DNA from: Methanoregula formicica SMSP
GTDB taxonomy: Archaea > Halobacteriota > Methanomicrobia > Methanomicrobiales > Methanospirillaceae
NCBI RefSeq assembly: GCF_000327485.1
Contig: NC_019943.1
Span: 558,001 to 622,000, forward strand
Reading direction: 5' to 3'
Length of the DNA: 64,000 nucleotides
Positions 1 through 64,000 of this stretch are shown in pieces. Numbering within the stretch: position 1 is the stretch's first letter; each line of letters opens with the position of its first letter. Below the pieces are notes generated by a model that worked only from the letters and a program-made list of their open reading frames with translations, did no database searches and was not told the DNA's origin. The translations under genes were made by a program, and so were the position numbers.

Positions 1-125
1 TTGGTGGCGGTGTCTTCCCCCATCGTTGCATGGTGCTGAACCCTGCAGTAAGGGCCTTGACCTGTAATCTCCGGAGAAAAGAACTGCTCATTATAGTTTT
101 ATACTAAATATTTTCATATTAATGT

Positions 126-383
126 ATGGTTAACAGAGCCCGGATAGCGAAATCGGTTTGTATCCTCAGCTTTCTGGGCATTCTGCTCTTTGGTTTTTAT
201 GCCTTCCTGCTGTCCACTGCCATGTATGCTCCGCCCGAGATGATGGCGCAGGCCGCCGCAAGAAAATCGCAGGAATTTATGCGGATCAGCATCGCCGTCG
301 TGATCCTCGTCGTCGTCTGTATTGCCAGTTATCTCTATGGCAATAAACAGGAAGCTCCCCGGCCTCCAAACGAAGGGATGTGA
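126..383 (+). CDS. small two-helix membrane protein, unknown function
   Basis: The 85-residue product has two hydrophobic segments (about residues 7-30 and 52-70) separated by a short Ala/Gln-rich loop, and a polar Pro-rich tail. I recognise no family. An AT-rich stretch with a TATA-like box (TTTATACTAAATATTTT) lies just upstream, which fits an archaeal promoter with a very short or absent leader and supports this start. The gene converges on the histidine kinase that ends 55 bases downstream. Coding is plausible because of the promoter and the regular helix-loop-helix pattern, but there is no motif to give a function. Confidence 0.6.
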   Translation: MVNRARIAKSVCILSFLGILLFGFYAFLLSTAMYAPPEMMAQAAARKSQEFMRISIAVVILVVVCIASYLYGNKQEAPRPPNEGM

Positions 384-437
384 TCTCCTGAGTGGGGGAT
401 ATTCCGACAAACGGACATTCACCCGCAGATCTTTCTA

Positions 438-1529
438 TTATCCGGGAACGCGCCACGTCTCTTTCGGCACCGTGATCTCGAACACAACGCCCTTTCCGAC
501 CTCACCGGTCTCCCGAATGGCAAGACCGGTGATAGCCAGCACCTCACGGATAAAGAACAGTCCGAAACCGGTATTCTTGCCGTATCCCTGCTCGAAGATC
601 TTCTGTTTCTCATGAGGCGGAATGCCGCACCCGTCATCCCGGTAGCGGATGATGAGGCTCCCGTCCGGGACGGTCTCCGTCTCCACCGCGATGTTCCGGA
701 CCGGTCCCCCGTGCCGGATGCTGTTGTCGATCAGGTTGTAGAACACCCTGCCAAAGAGCGGGTCCGCATAGATCCGGGCATCGTTTGCGGGCAGGTGAAT
801 ATGGATCGACTCCCTCCCGACTGCCGCTGCCGCGTCCCTGACGCACTGGCAGAGCCCCTGCCATTGTGGTGCTTTCACACCGACACTCTGGTAATCTTTC
901 GTGAAGAGGATCTGGTCTTTTATCCTGACGACCTGGTCACGGATACCGGCAGCGAGTTCTTTTGCATCGCGGTCCGTTGTCGTTGCAGCGAGCATATCGC
1001 AGAGCCCGAGGACGCCGGTGATGCTGTTCAACACATCGTGCCGGGTCACGCTGTTCATCATGTTCAGTTTCTGGTTGGTGAGCGCAAGGGCCTTCTCGAG
1101 CCGGGCCTGCTCCGAGATATCGACGATAACGCCGTGGACCCCTGCGATCCGCTTCTCCCCGATGATCGGCGAGGCGTAGATGATGGCCGGGATCTTCCGG
1201 CCGTCGTGAGCAGTGATGCAGCACTCGATATGGCCGCTGGTCACATCCTGCTGGATGCGGGTGAAAAAGGACCTGACTTTCTCCCGGTCGGGCTCGCAGA
1301 CGATATCGAAGATGCCGGCCCGGTCCTCTGCCTGCTCGTCGTAGGCATGCCCGATGATATCGATAGCGCTCCAGTTGAAGAACGTGAACCTGAGATCTTC
1401 ATCAAGCTCGAAGACGATCTGGGGGAGGAGCTCAGCAAGGTCTTCGAACCGGGTATCGCAGTTGGTGTCCGGTTTCCGCTTATGCGTTGGGGGATGGAGG
1501 GGATTATGGTTGTTTTGCATTCGTTTCAT
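438..1529 (-). CDS. PAS-domain sensor histidine kinase (soluble)
   Basis: The protein has one PAS domain (about residues 25-140: LPQIVFELDEDLRFTFFN through GVIVDISE), then a dimerisation helix with the likely phospho-acceptor His in TRHDVLNSITG (about residue 164), then a HATPase domain with the N box NLIDNSIRHG, the G1 box DDGCGIP and the G2 box GFGLFFIREV. No membrane segment is seen, so it should sense something inside the cell. No response regulator lies nearby. I start at the ATG at 1529; an in-frame TTG at 1592 would add 21 residues. Such orphan PAS kinases are numerous in Methanomicrobiales. The signal and partner are unknown. Confidence 0.88.
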   Translation of the reverse strand: MKRMQNNHNPLHPPTHKRKPDTNCDTRFEDLAELLPQIVFELDEDLRFTFFNWSAIDIIGHAYDEQAEDRAGIFDIVCEPDREKVRSFFTRIQQDVTSGHIECCITAHDGRKIPAIIYASPIIGEKRIAGVHGVIVDISEQARLEKALALTNQKLNMMNSVTRHDVLNSITGVLGLCDMLAATTTDRDAKELAAGIRDQVVRIKDQILFTKDYQSVGVKAPQWQGLCQCVRDAAAAVGRESIHIHLPANDARIYADPLFGRVFYNLIDNSIRHGGPVRNIAVETETVPDGSLIIRYRDDGCGIPPHEKQKIFEQGYGKNTGFGLFFIREVLAITGLAIRETGEVGKGVVFEITVPKETWRVPG

Positions 1530-1693
1530 TAAGATGAGCGGAAGCTGTTCATAAACCTCCCGGAAAAGCGTGTTCGACCGGAACTGCGGCAATATGCGGT
1601 TTTTACAATAATTATTTATTATATTGAGCGATCAATAGCTCTCCGGAGCAGGATGCCCGGAGGAGGATGGTCCGCCGGAGGCATCGCTCTGGG

Positions 1694-2809
1694 ATGAATG
1701 ATATGGCAGATTCATTGAGAATTGGGTCATTCAATGTCCAGAATCTTTTCCAGCGTGCAAAAGCCCTCAACTACCAGAACCATGACAATGTAGACAAGGT
1801 ACTCCAGAAGATCCAGGAATTCAAGGACACTATTGAAAAGAACGTGTACACGGACAACGACAAACAGAAAATATTCGAGATGTACACCGGCGAGCTTTGG
1901 AAATTCATAGAAGTGCGGGAGAACCGGGGAAAACTCTTCTCACGGAAGGGCCAGAAGATCACCGGGGTCCAGGCAAACGGAAGAGGGGATGACTGGGACG
2001 GCGAGATAAATTTCAAGCCGGACCCGTTCGACAAACTTACCCGGGAAAACACCGCAAAGGTGATCCGCGATCTGAAGGCGGACGTCCTGTGTATTGTCGA
2101 GGCAGAGGACCGCCCGACCCTCAAAGCGTTCGATGCGCAGATGCTGAAATCGCATTATGCCTGCGACATGCTGATGGACGGGAACGATGACCGGGGGATC
2201 GATGTCGGGCTGTACAGCAAATTCCCCCTCGGAGCGATCCATACCCATATCTTCGATAAAAAGGGACGGAGTGAGATCTTCAGCCGCGATGCCCCCGAGT
2301 ATGAGGTCCGTATCTCCGATAAGCAGTCGCTTGTCATGGTCTGCAACCACCTGAAAAGCAAAGGGTATGACAGCAACAATACCGCCGACAAGCGGAGGAA
2401 AGAACAGGCAGTCGCTGTTGCCGGGATCCTGGCAAAGTACGACCTGCAGCATGACTGGGTCGTGGTTGCCGGTGATTTCAACGACACCCCGGACAGCCCG
2501 CAGCTGGAACCCCTGCTGTCTGTACCGGATCTTTACGATGTCCTCTCACTTCAGTTCGGCAACGATATGGCAAAACGGTGGACCTACCACTACAAGGCGT
2601 TCGAACAGATCGATTACGTCCTGGTCTCAAAACCCCTAAAAGACCGGTTCGTGAAGGCAGGGGTTGTCCGGAACGGGATGTACAACCTCGAGAAGATGAC
2701 AAAAGGTTCCGGAGGAAAAGTTCCTGTTGAGACAGAATACCCCTCGGTCACGAAATGGTCGGATGCAGCGTCGGACCACGGGGCCGTGTGGGCAGATTTC
2801 AGGTTGTGA
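1694..2809 (+). CDS. endonuclease/exonuclease/phosphatase-fold protein
   Basis: The protein shows the hallmarks of the EEP superfamily (DNase I-like fold): SFNVQNLF near the N-terminus, CIVEAED for the catalytic acidic residue, CNHLKSKG, GDFNDTPDSP and the C-terminal SDHGAVWADF. These place the metal ligands and catalytic His expected of a metal-dependent phosphodiesterase or nuclease. No signal peptide is evident. An in-frame ATG at 1667 adds nine basic residues, but a GGAGG stands about 10 bases before the ATG at 1694, so I prefer that start. The substrate (DNA, RNA, lipid or sugar phosphate) cannot be told. It is transcribed away from the histidine kinase across an AT-rich gap. Confidence 0.85.
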   Translation: MNDMADSLRIGSFNVQNLFQRAKALNYQNHDNVDKVLQKIQEFKDTIEKNVYTDNDKQKIFEMYTGELWKFIEVRENRGKLFSRKGQKITGVQANGRGDDWDGEINFKPDPFDKLTRENTAKVIRDLKADVLCIVEAEDRPTLKAFDAQMLKSHYACDMLMDGNDDRGIDVGLYSKFPLGAIHTHIFDKKGRSEIFSRDAPEYEVRISDKQSLVMVCNHLKSKGYDSNNTADKRRKEQAVAVAGILAKYDLQHDWVVVAGDFNDTPDSPQLEPLLSVPDLYDVLSLQFGNDMAKRWTYHYKAFEQIDYVLVSKPLKDRFVKAGVVRNGMYNLEKMTKGSGGKVPVETEYPSVTKWSDAASDHGAVWADFRL

Positions 2810-2869
2810 GGATCGGTTTCGGGTAGCAGGGGCGGGGCCTGTAATCCCGGCCCCTGATATCGATCCCCG

Positions 2870-3322
2870 TTATCCGGAATTCGCGTCGAAGATCTCCTTT
2901 CGCGAGAAGACGTAGATGGCAAGGAAGATGAGCGGGATGATGAGCACCGCGAGCGCCCAAGTCAGCGGACGCCACGTGACAACATCGCCAAGAATGGATT
3001 CCTTTTCGAACTTCTCCCCTGCATGCAACGTCTGGGCATCGTAATAGACGAGCAGGGCGGAGAAGACTCCGGCAATGGCGAGCATCTTCAGGTCGACAAG
3101 GCAGAAGAGACCGGCCAGGAGCAGGAGGATAAGGAGGAAGTTCTCCTGGTACGCCGGGCGTGAGTCGGCCGTGGCTGTAACAGGTGGCGCAGCCGGGTGA
3201 GGAGATGGCTTATCCGGCACCTGGCACGTGTCGCCCGGATTGGGAAAGGTCCTGGTCTTATGAGTCGGTCCATGCGGGCATAACCCGAGCCAGCCCCGGA
3301 TCACCTCTGTTACCCTCGTCAT
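2870..3322 (-). CDS. small membrane protein with WLGLCP N-terminal motif (last gene of operon A)
   Basis: The 150-residue product begins MTRVTEVIRGWLGLCP, the motif shared by seven proteins in this region, followed by a Pro/Thr-rich linker (about residues 17-60) and three hydrophobic segments. The start is fixed by an ATGA overlap with the stop codon of the gene before it. A longer reading frame exists upstream but would run into that gene. It is the fifth membrane protein after the HTH regulator at 7773-8222. Its first 14 residues are nearly identical to those of the second gene of operon B (10461-11054), which links the two operons. Function unknown. Confidence 0.75.
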   Translation of the reverse strand: MTRVTEVIRGWLGLCPHGPTHKTRTFPNPGDTCQVPDKPSPHPAAPPVTATADSRPAYQENFLLILLLLAGLFCLVDLKMLAIAGVFSALLVYYDAQTLHAGEKFEKESILGDVVTWRPLTWALAVLIIPLIFLAIYVFSRKEIFDANSG

Positions 3323-4434
3323 CGCGCAGGCTCCGCAAGGGGGGATGGTGTGGTCTCCTGTTTGGCTTGGTGGGAACCCGTTCTCCCCCACGCGTACAAG
3401 TCCGTAACGGCAATCCCCAGCACGGTCGAGCCTGCCGCCATCAGCATCCCGCAGGCAAGGAGGAACCCGTAGCAGGCCCCCGTCATCAGTACCAGTCCCC
3501 GGGATTCCTGGAGGAAGAAGTCGTAGTCGTTGTTGAGCAGGGCCGGTGACTGGCCGATCAGGAGTCCGATGGCAGCGACAGCGAGGATGATTGCCCCGAA
3601 AACGAGGGCACAGCCCAGCAGCTCGCGCCAGGTCTTCTTCATGAGCCGGACCGAGCCGGCAAAGGCTGAAAGGAGCCCCTTCTTCTCCAGCACGATGACC
3701 GGGACAACGTACAGGGCCAGCAGGAAGAGGACGGTGTTTGCGACCAGGATCCGGAACGAGAAGAAGAGCGAGGTGAAGATCCCGTTCGGGGCAAAGTAGT
3801 ACGCATAGGGCAGCCAGAACATCGCGTGCGATATGGCAGACACGATCGTTCCGGTGAACTGGTTCTGGGACGCGATCTCCAGGAGGACCGTTGTCACGAA
3901 TGCCATGGTAAGAGAAAGAGCCGCAAGCGAACCGGCGTGTCTTCCGGACTCACCGAATGCACGGCGAACAGTGATCGGGATGGCAGCATTCCGGGCGTTC
4001 CGGTAGCGGACAAGGGCTGCCAGCAGGAGGGTGAAGCCTGAAAGGCAGACTGCTTCAATCACGAAAAGCCGCAGGTCAAAGACGATCAGGTAGGAATCGC
4101 CGAGCTGGATGGTGATAAGGTTCGACACGGCGTAGGAGGTATCGATGTGAGACAGGTTCCACTGTTCTGCCAGTACCAGGAAGAGGATCACGAGACCTGA
4201 AAGAAACGAGAACCCAAGCAGCCGCTTCTCGCTGAAGAGGGCCCTGATGCTTGCCATTGCGATGCCGATCCCGTTCCGGATCCGGCCCTGGCGCCCGGCA
4301 GATCCTCCGGCATCCGACTGGACTGACCGGATCTCTCCCGGATCCCCCAGCAGCACTGCTGAAGCGGTATGCAGCGCAGGGGTTTTCCGGCAGAGTCCCA
4401 GCCAGCAGTCTGCAAGGGTGGAAGTGAGGGTCAT
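3319..4434 (-). CDS. multi-pass membrane protein with WLGLC N-terminal motif (operon A)
   Basis: The 371-residue product starts MTLTSTLADCWLGLCRKTP, then a variable linker to about residue 60, then about six hydrophobic segments. The first of these follows an amphipathic stretch (GIGIAMASIRALFSEKRLL) that resembles the start of the lone membrane protein at 16800-17648, so I place both in one broad family of archaeal multi-pass proteins (DUF6159-like; tentative). A conserved internal block PVIVLEKKGLLSAFAGSVRLMKKTWREL is matched in the three neighbours upstream. It overlaps the neighbours on both sides by four bases (ATGA), so translation is probably coupled. Function unknown. Confidence 0.78.
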   Translation of the reverse strand: MTLTSTLADCWLGLCRKTPALHTASAVLLGDPGEIRSVQSDAGGSAGRQGRIRNGIGIAMASIRALFSEKRLLGFSFLSGLVILFLVLAEQWNLSHIDTSYAVSNLITIQLGDSYLIVFDLRLFVIEAVCLSGFTLLLAALVRYRNARNAAIPITVRRAFGESGRHAGSLAALSLTMAFVTTVLLEIASQNQFTGTIVSAISHAMFWLPYAYYFAPNGIFTSLFFSFRILVANTVLFLLALYVVPVIVLEKKGLLSAFAGSVRLMKKTWRELLGCALVFGAIILAVAAIGLLIGQSPALLNNDYDFFLQESRGLVLMTGACYGFLLACGMLMAAGSTVLGIAVTDLYAWGRTGSHQAKQETTPSPLAEPAR

Positions 4435-5591
4435 TGACCGCTCTCCCGCATCTTTGCATTCCGGTACATCTCCAGCGCAGCGATCCCGCCGACCGTTGCC
4501 GCGATTACCACGAGGCTGGTGAGGGCAAGGACGTACAGGAGGCCGGCAGCCAGCCACTCAGCAGGCGGGGGCCAATAATCAACCGCGATATTCCCCCCGG
4601 CTACTACCGGAAAGATGAGTGACAGGAACATGGCAGCGGATACGACAATCCCGAGGCCGAGAAGGCAGGCGGCTACTTCACCCCAGCCCCTCCTCATCAG
4701 GGTGAACGATCCCATTATCGCTCCCTTCAGGCTTGTCTCCTCAAGTACGATAAGGGGAACGACAAACAGGGTCAGGACGAACAGGAGTACGTTGATTGCT
4801 GAAAGGATGAGGGTGTCCCAGAGCCCGGAGTAGAGGAGCCAGTTGATATCGAACTTACCCCCGAAGAAGATAGTATTCCCGAGATTCGGGTTGATGACGT
4901 AGTTGAAGGGGTTCTGGTGGAGTGCGTGGTCAAGAATTTGCACGATGCTTACGCTCAGCAAATAGGAATTATAGTAACCAACGAAGAGCACGATGATGCC
5001 TGCGAGCGCCATAACAACGGACCACCCCGCGAGAGGTCGCAGGTATTTTCTGGCCATCCCAAGTCCATGAAAGAATGAGACCGGGCCGCCTTTCTTTGAT
5101 GTGAGGCTCAGGACAAGGCCTGCGAGTAACACTACCAGGCAGAAGATCATGGGAAGCTCGACAACAAATGCAAAAACAAGCGATGTGAGTGTGCTGGCAT
5201 AATTCTGATAAAACGTCGGACAGACCAGGGTAATCCAGGGATCGACAACGAACCGCCATTCGGTAATGGAAGAATTGATGACGAAGTTCAATTCAGGCGA
5301 TGACGACAATTCGCGGATCACTCCGTGGAGGAGAGACTGCCCGGCCAACACAAGCGCGACAAGGAGCGAGAACCAAAGGAGCTGCGGGTTCCGGATCAGC
5401 GTCTTCGTGCCTGACAGTGCGGCCCCAATCCCCATCCGTACCGCGCCTGTCCCTCCTCCGCCCCCGCCACCCGGCTGGCCCTCATGAACGGGCTCGGGCT
5501 GATCGCGGATGACTGTTTGCGATGCACGGACTCGCGGGGCCCTCCGGCAGAGGCCAAGCCAGCAGTCGGCAAGGGTGGAAACGAGGGTCAT
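4431..5591 (-). CDS. multi-pass membrane protein with WLGLC N-terminal motif (operon A)
   Basis: The 386-residue product starts MTLVSTLADCWLGLCRRAP, almost the same first 15 residues as the next gene. A linker with a run of glycines (about residues 41-48) leads to a membrane domain with about six hydrophobic segments. The block PLIVLEETSLKGAIMGSFTL corresponds to the PVIVLE block of its paralogues, and the C-terminus ends with a cytoplasmic-looking tail (GGIAALEMYRNAKMRESGQ) that is nearly the same as in the gene at 5591-6688. Its start codon overlaps the preceding stop codon by one base (TAATG). The close similarity shows recent tandem duplication. Confidence 0.78.
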   Translation of the reverse strand: MTLVSTLADCWLGLCRRAPRVRASQTVIRDQPEPVHEGQPGGGGGGGTGAVRMGIGAALSGTKTLIRNPQLLWFSLLVALVLAGQSLLHGVIRELSSSPELNFVINSSITEWRFVVDPWITLVCPTFYQNYASTLTSLVFAFVVELPMIFCLVVLLAGLVLSLTSKKGGPVSFFHGLGMARKYLRPLAGWSVVMALAGIIVLFVGYYNSYLLSVSIVQILDHALHQNPFNYVINPNLGNTIFFGGKFDINWLLYSGLWDTLILSAINVLLFVLTLFVVPLIVLEETSLKGAIMGSFTLMRRGWGEVAACLLGLGIVVSAAMFLSLIFPVVAGGNIAVDYWPPPAEWLAAGLLYVLALTSLVVIAATVGGIAALEMYRNAKMRESGQ

Positions 5592-6688
5592 TATTGCGCG
5601 CTCTCCCGCGCCTTCGTATCTCGATACATCTCCAGCGCAGCGATCCCGCCGATGGTTACAACAACCAATGCAAACGCCACGAGTGCAAGATTGTAGAGCA
5701 CGGCAACCGTGATCCAGCCAACGGTGGGATGGAACATCACGGTCACATAGGGATTTACAATCCCGGACGCAGCCTGGACGATCAGGTGCGTCAGGAACAC
5801 ACCGAAGAGGACAATCCCAAGGAATACAGCACAGGTGACGGCCTCTGCCCCGATCTTTTTCATCAGGGCAAACGATCCCGCGACAGCTTCCCTGAGAGTT
5901 TTCTGTTCAAGTACGATGAGAGGCACGACAAACGGCGTCAGTATGAACAGGAACAGGCTGACAACAATGAAGTTTGCGGTTCTCATGAACCCGAAAGGAT
6001 AGATCAATAGTAACAGCGATCGTCCCCCATAGCCCGGGATCTCGGTCAACATGGCCCAGTCAAGTGTCCAGTTGAAGGGGAACTGGGTGATCGTACTGGT
6101 AACGAAAGTAACGGGCCCAAAGATATTGAGGAACCGGAACTCCGGAGGCAGCCCGGTAAAAAGACCAAACCAGATACGGAAGAGCAGGATGCCTGCAAGT
6201 GCCAGAATTATCGACCACAGGAAGAGTGGTTTCCAGTATTTTTTTGCTCCAGCGAGCCCCTCAAAAAACGGTGCAGCCCCTTCTTTCATTGAAGAGAGGC
6301 TTAAGAAAAGACCCGCCAGCAGAAGCACCAGGCAGAACAGTGTTGCAAAGCCGAGGAAAAAGTCCTGGGCATATAATCCGATGATATCCGGTTGCAGGGT
6401 CTTGTTGATATACCAGAGCGCCCCTTCAGCAACAGCATTTCCGGCCAGCACCAGCCCGGTAAAAAGCCCGAACCAGAGGAGCTGCCGGTTCCGGTTCAGC
6501 GTCCTCATACCGGAGAATGCTGCCCCGATCCCCCGGCGAATTGCGCCCGATCCCCCGCTTCCTCCATCCGGGAGTCCCTCATGGGCGTTTTCGGGCAGGT
6601 GGACAAAATCTGCCTGCAATGTCCGGACCACCGGTGGTTTCCGGCACAGGCCGAACCAGCTCTCGGCAATTTCCGCTAACCGGGTCAT
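5591..6688 (-). CDS. multi-pass membrane protein with WFGLC N-terminal motif (operon A)
   Basis: The 365-residue product starts MTRLAEIAESWFGLCRKPP. After a Gly/Ser-rich linker it has about six hydrophobic segments, with the paralogue block PLIVLEQKTLREAVAGSFAL, and it ends GGIAALEMYRDTKARESAQ, matching the gene at 4431-5591. The ATG at 6688 overlaps the stop of the gene before it; an upstream in-frame extension is rejected because it would read through that gene. All proteins of this operon share an order of motif, linker, amphipathic helix, membrane domain. I infer that the N-terminal motif is a docking or anchoring element; this is not shown by the sequence alone. Confidence 0.78.
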   Translation of the reverse strand: MTRLAEIAESWFGLCRKPPVVRTLQADFVHLPENAHEGLPDGGSGGSGAIRRGIGAAFSGMRTLNRNRQLLWFGLFTGLVLAGNAVAEGALWYINKTLQPDIIGLYAQDFFLGFATLFCLVLLLAGLFLSLSSMKEGAAPFFEGLAGAKKYWKPLFLWSIILALAGILLFRIWFGLFTGLPPEFRFLNIFGPVTFVTSTITQFPFNWTLDWAMLTEIPGYGGRSLLLLIYPFGFMRTANFIVVSLFLFILTPFVVPLIVLEQKTLREAVAGSFALMKKIGAEAVTCAVFLGIVLFGVFLTHLIVQAASGIVNPYVTVMFHPTVGWITVAVLYNLALVAFALVVVTIGGIAALEMYRDTKARESAQ

Positions 6689-7776
6689 GAGGCAGGCTCC
6701 GGTTGTTTCCTGTTCCCTTCCGGTATCCCGGACTCCTTCCCGCTCTTTCCGACCCGGTAGAGATCCACTATTGCAACACCCACAGCCATAGAGCATACCG
6801 CTATCAGGACCGCGAAGCAGAACAGGACGATTTCATAACCAAGTGCCACGATGGGAATCAGGCCTTGGGAGTACCAGAATACAGGATCGTAGTTGTAGTG
6901 TAAAAGTAACTGGTTCATTACCAGCGATATGGCCCCGGCCAGGAGGACAAGTGCCCCATAAACAAGGATGCAGCCAAGTATTTCACGCCGGGTCTTCCGT
7001 ATGAGGGTTATCGATCCTCCAAGGGCGGAAACCAGCCCCTTATTCTCCAGTACGATGACTGGCACTACATAGGGTACCGCCAGGAACAGGATGATGGTAA
7101 TGCACAGGATAACACTCATGAACCAAAAGGTAATCGATAACCCGAGCGAATCAGGGAGGAACCAGGTATAGGGCATGAAGATATCCATCACCTGGATGGA
7201 AATATCGGCCAGATTATCGCTCGTAACAACCACAATCAGGATTGTGCCGGCAAGAGCCATTGCAATGGACAGGGCTGCAAGCGGGCCTGCATGGGCGCGG
7301 GCCCCAGATAATCCCTCACGGATGGTGACCGGGTGCTCAGTACGAATCAGGTTCCGGTACCTGATGAGACCTGCCATCAGGAATGTGAAACAGAAGAGGC
7401 AGAATGCCAGGATCGGGATGAGTCTTGGGTCAAACCACAGGATGAAATCTCCAAGGGGGATACTGATAAGGAAGGGGTCGTAATACACGTTGCCTCTGGT
7501 CCAGTACATCAGGGTGAAAAGGAAGGACATCAGGAGCCCGGAGATGAGTGAGAACCAGAGCATTTGTCGCTCCCTCACCATCGTCTTCAGGCTTCCTGCA
7601 GCGATTCTGATTCCCTGTCGGATCCTGCCAGAACGATCGGCGGGTCCATTGCCATCCGGCTGTGCGGGATGAATGGTTTCTGAAGAGGCCATGAGAACTG
7701 CCGGTGCTGTATGGAAGGCCGGTGTTTTCGGGCACAGGCCCAGCCACCAGTCTGCGATAGAGGAAATGAGATTCAT
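6685..7776 (-). CDS. multi-pass membrane protein with WLGLCP N-terminal motif (first membrane gene of operon A)
   Basis: The 363-residue product starts MNLISSIADWWLGLCPKTP. The linker (about residues 20-60) resembles that of the gene at 3319-4434 (FHTAPAVL against LHTASAVL). About six hydrophobic segments follow, with the block PVIVLENKGLVSALGGSITL. Its start codon overlaps the stop codon of the regulator gene (ATGA at 7773-7776), so it is almost certainly made from the regulator's transcript. That couples the level of this protein to a regulator that should bind its own promoter. Function unknown. Confidence 0.78.
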   Translation of the reverse strand: MNLISSIADWWLGLCPKTPAFHTAPAVLMASSETIHPAQPDGNGPADRSGRIRQGIRIAAGSLKTMVRERQMLWFSLISGLLMSFLFTLMYWTRGNVYYDPFLISIPLGDFILWFDPRLIPILAFCLFCFTFLMAGLIRYRNLIRTEHPVTIREGLSGARAHAGPLAALSIAMALAGTILIVVVTSDNLADISIQVMDIFMPYTWFLPDSLGLSITFWFMSVILCITIILFLAVPYVVPVIVLENKGLVSALGGSITLIRKTRREILGCILVYGALVLLAGAISLVMNQLLLHYNYDPVFWYSQGLIPIVALGYEIVLFCFAVLIAVCSMAVGVAIVDLYRVGKSGKESGIPEGNRKQPEPAS

Positions 7777-8222
7777 CCGCTCAATCCCCGGATTTTTGAG
7801 AGCAGTTCCTCGGCCATCTTTGTCGGATCGGCAGTCTTCTCGATTTTTATCCCCAATTCGGAGGCAAAGTCCCAGATGAACTCGATGCACTGGGTGTACT
7901 CATCACAAGCCCCGCAGTCGCCGTCATGTTCGTACCAGACCTGCATGCCGTGCTTCTCCGAGACGAAGATGTAAGCATTGGTCTGGAACGGGATGGATTT
8001 GCCAAAAAGGACCCCGCGCTGAACATCGATCTTCTCGATCTGGATCCGGTTTGCGTGGGCCATCTCCCGTAGCGAGGCATCGATCTTCTCGTCCATCACG
8101 CGGAGTGCCTGGGATACCCCCTGCCGGGTGATCCCCAGCAGGTTTGCAATCGTGACATTCTGCATCCCATTGCGACGCATCTTCCAGAACCCGAACTGTT
8201 TCTCATTCGTGGGCAGGAACAT
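7773..8222 (-). CDS. HTH transcriptional regulator with C-terminal CxxC...C domain (operon A)
   Basis: The 149-residue product begins MFLPTNEKQFGFW. Residues 18-45 form a clear helix-turn-helix (VTIANLLGITRQGVSQAL). The C-terminal half carries IFVSEKHGMQVWYEHD and a cysteine motif CGACDEYTQC, which could bind a metal or act as a thiol switch. I choose the ATG at 8222 rather than the upstream in-frame ATG at 8240: the paralogue at 11051-11500 aligns from MFL, and the upstream ATG lies inside the palindromic operator between TATA box and start. The overall layout recalls the Tfx family of archaeal regulators, but that assignment is weak. It should repress its own operon. Confidence 0.8.
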   Translation of the reverse strand: MFLPTNEKQFGFWKMRRNGMQNVTIANLLGITRQGVSQALRVMDEKIDASLREMAHANRIQIEKIDVQRGVLFGKSIPFQTNAYIFVSEKHGMQVWYEHDGDCGACDEYTQCIEFIWDFASELGIKIEKTADPTKMAEELLSKIRGLSG

Positions 8223-8254
8223 ATGTAAATGTATTGACATTTACAATATAAAAA
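8222..8254 (-). promoter_or_regulatory. promoter and palindromic operator of operon A
   Basis: Perfect inverted repeat at 8224-8245: half-sites TGTAAATGT and ACATTTACA with a 4-base spacer. It sits one base before the ATG of the regulator (8222). A TATA-like box (TTTATATT on the minus strand) lies at about 8246-8253, which puts the expected transcription start at or next to the ATG, so the mRNA is probably leaderless and the operator fills the space between TATA box and start. A protein bound here would block transcription. The same arrangement is found at 9355 and 11502. Confidence 0.8.
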
Positions 8255-8393
8255 CATTGGGAATTTGTGGCCGGGGTTTTCCGGCAGGAGGAAAAAAGAA
8301 GGAATGGACTGCCCGCCACCGGTGGTTGCGACCTGTGGATTCAAGCCCGGATGCCGGATGCGGCGAACCGTGACGGGCTGGCGGGGCCTGCTG

Positions 8394-9353
8394 TTATGCC
8401 GGGGTGGTTACAATCGGTTGTGCCCGCAGGGTAGTGTCAGTTTCACCCACGCTGAACGCTACGATTGCATGGGTGTCCCGTGCTAAGGTCTCATTCCGGT
8501 GTTCATTCTCACTTAGTGCGAAGACCAGCGCCTCTGCTGCATCCTTCCCCTGCAGGCTGCCCGGCCCCCTGACCTTAAAGATGTTTATCGTCGTATTGTC
8601 CTCCATTCCGGTGACATATTCTCCGTTAAAGGTGAAGTCAAACCGGTTGTCCGCCATCGAATGCTCCGCTATGAGGTAGTAGTCACCCGGGGCGAGTTTT
8701 TTGGAGAACTCTGCATCGGCAGTGAACGTGTAGAGTGCCTCTTTGTCGACCGGGACGGTTATGAGGGAGAAGAAGTTATTGCCGAGGATCCAGAGCTGGA
8801 CTGCGGACGGGTCACCTTCTGCATAGCCGTTGACCGTGAATGGCTGTCCTTTCAGGAAATGCTTCGGGGAGATAGCGGTCATAAGGAAGGGTTTTTTGTA
8901 GATGATACTGACCGTACCATACGTTGTCAGGTCATTGAACTGGTCTTTTGTTTCCGGCTTTGTCACTGCATATACTGTATACGACCCGGCATCCAGTCTG
9001 AGATCAGACGTATACCAGGTATATTCCCATGTCTTATCCGGCTTGGTTTTTACCCGGGTGAATGAATCGGGATTCCCGCTGACCGTATCTTGATTTGGGG
9101 AAGCAAGGTTTCCCCCGTTATCTGGGAGGTTGGGTCCGGTTATGAAGAGGTATGTGGAATCCGAATCGGTGTTCATCCCGCTAAAGACCACTTTTTCCCC
9201 CATATAATAGGACTGATCGCCTTTTGCCACGATAGTGACGAGCGGCTTCTCCGCAGATACGGGAGACAATGACAATACGACTGCACCTGCTAAGATGAGC
9301 AGCAGGGCCATCTTCCAGAACCCGTACGGGTTGTTGCTGGCTGGTTTTGACAT
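8394..9353 (-). CDS. secreted surface-type protein, DUF3821-like
   Basis: The 319-residue product has a signal peptide or anchor (residues about 12-34, KMALLLILAGAVVLSLSPVSA). The rest is beta-rich, with KGDQSYYMGEKVVFSG and a second module starting ISPKHFLKGQPFTVNGYAEG, a pattern I associate with DUF3821 surface proteins of Methanomicrobiales. The C-terminal membrane anchor usual for such proteins is not seen; the protein stops after TLRAQPIVTTPA. I start at 9353 because the operator occupies the region upstream. Its promoter and first coding bases match those of the regulator gene at 7773-8222 (shared GFWKM), so it appears to have captured that promoter and to be in the same regulon. Confidence 0.75.
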   Translation of the reverse strand: MSKPASNNPYGFWKMALLLILAGAVVLSLSPVSAEKPLVTIVAKGDQSYYMGEKVVFSGMNTDSDSTYLFITGPNLPDNGGNLASPNQDTVSGNPDSFTRVKTKPDKTWEYTWYTSDLRLDAGSYTVYAVTKPETKDQFNDLTTYGTVSIIYKKPFLMTAISPKHFLKGQPFTVNGYAEGDPSAVQLWILGNNFFSLITVPVDKEALYTFTADAEFSKKLAPGDYYLIAEHSMADNRFDFTFNGEYVTGMEDNTTINIFKVRGPGSLQGKDAAEALVFALSENEHRNETLARDTHAIVAFSVGETDTTLRAQPIVTTPA

Positions 9354-9384
9354 GTGTAAATGTATTGACATTTACAATATAAAA
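9353..9384 (-). promoter_or_regulatory. promoter and operator of the surface-protein gene, copy of the operon A operator
   Basis: The same 22-base perfect palindrome as at 8224 (half-sites TGTAAATGT and ACATTTACA, spacer ATTG) lies at 9355-9376, again one base before the start codon, with the same TATA-like box at 9377-9384. The identity covers operator, TATA box and spacing, while the sequence beyond the box differs. This is a second binding site for the same regulator, by inference. Confidence 0.8.
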
Positions 9385-9479
9385 TTATCGTTTAGTTTTT
9401 TCCCCGCAATCGACCGGATCACTCCTTTACGGGTGTTATCCCACCAAACCCTGGCAGATTCCTGATAGTTCCTGAACCA

Positions 9480-10265
9480 TCAGTCCCGTGCCGGTACGGT
9501 CTTTGCCAGCCGGTACGACCATATGCAGATGTACAGCGTTGTCCCGAGGATGACGATGAGCATGAGCGCGGTTGCCCAGATGCCGGTGACGAGGCTGCCG
9601 ATAACAACAACCACTCCCGCTGCCACAAAGAGCCTTCCGCCATACTCATGCGTCTTCTTCCAGACCTCTTCGCTTGCGAGAGTCCATGGCAGGCGGATAC
9701 CTATGGTCGTGTTCCTCCCGATATGGGGCATCAGGCTTCCCATGACGATAAAGAGCAGGCCGATCAGCACCGGGACGAGCGTGACCAGCGGCACATTGAC
9801 CCCGAGACCGATAAGGAGCGCCATGACTTCGACGCACAGCAACATCGAGACGGTTGCAAGGATTACAAGGGAATAACTGTCACGGAACGGGATGAGGGAG
9901 ATCTGGACGGAGTCGAACCGGGGGATGACGAGGAGGAGGGCCATGATGAAGGTGGTCAGGAACGGCAGGCCCAGCGCACCGGGCAGCCGGTCGGCAAACC
10001 CATCAGGCTCCCCGTGCAGGCCCCAGTGGACCGGAATGACTTCCGGCAGGTGGGGCAGGGCCAGGAATGCAAGAACCCACGCGAGGATAACTACGCCCCA
10101 GGCAAGACGCATGAACCGGGCAGACCGACGGGCAACCGCCCCGCTGTCACCGGCCACGCGCGTCTTCAGCCCGCTCCCCTCCGGGGCAGGTGGCAGATCC
10201 CGTGGCGTTGGATGCATCGGGCACCAGCCCATTGCGTCCCAGATCCGGAAGAAAACCTGCACCAT
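9480..10265 (-). CDS. SdpI/DUF1648-type membrane protein with GWCP motif (last gene of operon B)
   Basis: The 261-residue product begins MVQVFFRIWDAMGWCPMHP, a diverged form of the N-terminal motif found in operon A. After a linker comes a DUF1648-type segment (ALPHLPEVIPVHWGLHGEPDGFADR), in which the P-x-H-W-x-x-x-G-x-x-D pattern is typical of the SdpI family, then further hydrophobic segments and an SdpI-like block GSLMPHIGRNTTIGIRLPWTL. In Bacillus, SdpI is an immunity protein against the SdpC toxin and works with the autorepressor SdpR. Here too the gene is in an operon headed by an HTH regulator, although that regulator is not of the ArsR type as far as I can see. Confidence 0.82.
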   Translation of the reverse strand: MVQVFFRIWDAMGWCPMHPTPRDLPPAPEGSGLKTRVAGDSGAVARRSARFMRLAWGVVILAWVLAFLALPHLPEVIPVHWGLHGEPDGFADRLPGALGLPFLTTFIMALLLVIPRFDSVQISLIPFRDSYSLVILATVSMLLCVEVMALLIGLGVNVPLVTLVPVLIGLLFIVMGSLMPHIGRNTTIGIRLPWTLASEEVWKKTHEYGGRLFVAAGVVVVIGSLVTGIWATALMLIVILGTTLYICIWSYRLAKTVPARD

Positions 10266-10266
10266 C

Positions 10267-10461
10267 TCACTGCACCTCCCGGCTATGGCGGCAGTACCAA
10301 TACACCAGACAGACGATCAGGACCGCTCCGACAAAGAACGGCCACAAGAAAAATCCCCCGAAGCCCGGTGTGGCAAAGAGGATGACAATCGCAAGGGCAG
10401 CCATCCATTCCGGCGCCCCCGCAGTATTCTGAGTGCAGGTTTCTCCGTCAGGCTGCGGCAT
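10267..10461 (-). CDS. small membrane protein (operon B)
   Basis: The 64-residue product begins MPQPDGETCTQ and has a hydrophobic stretch that spans most of residues 20-58 (two helices with a Gly/Pro break), ending YWYCRHSREVQ. The start codon overlaps the stop codon of the gene before it by one base, and its stop codon lies one base before the start of the SdpI-like gene, which favours this start over the longer upstream frame. It lacks the W-x-G-x-C motif of its neighbours. Function unknown; its position suggests a small partner of the SdpI-like protein. Confidence 0.65.
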   Translation of the reverse strand: MPQPDGETCTQNTAGAPEWMAALAIVILFATPGFGGFFLWPFFVGAVLIVCLVYWYCRHSREVQ

Positions 10462-11054
10462 CAGGCCCTCCGGTAGATCTGTTTGCCGTCCGTGTACAGC
10501 TGGAGGCCCGACTGCCGCTCCCATGCGATGATCATGATGAGGTGGAGCCACCCGATTACCGTAAACCCGGCCAGGAATGCATCGAGAGTTCGCAGCCCTA
10601 AACCCGGGACAAATCCGAAGAAGACCAGGATTGCGAACCCGATGATCAAGAGAGATGAAATGAGAACGAGGTACTGGATCGGCCTCCTCCTGCTCCAGTG
10701 AATCACCTCTACTCTGCCAGTAGTGCGTACATCCTCAAACAGGGTCCAGTACCGGATTCCGTCAAGGGCAAAGAGAAAACTTGCGCCGATCAGGCCTTTT
10801 ATGAGCAATCCGAGTTTATCGCCTTCCGATATGGCAAAGAGGGAGATCCCGACAACGGTCATGCAGAGCGCGAATGCAAGCGCGCGGGTTCGGTACCGGT
10901 TCTTCCAGCCAAAGGAAAGTGTGCGCACGTCCCCACCGCTGCCAGCGGGTAATATATGTGTTGTATCCGTCGCACTATCCCTGCGGAAAGTGCGCTGTTG
11001 TGCGTTCGGACACCAGCCCAGCCAGCCCCGGATAACTTCGGAAACCCGCGTCAT
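10461..11054 (-). CDS. membrane protein with WLGWCP N-terminal motif (operon B)
   Basis: The 197-residue product begins MTRVSEVIRGWLGWCPNAQ, nearly identical to the start of the gene at 2870-3322 in operon A. A linker of about 35 residues leads to four hydrophobic segments arranged as two pairs, with WKNRYRTRALAFAL before the first pair and WSRRRPIQYLVLI before the second. The start overlaps the stop of the regulator gene (ATGA at 11051-11054). No family recognised. The shared N-terminus on a different membrane domain shows that the motif is a module that moves independently of what follows it. Confidence 0.75.
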   Translation of the reverse strand: MTRVSEVIRGWLGWCPNAQQRTFRRDSATDTTHILPAGSGGDVRTLSFGWKNRYRTRALAFALCMTVVGISLFAISEGDKLGLLIKGLIGASFLFALDGIRYWTLFEDVRTTGRVEVIHWSRRRPIQYLVLISSLLIIGFAILVFFGFVPGLGLRTLDAFLAGFTVIGWLHLIMIIAWERQSGLQLYTDGKQIYRRA

Positions 11055-11500
11055 TTCATCAGCGCCTTTACCCTCGTGAACAGTTCATCCGCCATCTTTG
11101 TCGGGTCGGCGGTCTTTTCGATCCGGACGCCCAGTTCGGTGGAATAGTCCCAGAGGAGCTCGATACACTCGGTGTACCGCTGGCACGCCCCGCAGTCCCC
11201 GTCATGTTCGTACCAGACCTGCACCCCGTGTTTTTCCGACACAAAAATGATCGCAGCGGTCTGGAACGGGATCGATTTTCCGAGGAGGATTCCCCGTTCG
11301 GCATTGATCTTCTCAATGGAGATCTGGTTTGCTTCCGCCATCCCGCGGAGGGTGCTCTCGATCTTCTCGTCCATGAGGTGGAGGGCCCGCGACACGGCCT
11401 GGCGGGAGATGCCAAACCGGTGGGCAATCCCGATATTGGACTTCCCGCTCCGGCGCAGTGCCCAGAACCCGAACTGACGGTCGTCCGTTGCAAGGAACAT
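11051..11500 (-). CDS. HTH transcriptional regulator with C-terminal CxxC...C domain (operon B), paralogue of 7773-8222
   Basis: The 149-residue product has the same length as its paralogue and is alike throughout: MFLATDDRQFGFW, HTH segment IGIAHRFGISRQAVSRAL, IEKINAERGILLGKSIPFQT, IFVSEKHGVQVWYEHDGD, cysteine motif CGACQRYTEC, and IEKTADPTKMADEL near the C-terminus. The recognition helix differs (RQAVSRAL against RQGVSQAL), and so does the operator next to its start, which fits two regulators with related but separate targets. It heads an operon of three membrane-protein genes with overlapping ends. The conserved cysteines point to redox or metal sensing; this is inference. Confidence 0.8.
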   Translation of the reverse strand: MFLATDDRQFGFWALRRSGKSNIGIAHRFGISRQAVSRALHLMDEKIESTLRGMAEANQISIEKINAERGILLGKSIPFQTAAIIFVSEKHGVQVWYEHDGDCGACQRYTECIELLWDYSTELGVRIEKTADPTKMADELFTRVKALMK

Positions 11501-11531
11501 ATGTCAACATTAGAATGTTGACATTATATAT
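11500..11531 (-). promoter_or_regulatory. promoter and palindromic operator of operon B
   Basis: Perfect inverted repeat at 11501-11524: half-sites ATGTCAACATT and AATGTTGACAT separated by AG. Its inner 22 bases (11502-11523) stand at exactly the same distance from the ATG (11500) as in operon A, and a TATA-like box (TATATAAT on the minus strand) lies just outside. Half-sites compare as TGTCAACAT here and TGTAAATGT in operon A. The divergent reductase gene begins at 11632, so this operator might affect it as well. Confidence 0.8.
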
Positions 11532-11631
11532 GTTGCGGGATGGCCATGGAACGGGCAGAGGCATTTTTAGTTTCACTCCCTGCAGCACCACCTTATCTCC
11601 TGCCAGTCCAACGCGTAATCAGGAATCATCC

Positions 11632-12333
11632 ATGAAACCCCGAGTCATTATTCATACTGCGATGAGCCTTGACGGCCGCATCACGAACTTCCCCGCAGAC
11701 CTTGAGCTGTATTATTCCCTTGCCGCGCAATGGAATCCCGACGCAATCCTGTTCGGCAGCGGGACGGTTCTTGCGGCAGTCCGGGACAATCCCGCGCTCG
11801 CAGTCCCGCCGGAGCACGAGGAGATGTTCACGCCGCCGGCAGGGCAGCCGGATCCGCGCCCGCTGCTCGTCATTGCCGACAGCCGCGGGCAGGTGCGCTG
11901 CTGGGACGCGATCCGGAAATGGCCCTACATGCGGGACGTACTTGCGATCTGTTCCCGCGCAACACCTAAAGAATACCAGAATTACCTGAAAGAACGCCAT
12001 ATCGGGACGATCATTACCGGAGGCGAACGTGTCGATATGCGGGAAGCGCTGGAGGCACTGAACCGTGAACATGGCGTGAAGACCCTGCGGATTGATAGTG
12101 GAGGGACACTCAACAGCGTCCTCCTGCATGCCGGGCTCGTGGACGAGGTGAGTGTCCTCATTCACCCGGTCATTGCCGGAGGAAAGGCTGTACCGACACT
12201 CTGCGACCCGGGACAGGCGGGCATCACGGGTCTCCAGATCCACCTTGTCCATAAAAGCACAGAGGTGTTAAAGGACGGGATCGTATGGTCGCAGTATGCT
12301 GTGGACGGCGCTGAACCGGTCCCGGTCCAGTAA
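11632..12333 (+). CDS. RibD C-terminal/dihydrofolate reductase-fold protein, riboflavin-type reductase
   Basis: The 233-residue product begins MKPRVIIHTAMSLDGRIT, the N-terminal signature of the RibD C-terminal (DHFR-like) family, and has FGSGTVLAA, then TIITGGERVDMREALEAL and the glycine-rich nucleotide-binding region LRIDSGGTLNSVLL followed by VDEVSVLIHPVIAGGKAVPTL. Archaeal members reduce the ribosyl side chain of 2,5-diamino-6-ribosylamino-pyrimidinone 5'-phosphate with NAD(P)H in riboflavin (and F420) synthesis. The in-frame region upstream of 11632 overlaps the divergent promoter and is not coding. It may be the pathway enzyme or a paralogue with another substrate. Confidence 0.8.
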   Translation: MKPRVIIHTAMSLDGRITNFPADLELYYSLAAQWNPDAILFGSGTVLAAVRDNPALAVPPEHEEMFTPPAGQPDPRPLLVIADSRGQVRCWDAIRKWPYMRDVLAICSRATPKEYQNYLKERHIGTIITGGERVDMREALEALNREHGVKTLRIDSGGTLNSVLLHAGLVDEVSVLIHPVIAGGKAVPTLCDPGQAGITGLQIHLVHKSTEVLKDGIVWSQYAVDGAEPVPVQ

Positions 12334-12377
12334 TCACCTCCCAACCTTTATTTCCCATCATACCCCACAATCCATTC

Positions 12378-12794
12378 ATGAGACGTGCATTCTGTACCTG
12401 TCTTCTCCTTGTCCTGCTCCTCGTATTTGCAAGCGGCTGTACCCAGCCGGTGGCACCGGTACCTCCCCAGACAACTGCGTTACCGGCCCCGGTCACCCCT
12501 CTTCCGGTCGCAACGACAACCATAGCGGAAAAAAGCCTGACGTTTGACGTGTTCAAGACACAAAAGATCGTGAACATCACCTATACCGGCGGCCCTGATG
12601 CAGGGGGCCTTGTTGCCCTGAAAGTCCGGATTGACAATCAGGACCTTGATGATTTCGAGCGCACGGTCCTGACACCCTCACCCGGCGAATCAATCGTGTT
12701 TACCTACCAGGGGCTTGCTACTCCGGTAACAGCCAACATTATCGGGACCTGGGAGAACGGGTACCAGCAGACCGTCCTGATGTATTACTTCTGA
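12378..12794 (+). CDS. lipoprotein, unknown function
   Basis: The 138-residue product has a signal peptide with a lipobox (LVFASGC, Cys at about residue 21) and a Pro/Thr/Val-rich stalk (residues 22-52), then a small beta-rich domain containing ITYTGGPDAGG, VALKVRID, SPGESIVFTYQG and NIIGTWENGYQQTV. This looks like an extracellular immunoglobulin-like domain tethered to the membrane. It starts 44 bases after the reductase gene and ends in a T-rich tract with a hairpin. Confidence 0.7.
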   Translation: MRRAFCTCLLLVLLLVFASGCTQPVAPVPPQTTALPAPVTPLPVATTTIAEKSLTFDVFKTQKIVNITYTGGPDAGGLVALKVRIDNQDLDDFERTVLTPSPGESIVFTYQGLATPVTANIIGTWENGYQQTVLMYYF

Positions 12795-12805
12795 AGGGAA
12801 CAATC

Positions 12806-12833
12806 TCTTTTTTTACCCCGGTTTTAAACCGGG
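12806..12833 (+). terminator. T-tract and hairpin between convergent genes
   Basis: A run of seven T at 12808-12814 follows the lipoprotein stop codon by 14 bases, the usual archaeal termination signal. Directly after it is a palindrome (12817-12833, arms CCCGGTTT and AAACCGGG). The next gene (12962-13543) converges from the other strand. Confidence 0.55.
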
Positions 12834-12961
12834 ATCAGGCCGCTCGCGCTCCCGCGGAAAGCCCGCATCGTGCACGCAGCGCATTGTGCAGCAAGGAATG
12901 CAACATGTCCACCGGGTTTAGGTTTACCATGAAAAAGAATGAAAAAAGGACTGATGGGAGA

Positions 12962-13543
12962 TTATCCCCAGCCGGCCAGTTCGGTTGTCACGGTCCCTTC
13001 AGCACTGCCCCCTTCCATCTTTACGAGAGGTTTGCCGGATGCGATCCAGTAGTACGCCGTAACGCCATTGGAACTTGCCATGTACTTGTCGGCAACGAAG
13101 GTTCCTGCGGGGACGGTAACTGTTTCGGTAGAAACCTTCGCCAGTTTGACATCGGACCCGATATCATTGGGATCGGATGCAGAACCGGTGCTGCCTGATG
13201 AACTGCAGTCAAGGTTGGAGAGCATGCCCGTCTGGTCCTCCATTCCTTCTATCCGCATTGTGCATTTTCCGGTCTTCTGGTTGTATTTGAAGAACATGGA
13301 GACCTTCTCTCCCCCGGCATTGCTGGTGATCTTGTATTCCGCCCATTCATAGTTCACCCCGCCAAGCAGATCCGTTCCGCTTGAGGTTCCTGCACTGGTG
13401 CTACCCGCTGCAGGAGAGCTTCCGCCCGCTGAATCTGCTCCGGTGCCGGGCTGTGAAGGCTGGATGCTCCCGCTGCACCCGGCAGCGGCGACTGCGATCA
13501 CAACCAGAAAAATGGCGATGATGCCGATTTTGGAAAACGTCAT
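12962..13543 (-). CDS. lipoprotein, unknown function
   Basis: The 193-residue product has a signal peptide ending in a lipobox (AVAAAGC, Cys at about residue 23), a Ser/Gly/Thr-rich linker to about residue 58, and a folded domain with YEWAEYKITSNAGGEKVSMFF, CTMRIEGMEDQTG, DVKLAKVSTETVTVPAGTF and VTAYYWIASGKPLVKME. The last part resembles outer-surface proteins that report on a modified polymer (LolA/RseB-like), but only loosely. Such lipoproteins are common in Methanomicrobiales. No operon partner; the next minus-strand gene downstream is not close. Confidence 0.7.
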   Translation of the reverse strand: MTFSKIGIIAIFLVVIAVAAAGCSGSIQPSQPGTGADSAGGSSPAAGSTSAGTSSGTDLLGGVNYEWAEYKITSNAGGEKVSMFFKYNQKTGKCTMRIEGMEDQTGMLSNLDCSSSGSTGSASDPNDIGSDVKLAKVSTETVTVPAGTFVADKYMASSNGVTAYYWIASGKPLVKMEGGSAEGTVTTELAGWG

Positions 13544-13697
13544 GATGATACCACCGTACTGCTCAGATCACAACCGGTGCCCTGTGGAATGGCAGCCGGG
13601 CATTTCGTGAAATGATTATTGCGGTATATTAGCTTACTCTTTTTTAAATCTAATGAATGAACGCCCGGAATAATGTTTTCATGAAAAATTTTCGTTC

Positions 13698-14984
13698 CTA
13701 TGATTCTATCCTGCGGGTGTTGCGGACCGCAAGCGTGAGCAGCCCGCAGAGGATGAGACATGCGCCGATCGCGACAAGGCCGGCATCCGTTGACCCGGTT
13801 GCTTTCATGAGGAAACCAACAAGGGACGGGCCAATGAACCCCCCGAGATTCCCGACCGAGTTGATCACTGCTATCCCCACAGCAGCGGCCGCCTCTGCAA
13901 GGAAGAGCGCAGGAAGGGTCCAGAACGGGCCGAACTCGCAATAGATGCCAACCGTGGCGATGCAGATCAGGATGAACGCGAGGAGGGGTATGGGGAAAAG
14001 ACCGGCTGCCGCCAGTGCAATCCCTCCTATAATGGGGGGAAGTGCCGTGTGCCCTATCCGTTCTCCGGTCCGGTCCGAGTGCCTGCCCCAGGCGACCATT
14101 GCACAGAGGGCAATGACGTAGGGGATGACCATCACAAGGCCGATCTCGAAGTTGGTGAACGCAGGGTTCATGGCATGGATGATCTGCGGCATCCAGAAGC
14201 CGAGGCCGTACAACCCGATGACGACCGTGCAGTAGATACTGGCAAGGTGCCAGATTCTCGTGTCGCGGATCACGGACCAGAAGTCGTGCCGTGAATCCGC
14301 CGCCTCTGCATTGTCCCGTGCAATCACTGTAGAAAGCCACTCCCGTTCTTCCGGCTCCAGCCATGTGGCGTCCTTTGGCCGATCGGTCAGGTAGAAGTAG
14401 GTCACGATCCCAAGCACGATTGCCGGCAGTCCTTCGAGAATGAAGAGCCAGCGCCAGCCCGCGATACCGAACCAACTGACATTGTCGAGGATCCACGTCG
14501 AGACCGGGGCACCGATGATATTCGAGACGGCAAGCGCGGTCATGAAAAGGGCAACGGCACTCGCCAGGTCCTTTCTCCTGAACCAGCAGGTGATATAGAG
14601 GATAATTCCGGGGAAGAATCCCGCCTCAGCGACCCCGAGGATGAAGCGCAGGGCGGCGAGCTGGAGGGCATCAGAAGCAGCCGCGGTGACAATGACGACA
14701 ATGCCCCAACTGATGATGATCCGGCTGATCCAGATCCGGGCCCCGATCTTCTGGAGGATCATGTTGCTTGGCACCTCGAAGAGCAGGTAGCCGATGAAGA
14801 AGATGCCCGAGAGGAACCCGAAGACCTCCGCGGAGATCCCGAGGGCGCTGTTCATCCCGAGTGCTGCATACCCGAAGTTGACCCGGTCGAGGAACGCGAT
14901 GACATAGAGGATGAAGAGGAACGGGAGCAGCCGGCGGGTCACCTTCCGGACCGTCCTCTCCTCAAGGCTCCACTCGTCCCGCAT
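13698..14984 (-). CDS. MFS transporter, anion:cation symporter (ACS) type
   Basis: The product (428 residues from the ATG at 14984; an ATG at 15071 would add 29) has 12 predicted membrane helices and the signatures of the ACS branch of the major facilitator superfamily: YVIAFLDRVNFGYAAL in helix 1, FFIGYLLFEVPSNMIL in helix 2, RFILGVAEAGFFPGIILYIT and WFRRKDLASAVALFMTA. Characterised members import organic anions such as phthalate, tartrate, allantoate or hexuronates together with a proton. These are not common substrates for a methanogen, so transfer from bacteria is likely (inference). A hydrolase gene diverges from it. Confidence 0.85.
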   Translation of the reverse strand: MRDEWSLEERTVRKVTRRLLPFLFILYVIAFLDRVNFGYAALGMNSALGISAEVFGFLSGIFFIGYLLFEVPSNMILQKIGARIWISRIIISWGIVVIVTAAASDALQLAALRFILGVAEAGFFPGIILYITCWFRRKDLASAVALFMTALAVSNIIGAPVSTWILDNVSWFGIAGWRWLFILEGLPAIVLGIVTYFYLTDRPKDATWLEPEEREWLSTVIARDNAEAADSRHDFWSVIRDTRIWHLASIYCTVVIGLYGLGFWMPQIIHAMNPAFTNFEIGLVMVIPYVIALCAMVAWGRHSDRTGERIGHTALPPIIGGIALAAAGLFPIPLLAFILICIATVGIYCEFGPFWTLPALFLAEAAAAVGIAVINSVGNLGGFIGPSLVGFLMKATGSTDAGLVAIGACLILCGLLTLAVRNTRRIES

Positions 14985-15105
14985 GGATACCGGTCTGCAC
15001 GGTGCCTGATATGCGTTCGGTTTTGCATCCCCGCGCCGTACTGCGCCCGGAACTGCCGGTCGTACCCTCATCCTTTATTACCCGGCCTCTCTAACACAGA
15101 ACACA

Positions 15106-16011
15106 ATGATCCGCGAGTCCCCGGAAGAACTTCTCTCGATCATCCGGTCTCATGCGCCCGGCCCGGACAAGCCCCTTGTTGCCGCCCGGAAGGAATATTC
15201 TGAATTTTACCGCGAGATGCAGGACGAGATTGTCAGCGAGGGGGCCCATACTGTTGAGCAGGCGGCAATCCGCGATAACCTCTCCGGGTACTGGATCTCT
15301 GTTCCCGAAGCCGAGCCGGACTATGCAATCCTCTTTTTCCATGCCGGGATGTTCACGATGGGATCAACGGCCGACCACCTGGGCCTCTGCATCCGACTCT
15401 CCCGCGCTGCCCGGGCCCGGGTCTTCTCCGTTGATTACCGGCTCGCCCCCGAGCACTCCTTTCCTGCGCCGGTTGAGGATGCTGTAGCCGCATACCGCTT
15501 CCTCCTGGCAAAGGGTTACCCGCCCCACCGCATCGTCCCGCTGGGGATATCCGCAGGGGGAAATATCGTCCTTGTCTCGCTCCTCTCAATGAGGGAGCGG
15601 GGATATACACTCCCCCCGGCCGCGGTCTGCATGTCTCCCATCACCGATATGCAGTTTGCCGGGGAATCGGTGACGAAAAACGGGCAGCGGGACGCGATAA
15701 CGGCCGACCGCCTCCACGCAATCCGGACCGCCTATCTCTCTGGTCGCAATGCATCGGATGCCCTTGCCTCCCCAGTCCGTGGCGCGCTCAAAAACCTCCC
15801 CCGCCTCTATATCCAGGTGGGCACGTATGAACTCCTCCTCTCTGATATCGGGACGTTCGTTGAGAAAGCACGGTGGGCCGGTGCACCGGTCCAGGTGGAG
15901 ATCTGGGAGGGCATGTATCACTGCTGGCAGGTATTTGCCGGCCAGCTTCCGGAGGGCCAGGAAGCAATCGACCATGCCGGATTGTTCATCCGTGGCATCC
16001 AGGGCCGCTGA
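15106..16011 (+). CDS. alpha/beta hydrolase (HSL-family esterase)
   Basis: The 301-residue product carries the hormone-sensitive-lipase pattern: an oxyanion-hole region where the usual HGGG is replaced by HAGMF, then DYRLAPEHSFPAPVEDAVAAY, the nucleophile elbow GISAGG (Ser about residue 149), an acidic residue in LLLSDIGTF (Asp about 247) and His in YHCWQVF (about 272). Length and order fit a complete enzyme. It should hydrolyse short carboxyl esters. It is divergent from the ACS-type transporter, with a shared intergenic region, so the two may be used on the same compound. Confidence 0.85.
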   Translation: MIRESPEELLSIIRSHAPGPDKPLVAARKEYSEFYREMQDEIVSEGAHTVEQAAIRDNLSGYWISVPEAEPDYAILFFHAGMFTMGSTADHLGLCIRLSRAARARVFSVDYRLAPEHSFPAPVEDAVAAYRFLLAKGYPPHRIVPLGISAGGNIVLVSLLSMRERGYTLPPAAVCMSPITDMQFAGESVTKNGQRDAITADRLHAIRTAYLSGRNASDALASPVRGALKNLPRLYIQVGTYELLLSDIGTFVEKARWAGAPVQVEIWEGMYHCWQVFAGQLPEGQEAIDHAGLFIRGIQGR

Positions 16012-16087
16012 TTCTCTCTGTTGTACGCCCGCAAACCAGACCGACATGGCTATCATGGGCCGGGTACACCCTCTTTTCCGGTATATC

Positions 16088-16717
16088 ATGAACCCTGTTT
16101 TTCGTTCCCTGATCTGCGGGTGCCTGCTGTTCCTCATCTTCGTGATTCCCGTTGCAGCCAGTCCCGTCCTGACCTCCGAGTCGTTCACTCCCAACCCTCC
16201 CCTCATCCCTGGTGACGGGCAGGAAGTTGTCGCAACATTTGCCATCCCGAGTGGGACGACATTCCCCCGGGACCACGAGATCCAGATGACAACGCAGCTT
16301 GAGAACGCGAAATGGAACATCCAGGTCGTGGTCGATGGTCACAACTCTGCGCAACAGACAGCATCGGGCACCGCCGCGTTCATCAACGGCATGGTACTCT
16401 CCTATTCCGTGAACCACGATGTCCGGTTTACCGTCACTGTAACCGGTACGGTCCCTCCGGCAGCAACTGGTTCTGTTACCGTCATTGACTTGATCGAGAT
16501 CGACAACACCGGAAACATCATGTCGGGGAGCGAGATCGTTGTCAGCCAGCCGGCTGCCGGGTCACCCACAGCACCCGCCGTCATTACGGTTCCCACCCGG
16601 ACTCCCCCACTTACCACGGCCTCCCCTGCTGCCACCAGGTCGCCGGCGTTCTCCGCAGTGGTTGGCATCCTTGCGTCCGGTATGGCAGGTGTCGTCTGGA
16701 TGCGCCGCCGGCATTAA
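16088..16717 (+). CDS. secreted protein with C-terminal membrane anchor
   Basis: The 209-residue product has a signal peptide (LICGCLLFLIFVIPVAASP), a beta-rich domain (residues about 25-150: ATFAIPSGTTFPRDHEIQMT, NIQVVVDGHNSAQQ, VTVTGTVPPAATGSV), a Thr/Pro-rich stretch and a final hydrophobic helix followed by RRRH. This order resembles archaeal proteins with C-terminal sorting or anchoring signals (PGF-CTERM-like), although the exact PGF tripeptide is not present (PAF instead). An in-frame ATG at 16046 is an alternative start. Function unknown. Confidence 0.65.
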   Translation: MNPVFRSLICGCLLFLIFVIPVAASPVLTSESFTPNPPLIPGDGQEVVATFAIPSGTTFPRDHEIQMTTQLENAKWNIQVVVDGHNSAQQTASGTAAFINGMVLSYSVNHDVRFTVTVTGTVPPAATGSVTVIDLIEIDNTGNIMSGSEIVVSQPAAGSPTAPAVITVPTRTPPLTTASPAATRSPAFSAVVGILASGMAGVVWMRRRH

Positions 16718-16799
16718 CCCTGAGGGCTTCCCGAAAAATTCTCTTTTTCACAGGATCTCCTCGCAATCTTCATCTCGTTCCCGCGACCACGCTGATCCT

Positions 16800-17648
16800 A
16801 TGTTTGAAAGCATCGGCAGAAGCATCGAGCTTGTGAAGACAAGCTGGAATATTCTGATGGACGACAAGAAACTGCTTGTATTCCCCATCCTCTCGGGAAT
16901 CGTCACAATCCTTGTCGTGCTTACCTTCATCCTCCCGCTCTTGTTCTCCGGAGCGCTCATGGGAAAGGCACACGCAGGTCCGGTCCTGTATTACGGACTT
17001 CTCTTCCTCTTCTATATCGTGAGTTACTTTGTTGTGATCTTTTTCAATACCGCTCTCATCTCGTGCGTGAACGCGAAACTGAACGGCAGGGACCTTACGG
17101 TGGGAGAAGGGCTTTCCGCTGCAGCAAAGCACCTGCCCGCTATCATTGGCTGGGCCGTTATCTCCGCAACGGTCGGCCTTATTCTCCACCTTCTCGAAGA
17201 GCGCTCCGGTCTCATCGGCCAGATTGTCCTCTCCATTGTCGGCGGCGCATGGGCGCTGGTCACTTTCTTCGTAGTCCCCGTGCTTGTCATCGAGGACAAG
17301 GGCGTGTTTGAGTCCATAAAGGAGTCATTTTCCCTGATCCGGAAAACGTGGGGCGAGAGTATCGTCGGCGCCGGCGGGATGGCGGTCGTGTTTGTCGTCA
17401 TCGGTGTCCTCGGGGGACTCTGCGTCCTTGGAACGCTTTTCCTTGGCATCGATCTCCTCTTTTACGCAGCCCTTGCCCTCTTCCTCCTCATGATCGTGGT
17501 CCTCGCTGTTGTCTACTACGCAATGCAGGGCATCTTCGTCACTGCGCTCTACACGTATGCAAAGACCGGCACCGTCCCTGCCGCATTCAACCGGGACACA
17601 ATCCAGAATGCCTTCATGCCAAAGCAGGCAGGGCCTGGCAACATATGA
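16800..17648 (+). CDS. multi-pass membrane protein, DUF6159-like
   Basis: The 282-residue product begins MFESIGRSIELVKTSWNILM with an amphipathic stretch and has about six hydrophobic segments. The block PVLVIEDKGVFESIKESFSL is the counterpart of the PVIVLE block in the operon A membrane proteins (3319-7776), so they are distant relatives, but this one lacks the W-x-G-x-C N-terminus and stands alone on the plus strand. It therefore looks like the ordinary, housekeeping form of the family. Function unknown; I name the family tentatively. Confidence 0.75.
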   Translation: MFESIGRSIELVKTSWNILMDDKKLLVFPILSGIVTILVVLTFILPLLFSGALMGKAHAGPVLYYGLLFLFYIVSYFVVIFFNTALISCVNAKLNGRDLTVGEGLSAAAKHLPAIIGWAVISATVGLILHLLEERSGLIGQIVLSIVGGAWALVTFFVVPVLVIEDKGVFESIKESFSLIRKTWGESIVGAGGMAVVFVVIGVLGGLCVLGTLFLGIDLLFYAALALFLLMIVVLAVVYYAMQGIFVTALYTYAKTGTVPAAFNRDTIQNAFMPKQAGPGNI

Positions 17649-17721
17649 GAAAAAGGAGAATTCCTTTCCGCAACCTTTTTTTAATCCACTCTCCCTACTA
17701 TTCCCTGATACTATAAGTGCA

Positions 17722-17907
17722 ATGGATGAAGGGTATACGGGAAAAGGCCGGAAGAAGTGGTGGTACGGCATTGCCGTGATGCTGATGCTTGCTGTTTTCT
17801 TCCTCGGTATAGACTTCATGATGAACGGCAGGATCACCTGGCCGGTGGCCGCCGTCCTGTTCTTTGGAGTTGGCTTCTCACTCCTGAAAAAGTTTGGACG
17901 AGAATAG
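17722..17907 (+). CDS. small two-helix membrane protein
   Basis: The 61-residue product begins MDEGYTGKGRKKWWYG, with two hydrophobic segments (about residues 16-32 and 36-52) joined by a short NGRIT turn and a basic tail LKKFGRE. The start is the first ATG after an AT-rich stretch at about 17700. It lies 73 bases after the DUF6159-like gene on the same strand. Function unknown. Confidence 0.6.
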   Translation: MDEGYTGKGRKKWWYGIAVMLMLAVFFLGIDFMMNGRITWPVAAVLFFGVGFSLLKKFGRE

Positions 17908-17913
17908 TCCCGC

Positions 17914-17982
17914 CATCAGTGAGAAGACAATGAGAGGAGTGCGAAAGCACGCTTCGAATCGGGGTCTCACTTCTGGACAAGT
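17914..17982 (+). repeat. hairpin-rich intergenic segment
   Basis: After the small gene come nested inverted repeats: GTGAGA pairing with TCTCAC about 40 bases later, and inside it GTGC-GAAA-GCAC, a GAAA tetraloop. The wording (GAGAAG...TTCGAATC) resembles the hairpin family at 32365, 33533, 38808, 47889 and 52381. It could end transcription or be another copy of that repeat. The rest of the gap up to 18101 shows nothing else. Confidence 0.5.
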
Positions 17983-18101
17983 TCGGGAGGGAATAACCCT
18001 CGTTTCATTTTTATCTCCTCTTTTATCCCCCGACCGGTCCCCGATCACATCCCGCTGTTGTTATCGTTATCTTTACACCTCCTGCCGCCCTATGTACCGG
18101 A

Positions 18102-18563
18102 ATGCTGAAACATTCCGCATGGGCCGCGGTTCCGGGCAAAACACCCGTGGAGAAGTTTGGGAGCCTGGGCCTCATTCCCGGAACAAAAGTCGATATCCGA
18201 AAATGTGCAATAATTGCTGACAACTATGGTACCGAGATCTGGCTCTTCTTTGAAGAGGACCTTGCCCGGAAAAAGCCCCTCACCGAGGTTCTTACCGAGT
18301 TTGCCGGTGTTCCCGAATTCGAACGGCCGGTAATCCGGGTCGAAAGTTTCCTTCGGTTCACCCGGGAGAACGACCCCTCATTTGAACAGACAATGGAGGA
18401 GTTCCCGCTCATGGTCGAGGTGGTTGCCACGGGAGTACGACCGGGAGATACTGCAATCGGACCAGAGATGTATGCCACCTGCCTGATGCCGTTCCTCGAT
18501 GAACTGGACCTCGAAGCCGAACCTCCGGCACCCGGCGTGCAGAAACTCCCCCGGAAGTCCTGA
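18102..18563 (+). CDS. unknown protein
   Basis: The 153-residue product has no signal peptide and no membrane segment. It begins MLKHSAWAAVPGKTPVEKFG and has an acidic, mixed alpha/beta composition with IWLFFEEDLARKKPLTEVL, PEFERPVIRVESFLRFTREN, and a Pro-rich C-terminus. Two cysteines are near each end. I recognise no family. A perfect hairpin (CGGAATG and CATTCCG around CTGAAA, 18098-18117) covers the start codon, which could hold back translation or mark an operator. A T-tract follows the stop codon. Confidence 0.65.
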   Translation: MLKHSAWAAVPGKTPVEKFGSLGLIPGTKVDIRKCAIIADNYGTEIWLFFEEDLARKKPLTEVLTEFAGVPEFERPVIRVESFLRFTRENDPSFEQTMEEFPLMVEVVATGVRPGDTAIGPEMYATCLMPFLDELDLEAEPPAPGVQKLPRKS

Positions 18564-18571
18564 TATCGTCA

Positions 18572-18582
18572 CCTTTTTTTTA
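18572..18582 (+). terminator. T-tract terminator
   Basis: Eight consecutive T at 18574-18581, ten bases after the stop codon of the unknown gene, a typical archaeal termination signal. Confidence 0.5.
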
Positions 18583-18633
18583 GTTTCCCCGATCCACGAT
18601 ATATAAATCGCAGGAGCGCGAATTTAATGGGAT

Positions 18634-19377
18634 ATGCGCCTGCCCCAGAAGAAACAGATCTACTCGGTTGTTGATTCTGTCATCCCCAGCAGGTATCTTC
18701 TGAAATTCCGGAAAGCCGTCTTTTTCGAGCCCTTCATGGGAAACGATATCGCCAACCGCGGCCGGCTCTCCCACTATGGCTGCGACCGGAGAAAGGAGTT
18801 TGCGAAGAACCTCCGGAAGATACGAAAGGAGACCGAGCTCCTCTTAGAGGACATCGAGGCCTACCACATCTACATGGCAGTGAAGACCACCCAGAAGGTC
18901 CCCGGCGACATTGCCGAGGTCGGGGTCTACCGCGGGGGTTCTGCCAAGATCATCTGCTCGGCAAAGGGTGACAAGGCCCTCCATCTCTTTGACACGTTTG
19001 AAGGCCTGCCTCAGGTGGACGAGATTGACATGGTCTGGCCGTTCTACGAGGGCAAGTTTGCCGCCTCCTTCGAGAGCGTCCGGGACTATCTCAAGGAGAA
19101 CAAGAACGTCCACTTTTACAAGGGGATCTTCCCGGAGACTGCGGGACCCGTGAAGGATACGATGTTCTCGCTCGTGAACCTCGACGTGGACTGCTACGAG
19201 AGCACGAAACAGAGCCTCGAGTTCTTCTATCCCCGCATGAGCCGGGGCGGCATCATCATCTCCCACGACTACATCACGGCGCCCGGTGTGAAGAAGGCGT
19301 TCGATGACTTCTTCGAAGGCAAAACCGAGCCGGTTCTGGAAACCGCCGGTTCGCAGTGCCTTGTTGTAAAGGTCTGA
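18634..19377 (+). CDS. TylF/MycF-type SAM-dependent methyltransferase
   Basis: The 247-residue product shows GDIAEVGVYRGGSAKIICS (the SAM-binding glycine loop of the TylF family), HLFDTFEGLP (acidic residue for the SAM ribose), VNLDVDCYESTKQSLEFFYPRM and GGIIISHDY (metal-binding acidic residues), and a C-terminal KAFDDFF. Family members methylate sugar hydroxyls in a Mg-dependent way, as in macrolide tailoring and in cell-surface glycans. Here it most likely acts on a surface sugar; no glycan gene is adjacent, so the substrate is open. Confidence 0.8.
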   Translation: MRLPQKKQIYSVVDSVIPSRYLLKFRKAVFFEPFMGNDIANRGRLSHYGCDRRKEFAKNLRKIRKETELLLEDIEAYHIYMAVKTTQKVPGDIAEVGVYRGGSAKIICSAKGDKALHLFDTFEGLPQVDEIDMVWPFYEGKFAASFESVRDYLKENKNVHFYKGIFPETAGPVKDTMFSLVNLDVDCYESTKQSLEFFYPRMSRGGIIISHDYITAPGVKKAFDDFFEGKTEPVLETAGSQCLVVKV

Positions 19378-19460
19378 CCATCACGATGTCCGCTTTTCCG
19401 GCCCGGATACCGTTTTTCCTGCAACCTTGTTTTATCAGGTCTGACCCGGCCCATGAGAAC

Positions 19461-20042
19461 TCAGAACGGCCAGGCTATCATGGTATGATGGAATAGAGAG
19501 TCAGGCTGCCCACAATTGTTCCCCATCATATCCGGATCCCTGGGGAACCGTGCCCGGAATGCATCAACAGCCGGCGAAACATTGACGGAAATCAACAGGG
19601 CACCAGTCTCGTTCTCCCGGATCTCAATGGACTGGATATCGTTATGATAGGGGATAATGAGGGGGAGGTCGATATCATTCGTCTCTCCCTGAGCCAGGTA
19701 TTTTTGTTCCAGTTCGGGATCCTCCATCAGTTCATGCTGCACCAGTTCATTATGGAGACCGTATTCCTCGAGATGGCACCGCGGATCCCATATATCGAAA
19801 GAGAACAGCCGCGTTCCGTTCTTTGCCAGGATATCAACAGTAAAATTCCCGGTCTGATACCCAAGGTTCGGGGAATGGCCGTATCGTATCTCCATCTCCT
19901 CGAGATCGATGCTGTTCTTATGGATGCCAAGGACAATCAGGAAGACCTTTTTTTGGTCATCGCTATTGCCCGAATTCGTAACCGAACCCGCAGCAAGGCA
20001 AAGAATGAGAAGAATTACTCCCAGCACGATAATCCGTCTCAT
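19461..20042 (-). CDS. secreted protein, unknown function
   Basis: The 193-residue product (from MRRIIVLGVILLILCLAAGS) has a signal peptide without a lipobox. The mature part is beta-rich with conserved-looking stretches FTVDILAKNGTRLFSFDIWDP and SIEIRENETGALLISVNVS, and one disulfide candidate pair (Cys in DPRCH and NNCGQ). The start overlaps the stop codon of the metalloprotease-like gene (ATGA at 20039-20042), so the two are probably made together and may act together outside the cell. Confidence 0.7.
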   Translation of the reverse strand: MRRIIVLGVILLILCLAAGSVTNSGNSDDQKKVFLIVLGIHKNSIDLEEMEIRYGHSPNLGYQTGNFTVDILAKNGTRLFSFDIWDPRCHLEEYGLHNELVQHELMEDPELEQKYLAQGETNDIDLPLIIPYHNDIQSIEIRENETGALLISVNVSPAVDAFRARFPRDPDMMGNNCGQPDSLFHHTMIAWPF

Positions 20043-21250
20043 AGATTCCACCTGTTGATATTATCCAGCATGTGATGGATATGCAGCGTTGTCGCGTTCC
20101 CGAATTTTCCTGTGAAAAGAGAGTAACTCATCATATCGGGATCCGGATCATAGCGCCAGAACTCTTTCTGACAGATGATGGTTCCGTTGCTGGCTTTCAG
20201 GAGGATCTGCCGGCAGTATGTGGGATCCCAGTTGTTGCTCTCTGCTGAGAGGATGCAGGCCGACTGGGTACTCCAGACATTGGGTCGGGGGTCGTTCTGA
20301 GCATAATACGTCTCCCCGCAATAGGTGTCCATCAGGCCAAACACCGTATGGCCGGCTTCGTGCATAAAAACCGGCGCGTTATTTGCCGGGCTCTTGAACC
20401 ATGATTGTGTCCCCGGTCCCATAGTACTGGAACAGCCGTTGGGTTCGCAGGGTGGCCCGGTATACTTACCGGTGTATTGCGGATAGATGATAACGGCGAC
20501 ATCGGTAAAGGGTGCATCTTTCCAGAAATCTTCGGGAAGTTTTCCGGCACATCCGCTGAAAGCATCGGCATAATCGCCAGGATCCGAGTAATAATAAAAA
20601 TTGAACCGGTCCGGGGTGTCCCCAGGGAGGCACGACTGATTCCGTGTCAGTGAATTTAAGGCCCGCAGTTTTTCAATAAGGCCATTTACATCGTTTCGGA
20701 AATTGTCCTCATTTGCGGTATAATAATCCGTAGAAATCTTCTGTTTCTTCGTGCAGTCGTACTGTGTTTTGGATGGCACAAAAACAACATCCATCCGGTC
20801 CTCTACCGCCCCCGTCTCCCCGACAGGGATGATCTTCGAGGGGTACATCAGGATATAAGCGCCCTCATCCTGCGGTATCCTGATGATACTCGTGTTTTCC
20901 CTATATCCCCTCCCTACCGCCCGCACGGTATGTTCTCCCGGGGGCAGCGATAAAACCACAATTCTCCCTTCTTTCCCGGCAGTAACTCCTCGGAATTCCC
21001 CGTCAAGGTACACCCGGATACCCGCAATGCCCGTCCCTGTATTGCTGTCCCTGCAGGTGACCGGAATACCGTACGTATGCCTATCATCCGGTGACGGTTG
21101 TCTTGATGAGGAATCCGGAGAAGTGGCAATGACCGGGACTGCGACGAGACCCAGAAGGATCGCTAGGGTCAGGAAGATCCGCCAGGTGATCCTACAGGTT
21201 TTGTCGGTGATCATTGCATGGATCAGGGATTGTGCCATACCATGACTCAT
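20039..21250 (-). CDS. secreted metalloprotease-like protein (HExxHxxGxxD type)
   Basis: After a signal segment (WRIFLTLAILLGLVAVPVIA) comes a carboxypeptidase-regulatory/PEGA-like beta domain (GIRVYLDGEFRGVTAGKEGR), then a catalytic domain with MHEAGHTVFGLMDTY, which gives the zinc-binding HExxHxxxGxxD pattern of the metzincin-like M64 or IgA-peptidase type. VVFVPSKTQYD and VAVIIYPQYTG frame the fold. Seven or more cysteines suggest disulfides. Start uncertain (ATG at 21250, 21214 or 21328). Pairs with the secreted protein downstream by overlap. Confidence 0.8.
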   Translation of the reverse strand: MSHGMAQSLIHAMITDKTCRITWRIFLTLAILLGLVAVPVIATSPDSSSRQPSPDDRHTYGIPVTCRDSNTGTGIAGIRVYLDGEFRGVTAGKEGRIVVLSLPPGEHTVRAVGRGYRENTSIIRIPQDEGAYILMYPSKIIPVGETGAVEDRMDVVFVPSKTQYDCTKKQKISTDYYTANEDNFRNDVNGLIEKLRALNSLTRNQSCLPGDTPDRFNFYYYSDPGDYADAFSGCAGKLPEDFWKDAPFTDVAVIIYPQYTGKYTGPPCEPNGCSSTMGPGTQSWFKSPANNAPVFMHEAGHTVFGLMDTYCGETYYAQNDPRPNVWSTQSACILSAESNNWDPTYCRQILLKASNGTIICQKEFWRYDPDPDMMSYSLFTGKFGNATTLHIHHMLDNINRWNL

Positions 21251-21437
21251 GATACGATCTTCATCGTGTTTTCCCGGCATGTAATCCGGTGTTCGTAGAT
21301 CTCCCCTCCATCCGGCTCCCGCATTCATGGAGGGGTTGTTATTTTACCCGGCATATAATCCTGTGGGTCAGTCACGGGAATGACATATGGTTATTTAAAA
21401 TCATCAGAAAAAAGGGAATAGTTGCTGGATTCTTACA

Positions 21438-21617
21438 TCAGTCTTTGACGATCAGGATGCCGAAGATGGCGAGCATCAGGCCGAAGAGCAGCACGACGAT
21501 GCCGGCCAGCCCCTTGATCACGTAGATAACTTCAGGCAGGAATACCCAGATTCCATACACGCCAATAGCACACAGGATGATCCCGATGATCAGTGCAATG
21601 ACTCCAACTTTGTCCAT
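21438..21617 (-). CDS. small two-helix membrane protein (59 residues)
   Basis: I read this one directly from the sequence: ATG at 21617 (MDKVGVIALIIGIILCAIGV) to TGA at 21438. It has two hydrophobic segments (residues about 4-24 and 33-55) joined by PEVIYVIKG, and ends ILIVKD. An AT-rich stretch lies upstream (GTGATGATATAAGCC on the plus strand). The pattern is that of the many small two-helix proteins of archaea with no known role. It lies alone between two unrelated minus-strand genes. Confidence 0.65.
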   Translation of the reverse strand: MDKVGVIALIIGIILCAIGVYGIWVFLPEVIYVIKGLAGIVVLLFGLMLAIFGILIVKD

Positions 21618-21666
21618 GATTATTCCTCACATCACGTTTTTTCCGTGATGATATAAGCCTGTTGTA

Positions 21667-22841
21667 TCAGTTCCTTGCCTGGTGTCCCCAACTTTTACCC
21701 AGCGTCTTCCACGGGTAGGGCAGGAGTGCCATCAGGATCACTGCCCCGATGATCGGCAGCGGGATGGTCCCGATCGCTGCTGCAAGCGAATAGGTGTCAG
21801 CGATCATACCGTTGACGGCAACGCCAAGGCCTCCAAAGCCGATGGCAAGACCGAGCATTACGCCGGAAGCAAGGCCGACGTTGCCGGGCAGGAGCTCATG
21901 GGACATGGCTACGGCCACCGCAAAAGTCGACCACAGGCAGAACCCGAAGCAGAGGAGGATGACAAGCTGCAGGATGCCTGATGTGGCAAAGAAGAGGTAG
22001 AAGAGCGGCACCGCTCCTGCAAGGGCAAAGACCATGAACTCCTTTCTCCCGACCCGGTCAGAGATGTGTCCCCCGGCAACCTGCCCGGCAACACCGGTCA
22101 GGAGCATCAGGGTCAGGGCTGTGCTTGCCATCACAAGGCTGTATCCCTGAGAAACGAGATACATCGGCAGGTAGGTGATAGCCGCAAAAACCGCCCATGC
22201 CCGGAGGATAGACGCGATCATCAGGATGACAAACGGCCATTTCGATGGCACGTCGACAACCTCATGAAGGGGGGTGGCATGGGCTTCGCGTACCGCGGCC
22301 ATCCCCCCGGCAGGAGGCGCCGGAGGACAATGAGCATGACAAGGGCGGGGATGATGAGGAGCACCAGCCCGGGCAGCCCCAGCCACCAGACCAAGATACC
22401 GGCCAGTACTGGACCGATGGCATAGCCGAGATTTCCCCCGACCACGAAGTAGGAGGTGATCCTGCCCCGGTTTTCTGCAGAACACAGTCGGCTGACGAGA
22501 CTTAATGCGGTTGGGTGGAAGCACGCATGGCCCAGGGCAGCGAGGACCGCAAAGGCCATCACCAGGTAATAGTCGTGCACGACTCCCATGAGGGCAACAA
22601 AAATAGCGCTGATGAAGAGGCTGATACTCACGCTGATGGTCAGGCCGCGCTTGTCGGAGAGCCAGCCAACGACCGGCTGGGTGAACGATGACGTGACGTT
22701 GTAGGCCGTCACGAGCAGCCCGGCAGTGAGGTAGGAGTAACCGTTCTGGGCGATCAGGAGCGGCAGGATCGCGGGGAGCACCGGCATGTAGATGTCGGTG
22801 ATCATGTGGGCAGCGGCAAGTCCTGTGATGGTGTTCTTCAC
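21667..22841 (-). pseudogene. MFS transporter of the fosmidomycin-resistance type, split by a frameshift
   Basis: Two overlapping reading frames together make one MFS protein. The first (22841 down to about 22300) has MKNTITGLAAAHMITDIYMPVLPAIL... with QPVVGWLSDKRG and GHACFHPTALSLVSRL, typical of Fsr-type transporters. The second frame (from about 22310 down to 21667) carries the C-terminal half with GGHISDRVGRKEFM and LASGVMLGLAIGFGGLG. The switch falls in the cytoplasmic loop, where a run of six G (minus strand; 22303-22308) would restore one frame if it had seven; a second run of six C at 22269-22274 is an alternative site. Either a real inactivating deletion or an assembly error in a homopolymer. 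Confidence 0.8.
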
Positions 22842-22855
22842 GCTGTGGGGTTGGG

Positions 22856-23470
22856 TTACACAGTCCGTTTCAGCCGTAAGATCTCGACCTCGATCTCCTG
22901 CACGTCTTTTGTGTGGAAGGCAAAGGTGCGTTTGATGGGAAACGCTCCGCCGATCATCTCGGTGACCTCTGCCCGTTGTGCAGTATATGCTTCAACAAAT
23001 GGGATTGACCCTGCATTAAAGATGCTGTAGGTAACATCTGCAACCGATAAAGCGCAGTCGATGAACGGCCGGTCCGCGTGGGCCTTCTGGGCACCGAACG
23101 GCGGGTTCATGACAACCGTATCGCAGGTGCCGATCCGTCCCTCGCAACCCCCCTCCCGCAGGTCAGCTGGGAGGAACGTGACTTCAGCATCGAGGAGCCG
23201 GGCGTTCTCTTGTGCAACGACAAGGGCTCGCTCGTCAATATCCACTCCCGTAACAGATTCGGCCCCGAGCAGGGCGGCCCCGATGGCGAGCATCCCGGTA
23301 CCGCACCCAAGGTCAACGACCTGTTTCCCCTCAATATCCCCCTTCATCAGGGCGTGGTAGAGGAGCCGGGCAGCAAGGGGTGCCGGTGTCTGGTACTGTT
23401 CGAACGCAGCCTTCGGGCGGGGGAAGCCGGAAAGGCGCTGGAGTGCCATTTCGAGCTGTTTGAGCTTCAT
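22856..23470 (-). CDS. METTL5-like N6-adenine methyltransferase (archaeal RNA/DNA MTase)
   Basis: The 204-residue product begins MKLKQLEMALQRLSGFPRPK, then VVDLGCGTGMLAIGAALLGA (SAM motif I), VDIDERALVVAQENA (motif II) and VVMNPPFGAQKAHADRPFI, in which NPPF is the catalytic motif IV of amino-methylating enzymes. This set and the length match the METTL5 family, whose human member makes m6A in 18S rRNA. The start overlaps the dph2 stop codon (ATGA at 23467-23470), so it belongs to the ppsA-mfnA-hpt-dph2 run of minus-strand genes and probably modifies the translation apparatus. Confidence 0.85.
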   Translation of the reverse strand: MKLKQLEMALQRLSGFPRPKAAFEQYQTPAPLAARLLYHALMKGDIEGKQVVDLGCGTGMLAIGAALLGAESVTGVDIDERALVVAQENARLLDAEVTFLPADLREGGCEGRIGTCDTVVMNPPFGAQKAHADRPFIDCALSVADVTYSIFNAGSIPFVEAYTAQRAEVTEMIGGAFPIKRTFAFHTKDVQEIEVEILRLKRTV

Positions 23471-24414
23471 GGGATCTCGTCGACGGTGTAGTCGTCCCAT
23501 CTCCGTTTCCCACAGACGATTTCAAACTCCTGCGGGGAGAGGACGGGGACCGGGAACCGTACCTGGTCGTCGTAGGCAAGCCGGGGACAGGCCGTGTTCA
23601 CGTAACAGCCAAAGCCGAGGTTCGTGAGCTCGTCCGGGCTCACCTCCTGCATCGTGACGATGACGGCACCGGGCGAGAGGGCAGCAAGCCCCTCTGCAAG
23701 CTCTTTCCTTGCCTGCCCGGACTTGGTGCTGAGGATGATTGCGGTGTTTTTTGCCGCCTTTGCTTTCTCGATGATGGCAAACCGCCGGCGGAGCAGGGTC
23801 TCGCCGCTCACTTCCGAACAGATCCCCGAGAGCGGGTCGAGAGCTACGACCCGTTTCTTTGTCGAGAGTGCAATCCCGATGGGGTGGAAGAGGCCGGTGC
23901 CCACGTAGAGGATCTCATCCGCCCCCGCGTCTTTTGCAGCGGAGAACGAACAGCCGAGCACCTGGCCCCGGCAGGGGGTCCTTCCCTTTCCCTCCGCAAC
24001 CCGGGTATCGATACCCCGCGAACGGAGAAACTCCTCCATGGCCGGGACAAGGTGGACGTGCTGGACGGTGGTGACAAGGCTGACGGTCTTTTCCTTCAGG
24101 AGCGGGAGGGCTTTTTCGAGGATCGTGACATCAAAGTCAACAGAATACGGGATGAAGATGACCCGGTCCCGGTTATCGACCGGGGTGTGCCCGACATGGA
24201 CGAGCACGTCAGCATCCGCAAGGGTATCGAGTGCAAGGTCGCAGGCACCGTAACACGGGTCGCCGCTGACCATGACATCGAACCCGGCCTCCCTGAGCCC
24301 TGCTGCGTACCTCGCAGCCTTCCGTTTCAGCCCTTCCGGGAACTGGAGGGCAACCCGGCGGGCCCCCCTCGTCTTCAGTTCCTGAATGAGTTCAGATATA
24401 CCGCTGGACAACAT
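23467..24414 (-). CDS. dph2: diphthamide biosynthesis enzyme Dph2 (radical SAM-like Fe-S)
   Basis: The 315-residue product has the three conserved cysteines that hold the 4Fe-4S cluster, in GDPCYGACD, LGCSFSAAKDAG plus SGICSE region, and NTACPRLAYDD. Archaeal Dph2 works as a homodimer and moves the 3-amino-3-carboxypropyl group of SAM to a histidine of elongation factor 2, the first step to diphthamide. Length is typical. The ATG at 24414 (MLSSGISELIQEL) is preferred over 24435 as it matches the usual N-terminus; it overlaps the hpt gene end by about 20 bases. Confidence 0.9.
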   Translation of the reverse strand: MLSSGISELIQELKTRGARRVALQFPEGLKRKAARYAAGLREAGFDVMVSGDPCYGACDLALDTLADADVLVHVGHTPVDNRDRVIFIPYSVDFDVTILEKALPLLKEKTVSLVTTVQHVHLVPAMEEFLRSRGIDTRVAEGKGRTPCRGQVLGCSFSAAKDAGADEILYVGTGLFHPIGIALSTKKRVVALDPLSGICSEVSGETLLRRRFAIIEKAKAAKNTAIILSTKSGQARKELAEGLAALSPGAVIVTMQEVSPDELTNLGFGCYVNTACPRLAYDDQVRFPVPVLSPQEFEIVCGKRRWDDYTVDEIP

Positions 24415-24940
24415 GGACCCGCTCGTCCACCTCAATCTTCACGAGGGACTTGTAGGGCCGGCCGATATTGGGATCGCCCCGCTGGATCGCGATGCAGACA
24501 TCCACGACTTCGGCGCCCGCAATCTCCAGGGCCTTTAAGAGAGCTTTCATCGTGCCGCCCGTGCTCACGACATCGTCAATGATGACAACGCGGTCTCCCT
24601 TGTACACGCCATTCAGGTACAGTTCGCCCTTTGAATAGCCGGTAGTCTGGTGGACCGGGACCTCGTGCGGGAGGTTGTACACCCGCTTCCGCATCACTGT
24701 CATCGGGATGTCAGTCATGGTGGAGAGGACGGACCCGATGTGGATGCCCATAGCCTCGACGACAACGATCTTGTCCACGTTGTTTAAGTCCATCACCTTG
24801 ACCATGGCCGCAGCCACGTCGCGGAGCAGGGCGGGATCGACAATCGGTACGCCATCGGTGATCGGGTGGATGAAGTAGTTGTACTCCCCGCGTTTCACCA
24901 TGGGGCAGGTCTCAAGGGATTCAACGAGTCTGTCAAGCAT
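24392..24940 (-). CDS. hpt: hypoxanthine/adenine phosphoribosyltransferase
   Basis: The 182-residue product has the PRPP-binding motif VVIIDDVVSTGGTMKALL and an N-terminal domain with VVVEAMGIHIGSVLSTMT, the pattern of the archaeal HGPRTase/APRT-like purine salvage enzymes. It converts a purine base and PRPP into the nucleotide. Start at MLDRLVESL, six bases after the stop of mfnA, hence one operon. Whether it prefers hypoxanthine/guanine or adenine cannot be decided by reading. Confidence 0.88.
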   Translation of the reverse strand: MLDRLVESLETCPMVKRGEYNYFIHPITDGVPIVDPALLRDVAAAMVKVMDLNNVDKIVVVEAMGIHIGSVLSTMTDIPMTVMRKRVYNLPHEVPVHQTTGYSKGELYLNGVYKGDRVVIIDDVVSTGGTMKALLKALEIAGAEVVDVCIAIQRGDPNIGRPYKSLVKIEVDERVHVVQRYI

Positions 24941-24945
24941 AGTCT

Positions 24946-26055
24946 TCACCGTTTTTTCTGTTCCTGCATGGCACGGAGGAACGCCTCGACCCTGCCGGCG
25001 TGTACGTGCGGCATGCAGACGATCCGGAGGTGGTTCTTCCGGGTCCACGAGACACGCCACGGGGCCGGGATTGCCTCCTTTGCACAGGTAAATGTCGCGA
25101 CATTGAGGTCAGGGGTTGCTGCCCGCTGGTACCCGAGGGTCTCCATTCCCGCAATGAGCCGCTCCGTGTTCTTCATGCACCCGGCGACAACCGCTCTCAT
25201 ACCTTCCATTCCAAGATAATCGAGGACGGCGAGCGCCCCGGCCACCGGCGCCCCGGGCCGTGTGCCGGCAAGGGTGTATTCCTGCTTCACGGTGAGATAG
25301 GGTGTGTCGATATTCAGCGAGTTCAACAGGTCGGGGTCCCTCGTCAGGATGCAACCGCAGGGGATGGTGCTCATGCCCATCTTGTGCGGGTCAACCGCGA
25401 TGGTCGTAACTCCTCCGACAGCGAAGTCAAACGGCGATGGCCGGTCCAGGAACGGGATGACCATGCCGCCAAAGGCAGCGTCCACGTGGAAGAAGAGGTC
25501 GTGCTGCACAGCGATCTTCCCCAGTGCGGGGATGGGATCGACCATCCCGTACTCCGTGGTCCCGGCAATCCCGACCAGGCAGATGGTGTTTTTGTCGATA
25601 AGGCCGGCAGCAGCGTCGGCGTCCATCCGGAAGTCGCTGCCAAGGGGGACCGGCCGTGCCTCGAGGCCCAGCATGTCACAGGCCTTCTTGAACGAGAAGT
25701 GGGCGGACTCCGGGACAACCACGTTAGGCGCCACAATCCCGCTGCATTGTGCCTTTGCCAGCCGGAGCGCCTGGATATTGGACTCGGTCCCCCCGCTCGT
25801 TGCATATCCCCCGGCGTTCTTGCAATGGAAGAGCGTGCCAAACCGTTGTACGAGGAGTTTTTCTAAGGAGAATGAGCCGGGGAAGAGCCCTGGGTCGCCG
25901 AGGTTCGTCTCCATGAAAAGGCAGTGTGCCCGGACCGCGACAGAGTGCGGGATTGTGCACATGGAACTTAAAATAAAATCATGGTCAAGGTCTTCCTGCC
26001 GCTTCTGTGCAAGGAAGGCGAAGAGTTCTTCTTCGGACTGACCCTTATTCAGCAT
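24946..26055 (-). CDS. mfnA: tyrosine/aspartate decarboxylase MfnA (PLP)
   Basis: The 369-residue product has the group II PLP decarboxylase features: CKNAGGYATSGGTESNIQAL near residue 80-100, FHVDAAFGGMVIPFL, and the PLP lysine in VDPHKMGMSTIPCG. Archaeal MfnA makes tyramine for methanofuran and in some species beta-alanine from aspartate for coenzyme A. The start codon overlaps the ppsA gene end by about 10 bases. Its place in a methanogen gene run is typical. Confidence 0.9.
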   Translation of the reverse strand: MLNKGQSEEELFAFLAQKRQEDLDHDFILSSMCTIPHSVAVRAHCLFMETNLGDPGLFPGSFSLEKLLVQRFGTLFHCKNAGGYATSGGTESNIQALRLAKAQCSGIVAPNVVVPESAHFSFKKACDMLGLEARPVPLGSDFRMDADAAAGLIDKNTICLVGIAGTTEYGMVDPIPALGKIAVQHDLFFHVDAAFGGMVIPFLDRPSPFDFAVGGVTTIAVDPHKMGMSTIPCGCILTRDPDLLNSLNIDTPYLTVKQEYTLAGTRPGAPVAGALAVLDYLGMEGMRAVVAGCMKNTERLIAGMETLGYQRAATPDLNVATFTCAKEAIPAPWRVSWTRKNHLRIVCMPHVHAGRVEAFLRAMQEQKKR

Positions 26056-28327
26056 CTTTGGTTCTCGCGGCTTCTAAGATGATGCGCTTTTCCGTCTTTG
26101 CCACGGCTTCACGGATCTTCGGGATCGCATCGATGTTTGCCGATATGCTCGTGATGCCGTGCTCCACGAGCCAGGTGGCCATCTTCGGGTCGGAACCGGC
26201 CTGCCCACAGATCGAGCATTCGACATTGTAGGCCCGGCAGACCTGGATGGCGCTGTGGATGAGGGTGAGGACCGCCGGGTGTTTCGGGTTGTACATGTCC
26301 GCCACGTTCTCGTTGTTGCGGTCGATGGCAAGCGTGTACTGGATGAGGTCGTTGGTCCCAAATGAGGCGAACTTGATCCCGGCCCGGATGAAGTCCTCGA
26401 TCATGAGGGCGCTTGCGGGGATCTCGATCATGATACCGAGCGTCACGTTCTCCACGTCAACGCCGCAGGCCCGCATCATCTCCTTGCCGACAATGAACTG
26501 GTCGGGATGGGAGACCATCGGGAACATGACGCCGAGGTTCTCGTAGCCCTCCTTCCAGAGGCGCTTGAAGGCCTCGATCTGGAGCCGGAACTGGTCCGGG
26601 CTCTGGAGGTCGCGGCGGATGCCTCTCCAGCCAAGCATCGGGTTGTGCTCGTGCGGCTCGTTCTCGCCGCCGGCCATGTTCCGGAACTCGTCGGTCGGGG
26701 CATCGAGTGTCCGAACCCAGACGGGCTTCCCGGGGAATGCATCGAGCACGATCTTGATGCCGTCATGGAGCTCTTTTACGAACTCCTCCTCGCGGTTGTT
26801 GGTGATGTACCAGCCGGGAGTCTTGTTGAGGCCGAGGATCAGGTGCTCGATCCGGAGCAGGCCCACGCCGTCTGCTCCCGTTGCTGCTGCCCGTGCCGCT
26901 GCCTCCGGGATGGAGACATTGACTTTCACGCTCGTTGCGGTGATGATCGGGGCGCTGACGGCCACAACCTGCCCTGCCGCGGGCGCCTGTGCGGAGGGTT
27001 TGGGTGCGATCTCGCCCTCGTACACGAGCCCCATCTCGCCATCGACCGTGATGACCTGCCCGTTCTTCAGCTGGTTGGTCGCGTTCCGTGTCCCGACAAT
27101 GGCCGGGGTTCCAAGCTCGCGGCTCACGATGGCCGCGTGGCAGGTCATACCGCCCTCGTCCGTGATTATTGCAGCAACCTTGCGCATAGCCGGGACCATG
27201 TCCGGGTTCGTCATCCGGGTGACGAGGATATCGCCCTCCTTTACTGCTCCGGTGTCCTTTACGTCCCTGATGATGATGACCCTGCCGGAGGCGATCCCCG
27301 GGGCCGCACCCTGTCCCTTTAAGATGATTTTTGCATCCGATTTCTTCCCTGACATGTCCCTTCCTTCCTTCTTTCCTATCGTTGTGATCGGCCGTGACTG
27401 GAGGATGTAGATCGTCCCTGCCACAACGCCCCATTCAACATCCTGCGGCACCCCGTAGTGGTTCTCCGCGATCTTCCCGTACATGGCGAGCTTGGCGACT
27501 TCCGCGTCGGAGAGGACCTGTGTGTCCTGGCGGTCTTTTGAGACCTCGGCGAGTTTTGTGCCATGGTCGCCGTCGGCAATGATCTCCACTTTCTTGTTTG
27601 CGATATAGGTGTCGGTGACCAACTCCTTCCGCTGGTCGAAGACATACTTGTCCGGTGAGACCGAGCCAGAGACAACGGCCTCGCCCAGGCCCCACGATCC
27701 CTCGATGATCGTCTCGGGCTCTCCCGTGATGGGGTGGGACGTGAACATGACGCCGGCCTTCTCCGAGTGGACCAACTGCTGGACAACGACCGCAATGTTC
27801 ACGGTATGGTCATCGAATCCCTGCTTTGCCCGGTAATAGATGGCCCGGGCACCGTAGAGCGAGGCCCAGCATTTCTGGACCGACGAGATGAGTGCCGCTT
27901 CACCTTTGATATTGAGGAAGGTCTCCTGCTGGCCGGCAAAACTTGCGTCCGGCAGGTCCTCGGCCGTTGCGCTCGAACGGACAGCAACGATCAGCTCGTC
28001 GCCCATCTTCTTGTAGGACTTTTTGATATCGTCGCGGATCGCTGCCGGCATCTTCGCTTTTAAGACCAGGTTCTTTGCATTGTCGGCAGCCTTCTCCAGC
28101 GCCACATTGTCTTCCACGTCGAGGTTCTCTAAGGATGAAAAAATCTTCTTCTCAAGACCGGTCTCGACTAAAAACCTGCGGAAAGCCTGGGCAGTGACCA
28201 CGAAGGCCCTGGGGACCGGAAGGCCGATGGAGGCCATCTCCCCCAGGGAGGCACCCTTGCCCCCGACGGATATGATATCCTCCTTCCGGATCTCCTCGAG
28301 CCAGAGTATATTGGGCACATCTTTCAT
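26045..28327 (-). CDS. ppsA: phosphoenolpyruvate synthase
   Basis: The 760-residue product has the ATP-grasp N-terminal domain (SVGGKGASLGEMASIGLPVPRAFV), the swivelling phosphohistidine domain (EGGMTCHAAIVSRELGTPAIVGT) and the C-terminal PEP-binding barrel (FGTNDLIQYTLAIDRNNE, CSICGQAGSDPKMATWLVEHG). It makes PEP from pyruvate and ATP, the entry to gluconeogenesis in methanogens. Complete length. Start at MKDVPNILWLEEI; a further in-frame GTG/ATG four codons upstream is possible. Divergent from serA. Confidence 0.95.
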   Translation of the reverse strand: MKDVPNILWLEEIRKEDIISVGGKGASLGEMASIGLPVPRAFVVTAQAFRRFLVETGLEKKIFSSLENLDVEDNVALEKAADNAKNLVLKAKMPAAIRDDIKKSYKKMGDELIVAVRSSATAEDLPDASFAGQQETFLNIKGEAALISSVQKCWASLYGARAIYYRAKQGFDDHTVNIAVVVQQLVHSEKAGVMFTSHPITGEPETIIEGSWGLGEAVVSGSVSPDKYVFDQRKELVTDTYIANKKVEIIADGDHGTKLAEVSKDRQDTQVLSDAEVAKLAMYGKIAENHYGVPQDVEWGVVAGTIYILQSRPITTIGKKEGRDMSGKKSDAKIILKGQGAAPGIASGRVIIIRDVKDTGAVKEGDILVTRMTNPDMVPAMRKVAAIITDEGGMTCHAAIVSRELGTPAIVGTRNATNQLKNGQVITVDGEMGLVYEGEIAPKPSAQAPAAGQVVAVSAPIITATSVKVNVSIPEAAARAAATGADGVGLLRIEHLILGLNKTPGWYITNNREEEFVKELHDGIKIVLDAFPGKPVWVRTLDAPTDEFRNMAGGENEPHEHNPMLGWRGIRRDLQSPDQFRLQIEAFKRLWKEGYENLGVMFPMVSHPDQFIVGKEMMRACGVDVENVTLGIMIEIPASALMIEDFIRAGIKFASFGTNDLIQYTLAIDRNNENVADMYNPKHPAVLTLIHSAIQVCRAYNVECSICGQAGSDPKMATWLVEHGITSISANIDAIPKIREAVAKTEKRIILEAARTKDAE

Positions 28328-28503
28328 TGCTCGCACCACTTATGATCTTGCCGGCGCCCTGTTTAAGGGTTATGATGTCCGGCGCTTCCGGTGCGTGGGT
28401 CCTCCCTGGTATCCCATGCCACAGACCGGGTTTCTATAAAAAAGTGCCAGCCGGAAAAAGAATAATCCTCTTTAAGTACGGTGCCGATATTGTATGGGTT
28501 TTT

Positions 28504-30108
28504 ATGGCAAACGCGAGAGTGCTCGTCAGCGATCCGCTGGCGGAAGAGGGGCTCGCCATCCTCCGGGCTGCCGTTGACGTAGACGTCAAAACGGACCTGA
28601 AAGAGGACGAGCTCTGTAAAATCATCGGGGATTACGATGCCCTGCTGGTACGGAGCGGCACCGATGTCAATGCAAAGGTTATCGGGGCTGCAAAGAAGAT
28701 GAAGTTCATCGGGCGTGCCGGCGTGGGAGTCGACAATATCGACGTTGACGCGGCAACCCGGATGGGGATCATTGTTGCGAATGCTCCCGAGGGAAATACC
28801 CTTGCGGCAACCGAGCACACGATGGCGATGATGCAGTCGCTTGCCCGGAACATCCCGCAGGCAAACGCGAGCTTGAAGAAGAAAGAGTGGAAGCGCTCGA
28901 AGTTCATGGGCGTGGAACTGAACGAGAAGACGCTTGGTATTGTCGGGTTCGGCAGGATCGGCCGCGAGGTGGCAAAGCGGGCAAAGGCCATGGACATGAA
29001 GTGCGTGGCCTACGACCCGTTCATCACGCAGGAACGGGCGGCCCAGCTCGGCGTGGAGATGATGTCGATGGCGGATCTCTTCAAGGTCGCCGACGTCATC
29101 ACCGTCCACACCCCGCTCATCCCCGAGACAACGCATGTGATCAACGAGAAGAGCATTGCCACGATGAAGGACGGCGTACGGATCATCAACTGCGCCCGTG
29201 GCGGTATCATCGATGAGAAGGCTCTCTACGATGCAATCAAGGCCGGGAAGGTTGCGGGAGCAGCCCTCGATGTCTTCGAGCAGGAGCCCCCGACCGAGTC
29301 CCCGCTCCTCACCCTCGACAATGTCATCGTGACACCGCACCTTGGGGCAAGCACGGTCGAGGCCCAGCTGAACGTTGCAGTATCGGTGGCAAAGCAGTGC
29401 ATTGATGTCCTGAAGGGCGGATCGGCGAAGTACGTGGTGAACGCTCCCATGATCCCTTCCGAGCACACGGAAGCCCTCCAGCCCTTTGCCCAGCTCGCCG
29501 AGAAGATGGGCCGGTTTGCGGTGCAGGTCGCAGGTGGCAGGCTCTCCTCGGTCGAGTGCATCTATGGCGGCGAGCTCTCTGCCTATGCAGGAAGCATGAA
29601 ATTCGTCACCCGGCTTGCCTTAAAGGGACTCCTCGACCCGATCCTCCAGCAGCCGGTCAACATCGTGAACGCGGAGTTCGTTGCAAAGGAGCGCGGCATT
29701 CAGGTCAGCGAGACCGTGACGGAAGAAGCCAAGGGTTTCAAAAACCTCATCACCATAAAGATCCGGACCGACAAGGGAGAGGAGACGGTCAGCGGCACGG
29801 TCTTCCAGAAGGGCCGGAGCCGGATTGTTGCAGTCGGCAGCTACACGATGGACCTGATCCCCGAGGGTCACCTGCTGGTTTCCAAGCATGTGGACCAGCC
29901 CGGCGTCATCGGGCGGGCAGCAACCGTGCTCGGCAAGAACAACATCAACATCGCGGGCATGCAGGTCGGCCGGTTCAACCCGAAGGAGCCGGCACTGATG
30001 GTCCTGAATGTTGACAGCCCCGTGCCGCAGCCCGTGATCGAAGAACTCCGCGGCCTGCCCGGAATCTCCTCCATGACGTTTGCCAAGATATCTGATGAGA
30101 AGATCTGA
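28504..30108 (+). CDS. serA: D-3-phosphoglycerate dehydrogenase
   Basis: The 534-residue product begins MANARVLVSDPLAEEG; it has the NAD-binding GxGxxG as VGFGRIGREVAKRAKAM, catalytic Arg in INCARGGIIDEKAL, Glu in FEQEPP region and His in VTPHLGAST. The C-terminal part has the intervening (ASB) domain and a final ACT domain (LVSKHVDQPGVIGRAATVLGKNNINIAGMQVG), so this is the long form with serine feedback potential. First step of serine synthesis. The TATA-like region at about 28490 suggests a leaderless transcript. Confidence 0.95.
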   Translation: MANARVLVSDPLAEEGLAILRAAVDVDVKTDLKEDELCKIIGDYDALLVRSGTDVNAKVIGAAKKMKFIGRAGVGVDNIDVDAATRMGIIVANAPEGNTLAATEHTMAMMQSLARNIPQANASLKKKEWKRSKFMGVELNEKTLGIVGFGRIGREVAKRAKAMDMKCVAYDPFITQERAAQLGVEMMSMADLFKVADVITVHTPLIPETTHVINEKSIATMKDGVRIINCARGGIIDEKALYDAIKAGKVAGAALDVFEQEPPTESPLLTLDNVIVTPHLGASTVEAQLNVAVSVAKQCIDVLKGGSAKYVVNAPMIPSEHTEALQPFAQLAEKMGRFAVQVAGGRLSSVECIYGGELSAYAGSMKFVTRLALKGLLDPILQQPVNIVNAEFVAKERGIQVSETVTEEAKGFKNLITIKIRTDKGEETVSGTVFQKGRSRIVAVGSYTMDLIPEGHLLVSKHVDQPGVIGRAATVLGKNNINIAGMQVGRFNPKEPALMVLNVDSPVPQPVIEELRGLPGISSMTFAKISDEKI

Positions 30109-30120
30109 AGATAATCTAAA

Positions 30121-30131
30121 ATCCTTTTTTC
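30121..30131 (+). terminator. T-tract terminator after serA
   Basis: A run of six T (30125-30130) about 16 bases after the serA stop codon. From here to 30342 I see no gene; the stretch is non-coding with a weakly AT-rich promoter region. Confidence 0.4.
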
Positions 30132-30342
30132 CGGCATTTCAACGATTCACAGGTCAAATTTTTTCCTTGTGATTATAGTCCCGACTAAAAAACTTGCAAG
30201 AATCCTTGCTGCTATTGTATTACGCGGGGGTCGGGCGGTGTACTACTTGCCCGGGCCGGGATTACAGAGATGTTGTGGTGGAGGGGATAACCTTGATTAT
30301 CGTAACGGCAGTATACTCCATCAGTCAGGATGAGGCGTCTTC

Positions 30343-31308
30343 ATGCCGCTTTCTGATCTGCTCACCCGGTACCCTGCTGATATCCGGAACCTGTATGCTG
30401 TACGGGATGTTCCGACACTTATCCGCTTTATGGGCCATCCCGATCCGAAAAACCGCACCATTGCTGTTGACACTCTGACGGACATCGGTGCTCCGGCAGT
30501 CCCTGCACTCATATCAGCTCTGCGATCGCCCCGGTCATATGTTCGCCTTGGCGCCATTGAAGCACTCGCCGGTATCAGGGACCCGGCATCGGCCGGTCCC
30601 CTTATCACCCACCTCCAGAAAGAGAAGCACAGCGAGCTTTTGTGCGCTGTAATCTTCGCCCTCGGGGAGACCGGATCGCCTGAGGCCATCCCCTGCCAGG
30701 TCCATCTGCTCTCTGACAATGCAAAGTACCTCCGGCTTGCAGCCGCGGTCTCGCTTGAACGGCTCGGGTGGGAACCGGAGAATGAACGCGATCGCCTCCG
30801 GTACCGTATCGCCCGGTGTGACTGGGACGCGGTCAGGAAGGCCGGGCCCGCCGCAGTCCCGTGGCTCTGTGATATTTCCCAGGATCCCGATCCTGCTATC
30901 CGGTCCCGGGTTATCTCGCTACTCGGGGAGATAGGTGCGGGCGAAGGGTGCCGGGCTTGCGAGGCCGGCATCCGGGACCGAGACCCGGGTGTCCGTTGGG
31001 CGTCGGTCCTTGCTGCGATGAACTGCGGGATCACTCCCGCCCGCATGCCCCTCTTTCTCGCGTCCCGCGAACGCACCGGCCCCAACCCTGTCGCCGCCGG
31101 TATCTTGAACTTCCTCTTCCTTGGCCTGGGGTATAATTACATCGGGAAGTGGTGGGGATTTCCGGTCTTCATGGCCTACATGTCGGTGATTGTCCTTGCG
31201 CAGCTGGCAACCAGCCCGTTCCTTCCCTATCTCGTTGCCTATCCCGTCACGGCGTTCCTCGGCCTGCATACGTACTATCTTGCACGGAGGATCTCTGATC
31301 AGGGGTGA
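30343..31308 (+). CDS. HEAT-repeat protein with C-terminal membrane domain
   Basis: The 321-residue product has about six HEAT or PBS-lyase-type helical repeats (for example NRTIAVDTLTDIGAPAVPAL, SYVRLGAIEALAGIRDPASA, SRVISLLGEIGAGEGCRACE), a scaffold for protein binding, followed by a C-terminal membrane part (about 250-315) with LNFLFLGLGYNYIGKWWGFPV, a GLGxxYxGKWWG turn like that in small TM2-type proteins. It would thus present a helical scaffold on the inner face of the membrane. The next gene is a paralogue that overlaps its end. Confidence 0.75.
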   Translation: MPLSDLLTRYPADIRNLYAVRDVPTLIRFMGHPDPKNRTIAVDTLTDIGAPAVPALISALRSPRSYVRLGAIEALAGIRDPASAGPLITHLQKEKHSELLCAVIFALGETGSPEAIPCQVHLLSDNAKYLRLAAAVSLERLGWEPENERDRLRYRIARCDWDAVRKAGPAAVPWLCDISQDPDPAIRSRVISLLGEIGAGEGCRACEAGIRDRDPGVRWASVLAAMNCGITPARMPLFLASRERTGPNPVAAGILNFLFLGLGYNYIGKWWGFPVFMAYMSVIVLAQLATSPFLPYLVAYPVTAFLGLHTYYLARRISDQG

Positions 31309-32279
31309 CGCTGATGGTGCCACAGGACCTGTTTTTGGGACGCACGCCGGATATCACAATGCTGGAGGAGGAGTGCGACATTCCTGCACTCATCAGTCAC
31401 CTTGCGTCACGCGAACCGGACATCCAGGTGGCGGCAGCGGAAGCGCTGGCCCGGATGGGATCGCCTGCAACCGGCCCTCTCATCGCAGCCCTTAGGACCC
31501 GGAAACGGGCCCGGCGCCTGGGGATCATCGCCGCACTGGGACAGATCGGGGATGTGCAGGCACTGGATGCGCTGGACGGCCTGACGAAGGACCAGAGCAG
31601 CGAGATACGGTGGCAGGCCTGTATCGCGCTCGGGCAGATCGAGGGTGGCGGGGCAGTCCCGGTCCTCCTCTTCTCGCTCCGCGACCGGGACAAGTATGTA
31701 CGGTACGCGTCGGCAGTCTCCCTGAACAAGGCAGGGTATGTCCCGGAAACGGACGATGACCGGGCGTGGTTCTCTGCCGGGATGCAGGACTGGGAACGGC
31801 TTACCGCACTCCGAAACGCCGCGGTTCCCGTGCTTACGAGCCTCCTCTCCGACCCGGATGCAGACCTGCGTCGCAAAGCAGCCCGGGCGCTTGGCGCAAT
31901 CGGGAGCAGCGATGCGGGGCCCGCCCTCCTCCATGCGCTGGGGGATGAGGACCGGCAGGTGAGATGGGAGGCAATGCTCGCCTCGCAGATGTGTGAAGTC
32001 CCCTCAATGCTCCTCCCGCGGGGACTCTGCCGGCGCCCGCGGCTCAGGAAAAACCCTCTCGTTGCCGGGATCCTTAATTTCCTGTTACCCGGACTGGGCT
32101 ACGGGTATCTCGGCAAATGGTGGGGGATCATGATCTTCCAGATCGACATCACCACCACGGTCTGGATCTTCAAGTACTATGGCGAGGCGAATACCTACGG
32201 CATCCTCTTCCCGCTCTACATTATCCTGGGCGTGCATGCATGGTACATCACAAAGAAGATGCCGGAGGAGCCGCCGTGA
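31305..32279 (+). CDS. HEAT-repeat protein with C-terminal membrane domain (tandem paralogue)
   Basis: The 324-residue product has the same plan: HEAT-like repeats from about residue 25 to 245 (DIQVAAAEALARMGSPATGP, SEIRWQACIALGQIEGGG, ADLRRKAARALGAIGSSD) and a membrane end with ILNFLLPGLGYGYLGKWWGI. The start is GTG at 31305 overlapping the stop of the first paralogue, or ATG at 31314. Tandem duplication and coupled translation suggest that the two work as a pair, perhaps a heterodimer. Function unknown. Confidence 0.75.
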   Translation: MTLMVPQDLFLGRTPDITMLEEECDIPALISHLASREPDIQVAAAEALARMGSPATGPLIAALRTRKRARRLGIIAALGQIGDVQALDALDGLTKDQSSEIRWQACIALGQIEGGGAVPVLLFSLRDRDKYVRYASAVSLNKAGYVPETDDDRAWFSAGMQDWERLTALRNAAVPVLTSLLSDPDADLRRKAARALGAIGSSDAGPALLHALGDEDRQVRWEAMLASQMCEVPSMLLPRGLCRRPRLRKNPLVAGILNFLLPGLGYGYLGKWWGIMIFQIDITTTVWIFKYYGEANTYGILFPLYIILGVHAWYITKKMPEEPP

Positions 32280-32340
32280 TTCATGGATTTCCGTGATCTA
32301 AAAAAGGGTGAGAAGTTCTTCAGGGTTCTTCGAAATCCGA

Positions 32341-32441
32341 CCAGTCATCAGACTGGGAGGACGAGAAGAAGCCATCAGGCTTCTTCGAATCGGTGAGGGT
32401 CTTCTGACCCGAACCGCGAGAGGAACTCTTCAGAGTTCCTC
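32341..32441. repeat. array of perfect hairpins between convergent genes
   Basis: Three perfect hairpins stand in a row: 32341-32356 (CCAGTC and GACTGG, loop ATCA), 32365-32386 (GAAGAAGCC and GGCTTCTTC, loop ATCA) and 32420-32441 (GAGGAACTCT and AGAGTTCCTC, loop TC). A weaker one, GGGTC-TTCT-GACCC, lies between the last two. The last hairpin contains the final codons and the stop codon of the DUF4389 gene on the minus strand. Position between gene ends suggests termination or mRNA 3'-end protection in both directions. Confidence 0.75.
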
Positions 32442-32732
32442 GTAGATTTTCACCGGCACCGGTAAAATATCCGGCCGCTTGTCGGTCATGAAGTACACGT
32501 AGCCCATCACGTGCACGTAGTATTCCAGGTATCCCTTCACGAAGTTCGAGAGGCTCTCGTTCCTCCGCCCGAGGATCAGGATATGGATCCACTGGATGAT
32601 GAGGCAGATGGCAGTAATAATGCCGTAGATCCATAGGACAATGGCTATTAGGATCCAATATACGATACGGATGAGCAGCTCGAGCCGGCCCGCGTCGTGC
32701 TCGAAGGTAAAGAGTTGTGTTTGTCCAGTCAT
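32430..32732 (-). CDS. DUF4389-type membrane protein
   Basis: The 100-residue product begins MTGQTQLFTFEHDAGRLELLIR, has two hydrophobic segments (about residues 22-52), then RRNESLSNFVKGYLEYYVHVMGYVYFMTDKRPDILP, which matches the DUF4389 pattern of a short cytoplasmic segment with conserved Tyr and a final DxRP. Function of the family is unknown. The stop codon sits within the loop of a perfect 10-base-pair hairpin shared with the repeat array downstream. Confidence 0.7.
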   Translation of the reverse strand: MTGQTQLFTFEHDAGRLELLIRIVYWILIAIVLWIYGIITAICLIIQWIHILILGRRNESLSNFVKGYLEYYVHVMGYVYFMTDKRPDILPVPVKIYEEL

Positions 32733-32872
32733 GGTAGACCATTTTTTTGTGGGAACGTGCGGAAGATAAAGCACACGGAACAGATCCCGATCAGGATGCC
32801 GCATGCTTGCGATCGGTTACACTAATTTTTAATAATACCAGAGCAGATGTTATAGAGCATCAGACCAATCGA

Positions 32873-32946
32873 GGGCTCGTGGTCTAGTTGGCTATGACGT
32901 CGCCTTGACATGGCGGAGGTCCTGAGTTCGAATCTCAGCGGGCCCA
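32873..32946 (+). tRNA. tRNA-Val (anticodon GAC)
   Basis: A cloverleaf can be drawn over 74 bases: acceptor stem GGGCTCG with CGGGCCC (one G-U pair), D-arm with GTCTAGTTGGCTATGAC, anticodon stem TCGCC/GGCGG around the loop TTGACAT (anticodon GAC, codon GTC, valine), and T-arm CTGAG-TTCGAAT-CTCAG. Discriminator A; no CCA encoded; no intron. A TATA-like AT-rich stretch lies about 40 bases upstream. Confidence 0.93.
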
Positions 32947-33027
32947 TCTTCTTTGTTTTCTCAAAACGTTTTTTCTGACGGTGACGTTTGTCCGGCCGAA
33001 GCGCTCTGAAAAATTATCTCGCCCGTC

Positions 33028-33435
33028 CTATTGTATTGTCTCATAATCGATGGTGATCTCCTCGCCCGCAGCAATGTCCTGGCTTGCAAAGTAGCGCGAG
33101 TCCTTGTCCCGAAACGTGTTGGGTTCTGCGGAATGGTTCAGGTACCATCCGATCTCCATGTACCCGAAATCATGGGGCACATAACACCCCTCCTTTGTTT
33201 CTAATCCATAATGGCGGCTGAACACCGCCAGCACCTGATTGCCCGTCATGTTCGTTGTTGTCACAAGCCGGGGGTCCGGGCCGGGAAAGAGCCGCAAAAA
33301 GGTACCTTTCCGGATCCCGTGCGTGCAGAAGACCCCCACGCCATCATGGGGCGAGGGGCAGAGCATGAACGAGAGTTCGGTGGTCTCATCCTTCAGTATT
33401 CCTGAGGTATCGAGAGGAATATCGCGGATGTGCAT
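33028..33435 (-). CDS. SET-domain protein (putative protein lysine methyltransferase)
   Basis: The 135-residue product has the compact SET fold: GVGVFCTHGIRKGTFLRLFPG at the N-terminal side, GWYLNHSAEPNTF (the NHS/N motif that binds SAM and forms part of the pseudoknot) and DIAAGEEITIDYE at the C-terminus, where the Tyr of the pair is catalytic. Free-standing SET proteins occur in a few archaea, where they methylate chromatin or other DNA-binding proteins. The substrate here is unknown. It stands alone between the tRNA and the CorA gene. Confidence 0.82.
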   Translation of the reverse strand: MHIRDIPLDTSGILKDETTELSFMLCPSPHDGVGVFCTHGIRKGTFLRLFPGPDPRLVTTTNMTGNQVLAVFSRHYGLETKEGCYVPHDFGYMEIGWYLNHSAEPNTFRDKDSRYFASQDIAAGEEITIDYETIQ

Positions 33436-33532
33436 CTGGTATTCAGTCCTGATAACTGGTTATACCGGGTAGGTGTTGAAAAGGATGGCGGTTGGGGGGC
33501 GATGACGATCTGAAAAAATGTACCATCTGGTC

Positions 33533-33586
33533 GAAGAATTGCTACGCAATTCTTCTCCTCCTCCAGGTCTGATGACCTGTCGGAGG
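33533..33586. repeat. two perfect hairpins downstream of corA
   Basis: 33533-33555: GAAGAATTGC and GCAATTCTTC around TAC. 33560-33586: CCTCC-AGGTC-TGAT-GACCT-GTC-GGAGG. Both belong to the same hairpin family as 32341-32441; the first starts GAAGAA and ends TTCTTC like the others but with different inner pairs. The segment lies between the SET-domain gene and the end of corA. Confidence 0.75.
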
Positions 33587-33642
33587 TCGAAGAATACGTG
33601 GGGTTTTGTTTAGTAGCCGGGTTGTCTCTGGCTGCCTGAACG

Positions 33643-34590
33643 TTAGAAGAACTTCTTCCTCCACATGAACAGGCCGAGCAGCACCGAGATCATGACAGAG
33701 AACATGAAGATGATCTCAAACGCAAGCGGGACTCCGGAGAGCGGGAGATCGGCCACATTCATGCCGTAGAAACTGGCAATCATCGTCGGGATGGCGATGA
33801 TGATCGTGATGGAAGCAAGGAACTTCATCACGATCCCGAGGTTGTTCGAGATGATGGTGGCAAAGGCCTGCGTCATGCCATTTAAGATGTGCAGGTAGAT
33901 CTGCGACATCTCCATGGCCTGCTTGTTCTCGATGATGACGTCTTCAAGGAACTCGGCGTCATCCTCGTACATCTTCAGGGGCTTGGTGCGCAGGATCCGT
34001 TCGAGCACGGCCTCGTTGGACTTGAGCGATGTCGAGAAGTAGATGAGGCTCTTTTCCAGTTCCATCATCTGGAAGAGCTCCTCGTTCTTCATCGAGCGGT
34101 GGAGCTCAACTTCGATCCGGGAGATGGTACGCTCGATCTGGCGCAGGTGGTGCAGGTAGGCGGAGGCGTTCCGGTAGAAGATCTGGAAGAGGAACCGGGT
34201 CTTCTTGACCGTGTGGAAGTGGCGGACCTTGCCCGCGATGAAGTCGTCGAGTACCGGAGTCTGGCGGCTGCACACCGTGACGATCAGCTTCTCGGAGATG
34301 ACAATACCGAGCGGAAGGGTGGTCAGGGTCTGGATCCCTGCTACCTCCGTCACCATGGGCACGTCGAGCACAACGAGGACCACGCCGTCCTCGGCATCGA
34401 TGCGCGGCCGTTCTTCCTCATCGAGCGCAGCGCGGAGGAACTCCGGCGGGAGGCTGCAGGAGGAGGCGATTTCCGTCAGCTCCGCATCTGTGGGGGCGGT
34501 CATGCGGACCCATGCACCCTCGCAGGGAGTGTCGATGAGATCCGTAATGGCCGGTTCGATATCTTTCCGGGAACGGTAGATCTGGATCAT
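33643..34590 (-). CDS. corA: CorA-type magnesium/divalent cation channel
   Basis: The 315-residue product has a large N-terminal cytoplasmic domain, a long coiled-coil helix (ERTISRIEVELHRSMKNEELFQMMELEKSLIYF) and two C-terminal membrane helices with the family signature YGMNVADLPLSG between them (GMN forms the selectivity filter in the pentamer). The basic end WRKKFF is typical. It takes up Mg or other divalent metals such as Co or Ni down the membrane potential. Single gene with a clear upstream gap. Confidence 0.92.
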   Translation of the reverse strand: MIQIYRSRKDIEPAITDLIDTPCEGAWVRMTAPTDAELTEIASSCSLPPEFLRAALDEEERPRIDAEDGVVLVVLDVPMVTEVAGIQTLTTLPLGIVISEKLIVTVCSRQTPVLDDFIAGKVRHFHTVKKTRFLFQIFYRNASAYLHHLRQIERTISRIEVELHRSMKNEELFQMMELEKSLIYFSTSLKSNEAVLERILRTKPLKMYEDDAEFLEDVIIENKQAMEMSQIYLHILNGMTQAFATIISNNLGIVMKFLASITIIIAIPTMIASFYGMNVADLPLSGVPLAFEIIFMFSVMISVLLGLFMWRKKFF

Positions 34591-34699
34591 CGCAACACCA
34601 CCACCTGCCCGGGCCGGGCCGGAGAATATGATCAGCTAATGGTATCCGCTCTGGTTTATAAGCCTGCGTTCCGTATCCGGGCGGGAGGGAAAAACTGGT

Positions 34700-34954
34700 T
34701 CAGGGGTCTTTCCGGATCAGGAGCATTGCCCAGAGCATCGAAGCGCCGGCAGCGAGGAATACCAGCGCGTCCAGTTCTTCCGGCACTGCCAGCGAGAAGA
34801 TACGGGTGCAGTTGAAGAGGACAAAAAGGGTGAATGTGAGGGCGATGAACCAGCCGTAAGCCTTCTTCTTCTGTACGGCAATCCGGACCGCTGTCAGTGC
34901 AACGAATGCCTCGGCAGAGGATGCGATGAGCTGGATTACCCCTGAGATGTCCAT
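34700..34954 (-). CDS. small membrane protein of the MDISG type (paralogue 1)
   Basis: The 84-residue product starts MDISGVIQLIASSAEAFVAL, with three hydrophobic helices separated by KKKAYGWFI and an RIFSLAVPEELDALVFL stretch. It is a paralogue of the next gene, with about half of the residues the same. A DNA copy of the start region (CCATGGTA just upstream) is seen in both. Function unknown. Confidence 0.7.
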   Translation of the reverse strand: MDISGVIQLIASSAEAFVALTAVRIAVQKKKAYGWFIALTFTLFVLFNCTRIFSLAVPEELDALVFLAAGASMLWAMLLIRKDP

Positions 34955-35003
34955 GGTATGCAGGTGGTGCGGTGTCGCTGATAAATTTGAAAGGCTGTCC
35001 CGT

Positions 35004-35258
35004 CTACTGTGACTTCCATAGGAGCCACACGGCGCCGACCATCGAGATGCAGGCAATGAGGAGCACCAGCGCGTGCAGCTCGGCTGACATATCCAGCGCA
35101 AAGATACGGGCAAGGTCGAAGACAACGAAGAGGGCAAACGTAATGCCGATAAACCAGCCGTAGAGTTTCTTCTTCTGTATGGCGATCAGGAATGCAATCA
35201 GGGCAACAGCCACTTCTGCAAGCGTTGCGACAAGCTGGATGGTTCCGGAGATGTCCAT
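35004..35258 (-). CDS. small membrane protein of the MDISG type (paralogue 2)
   Basis: The 84-residue product starts MDISGTIQLVATLAEVAVAL and has the same length and helix pattern as its neighbour at 34700-34954, including KKKLYGWFIGITFALFVVFD and RIFALDMSAELHALVLL. The two are tandem duplicates separated by 49 bases. Three helices with a conserved cytoplasmic KKK-x-YGWF loop suggest a small oligomeric membrane protein. No known family recognised. Confidence 0.7.
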   Translation of the reverse strand: MDISGTIQLVATLAEVAVALIAFLIAIQKKKLYGWFIGITFALFVVFDLARIFALDMSAELHALVLLIACISMVGAVWLLWKSQ

Positions 35259-35322
35259 GGTACGTTGGTATTTTCAGCCCTGCTGATAAACCATGCGAAA
35301 AAAACCGGGGAAACGGGGAGGA

Positions 35323-35817
35323 TCAGAGGTGGCAGCGCCCGCCGCCCCTCTTTTTGAAGAACTGCTGGTGGTACTCCTCGGCGCGGTAAAACGGCCCGGC
35401 CGGCTGGATAGCGGTCATGATGCTGCGCGATCCATACCTCCCGGAGAGCTCGATGTCGAGTTTTGACCGCCGTGCAATGGTTCCCTGCTCAGCATCGTGG
35501 AAGAAGATCACCGAGCGGTAGTTCGGCCCGATGTCCGGTCCCTGACGGTTGAACTGGGTCGGGTCGTGGACAGACCAGAAAACATCCAGCAGCTTCTCGT
35601 AGCTGACGCGGGCGGGGTCGTACGTCAGCTGCACAACCTCGGCATGGCCGGTCTCACCGGTGCAGACCTGCTCATATGTCGGGCTTTCAACAAATCCGCC
35701 CATGTACCCGACAGCGGTAGTGATCACACCGTTGATTGTACGGAACGCCTCCTCCACGCCCCAGAAACAGCCGGCCCCAAAGGTAGCAAGCTTACGGGTA
35801 CTTTCTGTCCCAGCCAT
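35323..35817 (-). CDS. msrA: peptide methionine sulfoxide reductase MsrA
   Basis: The 164-residue product has the MsrA active site [13 protein letters not shown] (catalytic Cys about residue 17), [46 protein letters not shown] and [16 protein letters not shown] with a possible resolving Cys near the end. It repairs S-methionine sulfoxide in oxidised proteins, useful to an anaerobe under oxygen shock. Divergent from the PspC-domain gene. Confidence 0.93.
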
Positions 35818-35887
35818 ACCGGTCTATTCTCTTTCTTGGCGTCCATCAGATAAACCTCTCGGTTGTTACTGCCCGCAGAATGGTCGC

Positions 35888-36055
35888 ATGATTGCCGGGG
35901 TCTGCGCCGGGATCGGGAACCATCTCGACACCGATCCCACGGTCATCCGCCTCATCTGGGCCGCGCTCACGCTCCTCTCCCTGGGCACCGGCATCATCGT
36001 TTACCTCGCTGCATGGGTCCTTATTCCCGAAGAGCCTGGCGGCGAGACCCCATAA
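35888..36055 (+). CDS. PspC-domain small membrane protein
   Basis: The 55-residue product MIAGVCAGIGNHLDTDPTVIR... carries the PspC core: glycine-rich N-terminus, D-x-D-P-T-V-I-R-L-I-W, then one long hydrophobic hairpin and WVLIPEEP. PspC domains are linked to membrane-stress responses (phage shock proteins) in bacteria. The ATG at 35888 begins exactly at the domain; no good start is seen further upstream, although the reading frame is open there (QNGR precedes the Met). Confidence 0.75.
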   Translation: MIAGVCAGIGNHLDTDPTVIRLIWAALTLLSLGTGIIVYLAAWVLIPEEPGGETP

Positions 36056-36095
36056 TTCATCATTCATCAGGACAAACCTGTCCTGAAGCGCCGGA

Positions 36096-37199
36096 ATGAA
36101 GATCCTCTTTGTGGTCTGCGGGGAGGGGCTGGGGCATGCGTCCCGGTGCCTCCACCTCGGGCATTTTATGGAAGAGCAGGGACATGCAGTCCACTATGCG
36201 GGGTACGGCAAGTCCTACACCTTCATGAACCAGCACGGGTGCTCGGTGCTCCACCGCGTCAGCCGCGAGGTCTGCCTCCAGGGCAAGGGAGGGTTCTTCA
36301 GCATGAAACGCACTCTCTGGCACTCGAAGTTCCTCCTCCTCGACCTTCTCCGGTCGGCGGGCCGCGTCTTCCTCCTCATCCGCGAGTACCAGTACGACTG
36401 CGTTGTCTTCGACACGATGTACGGCGGGGTGCTCGCGGCACGGTTGCAGGGCGTGCCGGTGGTCTTCATCACCAACCAGAACCACTTCTGCGGGCTGAAC
36501 GGGAAGACGAACCCGCTCTGGCGGCTCCTCTCCCGCCTCGTCCGCGGGTACCTGCGTCTTGCTAAAAAAGTCATCATCCCTGACTTTCCCCCGCCGAACA
36601 CGATCAGCCAGTACAATATCCGGATCCCCGGCGCAGAAACGAAGCGGTACCGGTATACCGGCCCGTTCTACATGCTGGACCCGGGCCAGTACGTCCACGA
36701 ACAGAAGACCATCTTTGCCAGTTTCGGCGGGGAACCCTACAAGCTCCCGATGTACCTGATGCTTCGCGAAGTTGCCGGCCGGCACCGGGACGAGACCTTC
36801 GATGTTTTCTCCACAACCCCGGGGCTCCCTGAATCGTCCGGCAACTTCTTCACCCACGGTTATGTCAAAAACCTGTACGAGCACATGGCCGCAGCAAAAG
36901 TCGCGATCGTCCACGGCGGCCTGACAACGCTCCACGAGACCCTGAGTTTTGGAAAACCGGTCCTGATCATCCTGGACCCAAAGCATCCCGAGCAGCAGAA
37001 CAATGCACAGAAAATCGTGGAGATGGGGGCGGGGGTCTCCATTGATGGAAGGAGCCTCACGCCGGAAACTCTGGAAGAGAAACTTGCCGAGACCATGAAG
37101 ATTCCGCCGCAGCCCTTCCGGGCAACCAAGGGCCCTGCGAACGGCCGGGAGAAGGCTATGGAGATCATCCTTGCTGTTGCCGGGCGCAGGCAATGTTAA
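36096..37199 (+). CDS. glycosyltransferase, GT28/UGT-like
   Basis: The 367-residue product begins MKILFVVCGEGLGHASRCLHL with the glycine loop found in MurG- and UGT-type (GT-B) enzymes, and has VIVHGGLTTLHETLSFGKPVLIIL at about 270-295, the nucleotide-sugar site of that fold (HGG...E). ANAQKIVEMGAG follows, as in the family. It should move a sugar from a UDP-sugar to a lipid or glycan. It starts 41 bases after the PspC gene on the same strand, so they may be co-transcribed; no other glycan genes are next to it. Confidence 0.8.
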   Translation: MKILFVVCGEGLGHASRCLHLGHFMEEQGHAVHYAGYGKSYTFMNQHGCSVLHRVSREVCLQGKGGFFSMKRTLWHSKFLLLDLLRSAGRVFLLIREYQYDCVVFDTMYGGVLAARLQGVPVVFITNQNHFCGLNGKTNPLWRLLSRLVRGYLRLAKKVIIPDFPPPNTISQYNIRIPGAETKRYRYTGPFYMLDPGQYVHEQKTIFASFGGEPYKLPMYLMLREVAGRHRDETFDVFSTTPGLPESSGNFFTHGYVKNLYEHMAAAKVAIVHGGLTTLHETLSFGKPVLIILDPKHPEQQNNAQKIVEMGAGVSIDGRSLTPETLEEKLAETMKIPPQPFRATKGPANGREKAMEIILAVAGRRQC

Positions 37200-37233
37200 T
37201 TCTGCAATAGATCCTAATCCATTCTTTAGTCCT

Positions 37234-37575
37234 ATGACAGTACCCGGGCCCATCACCACGGTAAAAGCCGCAGGCGAGTTCCGCGTCTGCCCGTCCTGCG
37301 GGTACGAGCTGGGATTCCATACCTCGTTCCTTGGCACGAACGCCGACAAGGACAACCCCGTCAAGTCCACCCGCGAGGTGTACCGCGTCATCCTCATCTG
37401 CCCGGAGTGTGGCGCCCGTTTCGATGTCGGCTGGCGGGTCTCGTTTTCTGAGATGGAGAGCAAGTTTGTAAGGGCACCGGTCAAACCCGTGCAGGCCCCG
37501 GCCTCTTCCCCGCAGGTTACGATAATCACGAGTCCCCCCGCTCTCCCGTCCCATGACCCGAAAAACCCGGAATAA
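37234..37575 (+). CDS. zinc-ribbon protein
   Basis: The 113-residue product has two Cys pairs, CPSCG at about residue 18 and CPECG at about 55, spaced as in a zinc ribbon, with DVGWRVSFSEMESKF after the second knuckle, then a Pro/Ser-rich flexible tail. It lacks membrane segments. It may bind nucleic acid or a protein partner. The start ATG at 37234 lies 35 bases after the glycosyltransferase, and 46 bases separate it from NreA, so co-transcription is possible. Confidence 0.7.
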   Translation: MTVPGPITTVKAAGEFRVCPSCGYELGFHTSFLGTNADKDNPVKSTREVYRVILICPECGARFDVGWRVSFSEMESKFVRAPVKPVQAPASSPQVTIITSPPALPSHDPKNPE

Positions 37576-37620
37576 TTCTCCTTCTGGTCCAGTCTTTCAT
37601 CAAGAGGTGTGAGTACAGCG

Positions 37621-38778
37621 ATGATCCGGTGTGCCGAGTGCAAGGGAAAAGGCCTCTGCGGGCTCCCCCGCTGCCCCATCGTGAGCCGTTTCCATGCGCA
37701 GGCAGCTGCGCTTGCAAAGCCCTCGGCAAGCTACCAGGGCAGCTCCCCGTCGGTCTTCATCGGGAGCTTCGGGTATCCCGATGTGCGGGGCGGGCCGCTG
37801 ATGGTCGATGACTCGGACAACCCTCCCGACTGGCTGAAGAGAAGCCTCGGCATGGACGAGATCGTGGGAATCCGGGCACGCACGCTCCGCGGGAGCTCGG
37901 CCCTCACTTCTGTTGCCGGGGACCTGCAGGAGATCGCGCTCTCCTCCGTGCCGCTGGATGTGGACGTATCCTTCGAACGCCCGGTCTCGTTCTCGCTCAC
38001 CTTCGACGGGACCATGGCGCCGGTCGGGATGATCGGCTCCGTGAAAACCATGGACGTGATCGGCAGCGCAAGGGTAGAACGGGTGGTTGACCGGATCACC
38101 TCTGATACGGATCTTCCCGCAACCGAAGCCTGCGTTGCGCTAACAAATGAATCCGTTGACGTGTACCAGGTCTCGAAGCTGATGACCGCGGGGCTCCTTG
38201 GGAAGCGGCGGCGGTTCGTTCCCACGCGCTGGGCCATCACGGCGGTCGACGACACGGTCTCGACTAACCTGAAAAAGGAGATCGCCCGTAACGCCCCGAT
38301 TGAGGAGATCCTCCTCTTCTCCGCAGAGGTCTTCGGCAACCGCATCGCCTGCATCCTCGTGCCGGGCGACTGGCGGTACGAGATGGTCGAGGTCTGGGGG
38401 GCGCACACGCTCTGGGGCGGGGAAGAGGAGATGATCGTGCAGGACCGCGAAGGGATGAAAAAACAGGGCTACTCCCCCATCACAGGCGCGTATTACTCGG
38501 CCCGGCTCGCAGTCTGCGAGTACCTGGACCGCATCCGGCGGTGTGCCCGCGTCATTGTTGTCCGGAGCGTCTCGAACGAGTACTGGGCGCCGCTTGGGAC
38601 TTGGGTCATCCGGGAGGCAACACGGAAGGCGATGGCTGCCCCGCCGCTGGCATTCCCGACGCTCGATGCCGCGGTAGCTCACACGGTCTCCGTGATCGGC
38701 TCCGACAGCTGGGTGCGCCACAGCACGCTGATCCCCGAACTGCGGACACAGCGGACGCTGGGGCAGTTTTTTTCGTAA
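37621..38778 (+). CDS. nreA: archaeal DNA repair protein NreA
   Basis: The 385-residue product has the N-terminal zinc motif CAECKGKGLCGLPRCPI, a middle region with SPSVFIGSFGYPDVRGGPL and SLGMDEIVGIRARTLRGSS, and a C-terminal PCNA-interacting peptide QRTLGQFFS (QxxLxxFF). This set identifies Nre proteins, which in Haloferax and Archaeoglobus act in DNA repair and bind PCNA. Start ATG 37621 (GTG at 37609 also possible). It converges on the DNA ligase gene, with a hairpin repeat in between. Confidence 0.9.
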   Translation: MIRCAECKGKGLCGLPRCPIVSRFHAQAAALAKPSASYQGSSPSVFIGSFGYPDVRGGPLMVDDSDNPPDWLKRSLGMDEIVGIRARTLRGSSALTSVAGDLQEIALSSVPLDVDVSFERPVSFSLTFDGTMAPVGMIGSVKTMDVIGSARVERVVDRITSDTDLPATEACVALTNESVDVYQVSKLMTAGLLGKRRRFVPTRWAITAVDDTVSTNLKKEIARNAPIEEILLFSAEVFGNRIACILVPGDWRYEMVEVWGAHTLWGGEEEMIVQDREGMKKQGYSPITGAYYSARLAVCEYLDRIRRCARVIVVRSVSNEYWAPLGTWVIREATRKAMAAPPLAFPTLDAAVAHTVSVIGSDSWVRHSTLIPELRTQRTLGQFFS

Positions 38779-38807
38779 TGCCGAACCCCGTTAGGAGTGA
38801 GGCACGA

Positions 38808-38900
38808 GAAGAAACCAAAGGTTTCTTCGAGTTGCAAACGATTCGAGGAACCACGAGAAGAGTAAGGATTCCGAAAGAAATTCTTCAATTCTTTTCGTAA
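38808..38900. repeat. hairpin repeat between nreA and lig
   Basis: Perfect hairpin at 38808-38828 (GAAGAAACC and GGTTTCTTC around AAA) followed by further imperfect inverted repeats (CGAGGAACC...GGATTCC, and CGAAAGAAATT with AATTCTTTTCG) up to about 38900, overlapping the final codons of lig. Same family as those at 32365 and 33533. Convergent gene ends suggest a bidirectional terminator. Confidence 0.7.
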
Positions 38901-40540
38901 GCCTGCGCCGTGTTCACCTGCCGCTGGTACCGGGCCCGGATGCTCTCGATAGTCTCGATGTCAGCGATATCCTTGTCGTCCCGGATCCGGATAAACCGGG
39001 GGAAGCGGAGGGCAAACCCTGCCTCGTAATTCACGCTCGCCTGCAGTTCCGCGTATCCGACTTCGAAGACGAGCGTGGGCTCGAACGTGACCTCTTTTCC
39101 TGCCTTCCGTTCAACAGTGTCCTTGAGGAGGTCGTACACCTCTGCGAGCTGCTCATCCGAGAATCCCGTGGCAACCCTGCTTAAAGGGAGAAGTTTTCCC
39201 TGGTTCTGGCAGGCAACAAGGAACGAGCCGAAGACATGGGCGCGCTTCCCCTCGCCCCACTCGGCGCCGATCACCGCAAGGTCGAGCGTGTCCACTTCGG
39301 GCTTGATCTTGATCCAGTTCTTTCCCCGCTGGCCTGGCGTATAGGGCGATGACGGCACCTTGATCATGATCCCCTCGTGGCCTGCGGCAAGGGCATCGTT
39401 GTACGTCTTCTCGATGATTTCCTGACTGCTGCTGACGGTCTGCGGGGCGATAGACATCTTCATAACACTCTCCAGCTTCTTCCGGCGCTCGGAGAACGGG
39501 AGGTCAATGAGGGTCTCTCCGTCAAGGTACAGGATATCGAAGACGTTTGGCACCATCTCGATCTTCTCCTGTGCCTCTGCGACATCGTGCCTGCGCCGGA
39601 ACCTGCGGAGCACGGACTGGAACGGCATCGGCCTTCCGTCCTTGATCGCAATAACCTCGCCGTCCAGGATCACGTCGTGGTCGGTTGCGCCCATCAGTTG
39701 TCCGATGACGTCCGGGAGCGCCGCAGTCACGTCCTCAAGCCTCCGTGAGTAGAGCCGGGCCCAGTTGCCTTTCTTATGGAACTGGAAGCGGGAGCCATCG
39801 TACTTGAACTCCGCCGCGATCTCGCCATGCTCTTCGATCATGCCGGCAATGGATCCGGCTTGAGCAAGCATCATCCGTACCGGATGGAAGAGCGTGATCT
39901 TCACGTCCTCCAGCGCAGCGGCCCCGGTCTTTGCAAGCCTGGCCACCTCGCCCATGTCATTGAGCGCCTGCTGGGCATGCTCCACAAGAGAGGAGTCGAC
40001 CCCGAAGGCTTTTGCCACGGCCTCCCGCACGCTTCCCTCCCCTACGCCGATCCGCAGCTCTTCGAGCATGATCCGGGCAAGGTACCGTCCTTCGATCGGG
40101 AGGGCATTTGCGAGCAGGCGCCGCACCAAAAGTCCTTTCTCCCGCTGTGATTTCTTTCCTTCCGTGTCGGCGATGGCTATCAGTTCGTTGTACACCTGCA
40201 CGAGTTCGAGATCCTCGTGGAAGAAGGTGGTCTGGGACTTGAGTTCAAGGAGTTCCTCGACTGCCGTACCGACATCGCCGGTTGCATTGATCTTGTCGAT
40301 CACCTGCTCCTTTTTCACCCCGGCAACATACCCGACTGCTTCGTACAGAAGATTCGGGCCGATGCCAAGCTTCCTGCTGCTCCAGTCCGCGAAGATCCGC
40401 CCCATCACGAACCGGACAAAGACCGGCAGCTCCTCATCGGTCAGTCCGGGGAGCACCTGGCTGATGATCGCGATCATGTCGAGCCGGCCGGAGGTCTTCT
40501 CCAGCTGCCCGCAGGTCTGTGCAAAATCCTGGAAGCGCAT
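38885..40540 (-). CDS. lig: ATP-dependent DNA ligase
   Basis: The 551-residue product begins [21 protein letters not shown] with the N-terminal DNA-binding domain, has the adenylation motif [12 protein letters not shown] with the nucleotide-accepting Lys246, DGEVIAI, the motif [31 protein letters not shown], and the OB-fold end with [23 protein letters not shown]. It seals nicks in replication and repair. Length and domain order match archaeal ligase I. Longer in-frame extension upstream not used. In one direction with the MBL hydrolase gene. Confidence 0.95.
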
Positions 40541-40619
40541 GGCGGTGTTCCCTGCTGATCTTACATGGGTGGGGGGATGAACATAATCATTTCTTACCAT
40601 TGAGGACCCGGGGATCCGT

Positions 40620-41408
40620 TCAGAGCCGGATCTCCTGCGGGGTTTCAGGGCAGCTCCCGCATTGCGTTGCCACGACAACGTGTTCCTCCTCGAAAAAGAG
40701 GCCGAGACCGTCGCGGGCGGTGCCCCGTGCCTTCTCCGGAGTATTGTTGATCTCGCTCAAGTGCGCGAGGATGATGTGGGGCACGTCCTTCCCAAAACCG
40801 TGGAGGCATTCCGCTGCCGCCTGGTTGGAGAGATGGCCGTGTTTTGACCGGATCCGCCGCTTGAGTGATTCGGGATACGGCCCGTTTGCCAGCATCTCCG
40901 GGCAGTGGTTGCTCTCAAGCACGATCCCGTCGCAGGGCCGGAGCAGGGCGTGCATCTGCGGTGTCATGACCCCGGTGTCGGTGCAGTACCCGATCCGGCA
41001 GTCCCCCTCGGTCAGGATGAACCCGCAGGGCTCTGCCGCGTCATGGGAGGTGGCGAATGGCTCCACGGAGATGTCCCCGATGGTAAATCGCTCGTGGTAC
41101 CGGCAGGTATGGTGGACGAGCGGCTTTTTCGACACCTTCCGGAATCCCAGGAAATCCCGGAGCGTCCCTTCGGTTGCGTAGACCGGAACATCGAGTTTCC
41201 GTGCGGTCACGTCAAGCCCGCGGATATGGTCGCCGTGCTCGTGGGTGACGAGGATGGCGCTGATCCCTTCCGGGTCGAGACCGGCCATGGCCATGCGACG
41301 GAAGAGTTCCTTCGCGCTGAGACCCGCGTCGATCAAAAGGGTGGCGGATGAGCCTTCGATGATGGCACAGTTGCCTTTGCTCCCGCTGGCAAGCACAGTA
41401 CAACGCAT
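40620..41408 (-). CDS. MBL-fold metallohydrolase (YycJ/WalJ-like)
   Basis: The 262-residue product begins [19 protein letters not shown] and has the metal-binding signature [15 protein letters not shown], then [13 protein letters not shown] and [12 protein letters not shown]. This is the SGSKGN subfamily of metallo-beta-lactamase-fold enzymes that includes YycJ/WalJ, a nuclease-like protein. The upstream gap is 111 bases, and 79 bases separate it from the ligase gene, so a joint transcript for DNA processing is plausible. Activity is inferred only. Confidence 0.85.
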
Positions 41409-41520
41409 TACCCTAGTATTGGCCTTCTTCGTATTAGAGATTTGATTTGCGACAGTCCGGAACCGTTCGTGGCAGAAGTGCCCGCGAAGGGAATGCGGAC
41501 GGGAGAAGCGGGAAAAAAGA

Positions 41521-41706
41521 TTATTTCCGGGGTTTGAGGGTCTCGTATTCGGCAAGCACCGGCGCAATGGTTTTTGTGGATATGGAGCGGCGCACCAGTG
41601 TTGTGAGCTTTCGTGCATAGTGGATATGGGCAATCTGGAAGCTGACGATCAACCCGAAACAGAAGCAGGTGACCATGACCAGGGAATAACTCAGTATGTC
41701 TACCAT
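41521..41706 (-). CDS. small single-helix membrane protein
   Basis: The 61-residue product begins MVDILSYSLVMVTCFCFGLIV, with a single hydrophobic N-terminal helix and a cytoplasmic tail that is basic with HYARKLTTLVRRS. It is ten bases downstream of the next small gene (41717-41905), which has a comparable layout (helix first, basic/acidic tail). Probably one operon. Function unknown. Confidence 0.6.
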   Translation of the reverse strand: MVDILSYSLVMVTCFCFGLIVSFQIAHIHYARKLTTLVRRSISTKTIAPVLAEYETLKPRK

Positions 41707-41716
41707 GGTTCCCCTC

Positions 41717-41905
41717 TCACGACTCCCTCGCAAGCTCGTCCACGAGCGGGACGACCGAGTCCGCATCCGAACACTCCTTTGCAATAACGAGGAACCGTTT
41801 CGTGTAGTACATGACCAGCAGCTGGTACCCGAGTACCATTCCGATGGCAAACGTGATGACCCCGATACCGATATAGATCAAAAGGTCCGTGAACATATCC
41901 GCCAT
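41717..41905 (-). CDS. small single-helix membrane protein
   Basis: The 62-residue product MADMFTDLLIYIGIGVITFA... has a hydrophobic segment (residues 8-32) and a soluble tail (YYTKRFLVIAKECSDADSVV) ending DELARES. The tail length and layout resemble the neighbouring gene at 41521-41706, so I treat them as a pair. A TATA-like AT-rich stretch (GTTTATTTAAATAACTT-like composition around 41930-41950) lies upstream, shared with the transporter gene on the other strand. Confidence 0.6.
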   Translation of the reverse strand: MADMFTDLLIYIGIGVITFAIGMVLGYQLLVMYYTKRFLVIAKECSDADSVVPLVDELARES

Positions 41906-42042
41906 AGCATACCTTACTGACTGGTACAGTGAACAAACAGATAAATTTATTGAATACGTGCCCGACGGCGGATGGCAGGGCGGCTGGAAAGGTTAATCCC
42001 GTTCATCTCCTTTATTGTAGTAAACGCAAAGGATACTATCCT

Positions 42043-43185
42043 GTGACCCAGGCGACAGAAAAAATCCCCCCGCTCCCGCTCTCGTTCTCCCTCACGGAGC
42101 TTGCAGGATCGTTCGGGGACTTTGGGACCATCATCCCGCTCATCCTTGCCGTTGCGCTCGTCTCTGATGTTGACCCCCGCTACACCCTCCTCTTTTTTGG
42201 GATCTGGTTCATCCTCACCGGCCTGTATTACCGGCTGCCCATCCCGCTGGAACCGATGAAGGCGATCGCCGTCGTGGTCATTGCCGCAGGTGCGACCGGC
42301 GGGATCTCGGCCGGGGAGATCGCGGTTGCCGGCCTGGTCCTCGGCATCATCTTCCTCGTCCTTGGTTACGGTCGTTTCTTCGAGATCATCGAACAGTATG
42401 TGCCCCAGAGCGTTGTGCGAGGCATCCAGCTCGGCCTTGCCCTCCTCCTCTTCCGATCATCTGCCGGCTTCATTATCAAAGACCCCCTCTTTTTCGGGAT
42501 CGGGATCGCGGTCATTGTCGGCTTCCTCCTTCTGGTCCGGTTCCGGGGGATCCCCGACCTCTCCTCGATCTGTGTCATCGCCGTAGGCCTTGTCGGCGGC
42601 ATCATGCTCTTTGGCCTGCCCCCGGTCAGCCTGATCCCTGCACCACGGCTCGTGATCCCCCTCACCACGGATATCATCCCGGCCGTCTCGGAGCTCGTTC
42701 TTCCCCAGCTGGTCCTTACCATCGCAAACGCCATCCTTGCCACCTCGCTCCTGACAAAGGACCTGTTCGGGAGGGATGTGCCGCCGAAGAAATTCTCCAC
42801 CACTATTGGCCTGATGAACCTGACCACTGTCCCGTTTGGCGGATTCCCGATGTGCCATGGTGCCGGCGGGCTTGCGGGACAATACCGGTACGGCGCCCGG
42901 ACCGGCGGAGCGAATATCTACGCGGGTATCATCTTCATCGTGCTAGCTCTGTTCTTTACTTCGCCGCAGGTCCTCTCCCTTATCGCAGTCGGTGTGCTCG
43001 GCGCGTTGCTTGTCTTTGTCGGGATCGAGATGGGGCGCCACAGCCTGAAATCGGATTCTCTGGCTGTGACCGTGGTCATCGGCATCCTTGCGCTGGTCAG
43101 TTCGATGACGCTTGCCTTCATCGCGGGAATGATCCTCGCATACCTGCTGGCATGGCACGCGAAGAGGGCTGCACCGGCAAGCTGA
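42043..43185 (+). CDS. MOT1-type molybdate/sulfate transporter
   Basis: The 380-residue product (GTG start at 42043; an ATG at 41929 would add 38 residues that do not look like a protein) has about ten hydrophobic segments and two motifs: TELAGSFGDFGTIIPLILA near the N-terminus and GFPMCHGAGGLAGQYRYGARTG, both signatures of the MOT1 group of the SulP superfamily, which carries molybdate with high affinity in algae and plants. A molybdate role is supported by moeA and the modABC operon within 10 kb. It is separate from ABC-type uptake. Confidence 0.85.
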   Translation: MTQATEKIPPLPLSFSLTELAGSFGDFGTIIPLILAVALVSDVDPRYTLLFFGIWFILTGLYYRLPIPLEPMKAIAVVVIAAGATGGISAGEIAVAGLVLGIIFLVLGYGRFFEIIEQYVPQSVVRGIQLGLALLLFRSSAGFIIKDPLFFGIGIAVIVGFLLLVRFRGIPDLSSICVIAVGLVGGIMLFGLPPVSLIPAPRLVIPLTTDIIPAVSELVLPQLVLTIANAILATSLLTKDLFGRDVPPKKFSTTIGLMNLTTVPFGGFPMCHGAGGLAGQYRYGARTGGANIYAGIIFIVLALFFTSPQVLSLIAVGVLGALLVFVGIEMGRHSLKSDSLAVTVVIGILALVSSMTLAFIAGMILAYLLAWHAKRAAPAS

Positions 43186-43250
43186 AACGCCGGCCGGCCC
43201 GGCCCGGAGCGTAACCGTCTTCTTTCTTCGGATCGCATATCAGATCGTTC

Positions 43251-44360
43251 ATGGCCCGGCTGCATTTCATCGACAACCTGCGGTGGATCGCTATCCTCCT
43301 GCTCTTCCCGCTCCACGCCGCTTTCGTCTTCTGTGCCGGATGGTACAGCTACTATGTCATGTCCCCGTACTCCTCCGTGGCAGCGCACTGTCTCACGGTT
43401 GCCATCGAGCCTTGGATCATGCCGCTCCTCTTCTCCATTGCCGGGATCAGCACCAGGTTTGCTTTACAGAAACGCACGCCCCTCGCGTACCTGAAAGAAC
43501 GTGCAGAGCGACTTCTCGTTCCCTTCTTTGCCGGGGTAATCCTTGTCTGCCCTGTCATTGCCTACTTTGCCCTGAAATTCCACACCGGCTATGACGGGAG
43601 TTTTGCCGGGGCAGTCATGCATTTTTTCAGTTCGGCATTCACCATCCCGTATACCAATGGGCAGACCGGGGGCTTCAGCGTGGACCACCTCTGGTTCCTC
43701 CTGTTCCTCTTTATCGTCTCCCTTGCAGCACTCTGCCTGATCCAGCTCTCGCGGCGGCTTATCGGATCCCGGTTCACCTCCATCGTCATGCCCCTTCCGT
43801 TTCTCTTCCTCCTCTTTGTCCCGGCCTGGCTCCTGAATGCAGCCGGCCCGAACGTGGCTGGGTATTCGTTACTGTCGTACTTATTGTTCTTCCTCATCGG
43901 GTATACCCTGATTGCGTCGGATAAGGTTCAGGTTTCACTGGACGAGAACCGGGTACTTCTCGTTGCGGTATGGATCGCGCTCACCATAGGCGTCATGTGG
44001 GTTGGCGGGATTGTGCTCGGTCAATGGGAACTTTTCTGGGGATCATCTCCGCTCTTTGTCCTGACTGGCTGGACCGGGGCGCTCGCCCTCCTGGGAGCCG
44101 GGAGGCACCTGCTGGATTTTTCCAACGCCGTCACGACATACCTGTCCGCGGCATCATACCCGGTCTACATCATCCACCATGCCGTCCTGGTGGCTGTTGC
44201 GTACTACCTTATCGCCATACCTGTCCCGCCGGTAGTACAATACACGCTAATCGTCATCCTCAGTCTCTTTGTGACGTTTGCCTGCTACGAGATCATCAGA
44301 AGAATTCCGGTTGTCCGGGCACTGTTCGGTGTCGCTGTCCAGAAGAAGGATCCAGCGTAA
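43251..44360 (+). CDS. acyltransferase family 3 membrane protein
   Basis: The 369-residue product has about ten hydrophobic segments and starts MARLHFIDNLRWIAILLLFPLHAAFVF, the acyltransferase-3 pattern with R-x-x-A and a His in the first helix (LLFPLHAAFVF), then RAERLLVPFFAGV. Members move acyl groups to sugars and other molecules on the outer face (OafA, OpgC/MdoC). The substrate here is unknown. It is not obviously linked to the molybdenum genes on either side. Confidence 0.8.
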   Translation: MARLHFIDNLRWIAILLLFPLHAAFVFCAGWYSYYVMSPYSSVAAHCLTVAIEPWIMPLLFSIAGISTRFALQKRTPLAYLKERAERLLVPFFAGVILVCPVIAYFALKFHTGYDGSFAGAVMHFFSSAFTIPYTNGQTGGFSVDHLWFLLFLFIVSLAALCLIQLSRRLIGSRFTSIVMPLPFLFLLFVPAWLLNAAGPNVAGYSLLSYLLFFLIGYTLIASDKVQVSLDENRVLLVAVWIALTIGVMWVGGIVLGQWELFWGSSPLFVLTGWTGALALLGAGRHLLDFSNAVTTYLSAASYPVYIIHHAVLVAVAYYLIAIPVPPVVQYTLIVILSLFVTFACYEIIRRIPVVRALFGVAVQKKDPA

Positions 44361-44420
44361 GCGGCTTTGTAAAAAAGATGCGGCCCCGCCAGGAGCGGGG
44401 TGCCGGCTCGAAGGTCCGGG

Positions 44421-45629
44421 TCACCACAAAATTACATCAACGGTGCTGCCCTTCTCAAGCCCCTCGAACCCTGCCGGAATCCGGATCAACCCGTGGCTCC
44501 GGACAAGCGTGTTGAGGAGCCCGGACTTGCCAAAGAACGGGGTCGCGATTCCGTCTCTGACCTTCACGCGGACGTACTCCTCCCTCCCGCGCTGCGAGGG
44601 GATGTTCTCAGAAAGCGTTGCCCGCACGGTCCGGATGAGGGGCTCACTCTGCCCGAGCATCCGGTCGAGCAGCGGGCGGACGATCGCGATCAGGACGACA
44701 AAGGCCGAGGCCGGGTGTCCGGGCAGCCCGAAGACCGGTGTACTGCCGATCGTCCCGATAATGGTCGGCTTGCCCGGCGCGAGCGCGATCCCGTGGACCA
44801 GCACCTCCCCCTTCGATGCAATGACGCTTGCCGTCATGTCCCGGTCATCCTTGGAGCTTCCCCCGGAGAGGAGGACAACATCGCATTCCGCAACTGCCCT
44901 TGCGATCACGGCCTCGAATGCTTCACGCTCGTCCTTTGCGATCCCGTACCGCCGCGGCAGGCAGCCGTATTCAAGGAGCCATGCGGCAAGCATCGGGGCA
45001 TTTGCGTCCCGCACCTGACCGGGCCCGGGTACAACGTCGGCCGGCACGAGTTCGTTACCGGTCGAGATGATCCCGACAACGGGTTTTTTTGCTACGGTGA
45101 CATCCACACAACCACAGGCCGAGAGGACGCCGGTATCCTGAGGCGTGAGCCTGTGGCCTGCGGTAAAGACTGTTTCACCATACCGGAAGTCCTCGTCCTT
45201 CCTGATGATGTTCTCTCCATGGGAGGCCGCCTTTTTTACAAGAACCGTGTCCCCGGCCGTTTCAGTGTACTCGACCATCACCGCTGCATCGGCTCCCTGC
45301 GGGAGAACGCCCCCCGTCGGGATGTAGGCGCACTCAGCGTTACCAATCACAAGCAACGGGTCGGATTTTCCCATCGCGACCCGCCCCACGCAGCGGAGGA
45401 GCGCGGGGATCGAGTCTCCCGCACCGGTCGTATCTGCGGACCGGACCGCGTACCCGTCAACAACCGAACGGTCGAACCCGGGAATGTCCGTGTCCGAATG
45501 GACATCTGCTGCCAGAACGCGCCCGGCAGATGTATCGATCGGGATCTTCTCCGGCTGTGATGGTGGGGCGATCCTTTCGGCAGTCCTGACCGCGTCCTCT
45601 ACGGAAATGACCGAGAAGAACCTGCTCAT
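44421..45629 (-). CDS. moeA: molybdopterin molybdenumtransferase MoeA
   Basis: The 402-residue product begins MSRFFSVISVEDAVRTAERI and has GRVLAADVHSDTDIPGFDRSVVDGYAVRSADT, a MoeA signature, KKPVVGIISTGNELVPADVV and VVLLSGGSSKDDRDM with the MPT-binding loop, and GKPTIIGTIGSTPVFGLPGHPASAFV. It inserts molybdate (or tungstate) into adenylated molybdopterin in the last step of cofactor synthesis, needed for formate dehydrogenase and formylmethanofuran dehydrogenase. Start overlaps the small upstream gene (ATGA). Confidence 0.94.
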   Translation of the reverse strand: MSRFFSVISVEDAVRTAERIAPPSQPEKIPIDTSAGRVLAADVHSDTDIPGFDRSVVDGYAVRSADTTGAGDSIPALLRCVGRVAMGKSDPLLVIGNAECAYIPTGGVLPQGADAAVMVEYTETAGDTVLVKKAASHGENIIRKDEDFRYGETVFTAGHRLTPQDTGVLSACGCVDVTVAKKPVVGIISTGNELVPADVVPGPGQVRDANAPMLAAWLLEYGCLPRRYGIAKDEREAFEAVIARAVAECDVVLLSGGSSKDDRDMTASVIASKGEVLVHGIALAPGKPTIIGTIGSTPVFGLPGHPASAFVVLIAIVRPLLDRMLGQSEPLIRTVRATLSENIPSQRGREEYVRVKVRDGIATPFFGKSGLLNTLVRSHGLIRIPAGFEGLEKGSTVDVILW

Positions 45630-45802
45630 TTGAAGCAGCCCAGCTGGCACTCCCGGATCTTGATCCGGTTCTTTGTGCAGTACTCGCCCACGGCTTTCCG
45701 CGAGACTTTTGCCTTCTCGGCGATCGCAAATGCCTGCGGGCAGGTGATCTTCTCTGTTATTCCGGCTTCTTCCAGTGCTTTTTTGATCGTATCGTCACTC
45801 AT
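45626..45802 (-). CDS. small HTH-like protein with four cysteines (58 residues)
   Basis: Read by eye from ATG at 45802 to TGA at 45626: starts MSDDTIKKALEEAGITEKIT and continues CPQAFAIAEKAKVSRKAVGE, YCTKNRIKIRECQLGCFK. The middle looks like a helix-turn-helix (AFAIAEKAKVSRKAVGEYC). It overlaps moeA by ATGA, so it comes first in the moeA operon. Cysteines at about 20, 43, 52 and 56 might bind a metal, perhaps making it a small sensor for the pathway. That is speculation. Confidence 0.7.
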   Translation of the reverse strand: MSDDTIKKALEEAGITEKITCPQAFAIAEKAKVSRKAVGEYCTKNRIKIRECQLGCFK

Positions 45803-45890
45803 AGTTGCTCATGTTTGGTGTACTTGCTTATTGGGTTTACTTCTTGTGATCATGCATGCCGACGCAGGGATTTTAACCCGGGACAAAACA

Positions 45891-46160
45891 ATGAGAGATA
45901 CCGTACTCTGCCCGAACCGGGGATTATTTGTGACAAACCAGAAGAAACTCGACATTTCCGGGACAATAAGCCCGTATTGCCTGTCTGTCGTAGAGAAGAA
46001 CGCAAAGGCTTTATCCACCTCCGGGGAATTATTCATTACCTGCGATAATTTCCCCGCTGTTACGATCTCCATTCCGCGAATTGCACGGGAGGAAGGCCTC
46101 TTGATAGAGACCACACGATTGCCGGACGGGCACTGGGAGATCCGGCTGGCGAGAAAATGA
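45891..46160 (+). CDS. TusA-like sulfur-relay protein with altered active site
   Basis: The 89-residue product has the TusA/SirA fold pattern: KKLDISGTISPYCLSVVEKN, then ALSTSGELFITCDNFPAVTISIPRIAREEG and a final strand WEIRLARK. In TusA the first helix begins C-P-x-P; here the Cys is Ser, and a Cys appears three residues later (S-P-Y-C). A second Cys is in FITCDN. An ATG at 45852 could be the start instead. The gene precedes a DsrE-type gene by 27 bases, so both are probably one sulfur-transfer unit, possibly for molybdopterin or thio-modification. Confidence 0.68.
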   Translation: MRDTVLCPNRGLFVTNQKKLDISGTISPYCLSVVEKNAKALSTSGELFITCDNFPAVTISIPRIAREEGLLIETTRLPDGHWEIRLARK

Positions 46161-46187
46161 GAGCGGTAAACGAATGAGTTCCGGACC

Positions 46188-47435
46188 ATGACAACGCATT
46201 TTTTCCTCCTTTCCGGCAGCCTGTCCGTTGAACGGCTCTCGTGGATCGAGGAGTGTCTCAAGTTCTTCTTTGTCCAGCTCTACCCGGAGTCGCTGATGCA
46301 CCGGGCCCCGGCCGAGAGCCCGGTTGTCACCTTCCTCCTGACCGGGGACGCATTATACAGCCTTGAGGATGCCGAGACCGTGCAGATCTGGTCGGTTATC
46401 CTCTCGCTGACCGCGGTCAGGATCATCTGCGACCGGCAGGAGCTGGACCTCCGCGGGATCCCGGTCGGCCGCCTGAAGATGAAATATCCCGACCAGGTGA
46501 TCGACACCAACAGCCTTGCCGTGGACAACCACCCCTCCTTCTGGAAGGACGTACTCGGGCTCGTGCGGCAGAACCGGCCGCCGCTTCCCGATGGCATCGG
46601 CTGGTTCCAGAGCGAGTCGCCCTACATGCACCTCTCCGCCGTGTATGGCCTGAGGTGCCTGAATGCCGGCATCGAGGCCCGTCTCTCCCCGGAACTCTAC
46701 GCGTACCTCGATGGCGTCCACATGGGCCACACAGCCCAGAGCCCGGCCGATTCAGAGAATGTCGGGCGCGGTCTCGAAGAGATCCATGAGCGTGCGGCAA
46801 AACAGAATTTATCAAGCCTCTTCCTTGCCTGCAACCGGTATGCAACGGCCCGGGGGTACAGTACCTGGGACGACGGCAAGGGATCGGTTGTCTCGACCTG
46901 CGCCATCAAGCCGTTCCATATCCGCGACCTCAATGCGATCATTGACCGGTTCGAGCGTCCGCACATCATCCTCTCCGCAAATGCCGGCTCGGTCAATTTC
47001 CCGAAAAAAGGGATGGCGGTCTCCTTTGACCGTGCCGAGAAGAGCAGTACCGCCCCCCCGGTGACAATCCTCATCACGACGTCTCCGTACAGCACCGGGA
47101 TGGCGTTTGGGGCAGTCTCCTTAGCTGTTGCCTGTGCCCACCAGGGCGTGCTGACCCGCGTTGTCTTCCTTGAAGACGGTGTGTACTCGGTTGCCGGGAC
47201 GCACCGGACACCCGCGGAAACCCCTCTGTTCACGATCCAGGACATTATCAACGCCGTGGCGGGGAGCGAGAACCTTCATTTCTTTGTCCTCGTGCAGTCA
47301 TTGCAGAAGCGCGGGCTTGTGAAGAACAAGGACTTAAACGCCGTCCTTGATATCGGTTTCCCGGGGCTTGGCAAGATCCTCTTCTATCCGCCGGGAAATG
47401 TGCATGCCGAGCACCAGCGGGTGCTGCTGTTCTGA
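46188..47435 (+). CDS. large DsrE-like protein with three tandem modules
   Basis: The 415-residue product repeats a DsrE/F-like module three times: residues about 1-105 (TFLLTGDALYSLED, VRIICDRQELDLRGI), about 140-250 (SESPYMHLSAVYGLRCLNAGIEARL with LEEIHERAAKQNLSSLFLAC, RGYSTW) and about 285-415 (ITTSPYSTGMAFGAVSLAVACAHQG with LEDGVY, FFVLVQSLQKRGL). In each case a module runs from a T-S-P-Y-type strand through helices to an L-F-V-x-x-Q-x-x-x-x-R-G strand. DsrE-type proteins carry persulfide sulfur. Cys residues in module 1 (IICD) and 2 (ACNRY) fit that. The upstream TusA-like gene supports a sulfur relay. Confidence 0.72.
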   Translation: MTTHFFLLSGSLSVERLSWIEECLKFFFVQLYPESLMHRAPAESPVVTFLLTGDALYSLEDAETVQIWSVILSLTAVRIICDRQELDLRGIPVGRLKMKYPDQVIDTNSLAVDNHPSFWKDVLGLVRQNRPPLPDGIGWFQSESPYMHLSAVYGLRCLNAGIEARLSPELYAYLDGVHMGHTAQSPADSENVGRGLEEIHERAAKQNLSSLFLACNRYATARGYSTWDDGKGSVVSTCAIKPFHIRDLNAIIDRFERPHIILSANAGSVNFPKKGMAVSFDRAEKSSTAPPVTILITTSPYSTGMAFGAVSLAVACAHQGVLTRVVFLEDGVYSVAGTHRTPAETPLFTIQDIINAVAGSENLHFFVLVQSLQKRGLVKNKDLNAVLDIGFPGLGKILFYPPGNVHAEHQRVLLF

Positions 47436-47445
47436 TACCCGGTAC

Positions 47446-47453
47446 GTTTTTTT
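47446..47453 (+). terminator. T-tract terminator after the DsrE-like gene
   Basis: Seven T in a row at 47447-47453 about 11 bases after the stop codon, overlapping the end of the truncated modC copy that lies on the other strand. Confidence 0.45.
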
Positions 47454-47590
47454 CATTCCGTGCTGTTCAATGGAATCACGTGTACAGCCGTTGCCTTGAA
47501 GGTTGCATACGCCAGCCCCCCTTGTTCCAGGTCCAGTTCGCGGCAGCTCTCATGGGTGAGTAGTGCTGTGAGCGGGATCCCCGCATTCAG
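47453..47590 (-). pseudogene. truncated second copy of the modC 3' end (TOBE domain)
   Basis: Minus-strand translation gives 45 codons plus a stop, starting LNAGIPLTALLTHESCRELD and continuing LEQGGLAYATFKATAVHVI, then PLNSTE. Against the end of ModC (LDAGFPLTALLTRESCRDLD... GVFATFKATAVHVIS), 30 of 42 aligned residues are the same. It has no start codon and no ABC domain before it; similarity stops at about 47590 and a non-coding repeat starts 40 bases further. The complete modC is 1 kb away on the same strand, so the 3' end exists twice with the VOC gene and a repeat between. Confidence 0.85.
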
Positions 47591-47632
47591 GATGCCCCCA
47601 TTTTTCCAGGTATATCCGAGTGTCCCCCTTGG

Positions 47633-48015
47633 TAAAATTATCTCCGTTTTGCGGGCACATTTTTCGGATCGGAGCCCATTTTGAAAAACGGGTTTTTGGA
47701 TACTCGCATTTTTTGGCGAATTAAAGGGTGATGTTTTGGAACGGGGGCTTTTTTAAGGCTATTTTGTGTATATGGGGGCCGTTTCAGGCTCCAAAAGTTG
47801 CCTAATTGGTGCCTTTTGGATGAGCGACTACTGTCGGAACGGCAGTAGGAGCTAGAGAATGTTGAAACTCATCAGATTTGAGACACGAGAAAAAAGAAGT
47901 TTTTCGAGGGAGCACCGGAAGATACTCTTCGGCGCCTTGGAGGAATCTTTTCATGGAAGAGTGGAGCCGGAGGAACCGGGAGGGGTCGGATTTGTGGCCG
48001 GGATCACAGCACTTG
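47633..48015. repeat. dispersed non-coding repeat, copy 1
   Basis: This 380-base intergenic segment shares several blocks with 52434-52707: AAAATTATCTC, TTTTTCGGATC-GAGCCCATTTT, ACGGGTTT, TTTTTGGCGAATTA (with about 80% identity over the first 95 bases), then CCAAAA...TAATTG, and at the end GAGGAAT...GGGGTCGGAT and GCCGGGATCACAGCAC. Compared with copy 2 it holds an extra stretch of about 110 bases (47825-47935), which contains a CTACTG...CAGTAG palindrome and the hairpin at 47889. No convincing reading frame. It lies downstream of the VOC gene. Nothing else is seen in the gap between 47436 and 48074. Confidence 0.7.
47889..47905. repeat. hairpin of the GAGAA/TTCTC type within repeat copy 1
   Basis: GAAAAA and TTTTTC around AGAAG, framed by CGA on both sides as in the other hairpins. 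The preceding ACACGAG is also found before the hairpin at 38808 (GCACGAG). Probably another, AT-rich member of the family. Confidence 0.5.
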
Positions 48016-48074
48016 GATCCGTGACGAGATCCTTGCTGTGATACGGGAACGCGGCGCTTTGTATGCCCGGGCTC

Positions 48075-48551
48075 TCACGCCACCAGAATCTGGTGCATGA
48101 TCTCCGCTGGCATTGTTGTCTTCTTTGCGATCTCTTCTTCTGTCATCCCCTCGCGATGCATCCGAAGGATGACAGCCGGCATCGGTTCCCCGAATTCGAC
48201 AATGAACCGGTCTGGATCATAGACCCGGAACACTCTCTGGCCCCATGGTTGCTCGCGGAGTTCGTGGACGACTTCGACCCCCTGCGAACAAACGGTTTCC
48301 CAGGCATCTTCGATGGACCCGGTCTCGAAATAGATCTCGATATCGTTTCCCTTGACCGGCGGGGTCTGTTTTCCATGGATCACGTTCAGGGCAAAATCCT
48401 TCTGCCAGAGTGCAAGGCCGTTCCTGAACCCCACGTTAACCCCGAGGTCCATCTCGATCTCAAGGCCAAGGAGATTTTGGTAAAACCGTTTCGATCGTTC
48501 AATGTTGCTGACAAAGAGGACAAACGCCGTAAGCCTGCAATCAGGTATCAT
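48075..48551 (-). CDS. VOC-family (glyoxalase-fold) protein with C-terminal HTH-like tail
   Basis: The 158-residue product starts with the two-module VOC pattern (AFVLFVSNIERSKRFYQNLLGLEIEMDLG; FRVYDPDRFIVEFGEPM), in which the metal-ligand His/Glu set is only partly seen (Glu in VEFGE). After about residue 120 there is an added helix-turn-helix-like tail (AVILRMHREGMTEEEIAKKT, then MPAEIMHQILVA). It lies 75 bases after modC on the same strand and between modC and the truncated modC 3' copy, so it may have arrived with the repeat. Function unknown. Confidence 0.75.
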   Translation of the reverse strand: MIPDCRLTAFVLFVSNIERSKRFYQNLLGLEIEMDLGVNVGFRNGLALWQKDFALNVIHGKQTPPVKGNDIEIYFETGSIEDAWETVCSQGVEVVHELREQPWGQRVFRVYDPDRFIVEFGEPMPAVILRMHREGMTEEEIAKKTTMPAEIMHQILVA

Positions 48552-48626
48552 GGTTGTCGGTATCGTTCCACAAGGAACAAGATAAAAGCGCGGCAGGGAA
48601 GGGTGAAAGTATTGCCCAGCGTTTTC

Positions 48627-49700
48627 TCACTCCGAGCGTTCATCCCCATTCATGGAAATCACGTGGACGGCCGTTGCCTTGAACGTTGCAAATACCCCGC
48701 TCCCCTCTTTCAGGTCAAGGTCACGACAGCTCTCGCGGGTGAGGAGTGCCGTGAGCGGGAATCCCGCATCCAGGCTCACCCGCACTGTGCTTCCCGAAGA
48801 AACGATCCCGGTAACGATCCCCCGCAGGCAGTTTCGGGCACTGGACTCGAACGGCGCTTTTGAGAGGATCACGTCCTCGGCATGCAGGGTGGTGACCACG
48901 TCTCCCGTGACGGGTGAGGCCGCAGTAAAGGCCGGGCCGCGTGTGGGTGTGATGCGGACAATATTCCTCTCACGTACCGATCTCCCCCGTATGATGTTGC
49001 TGATCCCCAGGAACTCGGCAACGAAAGTGTCTTCCGGGTGGAGAAAAACTTCCGATGTCTCTCCCACCTGCACAATCCGACCCTCCCGCATGATGGCGAT
49101 CCGGTCGGCAAGGGCAAAGACATCGTCGAAATGGTGGGTGATCTGGACGATGGTTGTCCCGGTCACGCTCCGGATCCGGGAGAGTTCGCGGCGCATCCGC
49201 TCCCGGCTCCGGCTGTCGAGTGCGCTCATCGGCTCATCGAGAAGCAGGACTTCCGGCCGGAGCACGAGGGCCCGGGCCAGGGCCACTCTCTGCTGTTCCC
49301 CACCGGAGAGCGTGCCGGGGTAGCGTTTTTTCAGATGCCCGATCTCCATCAGGTCGTACATTTCCAGCACGCGATCCCGCTGTTCATGTGCGGGGACTTT
49401 TTTCTGGTTCAGCCCGAACGCGATGTTCTCTTCAACCGTGAGATGGGGGAAGAGCATGTAGTCCTGGTATACCATGCCGATGTTCCGTTCGCGGGGTTCG
49501 CGTTCCGTAATGTCAACCGTATCGAGAAGGATCCTTCCATCCTTGGGAATATGAATCCCGGCAATGGTCTCCAGGAGAACCGTCTTTCCCGCGCCGGTCG
49601 GCCCGAGGATGATGAAGTACTCATCGGAACGGATCTCAAGCGAAACATCATGAACGGAAAATTCTCCCAGCGTTATGGAGAGGGATTCAATGCGCAGCAT
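48627..49700 (-). CDS. modC: molybdate/tungstate ABC transporter ATP-binding protein
   Basis: The 357-residue product has Walker A GPTGAGKTVLLE, ABC signature LSGGEQQRVALARAL, Walker B VLLLDEPMSALD and the H-loop ITHHFDD, then a C-terminal TOBE (MOP-like) domain from about residue 285 that ends FATFKATAVHVISMNGDE, which binds the oxyanion in related proteins. It gives energy for uptake of molybdate or tungstate. Fourth gene of the run modA-trmO-modB-modC; only 12 bases after modB. Its last 45 codons are repeated in truncated form at 47453. Confidence 0.93.
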   Translation of the reverse strand: MLRIESLSITLGEFSVHDVSLEIRSDEYFIILGPTGAGKTVLLETIAGIHIPKDGRILLDTVDITEREPRERNIGMVYQDYMLFPHLTVEENIAFGLNQKKVPAHEQRDRVLEMYDLMEIGHLKKRYPGTLSGGEQQRVALARALVLRPEVLLLDEPMSALDSRSRERMRRELSRIRSVTGTTIVQITHHFDDVFALADRIAIMREGRIVQVGETSEVFLHPEDTFVAEFLGISNIIRGRSVRERNIVRITPTRGPAFTAASPVTGDVVTTLHAEDVILSKAPFESSARNCLRGIVTGIVSSGSTVRVSLDAGFPLTALLTRESCRDLDLKEGSGVFATFKATAVHVISMNGDERSE

Positions 49701-49712
49701 GGTTGGACCTCC

Positions 49713-50486
49713 CTAAAAGACGTTCACGTTCTTGTCAAGGTATTCGACCGTGCAGAGCGCGACAAGCGAGATCAGGATCAGGATGGTCGCGGCCGCGATG
49801 GCAAGGTCCACGTCTCCTGTCGAGATATTGAGGTAGAGGGCGATAGGCAGTGTCTCGGTCCGCATGGTTGTTGCGCCGGCAAGCATCAGGACTGCGCCGA
49901 ACTCCCCCATTGCCTTGGACCACGTGATCACGGTGCCGGCAATGAGGCCGTGCCGTGCCATGGGAAGGGAGACCCGGAAGAATGCACCGGTCTCCGTGCA
50001 CCCGAGCGTCTTTGCCACGTGCTCGAACCGCGGGTTGATGGATGCAAACGTCGAGCGCATGATGCGGACCATGTAGGGGAGGTTGACGAAGACTTCCGCA
50101 ACGATGATCCCCAGCGGGGTGAAGATAACAGCAAAGCCGGCACTGTCGAGTGCCTTTCCCCACGGGGTTGTGCCGAAAAAGAGGAGGAGCGCGATGCCGG
50201 CAACCAGCGGGGGGAGTGTCAGGGGAAGTGTCAGGACAAGGCTTGCGATCCGCTTTCCCGGGAACGTATACCGGGCAAGCGCATAGGCAACCGGGACGGC
50301 TATAGCTATGCAGATGATGGTCGATGCCACGCTCGTTACAAGACTGAGCAGGATCGCAAACCGGATCTCGGGGCTTGCAAGGCTCGAAAGAAGCGTGGAG
50401 AGCGGAGAGTAGAAGAGGAGGCCAAGGAGCATCCCGCTGATAACAAGAAAGAGGATGAGGGTTAAGGCCAGCGATACTTTCCGCAT
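49713..50486 (-). CDS. modB: molybdate/tungstate ABC transporter permease
   Basis: The 257-residue product has about six hydrophobic segments with the ModB-type EAA motif ARTLGCTETGAFFRVSLPMARHGLIAG (here AKTLGCTETGAFFRVSLP) and GEFGAVLMLAG. Membrane part of the ModABC importer. Starts 21 bases after trmO; a normal bacterial-type permease length. Confidence 0.92.
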   Translation of the reverse strand: MRKVSLALTLILFLVISGMLLGLLFYSPLSTLLSSLASPEIRFAILLSLVTSVASTIICIAIAVPVAYALARYTFPGKRIASLVLTLPLTLPPLVAGIALLLFFGTTPWGKALDSAGFAVIFTPLGIIVAEVFVNLPYMVRIMRSTFASINPRFEHVAKTLGCTETGAFFRVSLPMARHGLIAGTVITWSKAMGEFGAVLMLAGATTMRTETLPIALYLNISTGDVDLAIAAATILILISLVALCTVEYLDKNVNVF

Positions 50487-50507
50487 CCGCGACTCCTGCC
50501 CGCCCGG

Positions 50508-50987
50508 TTACTGCTGCCGGATACCCGATCCCGCTTCCCGGAGCCTCCCGACATGTGTCGTGGTGACCCACCCGGGGGCGGCATCAGGGATGGAATCGAA
50601 CGCCGGGATATAGGGCTTGATATCGAGGACCGGTGTCCCGTCAAGAAGGTCGATCCCTTTCACCGAGAGAACCCCATCAGTAATCCCTGTCAGGGCAACG
50701 TACGAGATCCCGATCGGGTTGGGCCGGTTGAAGTGGCGGGTGGCGAAGATGCCGTGGTTTGCCTCCCCGTCCAGGAGCGGCTTCTCCGCAAGTGCCCGCT
50801 TCTCTGCTTGGTTGAAATGGGAGAGGATGATGAGGTGCGAGAATCCTTCGATGTCGCGGAGCCCCTCACGGTATTCGAAAAAGACCTCGATTGTCCCTGT
50901 GGCCTGCGAGAACGAGCTCTGGAACGGGGGTGCACCGCGTGTCGTGAGCTCTGAATGCGCAATCCCTATCGGGCGGAAGTCCATCAT
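50508..50987 (-). CDS. trmO: TrmO/TsaA-type tRNA methyltransferase
   Basis: The 159-residue product has FRPIGIAHSELTTRGAPPFQ, LRDIEGFSHLIILSHFNQAE, GIFATRHFNRPNPIGISYVALTG and LDGTPVLDIKPYIPAFD, the conserved set of the TrmO (VirR/YaeB) family, which methylates N6 of t6A37 in tRNA with SAM. Its place between modA and modB is surprising but consistent with an operon (20 and 19 bases of spacing). Such genes are common next to metal or molybdate genes in archaea, where their role could be different. Start M at 50987 or 50984. Confidence 0.85.
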   Translation of the reverse strand: MMDFRPIGIAHSELTTRGAPPFQSSFSQATGTIEVFFEYREGLRDIEGFSHLIILSHFNQAEKRALAEKPLLDGEANHGIFATRHFNRPNPIGISYVALTGITDGVLSVKGIDLLDGTPVLDIKPYIPAFDSIPDAAPGWVTTTHVGRLREAGSGIRQQ

Positions 50988-51006
50988 GGTCTCTTTACGG
51001 TCTCCC

Positions 51007-51849
51007 TTACGGCTGGACGTTCGCATAGACCGGGTCCGGGTAGATCGGGAACCCGTGCTTTGCAAAGATCGCCTTGCCCTCGTCCGATGCCACGAACGCC
51101 ACGAACTTTGCTGCGGCATCGGAATTCTGCGTGAACGTGGTCATACCGATGGGAGTGATCAGGACCTCGTTTACCGTAAGCGGGATCTCGATCATGTCCA
51201 TCTTGTCGGTTTTGACATTGTCAAGCGTCAGGAGGGCGGCGTCGGCCTGCCCGGCATTCATGATCGTGACCAGTTCGTTGATGGTCGGTGTGCGGGTCAC
51301 CACGTTCTTCTCAACGTCAGCGGTAATGTTCAGCTTCTTGAACATCTTCGCCCCAGCCTTGCCGATGGCCGTGGCATCGACATCACCGAGTGCGATCTTC
51401 ATGCCAGGCTGTGCAAAATCCTTCAGCGTGGCGATGTTCTTCGGATTGCCCTTCTGCACCACAATCACCGGCACGTGGTAGGCAACAAGCTGGTAGGAAT
51501 CGACGAGGCCCTGCGCTTTTGCGGTCTTCCACTCGTTCGTCGAGCCGGGGATGAAGACATCACCCTTGTGGGTCAGGTTCATCTGCGTGATGAGGACTCC
51601 GCTTCCGCCATAACTGTACTGGACGCCGATGCCGTACTTTTGCGTGAATGCCTTACCAGCATCTTCCATCGGGGCCTTGAGCCCAGCGCCGGAGAAGACG
51701 AGGATGCTCTCCGTGGGAACTGCGGTTGTTGCCGCTGCGGTGCTCTTTGCACCCTGTGACGAGGAGGTGCAGCCGGCACATGCCGCTGCGATGAACAGGA
51801 TGACGAGGGCGATACTGATGATGAGTGTTGAGTTCAGTTTCTGGGTCAT
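51007..51849 (-). CDS. modA: molybdate/tungstate-binding lipoprotein
   Basis: The 280-residue product starts MTQKLNSTLIISIALVILF, has a lipobox (ACAGC, Cys about residue 27), then the ModA fold: ILVFSGAGLKAPMEDAGKAF, VQYSYGGSGVLITQM, FIPGSTNEWKTAKAQGLV, KIALGDVDATAIGKAGAKMF and FVAFVASDEGKAIFAKHGFPIY. It captures molybdate or tungstate outside the cell. First gene of the operon. A 22-base AT-rich region upstream (51885-51905, TAATAATTATTTATTA-like) is the likely promoter. Confidence 0.92.
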   Translation of the reverse strand: MTQKLNSTLIISIALVILFIAAACAGCTSSSQGAKSTAAATTAVPTESILVFSGAGLKAPMEDAGKAFTQKYGIGVQYSYGGSGVLITQMNLTHKGDVFIPGSTNEWKTAKAQGLVDSYQLVAYHVPVIVVQKGNPKNIATLKDFAQPGMKIALGDVDATAIGKAGAKMFKKLNITADVEKNVVTRTPTINELVTIMNAGQADAALLTLDNVKTDKMDMIEIPLTVNEVLITPIGMTTFTQNSDAAAKFVAFVASDEGKAIFAKHGFPIYPDPVYANVQP

Positions 51850-52014
51850 GGAAATCATTCCGAGGATCAGGGATCGACCGGACACTAATAAATAATTATT
51901 GATTTACTTTTTTTATTTGTTAACCAGAAAAGCCGGATATTCCGGTTGAACCATTGCAGCGTACAGCAGGAACTGCCAGGTGTGTTCGCTGCGTGGGAAA
52001 GAAGGAAAAAAAGA
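51850..52014 (-). promoter_or_regulatory. promoter region of the mod operon
   Basis: Minus strand: AGTAAATCAATAATTATTTA and TTAGTG follow each other, giving a TATA-like box about 40 bases before the modA ATG (52 bases when counted from the AT-rich centre). The inverted repeat AATAATTATT within it could hold a regulator site, such as for a ModE/TupR-like or other sensor; this is speculative. The remainder of the gap to the fdhB fragment has no gene. Confidence 0.5.
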
Positions 52015-52350
52015 TTAATGTTTGCCCGGCATCGGGTTGAACACATTCTCGTAGATCATGTCGCTGCCGGTGTTGTGCAGGCGGGCGCGCTCCTCTCTCT
52101 CCTCAGCATAGGCAAGGATCGGGAGTTCCATGTCCCGGCCGGGGACGTGGCCGAACATCTTTTCGAGCTCGACCTGCTGGGAGTGCATGAAGAGGGCGTT
52201 CGGGATCTCCGACGGGCAGAGTTCCTGGCACTGGCCGCAGTTCACGCAGCTCGATGCAATGTGGGCGAAGCAGATGAGGTGGAACATGAAGTTCGGGGGG
52301 ACCTCACCGGAGGGGAGGGCTGGAGGAATGATCCATGATACTTCTGGCTT
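52015..52350 (-). pseudogene. 3' fragment of fdhB (formate dehydrogenase beta subunit)
   Basis: The minus-strand frame reads KPEVSWIIPPALPSGEVPPN, then FMFHLICFAHIASSCVNCGQ, and CQELCPSEIPNALFMHSQQ, ending in a normal stop at 52015. The CVNCGQC...C cluster motif and the following LEKMFGHVPGRDMELP are those of the C-terminal Fe-S end of F420-reducing formate dehydrogenase beta (FdhB). A full FdhB has about 400 residues; here only about 111 are left, preceded by TGA and a hairpin at 52381. It is a remnant, unless the missing part sits elsewhere. Confidence 0.8.
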
Positions 52351-52380
52351 TCAGGGAACGTTTGAATGTCTCTCTCCTTC

Positions 52381-52397
52381 GAAGAACTGCGTTCTTC
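52381..52397. repeat. hairpin of the GAAGAA/TTCTTC family
   Basis: GAAGAAC and GTTCTTC around TGC, followed by a second inverted repeat (TTACTC and GGAGTAA). It lies between the truncated fdhB end and repeat copy 2. It has the same outer pairs as the hairpins at 32365, 33533 and 38808. Confidence 0.65.
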
Positions 52398-52433
52398 TCA
52401 TGCTCTTACTCTCCGTTGAGGAGTAATTACACC

Positions 52434-52707
52434 ATAAAATTATCTCTTTGATTTGGGCTTATTTTTCGGATCAGAGCCCATTTTAGGAAACGGGTTTCCG
52501 GATAGTCGCGGTTTTTGGCGAATTACAGCGATCGATTTCAAAAATATTGATGTATAGGGGAAATTTCGAGGATCTGGGAATAATACGGGCGCCAAAATCG
52601 GATTAATTGTTGCCCTTCTGATCGATCGCGGGGGAGGAATTCAGGGAAGTGTGGGGCCGGAAGACCCGGTGGGGGGTCGGATCCGGGGCCGGGATCACAG
52701 CACCAGG
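52434..52707. repeat. dispersed non-coding repeat, copy 2
   Basis: Shares its blocks with 47633-48015: AAAATTATCTC, TTTTTCGGATC-GAGCCCATTTT, TTTTTGGCGAATTA, then CCAAAA...TTAATTG, GAGGAATT...GGGGTCGGAT and GCCGGGATCACAGCAC. It lacks the additional 110 bases of copy 1. Its right end contains the stop codon of the FmdE-like gene (TCA at 52695 on the plus strand). No reading frame of note. Both copies are on the 3' side of a minus-strand gene and next to the 3' fragment of another gene. Confidence 0.7.
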
Positions 52708-53252
52708 TAATATGCCCCGTCCGCACAGGCTTTGCATATGGCCTTGCCATCCCGCATAATCTCGCGGCCGTCCATGATCCGCTCGCCGCATTGCGTGCAG
52801 AGCGTCTTGTGTTTCGGCATCCCTGGAATATCGTTCTCGGGAATTTCAACGGAGACCCGCTGAATCTTTAGGATCTCTTCATCAGGGGCGGTCGCAAGGG
52901 CCTGCAGCATCTCCTTTGGGTCCATCTGGTCGTGCTTTGCCCGGTTCTTCTCGTCCACGGCAACCCGCACGGCCCGGCCGGACTTCAGGTCGACAAACGT
53001 TGCGGCAAACCTGCCGTAGTCGCGGAACTTGAGGCTGCGGTGGCCCAGCGAACAACCGGTGATGGCCTGCACGGCATCAGCGCCGCACCGGTCGATCTCC
53101 ATGTATACGATCAGATCGCGGTGGTGTTCGAGAGGGTTCAGCCCGAGTTCGCGGAGCCCGGCGATTGTCAGCCGGGTGCCCAGCACGATCCCGGCGCAGA
53201 CATGACCGTGGAATTCTCTCGCTTTTGCAAACAAACTATCATAATCGCTCAT
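52695..53252 (-). CDS. FmdE-type metal-binding protein
   Basis: The 185-residue product has the FmdE N-terminal domain with FHGHVCAGIVLGTRLTIAGLREL (conserved His and Cys likely bind metal), DRCGADAVQAITGCSLGHRSL, and a C-terminal zinc ribbon CTQCGERI...CKACADG. FmdE was first seen with formylmethanofuran dehydrogenase, but stand-alone forms often lie near metal importers. Its start overlaps the stop of the methyltransferase gene (ATGA at 53249-53252), which faces the metal-importer operon. I infer that it handles the imported metal or chelate. Confidence 0.85.
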   Translation of the reverse strand: MSDYDSLFAKAREFHGHVCAGIVLGTRLTIAGLRELGLNPLEHHRDLIVYMEIDRCGADAVQAITGCSLGHRSLKFRDYGRFAATFVDLKSGRAVRVAVDEKNRAKHDQMDPKEMLQALATAPDEEILKIQRVSVEIPENDIPGMPKHKTLCTQCGERIMDGREIMRDGKAICKACADGAYYLVL

Positions 53253-54178
53253 GATCTCCTCCTCTTTCCTGAGGTCTTGTTATCTTTGTTGTTCCCGCCG
53301 GTATTCCGTGCGTCAGCGACATTCCACCAGAGATGGGCGCCAAGGGTCTTTTCCCCCAGCACGAATCCCTGGTCCGTCTTCCGCAGCATGGCGTGGAGAT
53401 AATTCCTCACAATTTCCTCATGCTCCGGAGCCGCGCAGTTCAGGCGCCGGATGTATTCTCCCGTAGCCTCCTCGAACGTGGCAAAGGAGGATGCCGGTGA
53501 CTTGGTCTCGACAGTAAGGTTCGCGTAGATCCCCATCTCGAAAAGGACCATAAAGAGCCAGTCAGCCGTGGGCTCGCCCGGGAACTCCCCGCCATGGATC
53601 AGCGGCCAGAGGTCCCGGTTCACGTTCGCCCAGGCTGGCGGGGTAAGGAACCAGAAGAGGTGTACGGTCCCGTGGCAGCAGCGCTGCATCTTTGCGATTG
53701 CCTCTGCAATGTCCATCATCGTGAGGGAGTAGGACGCGATCACGATATCGTAGGGCTCGCCGAGTTCTTCCATGCCCACATCCTCCCACCGTTTCGGGAT
53801 AACCGATATGCCGGAGATGTTCTCTTGGACAATTCGTTCAGCCAGTGCCTCCCGCATCACATCCGAAGGTTCGACAACCGTCACCGTACACCCGCGGGCC
53901 GCCAGCGGTATGGCAAACGTGCCGGGTCCGGCGCCGATGTCCAGCACGCGCGAGCCATCGGGTATCGCCATGGCCTCCAGCCGTTCCCCGGTCTGGTGCT
54001 GGTTCTTCTCCCGGCCCTTCATGTACACGGTTTTGACATTCTTCCTGTTGTTCCAGAACTGCTTGTTGTTGCCATAGTTCGGCACGGCGCAGTGCGCCAG
54101 CTTGACCCGGCGCCACCGTTCACTCCAAGTTGGTAAAGGGATACTCCCGGTATATGGGGGGCTGGTATACTCGTTCAT
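53249..54178 (-). CDS. SAM-dependent methyltransferase (metal cluster, leftward operon)
   Basis: The 309-residue product begins MNEYTSPPYTGSIPLPTWSE and carries a class I SAM motif VLDIGAGPGTFAIPLAARG, VVEPSDVMREALAER and a partner motif DIVIASYSL. Before the methyltransferase core is a segment with WRRVKLAHCAVPNYGNNKQFWNNRKNVKTVYM. A GGGGAGA stands seven bases before the ATG at 54178, which I take as the start; a longer frame begins at 54226 in the promoter region. Substrate unknown; with FmdE-type, DUF364 and importer genes nearby, a small metal-binding molecule is a good guess. Confidence 0.8.
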   Translation of the reverse strand: MNEYTSPPYTGSIPLPTWSERWRRVKLAHCAVPNYGNNKQFWNNRKNVKTVYMKGREKNQHQTGERLEAMAIPDGSRVLDIGAGPGTFAIPLAARGCTVTVVEPSDVMREALAERIVQENISGISVIPKRWEDVGMEELGEPYDIVIASYSLTMMDIAEAIAKMQRCCHGTVHLFWFLTPPAWANVNRDLWPLIHGGEFPGEPTADWLFMVLFEMGIYANLTVETKSPASSFATFEEATGEYIRRLNCAAPEHEEIVRNYLHAMLRKTDQGFVLGEKTLGAHLWWNVADARNTGGNNKDNKTSGKRRRS

Positions 54179-54360
54179 TGATTCTCTCCCCGTTTGTTGT
54201 TCACTTATACTAATTGATTTTTTCATTTATTAATGACATTAAGCGAACATGGTGCAGGAGATGAAAACTCTCTTGTAAAATGATATTAGTTTACTTCTCA
54301 AAAAATTAACCAATTTCCCAAAACTTAAATGGTCCAACAGACAACCGGATCAGGATCACT
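54179..54360. promoter_or_regulatory. divergent promoter region of the metal cluster
   Basis: A 182-base AT-rich gap separates the leftward methyltransferase-fmdE pair from the rightward genes. Near-matching inverted elements TATACTAAT (about 54208) and ATTAGTTTA (about 54285) flank the centre, and T/A-rich boxes on both sides could be TATA boxes. A common regulator, for instance a metal sensor, might bind here and control both operons. The exact operator cannot be assigned by reading. Confidence 0.45.
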
Positions 54361-54807
54361 ATGGGCTCAAAAGATGTCATGACAACCTTTGCCGAGCGGG
54401 ACATCCGCCAGTATTTTTCTGAATTCGACGGATGGAATATTGCCCCGATCACCGGAGTGCAATCACCGGTTGGCTTGTACCGGGCATCCCGGAACCGGCT
54501 GTACCACGAAGAAGTGGCCTTCATTGCGGTCTCATTTGATCCAATTCCGGAAAACGAGTGCATAACCGCTCTCGACGCACTTCCCTCAAGCCGGGGATCG
54601 CGGGTGAAGAAATTCCTGCTCACGCCACAGGCAACCGACACGTCATTTGTCCCTCCCCACGTGCAGGTCCTCCTGATGAAGGCATTCGCCTTTGCCGATG
54701 GCGATCTGGTCTGGCTCACGAAGAAGAAGAATGCCCGGCAGTATGCCTGTGCGCCTGCAGCACCGGCACCTGAACCGGTTACCACTCCCGCCACCCCGAC
54801 ATCATAA
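54361..54807 (+). CDS. unknown protein at the head of the metal-uptake operon
   Basis: The 148-residue product begins MGSKDVMTTFAERDIRQYFSEFDGWNIAPI and has a mixed alpha/beta fold with YHEEVAFIAVSFDPIPENEC, GSRVKKFLLTPQATD, and a Pro/Ala/Thr-rich tail of about 25 residues. No signal peptide. I recognise no family. It starts the rightward operon; 15 bases later the metal-dependent hydrolase-like gene begins. Its place argues for a role tied to the cluster. Confidence 0.6.
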   Translation: MGSKDVMTTFAERDIRQYFSEFDGWNIAPITGVQSPVGLYRASRNRLYHEEVAFIAVSFDPIPENECITALDALPSSRGSRVKKFLLTPQATDTSFVPPHVQVLLMKAFAFADGDLVWLTKKKNARQYACAPAAPAPEPVTTPATPTS

Positions 54808-54822
54808 TTCCGGAAACCGGCA

Positions 54823-55557
54823 ATGATCACGCGTCAGCATCTCCTGCTCGTACTGTTGTGCAGCGTTATCCTCAGCAGTGCCATCGTGGATTATAATCCG
54901 GCCCTGGCATTCCTAGTTGCCATCGGTGCGGGTACTGGTGCCATCATTCCGGATATCCAGATGAAACGGCCGAACAATAATCCGCTCCGGACGAGTGCGT
55001 GGGTGGTTGCCCAGGTGGGCCGGCGGATCTGCACACCGGTCATGTGCATATTCTATCGCAGGATCTTCAGGATCGATTGTAACCCTGGCGACAAATGGCT
55101 GACCCACTCCCTTCCCGGGTTAATCCTGAACTTCGGTATTCTTTCAGCAATCGCGTTTGTCCCGGTATTCGTATTCGGGGATGAGATTCCCGTGCTTCTC
55201 GTCATGGGGTTCCTCGCAGGGCTGTTGTTTGGCATGGTCCTCCACCTTGCAGAAGACTGCTGCTGCCGCAAAGGAATCGCGCTCTTCCATCCCTTCAATG
55301 ATACCAGGATTTACGGCTCAATCCGGCCCTGCGATGTCATCGACCGCCGGATCACCGGGTTCTACGTGTACCACGCCACGGTCCTCTTCTTTTTCCTGCT
55401 CATCCAGTCGGCGGTCCATGTCTCGTTCTATGAGATGATCGCTTTTGGTCTCTTTTCCATCTGCCTTTGCGTCGGATCCATGATCTGGCAGTCGGATGTC
55501 CGGATTGAGCTTCCGGATAACCGGATCGCTGACAGCCAGGAGGTAACAGTCACGTGA
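54823..55557 (+). CDS. YdjM-type membrane metal-dependent hydrolase family protein
   Basis: The 244-residue product has about six hydrophobic segments, with DKWLTHSLPGLILN (D..THS) and LHLAEDCCCRKGIALFHPF, a His/Asp pattern of the YdjM family (LexA-regulated, membrane-bound metal-dependent hydrolases). Function of the family is not well known. It begins 15 bases after the unknown gene and ends 10 bases before the permease gene, so it is in the same operon. CCC in the second motif is unusual. Confidence 0.72.
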   Translation: MITRQHLLLVLLCSVILSSAIVDYNPALAFLVAIGAGTGAIIPDIQMKRPNNNPLRTSAWVVAQVGRRICTPVMCIFYRRIFRIDCNPGDKWLTHSLPGLILNFGILSAIAFVPVFVFGDEIPVLLVMGFLAGLLFGMVLHLAEDCCCRKGIALFHPFNDTRIYGSIRPCDVIDRRITGFYVYHATVLFFFLLIQSAVHVSFYEMIAFGLFSICLCVGSMIWQSDVRIELPDNRIADSQEVTVT

Positions 55558-55567
55558 AGGGAGTATT

Positions 55568-56671
55568 ATGATATCTATTGCAAGGATATCCACGACCCTC
55601 TCCGGAGTAACGGCAGCAGTCGGTCAGCTCACAAGCCGGATATCAGCAGGCGCGACAGGTATGGTCTTCATCTACAGCCTCCTGCCCCTCATCTTCATCT
55701 GCTCCCTCTTCTTCGGGAGGTACGAGGTCTCCCCGCAGCATGTTCTCCAGATACTTGCAGCACCGGTCACAGACCTTGTGCCGGGAAACCTCATCCAAAT
55801 CGAACATACCTGGACGGCCGCTGAGGAGAATGTCATTTACCAGATCCGGCTCCCCCGGCTTGTCGCAGCAGTACTTGTCGGGGCCGGACTCTCCATCGCC
55901 GGTGCCGCTTACCAGGGGCTCTTCAAGAACCCGCTTGTCTCACCGGATATCCTCGGCGTGGCATCCGGTGCCGGCTTCGGCGCGGCACTTGCCATCCTCC
56001 TCTCGTGGAACATGGCTATGATCCAGGTATCGGCCTTCTGCTTCGGGATCCTCGCGGTCACCATCACGTACCTCCTCAGCAGGTTTTACCGGACAACACC
56101 CACGCTGATCCTCGTCCTGTCGGGTATTATCGTTGCCGCGTTCTTCACCGCCCTTATCTCGCTCACCAAGTACGTGGCAGACCCGTACGAGAAGCTGCCG
56201 GCCATCACCTTCTGGCTGATGGGCAGCCTCGCCTCGGTCCGCTATTCCGACCTCCTGATGGTCATCCCGTTCTTTCTTATCGCAACGGGAATCCTCCTCC
56301 TCATCCGCTGGCGCATCAACCTGCTTGCCGTGGGCGACGACGAGGCCCGGGCGCTCGGCATCGACACGAAACGGATGGGGCAGGTGATCATCCTCTGCTC
56401 CACGCTCATCACGGCATCAGCAGTATGCATTGCCGGCATCATCGGCTGGGTCGGCCTCGTTGTCCCGCATCTCGGCCGTATGCTGGTCGGTCCGGATTAT
56501 ACCCGGCTCCTGCCCGCGTGCCTGCTTCTTGGGGCCTGCTACATGCTCATTATCGATGACCTTGCGCGGATGCTCACGAATGCCGAGATCCCGCTCGGGA
56601 TCCTGACGGCCATCGTTGGCGCCCCGTTCTTTGCGTACCTGCTCAGCAGGAAATCGGTGGGGTGGATATGA
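55568..56671 (+). CDS. FecCD/BtuC-type ABC importer permease
   Basis: The 367-residue product has about ten hydrophobic segments and FecCD features: RLPRLVAAVLVGAGLSIAGAAYQGLFKNPLVSPDILGVASGAGFGAAL (with QGLFKNPLxxPDxLG), ALGIDTKRMGQVIILCSTLITASAVCIAGIIGWVGLVVPHLGR near the end. This is the transmembrane part of type II importers for iron chelates, cobalamin or related metal complexes. Overlaps the ATPase gene. Confidence 0.93.
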   Translation: MISIARISTTLSGVTAAVGQLTSRISAGATGMVFIYSLLPLIFICSLFFGRYEVSPQHVLQILAAPVTDLVPGNLIQIEHTWTAAEENVIYQIRLPRLVAAVLVGAGLSIAGAAYQGLFKNPLVSPDILGVASGAGFGAALAILLSWNMAMIQVSAFCFGILAVTITYLLSRFYRTTPTLILVLSGIIVAAFFTALISLTKYVADPYEKLPAITFWLMGSLASVRYSDLLMVIPFFLIATGILLLIRWRINLLAVGDDEARALGIDTKRMGQVIILCSTLITASAVCIAGIIGWVGLVVPHLGRMLVGPDYTRLLPACLLLGACYMLIIDDLARMLTNAEIPLGILTAIVGAPFFAYLLSRKSVGWI

Positions 56672-57519
56672 TCCTTGACGTGAACCAGGCCGGGTTCCGG
56701 TACGATTCGGTACGGATGATCTTCTCGGGCATCTCGTTCTCGCTTGGGGAGCAGGAGGTGCTCTGCATCCTTGGTCCGAACGGGATCGGCAAGTCAACGC
56801 TCATCCGGTGCCTTGCAAACCTCTACCCGCTCTGTGCGGGCTCAATCCGCCTGCACGACCGGGACATACGGTCCCTGAACTATCGCGACGTGGCCCGGGT
56901 CATCGGGTACGTTCCGCAGGCCCATGAGATCACCTTCCCGTTCAGTGTCCGGGAGTTCGTCCTCATGGGGAGGGCCCCGCACCTCGGGCTCTTTGCCTCG
57001 CCGGGAAAGGAGGATCGTACAAAAGCGGACGAGGCCATCGGGCTTGTCGGCATACAAAAGATCACAGACAAGCCGGTCAACGAGATCAGCGGCGGGGAGT
57101 ACCAGCTCGCCATGATTGCACGGGCACTTGCGCAGGAACCGGAGGTGCTCCTGCTGGACGAGCCTACCTCGCACCTGGACTTCGGGAACCAGATCCGGGT
57201 CCTGGAGATCATCGACCGGCTTGCCCGTGACGGTTTGTCCGTGATCATGAGCTCCCACTTCCCGGACCACGCGTTCCTCACCTCCAACAATGTTGCCATC
57301 ATGCAGCACGGCTCGTTCATGGCCTATGGGCTTGCAGAAGAGGTTGTCACGGAGACGAACCTGAAGGCGACATACGGGGTTGACGTCTCAATCACGTACA
57401 GCCATGACGTGGAACGGCATGTCTGCGTGCCGCACCGGTCCGGGCAGTGCCGGTGCCGGGATCCAAAGCAGCCGGAATATTCTCCGAAAATGGCCGCAAT
57501 GGTCCCTGCGATGAGGTAA
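56668..57519 (+). CDS. ABC importer ATPase, FepC/BtuD type
   Basis: The 283-residue product has Walker A GPNGIGKSTLIRCL, ABC signature ISGGEYQLAMIARAL, Walker B VLLLDEPTSHLD and H-loop SSHFPDH. The motif order fits FepC/BtuD-type ATPases. After about residue 245 there is an extra tail with His and Cys (HVCVPHRSGQCRCRD), which might bind metal. GTG at 56662 is an alternative start. It overlaps the permease by four bases. Confidence 0.92.
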   Translation: MILDVNQAGFRYDSVRMIFSGISFSLGEQEVLCILGPNGIGKSTLIRCLANLYPLCAGSIRLHDRDIRSLNYRDVARVIGYVPQAHEITFPFSVREFVLMGRAPHLGLFASPGKEDRTKADEAIGLVGIQKITDKPVNEISGGEYQLAMIARALAQEPEVLLLDEPTSHLDFGNQIRVLEIIDRLARDGLSVIMSSHFPDHAFLTSNNVAIMQHGSFMAYGLAEEVVTETNLKATYGVDVSITYSHDVERHVCVPHRSGQCRCRDPKQPEYSPKMAAMVPAMR

Positions 57520-57623
57520 GACGTTTTCCCGAAAACCAGAGTTCCGCTCCGACCGGGAAACACTGAGCAGGCAGATCCCATCCTATATTCGGGAGGGAAC
57601 GGGGAATTCAGAGGTATATCATT

Positions 57624-58721
57624 ATGACAGAACCCGAAAAGAAGCAAAAGAACAGCCGGTTGATCAAGATCCTTGCCGGGATCATTATCATCGGAGCTGT
57701 CCTTGCAGTTGCTGCAGTGATTGCATTGCCCAAAGCTGCTGCGGGACCGGTTGCTCACCAGACCCGGACCATCACCGATATGATGGGCAATACCGTGGTT
57801 GTTCCGCAGGAAGTCAACCGCATTGTTGTCACCTGTTGTGGGGGAGCCACCCATGAGGTGATGGTCATGGGAGCGGCAGATAGGATCGTTGCCCAGCCCG
57901 CCAAGTGCATCATGCCCGAGCTCAAGGTCATGAAACCGGGTTTCTCGTCCGTGACGGATGCCGGATCCTTTGACGACATCAATGTTGAGCAGATCATCGC
58001 GCTCCATCCCGATGTCGTCATTGCCAGTGTCACCTCGGAAAAGGGGAACACGAAACTCCGCGAGGCGGGCATCCCTGTTGTGACTGTCATGACCGGCCGC
58101 GGCAACATGAGCCAGATGCGGTCTGAGTTCGCCATGATGGGCCAGCTCCTGGGATCCGGGAATCAGGCGTCCTCATTAAACAACTACTGGGAGACGAAGC
58201 TCGCTCTTGTGAAGGAACGTATTGCAGCGATCCCGGCAAACGAGAAAAAACGGGTCTACTACATGCTGGGGAAGACCACCCACACCAACGGGGGAAGTTG
58301 GTGGGGACAGGAGTACGTCACTGCGGCCGGCGGCATCAATGTTGCCGAGGAACTCGGGACAAACCGGGACACCTCGCTTGAACAGCTGGTGAAATGGAAC
58401 CCGGAAGTCATCATCATCAGCAGCAACGAAGGCACCTTTATTCCCATAGCGGATGTGAAGAACAACGCCCAGCTGGGCAGTATCAGTGCTGTTAAGAACA
58501 ACCAGCTCTACGAATGCCCCATCGGATCGTTCTGGTGGGATCGGCCGTCGCCCGAAGCGCCGTTAGGAATCATCTGGCTTGCAAAGACACTGTACCCGGA
58601 GAAATTCTCCGACATTGATCTCAAAGCTGAGACGCAGGACTTTTACCGGACGTATTACGGGTACACACTCAGCGACGCTGAGTATGAGAAATTCCTCAAC
58701 CCGCAGCCTGCCACAAAATAA
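57624..58721 (+). CDS. metal-chelate ABC transporter substrate-binding protein 1
   Basis: The 365-residue product has an N-terminal membrane anchor (KILAGIIIIGAVLAVAAVIAL) without a lipobox and the type III periplasmic-binding fold: TRTITDMMGNTVVVPQEVNRIVVTCC, VEQIIALHPDVVIAS, WNPEVIIISSNEG and PSPEAPLGIIWLAKTLYPE. VTCCGG carries two Cys near the ligand cleft. The stretch ITDMMGNTV is shared with the two later binding proteins. It starts 104 bases after the ATPase. Confidence 0.9.
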   Translation: MTEPEKKQKNSRLIKILAGIIIIGAVLAVAAVIALPKAAAGPVAHQTRTITDMMGNTVVVPQEVNRIVVTCCGGATHEVMVMGAADRIVAQPAKCIMPELKVMKPGFSSVTDAGSFDDINVEQIIALHPDVVIASVTSEKGNTKLREAGIPVVTVMTGRGNMSQMRSEFAMMGQLLGSGNQASSLNNYWETKLALVKERIAAIPANEKKRVYYMLGKTTHTNGGSWWGQEYVTAAGGINVAEELGTNRDTSLEQLVKWNPEVIIISSNEGTFIPIADVKNNAQLGSISAVKNNQLYECPIGSFWWDRPSPEAPLGIIWLAKTLYPEKFSDIDLKAETQDFYRTYYGYTLSDAEYEKFLNPQPATK

Positions 58722-58739
58722 CGGAACACGTGAAGATGT

Positions 58740-59831
58740 ATGAACGGCAAAAAACCAGATCTCATCAATATCAGGATCGGGGAGGAGATCTCCTCGATCG
58801 ATAACATAATTGAGGGGTATAAAAGCTACCAGGTACTCCGTGCGGCCCTGACACTCGGCCTCTTTGACTGGCTGGACGAGCACGGCCCCGCATTACGGGA
58901 AGATATCGGAAAGGCATTGTCCATCAACGGTATGTTCACCCGGAGTTTCTTCCAGACGCTTATCGATCTTGGATTCCTTTCCGGAAAGGATGATCGCTTC
59001 GGGAATACGGACCTCGCAACACGGCTTTTGGTCCGGGGCAGCCCGGCATACCAGGGCGACTGGATCCTGAATGCCGCAGATGGCAACGGCCAGTGGGACA
59101 ATCTTGCTGAGACGCTTGCCCTCACCGCTCCGAAAAACACCGGCTTTTCCGAGGGACCGGGCCCGCAGTTTCTCCGGGCAGCGGGCGAGCGGGCCCTGCG
59201 TGGGGAAGTCCAGGGCATCACGAAGATCCTTAGTACATGGGACGGTTTTGGTAACGCTGAAACACTTCTCGATATCGGGGGTGGACATGGCCTCTACGCG
59301 ATTGCCGCCTGTCAGCAGAACCCCCGTCTCCATGCGGTTGTTTTTGACAAACCCCATGTCGTTGACCTGACCCAGGAATTTATCCGGCAGTATGGTATGG
59401 AAGACCGCATCACCGTTATGGCAGGTGATATCGTAACCGATGATCCCGGTTCCGGCTACGATATCGTGCTCATCTCTCACCTGCTCTACAAGTTCCGGGC
59501 CGATCTTCCCGCTATCTTCAAAAAAGTCTGCAACAGCCTGAAACCCCGGGGGCTCTTTGTCTCCAATCACTGGTTCTGCGGCCCGGTCTGCGGAGCCGGA
59601 TCTTCCGGCGTCAGGGAACTCGACCGGTCCATCCACAGTTACGGGCATCCGCTCTGCCACCCGGAGGACTTTGCCTCCGCGATGTTCATGAACGGTCTGG
59701 TTGTTACGAAACGGGCCACCATCGCCACGAACTTCGGGGACTCGCAGGTACACGTTGCCGAGAAGGTGCCGGAAGGGCAGAGCCCGCTGCCCCGCCAGGA
59801 ACGTTCATGCGGGTGCAGTTCATGCCAGTAA
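58740..59831 (+). CDS. O-methyltransferase-type SAM methyltransferase with Cys-rich tail
   Basis: The 363-residue product has an N-terminal winged-helix dimerisation domain (YKSYQVLRAALTLGLFDWL) and a class I core with TLLDIGGGHGLYAIAACQQN, HAVVFDKPHVVDL, VLISHLLYKF, as in the acetylserotonin/caffeate O-methyltransferase family (plant-like OMT and antibiotic tailoring). At the C-terminus is a CGCSSCQ motif, unusual for the family. It starts 18 bases after binding protein 1, so it is part of the operon. A role in making or modifying the transported ligand is inferred. Confidence 0.82.
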   Translation: MNGKKPDLINIRIGEEISSIDNIIEGYKSYQVLRAALTLGLFDWLDEHGPALREDIGKALSINGMFTRSFFQTLIDLGFLSGKDDRFGNTDLATRLLVRGSPAYQGDWILNAADGNGQWDNLAETLALTAPKNTGFSEGPGPQFLRAAGERALRGEVQGITKILSTWDGFGNAETLLDIGGGHGLYAIAACQQNPRLHAVVFDKPHVVDLTQEFIRQYGMEDRITVMAGDIVTDDPGSGYDIVLISHLLYKFRADLPAIFKKVCNSLKPRGLFVSNHWFCGPVCGAGSSGVRELDRSIHSYGHPLCHPEDFASAMFMNGLVVTKRATIATNFGDSQVHVAEKVPEGQSPLPRQERSCGCSSCQ

Positions 59832-60748
59832 ACCGCCGGCGCCCGGAACAGAAAAGCCGACCCGACACTGCCATCTCCGCTGAACCCGGGGCAATCCTTC
59901 GGGAGACCGTCGACGAACTCCAGTCCCGGTTCGGTCATAAGTTCGGTGGCATCACGGTCGAACGGGCTGTCATCGGGATCTTCTTCACCGGGGTGAAACT
60001 CAGCAACGGGTCGGGTGGACTCTGTTTCACGCCCATCAAGGAGATCCCTCAGGCAGTCTGCTGCCCGAGCTCGCTCCGGGCGCTTCCATGGTCCGGTAAG
60101 TTCCGGGGCCGGCCGGTCACGACCTTCCTTGATGCCCTCTTCGATCCGGGCCCGGTTAAACGGGCCTTCGGGATCGCAGTAGTAAATGCCCTATCGGCAT
60201 CCAGCTGGGAGCAGGAACCTCCGGAGGATTATCACATCGAACGTGGAACGGACCCTCTGGAAACGGTAGAGATCCCGGATGACGCACATGTCGTTGTCAT
60301 CGGGGCACTTGTACCAATCCTGATGCGGCTGAAAAAACGGGGAAAGCCGTACTCGATCATCGAGATGGACCCCCGGACCCTCAAGCCCGACGAGATGCCC
60401 TTCTGGGTGCCGGTAGAACGGACATCCGAAGTAGTTCCGCAAGCAGACCTGCTGGTCATCACCGGCACGTCTCTCCTCTTCCACTCGCTTGAGCCCATCC
60501 TCGCCAGTGCGAAGAAGGGGGCACACATCATCATTGTCGGGCCGACGGCAAGCATGCTGCCGGGGGCCTTCTTCCGGCGCGGGATATCTGTGCTGGGCGG
60601 TGACCTCGTGCTCCATCCTGACGATCTCCTGGATATCCTGAGTGAAGGCGGCTCCGGTTATCATTTCTTTGGCAAATCCGCGGATCGGATCAGTATCCGG
60701 AACGATCATTTCCCGGTAAATGGCACGACCAGGACAAAAAAAATTTAG
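59807..60748 (+). CDS. DUF364 (PF04016)/DUF4213-type putative heavy-metal chelation protein
   Basis: The 313-residue product has an N-terminal DUF4213-type (enolase-N-like) domain with VERAVIGIFFTGVKLSNGSGGLCFTP, and a C-terminal DUF364 Rossmann-like domain with HVVVIGALVPILMRLKKRGK, IEMDPRT and LLVITGTSLLFHSLEPIL, then HIIIVGPTASMLPGAFFRRGISVLGG. The family has been structurally described as a likely heavy-metal chelation protein. Its start overlaps the methyltransferase gene by 25 bases, showing tight coupling. Confidence 0.85.
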   Translation: MRVQFMPVNRRRPEQKSRPDTAISAEPGAILRETVDELQSRFGHKFGGITVERAVIGIFFTGVKLSNGSGGLCFTPIKEIPQAVCCPSSLRALPWSGKFRGRPVTTFLDALFDPGPVKRAFGIAVVNALSASSWEQEPPEDYHIERGTDPLETVEIPDDAHVVVIGALVPILMRLKKRGKPYSIIEMDPRTLKPDEMPFWVPVERTSEVVPQADLLVITGTSLLFHSLEPILASAKKGAHIIIVGPTASMLPGAFFRRGISVLGGDLVLHPDDLLDILSEGGSGYHFFGKSADRISIRNDHFPVNGTTRTKKI

Positions 60749-60758
60749 GGAGTATGGT

Positions 60759-61823
60759 ATGGATAAGAAAAGCATTTTCATCATTATCGGTGTGGCAGTG
60801 ATCGTGGTTCTCTGTGCAGCAGGGTATGCGGTCTATGCCTCGGAAGGCCACACGGTACCGTCACACACCACGAAAATGATAACGGACATGATGGGGAGAA
60901 ACGTGACAATCCCCGTTCCGGTCCAGAAAGTAGTGACGATCGGGTCGGTCCCGGTCCAGAACACATTCATCTTTGCGCTCGGGAAGAACGGGACGATAGC
61001 TAACGGGCTGCCGGAATCCTTCATCAAACAGGGACGCTGGAAGTACCAGCAAGTCTTTGCCCCTAACCTTATCGGCCAGCCGGGGATGCAGTCGGCCTCC
61101 TATGAGCCGAATGCCGAGGAGATCCTGAAGGCAGGGCCGGACCTAGTCTTCACTATGGACATGGCTACGGTCAAGAGCCTCGATAAAAGCGATATCAGGG
61201 TGGTCTATCTCTCATGGGTGGATGCCGAGGATGTGAAGAAGCTGATGACGCTCATGGGTGAGATATATGATGAGCAGGAGAAAGCTCAGGAATACGTGCA
61301 GTTCTTTGATATGACTATCCAGCGGATCGATGCAAAGGTGTCCACAATCCCAGCGGACCAGCGTCCGAAGGTTCTGTATTTCCAGTATACCAGCATGAGC
61401 GTTCCGCACAAGATCGGGGACTGGTGGATCACGAAAGCAGGAGGGAAGAGCGTGACTGATGAACCTCGCCAGACCGAGAGCCTGAAGATCGAACCAGAAC
61501 AGATCGTGAAATGGAACCCGGATATCATCATTGTTGCATCACCAGCAGAGATTGGGGCAGTGTACAATGACACTAGGTTGTCTTCTGTCCCTGCCATCAA
61601 GAACAAGAGGGTATATATCACACCGATGGGAGCGCACATCTGGAGTCATCGCGGGATCGAAACACCGCTGACCGTGCTGTGGGCAGCCAAAACATTCTAC
61701 CCGGATACATTCGCGGATCTCGACTTGGAAGCAGAGACCATCGTATTCTACAAGAAATTCTTCGGCTATCCCCTCACCTCAGACCAGGTGAAGGAGATCC
61801 TGTCCGGAAAAGCTAAGGCGTGA
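60759..61823 (+). CDS. metal-chelate ABC transporter substrate-binding protein 2
   Basis: The 354-residue product begins MDKKSIFIIIGVAVIVVLCA, a membrane anchor, followed by TKMITDMMGRNVTIPVPVQKVV and the binding fold with EEILKAGPDLVFTM, WNPDIIIVASPAEIG, KRVYITPMGAHIW and IETPLTVLWAAKTFYPD. Conserved NxxxI-TPMGAH at the cleft may bind ligand. The gene overlaps the DUF364 end in frame only at the DNA level (start 11 bases after). Its N-terminus is almost that of binding protein 3, from recent duplication. Confidence 0.88.
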   Translation: MDKKSIFIIIGVAVIVVLCAAGYAVYASEGHTVPSHTTKMITDMMGRNVTIPVPVQKVVTIGSVPVQNTFIFALGKNGTIANGLPESFIKQGRWKYQQVFAPNLIGQPGMQSASYEPNAEEILKAGPDLVFTMDMATVKSLDKSDIRVVYLSWVDAEDVKKLMTLMGEIYDEQEKAQEYVQFFDMTIQRIDAKVSTIPADQRPKVLYFQYTSMSVPHKIGDWWITKAGGKSVTDEPRQTESLKIEPEQIVKWNPDIIIVASPAEIGAVYNDTRLSSVPAIKNKRVYITPMGAHIWSHRGIETPLTVLWAAKTFYPDTFADLDLEAETIVFYKKFFGYPLTSDQVKEILSGKAKA

Positions 61824-61840
61824 TTGTTGTGGTGATACCC

Positions 61841-62956
61841 ATGGATAAGAAGAACCAGTACATCCTGATCACCGTCGCATTTCTCATTATTGCGGGTATT
61901 GCCGTGATAACACTCAGCGGGGCCTCAGTCGGCCATGCACCGGCAACGGCTCCTGTAGCACAAAATACGAAGATGATCACCGACATGATGGGGCGGAATA
62001 TCTTCGTGCCCCAGCCAGTCAGCAGAGTACTGGCCACCGGCCCTCCGACAACACTTGAAGTCTACGTCCTTGCACCGGACAAGCTGATCGGCGTCAACTT
62101 CAACCCGAACCCCGCTCCCGACGGCTCGGTGTATATGCCGGCAAAGTACCGGAACCTGACCGTTGTGGGCGGATGGTTCGGCACCCAGACCGGGAATTAT
62201 GAGTCTTTCATCGCCATGAACCCCGACATCATCATTGACATGTCGACACTCGGGGATCCCAATGCCACGAGCACCGTCAATGAGCGCCAGCAGAAGTTCG
62301 GTACCATATCCGTGGTCGGCATCACGGATGCAGCAAACGTGACCCAGTACGATCCCTCGATAGCATTCCTCGGGTCACTCCTTGGCGCGGACCAGCAGGC
62401 GGCGTCACTCTCGGAATTCTACAACCGTGTCCTCTCAAAGGTCACGTCCACGGTAAAGACGATCCCTGATGACCAGAAGGTCCGGGTTTACTATGCAGAA
62501 GGCCCCAAGGGACTCCAGACCGATCCGATCGGCTCCCCTCATGCAGAACTGATCGATCTCGCCGGTGGGATCAATGTCGCTGATTGTGCCATTACGCCGG
62601 GCAACGGGCGGACAACCGTCTCGATGGAACAGGTCACGAAGTGGAGCCCCGATCTCATTATTGTCGGTGACCCCGGATTCTACAAGACCATCTCCAACGA
62701 CACGCTCTGGCAGGTGATCCCGGCCGTGAAGAACCACCGGATCTACCTTGTCCCGCAGTCGCCGTTCACCTGGTTCGACCGGCCGCCCGGTGTCAACCGG
62801 ATCATCGGTATCCCGTGGACGGCAAAGGTTCTGTATCCCGAAAAGTTCACGGATATCGACATGCCGGCCCTGACAAGGGAGTTCTACAGCAAGTTCTATC
62901 ACTACGATCTCTCGGACAGCGAAGTGAACAGTTTGTTGGATCCGTCGATCCGCTAA
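61841..62956 (+). CDS. metal-chelate ABC transporter substrate-binding protein 3
   Basis: The 371-residue product begins MDKKNQYILITVAFLIIAGI and has TKMITDMMGRNIFVPQPVSRVL, IAMNPDIIIDMSTLG, WSPDLIIVGDPGFY and PGVNRIIGIPWTAKVLYPE. The N-terminal anchor lacks a lipobox, as in the other two. Ligand-lining residues differ from the second protein (QSPFTWFDRPPG in place of TPMGAHIWSHRG), so the three may bind different forms of a ligand or different metals. It starts 17 bases after the second one. Confidence 0.88.
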   Translation: MDKKNQYILITVAFLIIAGIAVITLSGASVGHAPATAPVAQNTKMITDMMGRNIFVPQPVSRVLATGPPTTLEVYVLAPDKLIGVNFNPNPAPDGSVYMPAKYRNLTVVGGWFGTQTGNYESFIAMNPDIIIDMSTLGDPNATSTVNERQQKFGTISVVGITDAANVTQYDPSIAFLGSLLGADQQAASLSEFYNRVLSKVTSTVKTIPDDQKVRVYYAEGPKGLQTDPIGSPHAELIDLAGGINVADCAITPGNGRTTVSMEQVTKWSPDLIIVGDPGFYKTISNDTLWQVIPAVKNHRIYLVPQSPFTWFDRPPGVNRIIGIPWTAKVLYPEKFTDIDMPALTREFYSKFYHYDLSDSEVNSLLDPSIR

Positions 62957-62974
62957 TCCAGGTATGGGGAAGGA

Positions 62975-63631
62975 ATGGCGTCCAGGACCGTGAACCGGGA
63001 GGAGCATACGGATGAGTCCGCTGCCGATTTCAATGAGATTGCCCAGACCATCTTCTTCCCCATTTACCCGGTCATCGCCAACCAGATCCTTGAAAGGACC
63101 GGTATCGAGCAGGGTCAGTGCCTCGACTTAGGGTGCGGCCCCGGGCATCTCGCCATCGCGCTTGCAACCTTATCGGACCTGAAAGTCTGTGCAATGGATA
63201 ATTCCCGGCCCATGCTCAGGATAGCGGAAGAGAATATCCGGAAATACCGGCTTGAACGCCGCGTACGGGCCGTCTTTGGCGATGTCATGGAAATCCCGTT
63301 CAATACCGGGTCGATGGACCTTGTTGTCAGCCGGGGGTCGTTTTTCTTCTGGCCAAACCTCTCCCGGGGTTTTTCCGAATGCCTGCGGGTCATCAGGCCC
63401 GGGGGAATTGCGTACATTGGAGGCGGTTTTGGAAATGCACGCCTCAAGGACGAGATCGCTGAAAAGATGCGGGTCCGGGATCCGGAATGGAAGGAGAAAC
63501 GGAACCGGTGGTCACAGAACTGCACACCCCCAAAGGTGCGGGCAGCACTTGTCTTTGCAGGTATCCGGGATTATGATCTCAATAAAGACGATTCGGGTTA
63601 CTGGATCGTGTTCCGGAAGCCGCTGAAGTGA
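62975..63631 (+). CDS. SAM-dependent methyltransferase (third of the metal cluster)
   Basis: The 218-residue product has the class I SAM fold: CLDLGCGPGHLAIALATL (motif I), AMDNSRPMLRIAEENI (II), GDVMEIPFNTGSMDLVVSRGSFFFW (III/IV) and ECLRVIRPGGIAYIGGGF. It is a UbiE/ArsM-like small methyltransferase without special domains. It begins 18 bases after binding protein 3. Substrate unknown; position suggests tailoring of the cluster's metal ligand. Confidence 0.82.
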   Translation: MASRTVNREEHTDESAADFNEIAQTIFFPIYPVIANQILERTGIEQGQCLDLGCGPGHLAIALATLSDLKVCAMDNSRPMLRIAEENIRKYRLERRVRAVFGDVMEIPFNTGSMDLVVSRGSFFFWPNLSRGFSECLRVIRPGGIAYIGGGFGNARLKDEIAEKMRVRDPEWKEKRNRWSQNCTPPKVRAALVFAGIRDYDLNKDDSGYWIVFRKPLK

Positions 63632-63675
63632 CCACTATCGTTAACCATTTCAACCAGCCCGCAATATGATCCCCC

Positions 63676-64000
63676 ATGGAACCGGTCCGGGAACGGCTGC
63701 GGGAAACACCGGTCAAAAGCGGGGCAGCAGATTACCTCCTCACGCTCGATCGCGAGGACTACTCAGCCCTCTACCCCCGCATGGTCCGCTACGTTCTCGC
63801 AGTCTCTGACGGAGAGAGGCGGCTTGCATCATTCCGGACCAACACCTTCGAGTACTCCCCGCTCTCGCCTCTTGCGGCTGAATCCGTGGCGCTTGAGAAG
63901 GCCGGTGAGTGGGAGAAGGAGCTTGCAGCGGACCCCTCCCGTATTCTCCGTGAATTCAGGGAGCGGGAGCCAAAGCCGGCGAAACAACCGTCCGCCGACC
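63676..64000 (+). CDS. unidentified gene, runs off the window
   Basis: Partial (start present; end missing): ATG at 63676 opens a frame to the window end with 108 codons. It begins MEPVRERLRETPVKSGAADY, continues with LASFRTNTFEYSPLSPLAAE and a Glu/Lys-rich stretch (EWEKELAADPSRILREFRER). No domain recognised. It follows the third methyltransferase by 44 bases and might belong to its transcript or to a separate gene. Confidence 0.55.
   Translation, partial: MEPVRERLRETPVKSGAADYLLTLDREDYSALYPRMVRYVLAVSDGERRLASFRTNTFEYSPLSPLAAESVALEKAGEWEKELAADPSRILREFREREPKPAKQPSAD

Follow-up and report, generated by a model that had tools for sequence, protein, structure and literature searches.

The stretch of DNA analysed here (the window) comprises 64,000 nt of the genome of Methanoregula formicica SMSP, which has a size of 2,820,858 bp (PMC4155587) and is represented here by a single contig, with the window at C1:558001-622000. 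On the minus strand, the locus under study reads fmdE, repeat copy 2, a 3' stub of the formate dehydrogenase gene fdhB, modA, a TrmO-like gene, modB, modC, a glyoxalase-family gene, repeat copy 1 and a modC-like fragment (Table 1). The TrmO-like stretch between modB and modA is kept in two same-genus relatives, G052 and G047. In G052, C20:130-135 kb carries more genes of the fmdE-like and methyltransferase types, relatives of the pair at window 52695-54226.

Table 1. Coordinates (window positions) of genes, gene remnants and repeats at the locus.
Feature	Position	Strand	Remarks
modC-like 3' fragment, half TOBE domain	47466..47598	-	77% to 48649-48781; Pfam TOBE 9.8e-7
Repeat copy 1	47635..47852	+	nhmmer E 8.8e-51
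Glyoxalase-family gene separating modC from repeat copy 1	48075..48551	-	
modC, full length	48627..49700	-	TOBE domain present
modB permease	49713..50486	-	
TrmO-like gene within mod cluster	50508..50990	-	
modA, substrate-binding protein	51007..51885	-	95.1% nt identity to modA behind intact G052 fdhB
fdhB 3' remnant	52015..52316	-	3' end of a third fdhB (100 codons with the stop)
Deletion junction, short imperfect homology	52304..52320 (approximate)		Window reads between fdhB side and ORF203 side
ORF203 3' tail	52311..52360	+	Aligned to G052 ORF203 end: GRAGGMIHDTSGFQG vs GRAGGMIRDTPGFWG
Piece of second, short hairpin-type repeat family	52376..52410		Matches at 46.2, 271.8, 294.9 and 1942.7 kb
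Repeat copy 2	52438..52667	+	nhmmer E 2.3e-53; profile from 15 copies, copy 2 included
fmdE-like gene, intact	52695..53252	-	Pfam FmdE + zinc finger; adjoins repeat in G052 too

The original prediction described a C-terminal fdhB fragment of 111 codons. The assignment to the fdhB C-terminus is confirmed, but only 100 codons align to the G052 gene, and the open frame is composed of these 100 codons (stop included) and 11 codons of other DNA. About the last quarter of the gene is left, and this stub occurs once in the genome. The 5' part is indeed absent from the window, as had been stated; full-length fdhB genes lie at 642.3 kb and 665.6 kb, and remoter relatives at 638.1 and 1503.8 kb, all of them elsewhere in the genome. 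Full genes elsewhere in the genome, which had been proposed as a check, exist in duplicate, with a protein identity to the stub of 81% and 83%, respectively. The best match outside the own genome, among 39 genomes of the genus, is located in G052 (C20:150441-150743, 95% protein identity, in an open frame of 448 codons). In the nucleotide alignment the stub and this intact fdhB agree at 290 of 300 positions (96.7%). Seven of the differences are synonymous and three are non-synonymous; the stub's opening two codons, at the junction, account for two of these three. This pattern would fit selection acting on the gene until recently.

In G052, a repeat copy, ORF203 (on the minus strand), fdhA, fdhB and modA follow one another, with ORF203 divergent from fdhA and the repeat just past ORF203. 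The G052 fdhA encodes 649 aa with molybdopterin oxidoreductase domains, fdhB is a 441-aa ORF that ends at C20:150.7 kb on the same strand as modA, and modA itself (C20:150915-151751) matches the window modA at 96% on the protein level. The draft assembly of G052 has about 60 contigs, and no single one of them carries the whole locus, since the boundary of C12 and C20 falls within the mod cluster (window 50350-50461). Among 13 other genomes with a modA of at least 68% identity, the coordinates place fdhB beside modA only in G052, although draft assemblies may hide further cases. In G047, the shared gene cluster is retained, and next come a degenerate piece of ORF203 and modA, but no fdhAB at this place, so the arrangement is probably older than the window's genome, and fdhAB was probably lost in G047, too.

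Alternatively, repeat-mediated copying could have placed here a part of one of the two other own fdhB genes, as both resemble the stub at 81-83% protein identity. This resemblance is clearly exceeded by the 300-nt comparison with the same-site gene, and a full fdhAB stands at exactly this place in G052, so that the proposal is refuted in substance and we consider it extremely improbable.

The window tracks fdhB up to about 52316; beyond this it matches the terminal ~50 nt of ORF203, which is encoded on the opposite strand, and a spacer then leads on to the repeat. The two parent sequences of this junction in G052 are CTCGCCGGGGGTGA on the fdhB side and GTCGCGGTGGGGGA on the ORF203 side; at the seam both have in common a G-rich word with mismatches, which leaves the breakpoints uncertain by about 10 nt. 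The stub was said to lie directly beside repeat copy 2, which does not hold, as about 120 nt (52317-52437) intervene, and these start with the 3' tail of ORF203. The ORF203 product matches the Pfam family DUF6431 below the family cut-off and has relatives in 34 of the 39 genus genomes; as a DUF6431-like protein encoded divergently from fdhA in G052, it is a possible candidate regulator. Proteins of this type, likewise with weak DUF6431 matches, are encoded at 634.3, 638.5 and 661.9 kb of the own genome, and by their coordinates they are often close to formate dehydrogenase genes.

Both features expected of a deletion remnant are found here, namely a close relative that still has the intact orthologue in this position (fdhA-fdhB-modA) and a junction whose two sides come from the intact arrangement in their original order, from the fdhB interior to the ORF203 tail. 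As G052 keeps the intact row and the window fuses fdhB to the ORF203 tail, the 100-codon stub is very probably what a deletion left over, with the repeat already in place beyond ORF203 beforehand. The ancestor would have carried a repeat copy, ORF203, fdhA, fdhB and modA in the order seen in G052. In the SMSP lineage a deletion of about 3.5 kb would then have run from the fdhB interior to the last ORF203 codons, taking fdhA, three quarters of fdhB and nearly all of ORF203, with its ends sealed in the short imperfect homology. The deletion would merely have drawn the stub near the pre-existing repeat. The intact G052 row, the junction and the near identity of the stub are observed directly, and from these we infer the direction and order of events. 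The loss of fdhAB was probably tolerable, because two other fdhAB loci remain.

Copy 2 itself sits at a further difference between the two genomes. Its left flank matches G052 at C20:150.4 kb and its right flank at C20:115.1 kb, 7 nt from a repeat; the two G052 repeats concerned are 31 kb apart in the same orientation. A single recombination between two such direct repeats could have removed the 31 kb and, by a nearby second break, truncated fdhB. We regard this as highly improbable, since the breakpoint of the stub lies outside the repeat and the 31-kb segment, instead of being cleanly excised, is mostly absent or scattered in the own genome, with parts at 725, 867 and 896 kb, which means that more than one rearrangement separates both genomes. 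In its body, copy 2 most resembles the own-genome copies 738990 and 2028024 and neither of the two G052 repeats, so that its sequence cannot be used to trace a crossover. The joining of the copy 2 flanks would most simply be ascribed to recombination between dispersed repeat copies, and the stub to the separate deletion described above.

The repeat is about 230 nt long and occurs in 22 copies or partial copies in the own genome, of which the one at 1297.7 kb matches over only 36 nt; the two window copies are 81% identical over 94 nt. A search with one DNA query, which underestimates the distribution, found the repeat in five of 40 genomes, with the own genome counted and every one from the genus. 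The repeat is also present in G052, where one query gave 24 matches, a number similar to that in the own genome. Two copies contain an insert that resembles the second, hairpin-type repeat. Hairpins of that second family are of the kind AAGAACTACGTTCTTC, and similar pieces lie inside the copies 1744515 and 1764277. One repeat copy (2643457-2643683) is found just ahead of a CRISPR-like array with repeats such as ATTTCAATCCACACTCCCGCGAAGGGAGTGAC, and similar copies at 2674, 2678 and 2683 kb cluster with this one. At about 1882 kb, a tandem array whose single reading frame encodes repeats like TKSSRFERLSNLE adjoins a decayed repeat copy.

The nature of the element was approached from several sides. 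Terminal inverted repeats stayed within the range of 100 shuffles in 21 of the 22 copies, the exception, 1881765, being a poor copy, and without such termini a classification as MITE was rejected. A search of window 47000-53300 against Rfam, with E values up to 1, gave no match, and a known RNA family was dismissed on this basis. The support for a structured RNA in general is weak and contradictory: the fold gave an alignment z of -3.5 on the plus strand, but a single-sequence mean z of -0.3 over 21 copies, and in a three-helix model, chosen by eye on the same 40 sequences, 83.9% of the cells are paired, with a shuffled mean of 83.9, and the covariation score was equalled in 13 of 500 shuffles.

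The copies are intergenic, and within 300 nt of them 18 three-prime and 5 five-prime gene ends were counted with a home-made gene caller, compared to 46:43 for random placements, one per gap, in 50 repeat-free gaps (Fisher p 0.03, uncorrected). This bias is weakened by the share of convergent gaps, which does not differ (six of 22 copies, 11 of 50 random gaps, p 0.76). Two 3' gene fragments on the same strand beside two repeat copies had led to the proposal of a mobile element or site-specific integration element that captures or truncates the 3' ends of genes, which the preference for gene 3' ends would favour, too. A truncated gene alongside the repeat is seen for the window's two of the 22 copies, where the scan for decayed remnants covered nine of 185 six-frame pieces. 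In a separate scan, nine genes beside seven other copies all cover their Pfam profiles wholly or nearly so; the genes checked at other copies are thus intact. The fdhB breakpoint is about 120 nt away from copy 2, with the tail of another gene in between. Target-site duplications are not consistent either, as the longest words shared at the copies range from 0 to 9 nt with no common length, although the element ends are fuzzy, and the terminal inverted repeats are those described above. Seven of the 22 copies, moreover, keep both flanks around the same G052 repeat. That the repeat makes or marks 3' gene fragments is therefore not supported, and we consider an integration element of this kind highly improbable.

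The modC-like fragment, which covers positions 27-64 of 64 of the Pfam TOBE profile, was presented as a parallel to the fdhB stub. Order and strand indeed agree, but the fine anatomy differs, since this fragment ends within about 35 nt of copy 1 and the fdhB stub about 120 nt from copy 2. The same two neighbours are also found in G052, but with 166 nt between them compared to 629 in the window and without the fragment or the repeat, an absence that would favour an integration at this site; in G047 this place is occupied by other genes. The two window repeats might also have delimited a tract of foreign DNA, since identity to G052 is 93-95% in the mod cluster and about 80-84% left of copy 1; this idea was dropped because identity between both genomes varies from about 83 to 97% elsewhere.

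The flanks of all 22 copies, up to 4 kb, were compared with selected G052 stretches, so that an unmatched flank may lie elsewhere in that genome. Both flanks surround the same G052 repeat for 1212375, 1744515, 1802604, 1881765, 1941690, 2028024 and 2215839, with gaps of up to 3.3 kb in the matches of 1802604 and 1881765. For 610438 (copy 2) and 711578 the flanks are at two different G052 repeats; in the latter case one of these lies at a contig start, and the DNA past the other maps to 2.66 Mb in the own genome. Both flanks of copy 1 (605635) are together in G052 without a repeat. The outer flanks of 2678645 and 2683402, which enclose about 4.5 kb in the own genome, match G052 C55:10.2-10.5 kb, where 0.5-0.9 kb beside the repeat is unmatched. 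The other ten copies have one flank, none or a partial match in the stretches compared. In a tree and an identity table built from 43 copies, taken from the two genomes, positional pairs of 89-97% were seen for 1744515, 2215839, 2007074, 1705916, 1705639 and 1802604. Copy 2028024 has flanks of 91-96% identity to G052 but a body of 73% to its counterpart and 83.5% to copy 2, which would fit replacement of the body by another copy, i.e. gene conversion, with fast local divergence as the alternative.

Judged from these alignments, in which breaks were counted at repeat sites only, the view that repeats sit at several gene-order differences from G052 is supported in part. The wider claim that the repeat marks recombination or integration at gene ends consequently keeps its position near 3' ends and these gene-order differences on its side, and the seven copies with both flanks conserved against it. 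Tentatively, and with considerable doubt, we suggest that this family, seen here only in Methanoregula, might repeatedly serve for ectopic recombination and gene conversion and in this way reshape gene neighbourhoods, its copies being retained immediately downstream of gene 3' ends. If the family is truly recombining, it would help to explain the shuffled gene order between Methanoregula species. For a formate-using methanogen, the locus shows the loss of a third formate dehydrogenase set beside its metal transporter, and what appeared as a repeat plus a gene stub has become a concrete, testable deletion.

Neither the repeat family nor the fdhB deletion was found among the matches listed in literature searches on Methanoregula, MITEs and formate dehydrogenase loss. 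With REP/BIME repeats, which are intergenic sequences of a few tens of nt near gene 3' ends and possible recombination sites, the present repeat shares the intergenic position close to gene 3' ends, but it differs by its length of about 230 nt, the lack of a strong palindrome and the weak structural support. It resembles MITEs, the subject of a review (PMC10969869), in being short, non-coding, dispersed and intergenic, but it lacks terminal inverted repeats and a consistent target duplication. The stub itself is comparable to pseudogene remnants of deletions in redundant operons, with which it shares a near-identical intact orthologue, two other full-length fdhB genes and short homology at the junction, and it differs from these by its location in a metal-transport cluster and its end near a dispersed repeat.

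Follow-up and report, generated by a model that had tools for sequence, protein, structure and literature searches.

Introduction

The nearest characterised relative of the transport genes considered here, the MolBC-A system of H. influenzae, carries out low-affinity transport of bare molybdate (PMC4031551). Two other families of the locus have been met near metal transport before: the DUF364 protein Dhaf4260 (PDB 3l5o) has a genome context with metal transport, including that of molybdenum, tungsten and vanadium (PMC2954201), and members of the FmdE family are found in fmd operons and next to metal transporters (PMC2954224).

Genes of all these kinds occur together in a 64,000-nucleotide stretch of the Methanoregula formicica SMSP chromosome (NC_019943.1, positions 558,001 to 622,000), which is the window analyzed in this work. 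We favor, with moderate confidence, the interpretation that this cluster and the molybdenum genes beside it form a Mo/W acquisition island, in which a Mo/W complex would be imported and its organic ligand worked on by enzymes. The observed basis of this interpretation is the gene content, the conserved gene order, the similarity to MolB and MolA, the linkage to molybdenum genes and, in bacteria, the linkage to riboswitches.

Organization of the locus

The first-pass annotation had described an importer with three binding proteins, SAM methyltransferases of three types, an FmdE protein, a DUF364/DUF4213 protein and a membrane protein around one divergent promoter. A profile search found all of these genes in place and above the Pfam cut-offs, the membrane protein as YdjM. 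The presumed promoters lie in a 134-bp divergent intergenic region (54227..54360), which separates the minus-strand genes of the FmdE protein and of the methyltransferase mtA from the plus-strand genes. The latter begin with orf148 (54361..54807), confined to close relatives (6 loci) and matched by nothing in Pfam and NCBIfam searches, and with a YdjM-like membrane protein (54823..55557; PF04307, E 1.3e-12). The close packing of the genes that had been pointed out before is equally evident: the spacing is operon-like, with overlaps of 10 bp (permease/ATPase), 25 bp (mtB/DUF364) and 4 bp (mtA/FmdE), and the remaining gaps measure 10-18 bp, except for 104 bp ahead of bp1.

The importer and its binding proteins

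The permease of this type II ABC importer (55568..56671, plus strand; FecCD family, PF01032, E 3.5e-89) is MolB-like. In a PDB search its best solved relative was H. influenzae MolB (HI1471, 2nq2_A) with 263.8 bits, as compared to 173 bits for the next match; heme, siderophore and B12 permeases gave 138-173 bits (BtuC 138-142, HmuU and FhuB 171-173). FecCD permeases encoded elsewhere in the genome gave 165-171 bits, in a slightly different search from that giving 263.8. The similarity of the ATPase (56662..57519, plus strand; PF00005) does not discriminate between a MolC-like and a FhuC-like protein (127 bits with HI1470, 2nq2_C, vs. 125 with FhuC).

The genes of the three binding proteins (Peripla_BP_2, PF01497) are all on the plus strand: bp1 (57624..58721; E 1.6e-31) and bp2 (60759..61823; E 5.2e-23), both membrane-anchored, and bp3 (61841..62956), which belongs to a widespread core module. 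The ORFs of bp2 and bp3 open at 60720 and 61820, respectively, but these listed starts are probably too early and 60759 and 61841 are likelier. MolA was in the top four PDB matches of each protein (E 1.2e-25 for bp1 with 3psa, 1.3e-15 for bp2 and 5.5e-22 for bp3). Since the uncharacterised binding proteins 4ovk, 4pag and 4hn9 score higher (bp3 vs. 4pag, E 5e-55), bp1-bp3 are to be regarded as MolA-related and not as MolA-closest. Relatives of bp1 are the commonest gene immediately upstream of mtB. The eight other binding proteins of the genome are at least 148 kb away from modB.

Methyltransferases, DUF364 and FmdE proteins

The three methyltransferases are of different types. The gene of mtA (53249..54226, minus strand; PF13489/PF13649, Methyltransf_23/25) belongs to a family that has several copies in related loci (L122, L132 and L133). 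The product of mtB (58740..59831, plus strand; PF00891/PF08100, Methyltransf_2 + Dimerisation) is of the O-methyltransferase type, with a dimerisation domain and DSYB-type PDB matches (E 2.5e-19); in Methanospirillum a paralogue lies within a formylmethanofuran dehydrogenase operon. The third, mtC (62975..63631, plus strand; PF08241, Methyltransf_11, E 1.7e-20), is UbiE/BioC-like and part of the core module, and its relatives are usually found directly ahead of a radical-SAM/binding-protein fusion (adjacency in 66 of 97). The Cys-rich tails noticed in the first-pass annotation are real and partly conserved: the CGCSSC tail of mtB is represented by CGCxSC in Methanoregulaceae and by GCSCGPxGCG in Methanoculleus, with no such tail in Methanospirillum, and the Cys-containing C-terminal tail of the ATPase, RxVC(V/I/L)P, is kept more widely.

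The long DUF4213-DUF364 protein (59807..60748, plus strand; PF04016, E 7.5e-41, 139.6 bits with respect to a cut-off of 23; PF13938, E 4.9e-20) carries the motifs VCCPSS and, C-terminally, GGSGYHFFGKSA, and such a long form follows mtB in 16 of the 27 mtB places. Its predicted model combines an enolase-N-like with a Rossmann-like fold and resembles 3npg with a TMt of 0.82 (0.79-0.82 for 3npg/3l5o). The FmdE protein (52695..53252, minus strand; PF02663, E 6.4e-32, 110.8 bits with respect to a cut-off of 22.9) has an HxHxC metal motif and a C-terminal zinc finger (zf-dskA_traR, PF01258). Siderophore biosynthesis of the NRPS or NIS kind was considered and rejected, as none of the cluster genes has an NRPS or IucA/IucC domain in Pfam. 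Nor was any of them recognised as an exporter that could secrete a ligand.

Conserved order and core module in relatives

The order perm-atp-bp1-mtB-DUF364 is repeated in six related genomes, most of which go on to bp2 and/or bp3-mtC; bp1-mtB-DUF364 is also found in Methanoculleus and Methanospirillum, and the arrangement binding protein-mtC-radical SAM in many anaerobes. This recurrence of gene order indicates that the cluster is more than a chance assembly. The core across anaerobes consists of permease, ATPase, binding protein and mtC, together with a fusion of a radical-SAM enzyme and half a binding protein; this enzyme is absent from the M. formicica genome. A structural model of the fusion shows a MoaA/NifB/PFL-activase-like fold, and its C-terminal half resembles binding proteins, MolA among them. 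The locus had been seen as a candidate archaeal system, but the module is present also in Firmicutes, Desulfobacterota, Deferribacteres and Campylobacterota. Neighbours in relatives include XdhC and MoeA and, in several loci, HmdB-like radical SAM proteins. In Methanoregula boonei and three relatives the enzymes are present and the MolB-like permease is absent, which shows that enzymes and importer are separable.

These data might also be explained by an importer of plain oxyanions. The MolBC-like system would then take bare molybdate or tungstate (or thiomolybdate), and the radical SAM enzyme, like the methyltransferases and the DUF364 protein, would serve other molybdenum metabolism, for example that of the pterin cofactor or the maturation of Mo/W enzymes. 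As MolBC-A carries bare molybdate (PMC4031551), and MolA and MolB are the nearest characterised relatives, an organic ligand need not follow from the likeness to MolB; the mtB paralogue in a formylmethanofuran dehydrogenase operon, the enzyme set without importer in M. boonei and relatives, and XdhC and MoeA as neighbours fit this explanation too. We nevertheless consider it rather unlikely, since the three binding proteins are co-conserved, since the binding-protein lobe on the radical-SAM enzyme suggests a ligand common to this enzyme and the importer, and since three deltaproteobacterial loci (L207, L213 and L218) add TonB receptors, which favors a bulky complex over a bare oxyanion.

Linkage to molybdenum genes and Moco riboswitches

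The island is larger than the span of the first-pass annotation, the molybdenum genes starting at about 41.9 kb of the window. They comprise a MOT1-family molybdate transporter (41929..43185, plus strand; PF16983, E 2.2e-52) and, on the minus strand, the molybdopterin molybdotransferase MoeA (44421..45650; PF03453/PF00994/PF03454), the ABC ATPase ModC with its TOBE domain (48627..49700; PF00005 + PF03459), the molybdate/tungstate permease ModB (49713..50486; PF00528), whose orthologues lie near genes of the system, and the oxyanion-binding protein ModA (51007..51885; PF13531, E 5.6e-59). Between modA and modB is a TrmO_N/UPF0066 SAM methyltransferase (50508..50987, minus strand; PF01980, E 2.4e-37), called as an ORF to 51119 and placed at 50987 by its domain and likely start; its relatives adjoin mod genes and, in L199/L200, the radical-SAM fusion. 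A formate dehydrogenase remnant (FdhB; 52015..52287, minus strand) retains only the C-terminal 84 residues (7bkb_E residues 329-412, E 4.9e-39). A ModABC-type assignment of the cluster's own importer was rejected, because the cluster has FecCD/Peripla_BP_2 and not BPD_transp_1 + SBP_bac_11 families, and the adjoining modABC is a separate system.

Linkage was assessed by 20,000 rotations over 13 genomes, with 38 system places and a 15-kb radius, ModB places being scored with the ModB of the window (E below 1e-20). A modB gene was within 15 kb of 15 of the 38 places, as compared to 0.85 expected, a value reached by none of the 20,000 rotations. MoeA was found at 11 places (1.25 expected). In the same test no excess was observed for FeoB (iron; 0 places vs. 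0.80 expected) or CbiM (cobalt/nickel; 1 vs. 0.94). The proximity of modB is uneven: it occurs in 6 of the 13 genomes, but in none of the four that are of the Methanoculleus or Methanocorpusculum type, and it is strongest in Methanospirillum, which has many system genes gathered in a single region.

Moco (Mo/W) riboswitches numbered 9-10 in 0.54 Mb of bacterial loci, about eight times the 1.13 expected, with a Poisson p of about 3e-6 that is only a guide value because riboswitches cluster. Gene sets with such a riboswitch ahead of them include perm-atp-DUF364-bp3-rSAM (L182) and bp3-rSAM-mtC (L193); others stand before an mtB homologue (L214) and before an HmdB-like gene with rSAM-PBP behind it (L197). 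The search of the same 0.54 Mb returned no cobalamin or Ni/Co riboswitch. The Moco aptamer RF01055 had no match within the window; the riboswitch evidence comes from bacterial relatives and not from this archaeon. Promoter searches (k-mer, dyad and palindromic EM) yielded solely an AT-rich TAGTTAACTA-like palindrome, for which the cluster promoters stand above background; as the mod set had four sequences and p was about 0.01, this motif is not relied on.

The importer had been assigned to the iron-chelate/cobamide type, in keeping with the usual annotation of the FecCD/Peripla_BP_2 families, and the binding proteins do match 4hn9 and IsdE-like proteins. Uptake of an iron siderophore, heme or a cobamide, adjoining molybdenum genes by accident, is however improbable: ModB is linked while FeoB and CbiM are not, the bacterial loci have Moco riboswitches without cobalamin or Ni/Co ones, and MolB surpasses BtuC, HmuU and FhuB as permease match. 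Assignments as a BtuCDF cobalamin importer (BtuC score, CbiM unlinked, no cobalamin riboswitch in bacterial relatives) and as a ferric siderophore or heme importer (HmuU/FhuB scores, no FeoB linkage) were rejected. These sequence comparisons point to molybdenum or tungsten as the likeliest metal, and lend good support to its import by the predicted importer. Salvage of a complete metallocofactor from other cells (e.g., a tungsten- or molybdenum-pterin), remodelled by radical-SAM enzyme and methyltransferases, would account for a substrate big enough to need a TonB receptor, for the MoaA/NifB/PFL-activase-like fold predicted for a cytoplasmic enzyme and for the HmdB-like neighbours, but is very improbable, since MoeA is present in 21 of 21 genomes examined, which are therefore capable of their own molybdenum insertion, and we know of no Moco transporter.

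Proposed function

The forms of molybdenum and tungsten present in anoxic sulfidic habitats may be out of reach of simple oxyanion importers, and key catabolic steps of methanogens, syntrophs and sulfate reducers rely on Mo/W enzymes. In the acquisition island that we favor, the three membrane-anchored binding proteins would catch a complex of Mo or W, which probably comes in two or more forms, and pass it to the MolBC-like importer. Once in the cytoplasm, the complex or its organic ligand would be processed by the three methyltransferases together with the DUF364 and zinc-finger FmdE proteins, allowing delivery of the metal to MoeA and to the Mo/W enzymes (formate and formylmethanofuran dehydrogenases). 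The radical-SAM fusion might complete the pathway in many relatives. Points that weigh against this reading are the bare molybdate carried by MolBC-A, the uneven proximity of modB, the separability of enzymes and importer, the absence of the radical-SAM enzyme from this genome, the purely bacterial source of the riboswitch evidence and the failure to recognise an exporter. Import of a metal complex and enzymes working on its ligand, as initially suggested, thus stay the likeliest reading, and the metal, which had been left open, is narrowed to molybdenum or tungsten. We infer that the imported species carries an organic ligand, on which the methyltransferases and the DUF364 protein may act.

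More tentatively, the system could be a Mo/W metallophore pathway of strict anaerobes, common to archaea and bacteria and responsive to Moco riboswitches in the latter, in which the radical-SAM fusion, the methyltransferases and DUF364 make a dedicated chelator and the MolBC-like importer with several binding proteins retrieves it when loaded. A literature search, which scarcely covered subscription journals and included no preprints, found no publication on the cluster, on strict anaerobes with a Mo/W metallophore system or on such genes under a Moco riboswitch. If a Mo/W complex is indeed imported and its ligand modified, a role could be suggested for DUF364, FmdE and the uncharacterised radical-SAM fusion, and strict anaerobes would have candidate genes for a Mo/W metallophore; the idea is testable in the genetically tractable relatives Methanosarcina and Sporomusa.

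Comparison with known systems

The fusion of the relatives is related in its N-terminal half to AmmeMemoRadiSam (TIGR04337), but at about 100 bits it falls under the family cut-off of 220, it adds a binding-protein lobe, and it is absent from the window. The FmdE protein shares the metal site and zinc finger described above with its family, and differs in forming a two-gene operon with mtA, divergent from the importer. The DUF364 protein has the same folds as 3l5o and 3npg (PH1506), but represents a longer subfamily, with its own motifs and its place after mtB. ModABC, TupABC and WtpABC handle the same metals, and ModABC genes are next door, but these importers employ other permease and binding-protein families, without such attached enzymes. 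MolBC-A (HI1470-1472; PDB 2nq2, 3psa) is likewise a type II ABC importer; its permease is by far the closest of those solved, and MolA is among the nearest binding proteins. It has one binding protein, as compared to three in the cluster, which adds linked methyltransferases, DUF364 and FmdE proteins and whose relatives have the radical-SAM/binding-protein fusion and, in some cases, TonB receptors.

Gene content and molybdenum neighbourhood of the cluster

The cluster (52695-63631) is contained in positions 558001-622000 of a 2,820,858-bp archaeal chromosome. All the genes named in the first-pass annotation are present, each above the curated Pfam cut-off, and the three methyltransferases are of different types, as stated there. 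FmdE and the methyltransferase mtA form a gene pair on the minus strand. A divergent region of 134 bp separates this pair from the plus-strand genes, in the order orf148 (a small ORF restricted to close relatives), YdjM, FecCD permease, ATPase, the binding protein bp1, the methyltransferase mtB, DUF4213-DUF364, the binding proteins bp2 and bp3, and the methyltransferase mtC. The plus-strand genes overlap or are spaced by 10-18 bp, except for 104 bp ahead of bp1. Some relatives, but not all, share the Cys-rich tails of the ATPase and mtB.

A MOT1 molybdate transporter, MoeA, ModC with a TOBE domain, ModB, a TrmO_N/UPF0066 protein and ModA are all found in the same 22 kb. Between modA and fmdE lies an 84-residue remnant of FdhB of formate dehydrogenase (52015-52287, minus strand), with the last residues only. 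The first description of FmdE came from operons of molybdenum formylmethanofuran dehydrogenase, and FmdE domains are also known as fusions with MoCF_biosynth and with UPF0066 (PMC2954224); the DUF364 structure paper remarks on Mo, W, V and Fe transport in the genome context of that family (PMC2954201).

Evidence for molybdenum or tungsten

Three independent tests, namely sequence, linkage and riboswitch regulation in bacterial relatives, agree on Mo/W as the most likely metal. The permease scored 263.8 bits against MolB, the permease of the H. influenzae molybdate importer MolBC-A, as compared to 138-173 bits against heme, hydroxamate and B12 permeases; a further three FecCD permeases found in the M. 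formicica genome gave 165-171 bits. For each of bp1, bp2 and bp3, the four best solved relatives include MolA, the binding protein of the same importer.

To assess linkage to ModB and MoeA, the places of the system genes (mtB, long DUF364, and the radical-SAM fusion described below) were rotated along the chromosome in each of 13 genomes. Of the 38 system places, 15 have ModB no further than 15 kb away (0.85 expected), a signal that stems from 6 of the 13 genomes, whereas in the same test FeoB (0 vs. 0.80 expected) and CbiM (1 vs. 0.94) showed no excess.

Ten Moco riboswitches were present in thirty bacterial loci (0.54 Mb), from which cobalamin and Ni/Co riboswitches were absent. With the background density of twelve of these bacterial genomes (109 in about 51.9 Mb), 1.13 are expected, as compared to nine once a near-duplicate locus is removed (p about 3e-6). 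Four cases are individually telling: the aptamer lies 160 bp ahead of permease-ATPase-DUF364-bp3-fusion in L182, ahead of bp3-fusion-mtC in L193, ahead of an HmdB-like gene followed by the fusion in L197, and immediately ahead of an mtB homologue, frameshifted in that record, in L214. In L186, L199 and L206 the aptamer is within the locus, but where readable serves other genes (Mo oxidoreductase/moeA, tupA).

A separable module with a radical-SAM fusion

Across about 120 loci, a number of them overlapping copies of one place, the module is seen to have two parts. The core consists of permease-ATPase-bp3-mtC and a protein of about 590 residues, in which a radical-SAM enzyme is joined to the C-terminal lobe of a Fec-type binding protein. 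It is found in Methanomicrobiales, Methanosarcina and relatives, Syntrophomonas, Pelotomaculum and Sporomusa, and in rearranged form in Desulfosporosinus, Clostridium, Desulfobacula, Sulfurospirillum and Deferribacteres. The second, accessory part comprises bp1-mtB-DUF364 together with FmdE-mtA. The fusion comes next after mtC in 66 of 97 cases, and mtC after bp3 in 42 of 83. The fusion is absent from the M. formicica genome and from its close relative L044, in which the transporter and the two methyltransferase parts are retained, and the MolB-like permease is absent from M. boonei and three relatives, which keep the enzymes; therefore, the parts are separable.

The radical-SAM part of the fusion is related to AmmeMemoRadiSam, yet falls under the cut-off of that family. 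In a confident model (pLDDT 92), the N-terminal half matches the PFL-activase, MoaA and NifB folds, and the C-terminal half matches binding proteins, MolA among them. Desulfobacula-like loci have, adjoining a radical-SAM gene, a conserved 390-residue protein with no NCBIfam match (L180 5148-6329, L176 7300-8472, L177 422-1594; stand-alone in L176 and L180). In Desulfosporosinus L204, a divergent NifD-K-H-like trio separates mtC from the fusion, and another nif-like set comes next (6193-9902 and 14663-19833). HmdB/HcgA-like radical-SAM genes adjoin the module in L055, L197, L201, L206 and L214, in organisms without an expected need for the FeGP cofactor, and XdhC is nearby in L201 and L204.

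mtB is similar to S- and O-methyltransferases (DSYB, SibL) and to BchU, and mtC to BioC/UbiE. In Methanospirillum, a paralogue of mtB occurs within a formylmethanofuran dehydrogenase operon, where it and a 92-residue uncharacterised gene separate fmdC from a second fmdD-fmdB pair (L056 9851-17432, L057, L058). DUF364 has the same enolase-like and Rossmann-like fold as 3npg (TMt 0.82), with the subfamily motifs VCCPSS and GGSGYHFFGKSA. Short ORFs with only the C-terminal GGSGYHFFGKSA part are present near several clusters (L042 7517-7699 and similar) and are either remnants or small proteins. The TrmO_N protein (50508-50987, minus strand) lies within the modA-modB operon; since its relatives in Pelotomaculum come after the fusion, it may be a further methyltransferase of the system, instead of a tRNA enzyme.

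The imported species

At three deltaproteobacterial loci a TonB-dependent receptor lies inside the module. Because such receptors usually serve bulky and scarce ligands, import of a complex is favoured, and a bare oxyanion is less likely. The importer's binding proteins have a lobe in common with the cytoplasmic radical-SAM enzyme, which suggests that the two encounter one and the same ligand. The favoured reading is that the cluster enzymes would act on the organic ligand of a Mo/W complex after its import. Simple oxyanion import remains a serious rival, since H. influenzae MolBC-A is a low-affinity carrier of bare molybdate (PMC4031551). A metallophore pathway would be the more interesting reading, though it is less likely. 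The first-pass interpretation, import of a metal complex and methylation or synthesis of its ligand, is supported in part, with the metal redirected to Mo/W. The cluster is best regarded as a variant form of Mo/W uptake; its importer is predicted to work like MolBC-A, to which it is related by the sequence tests.
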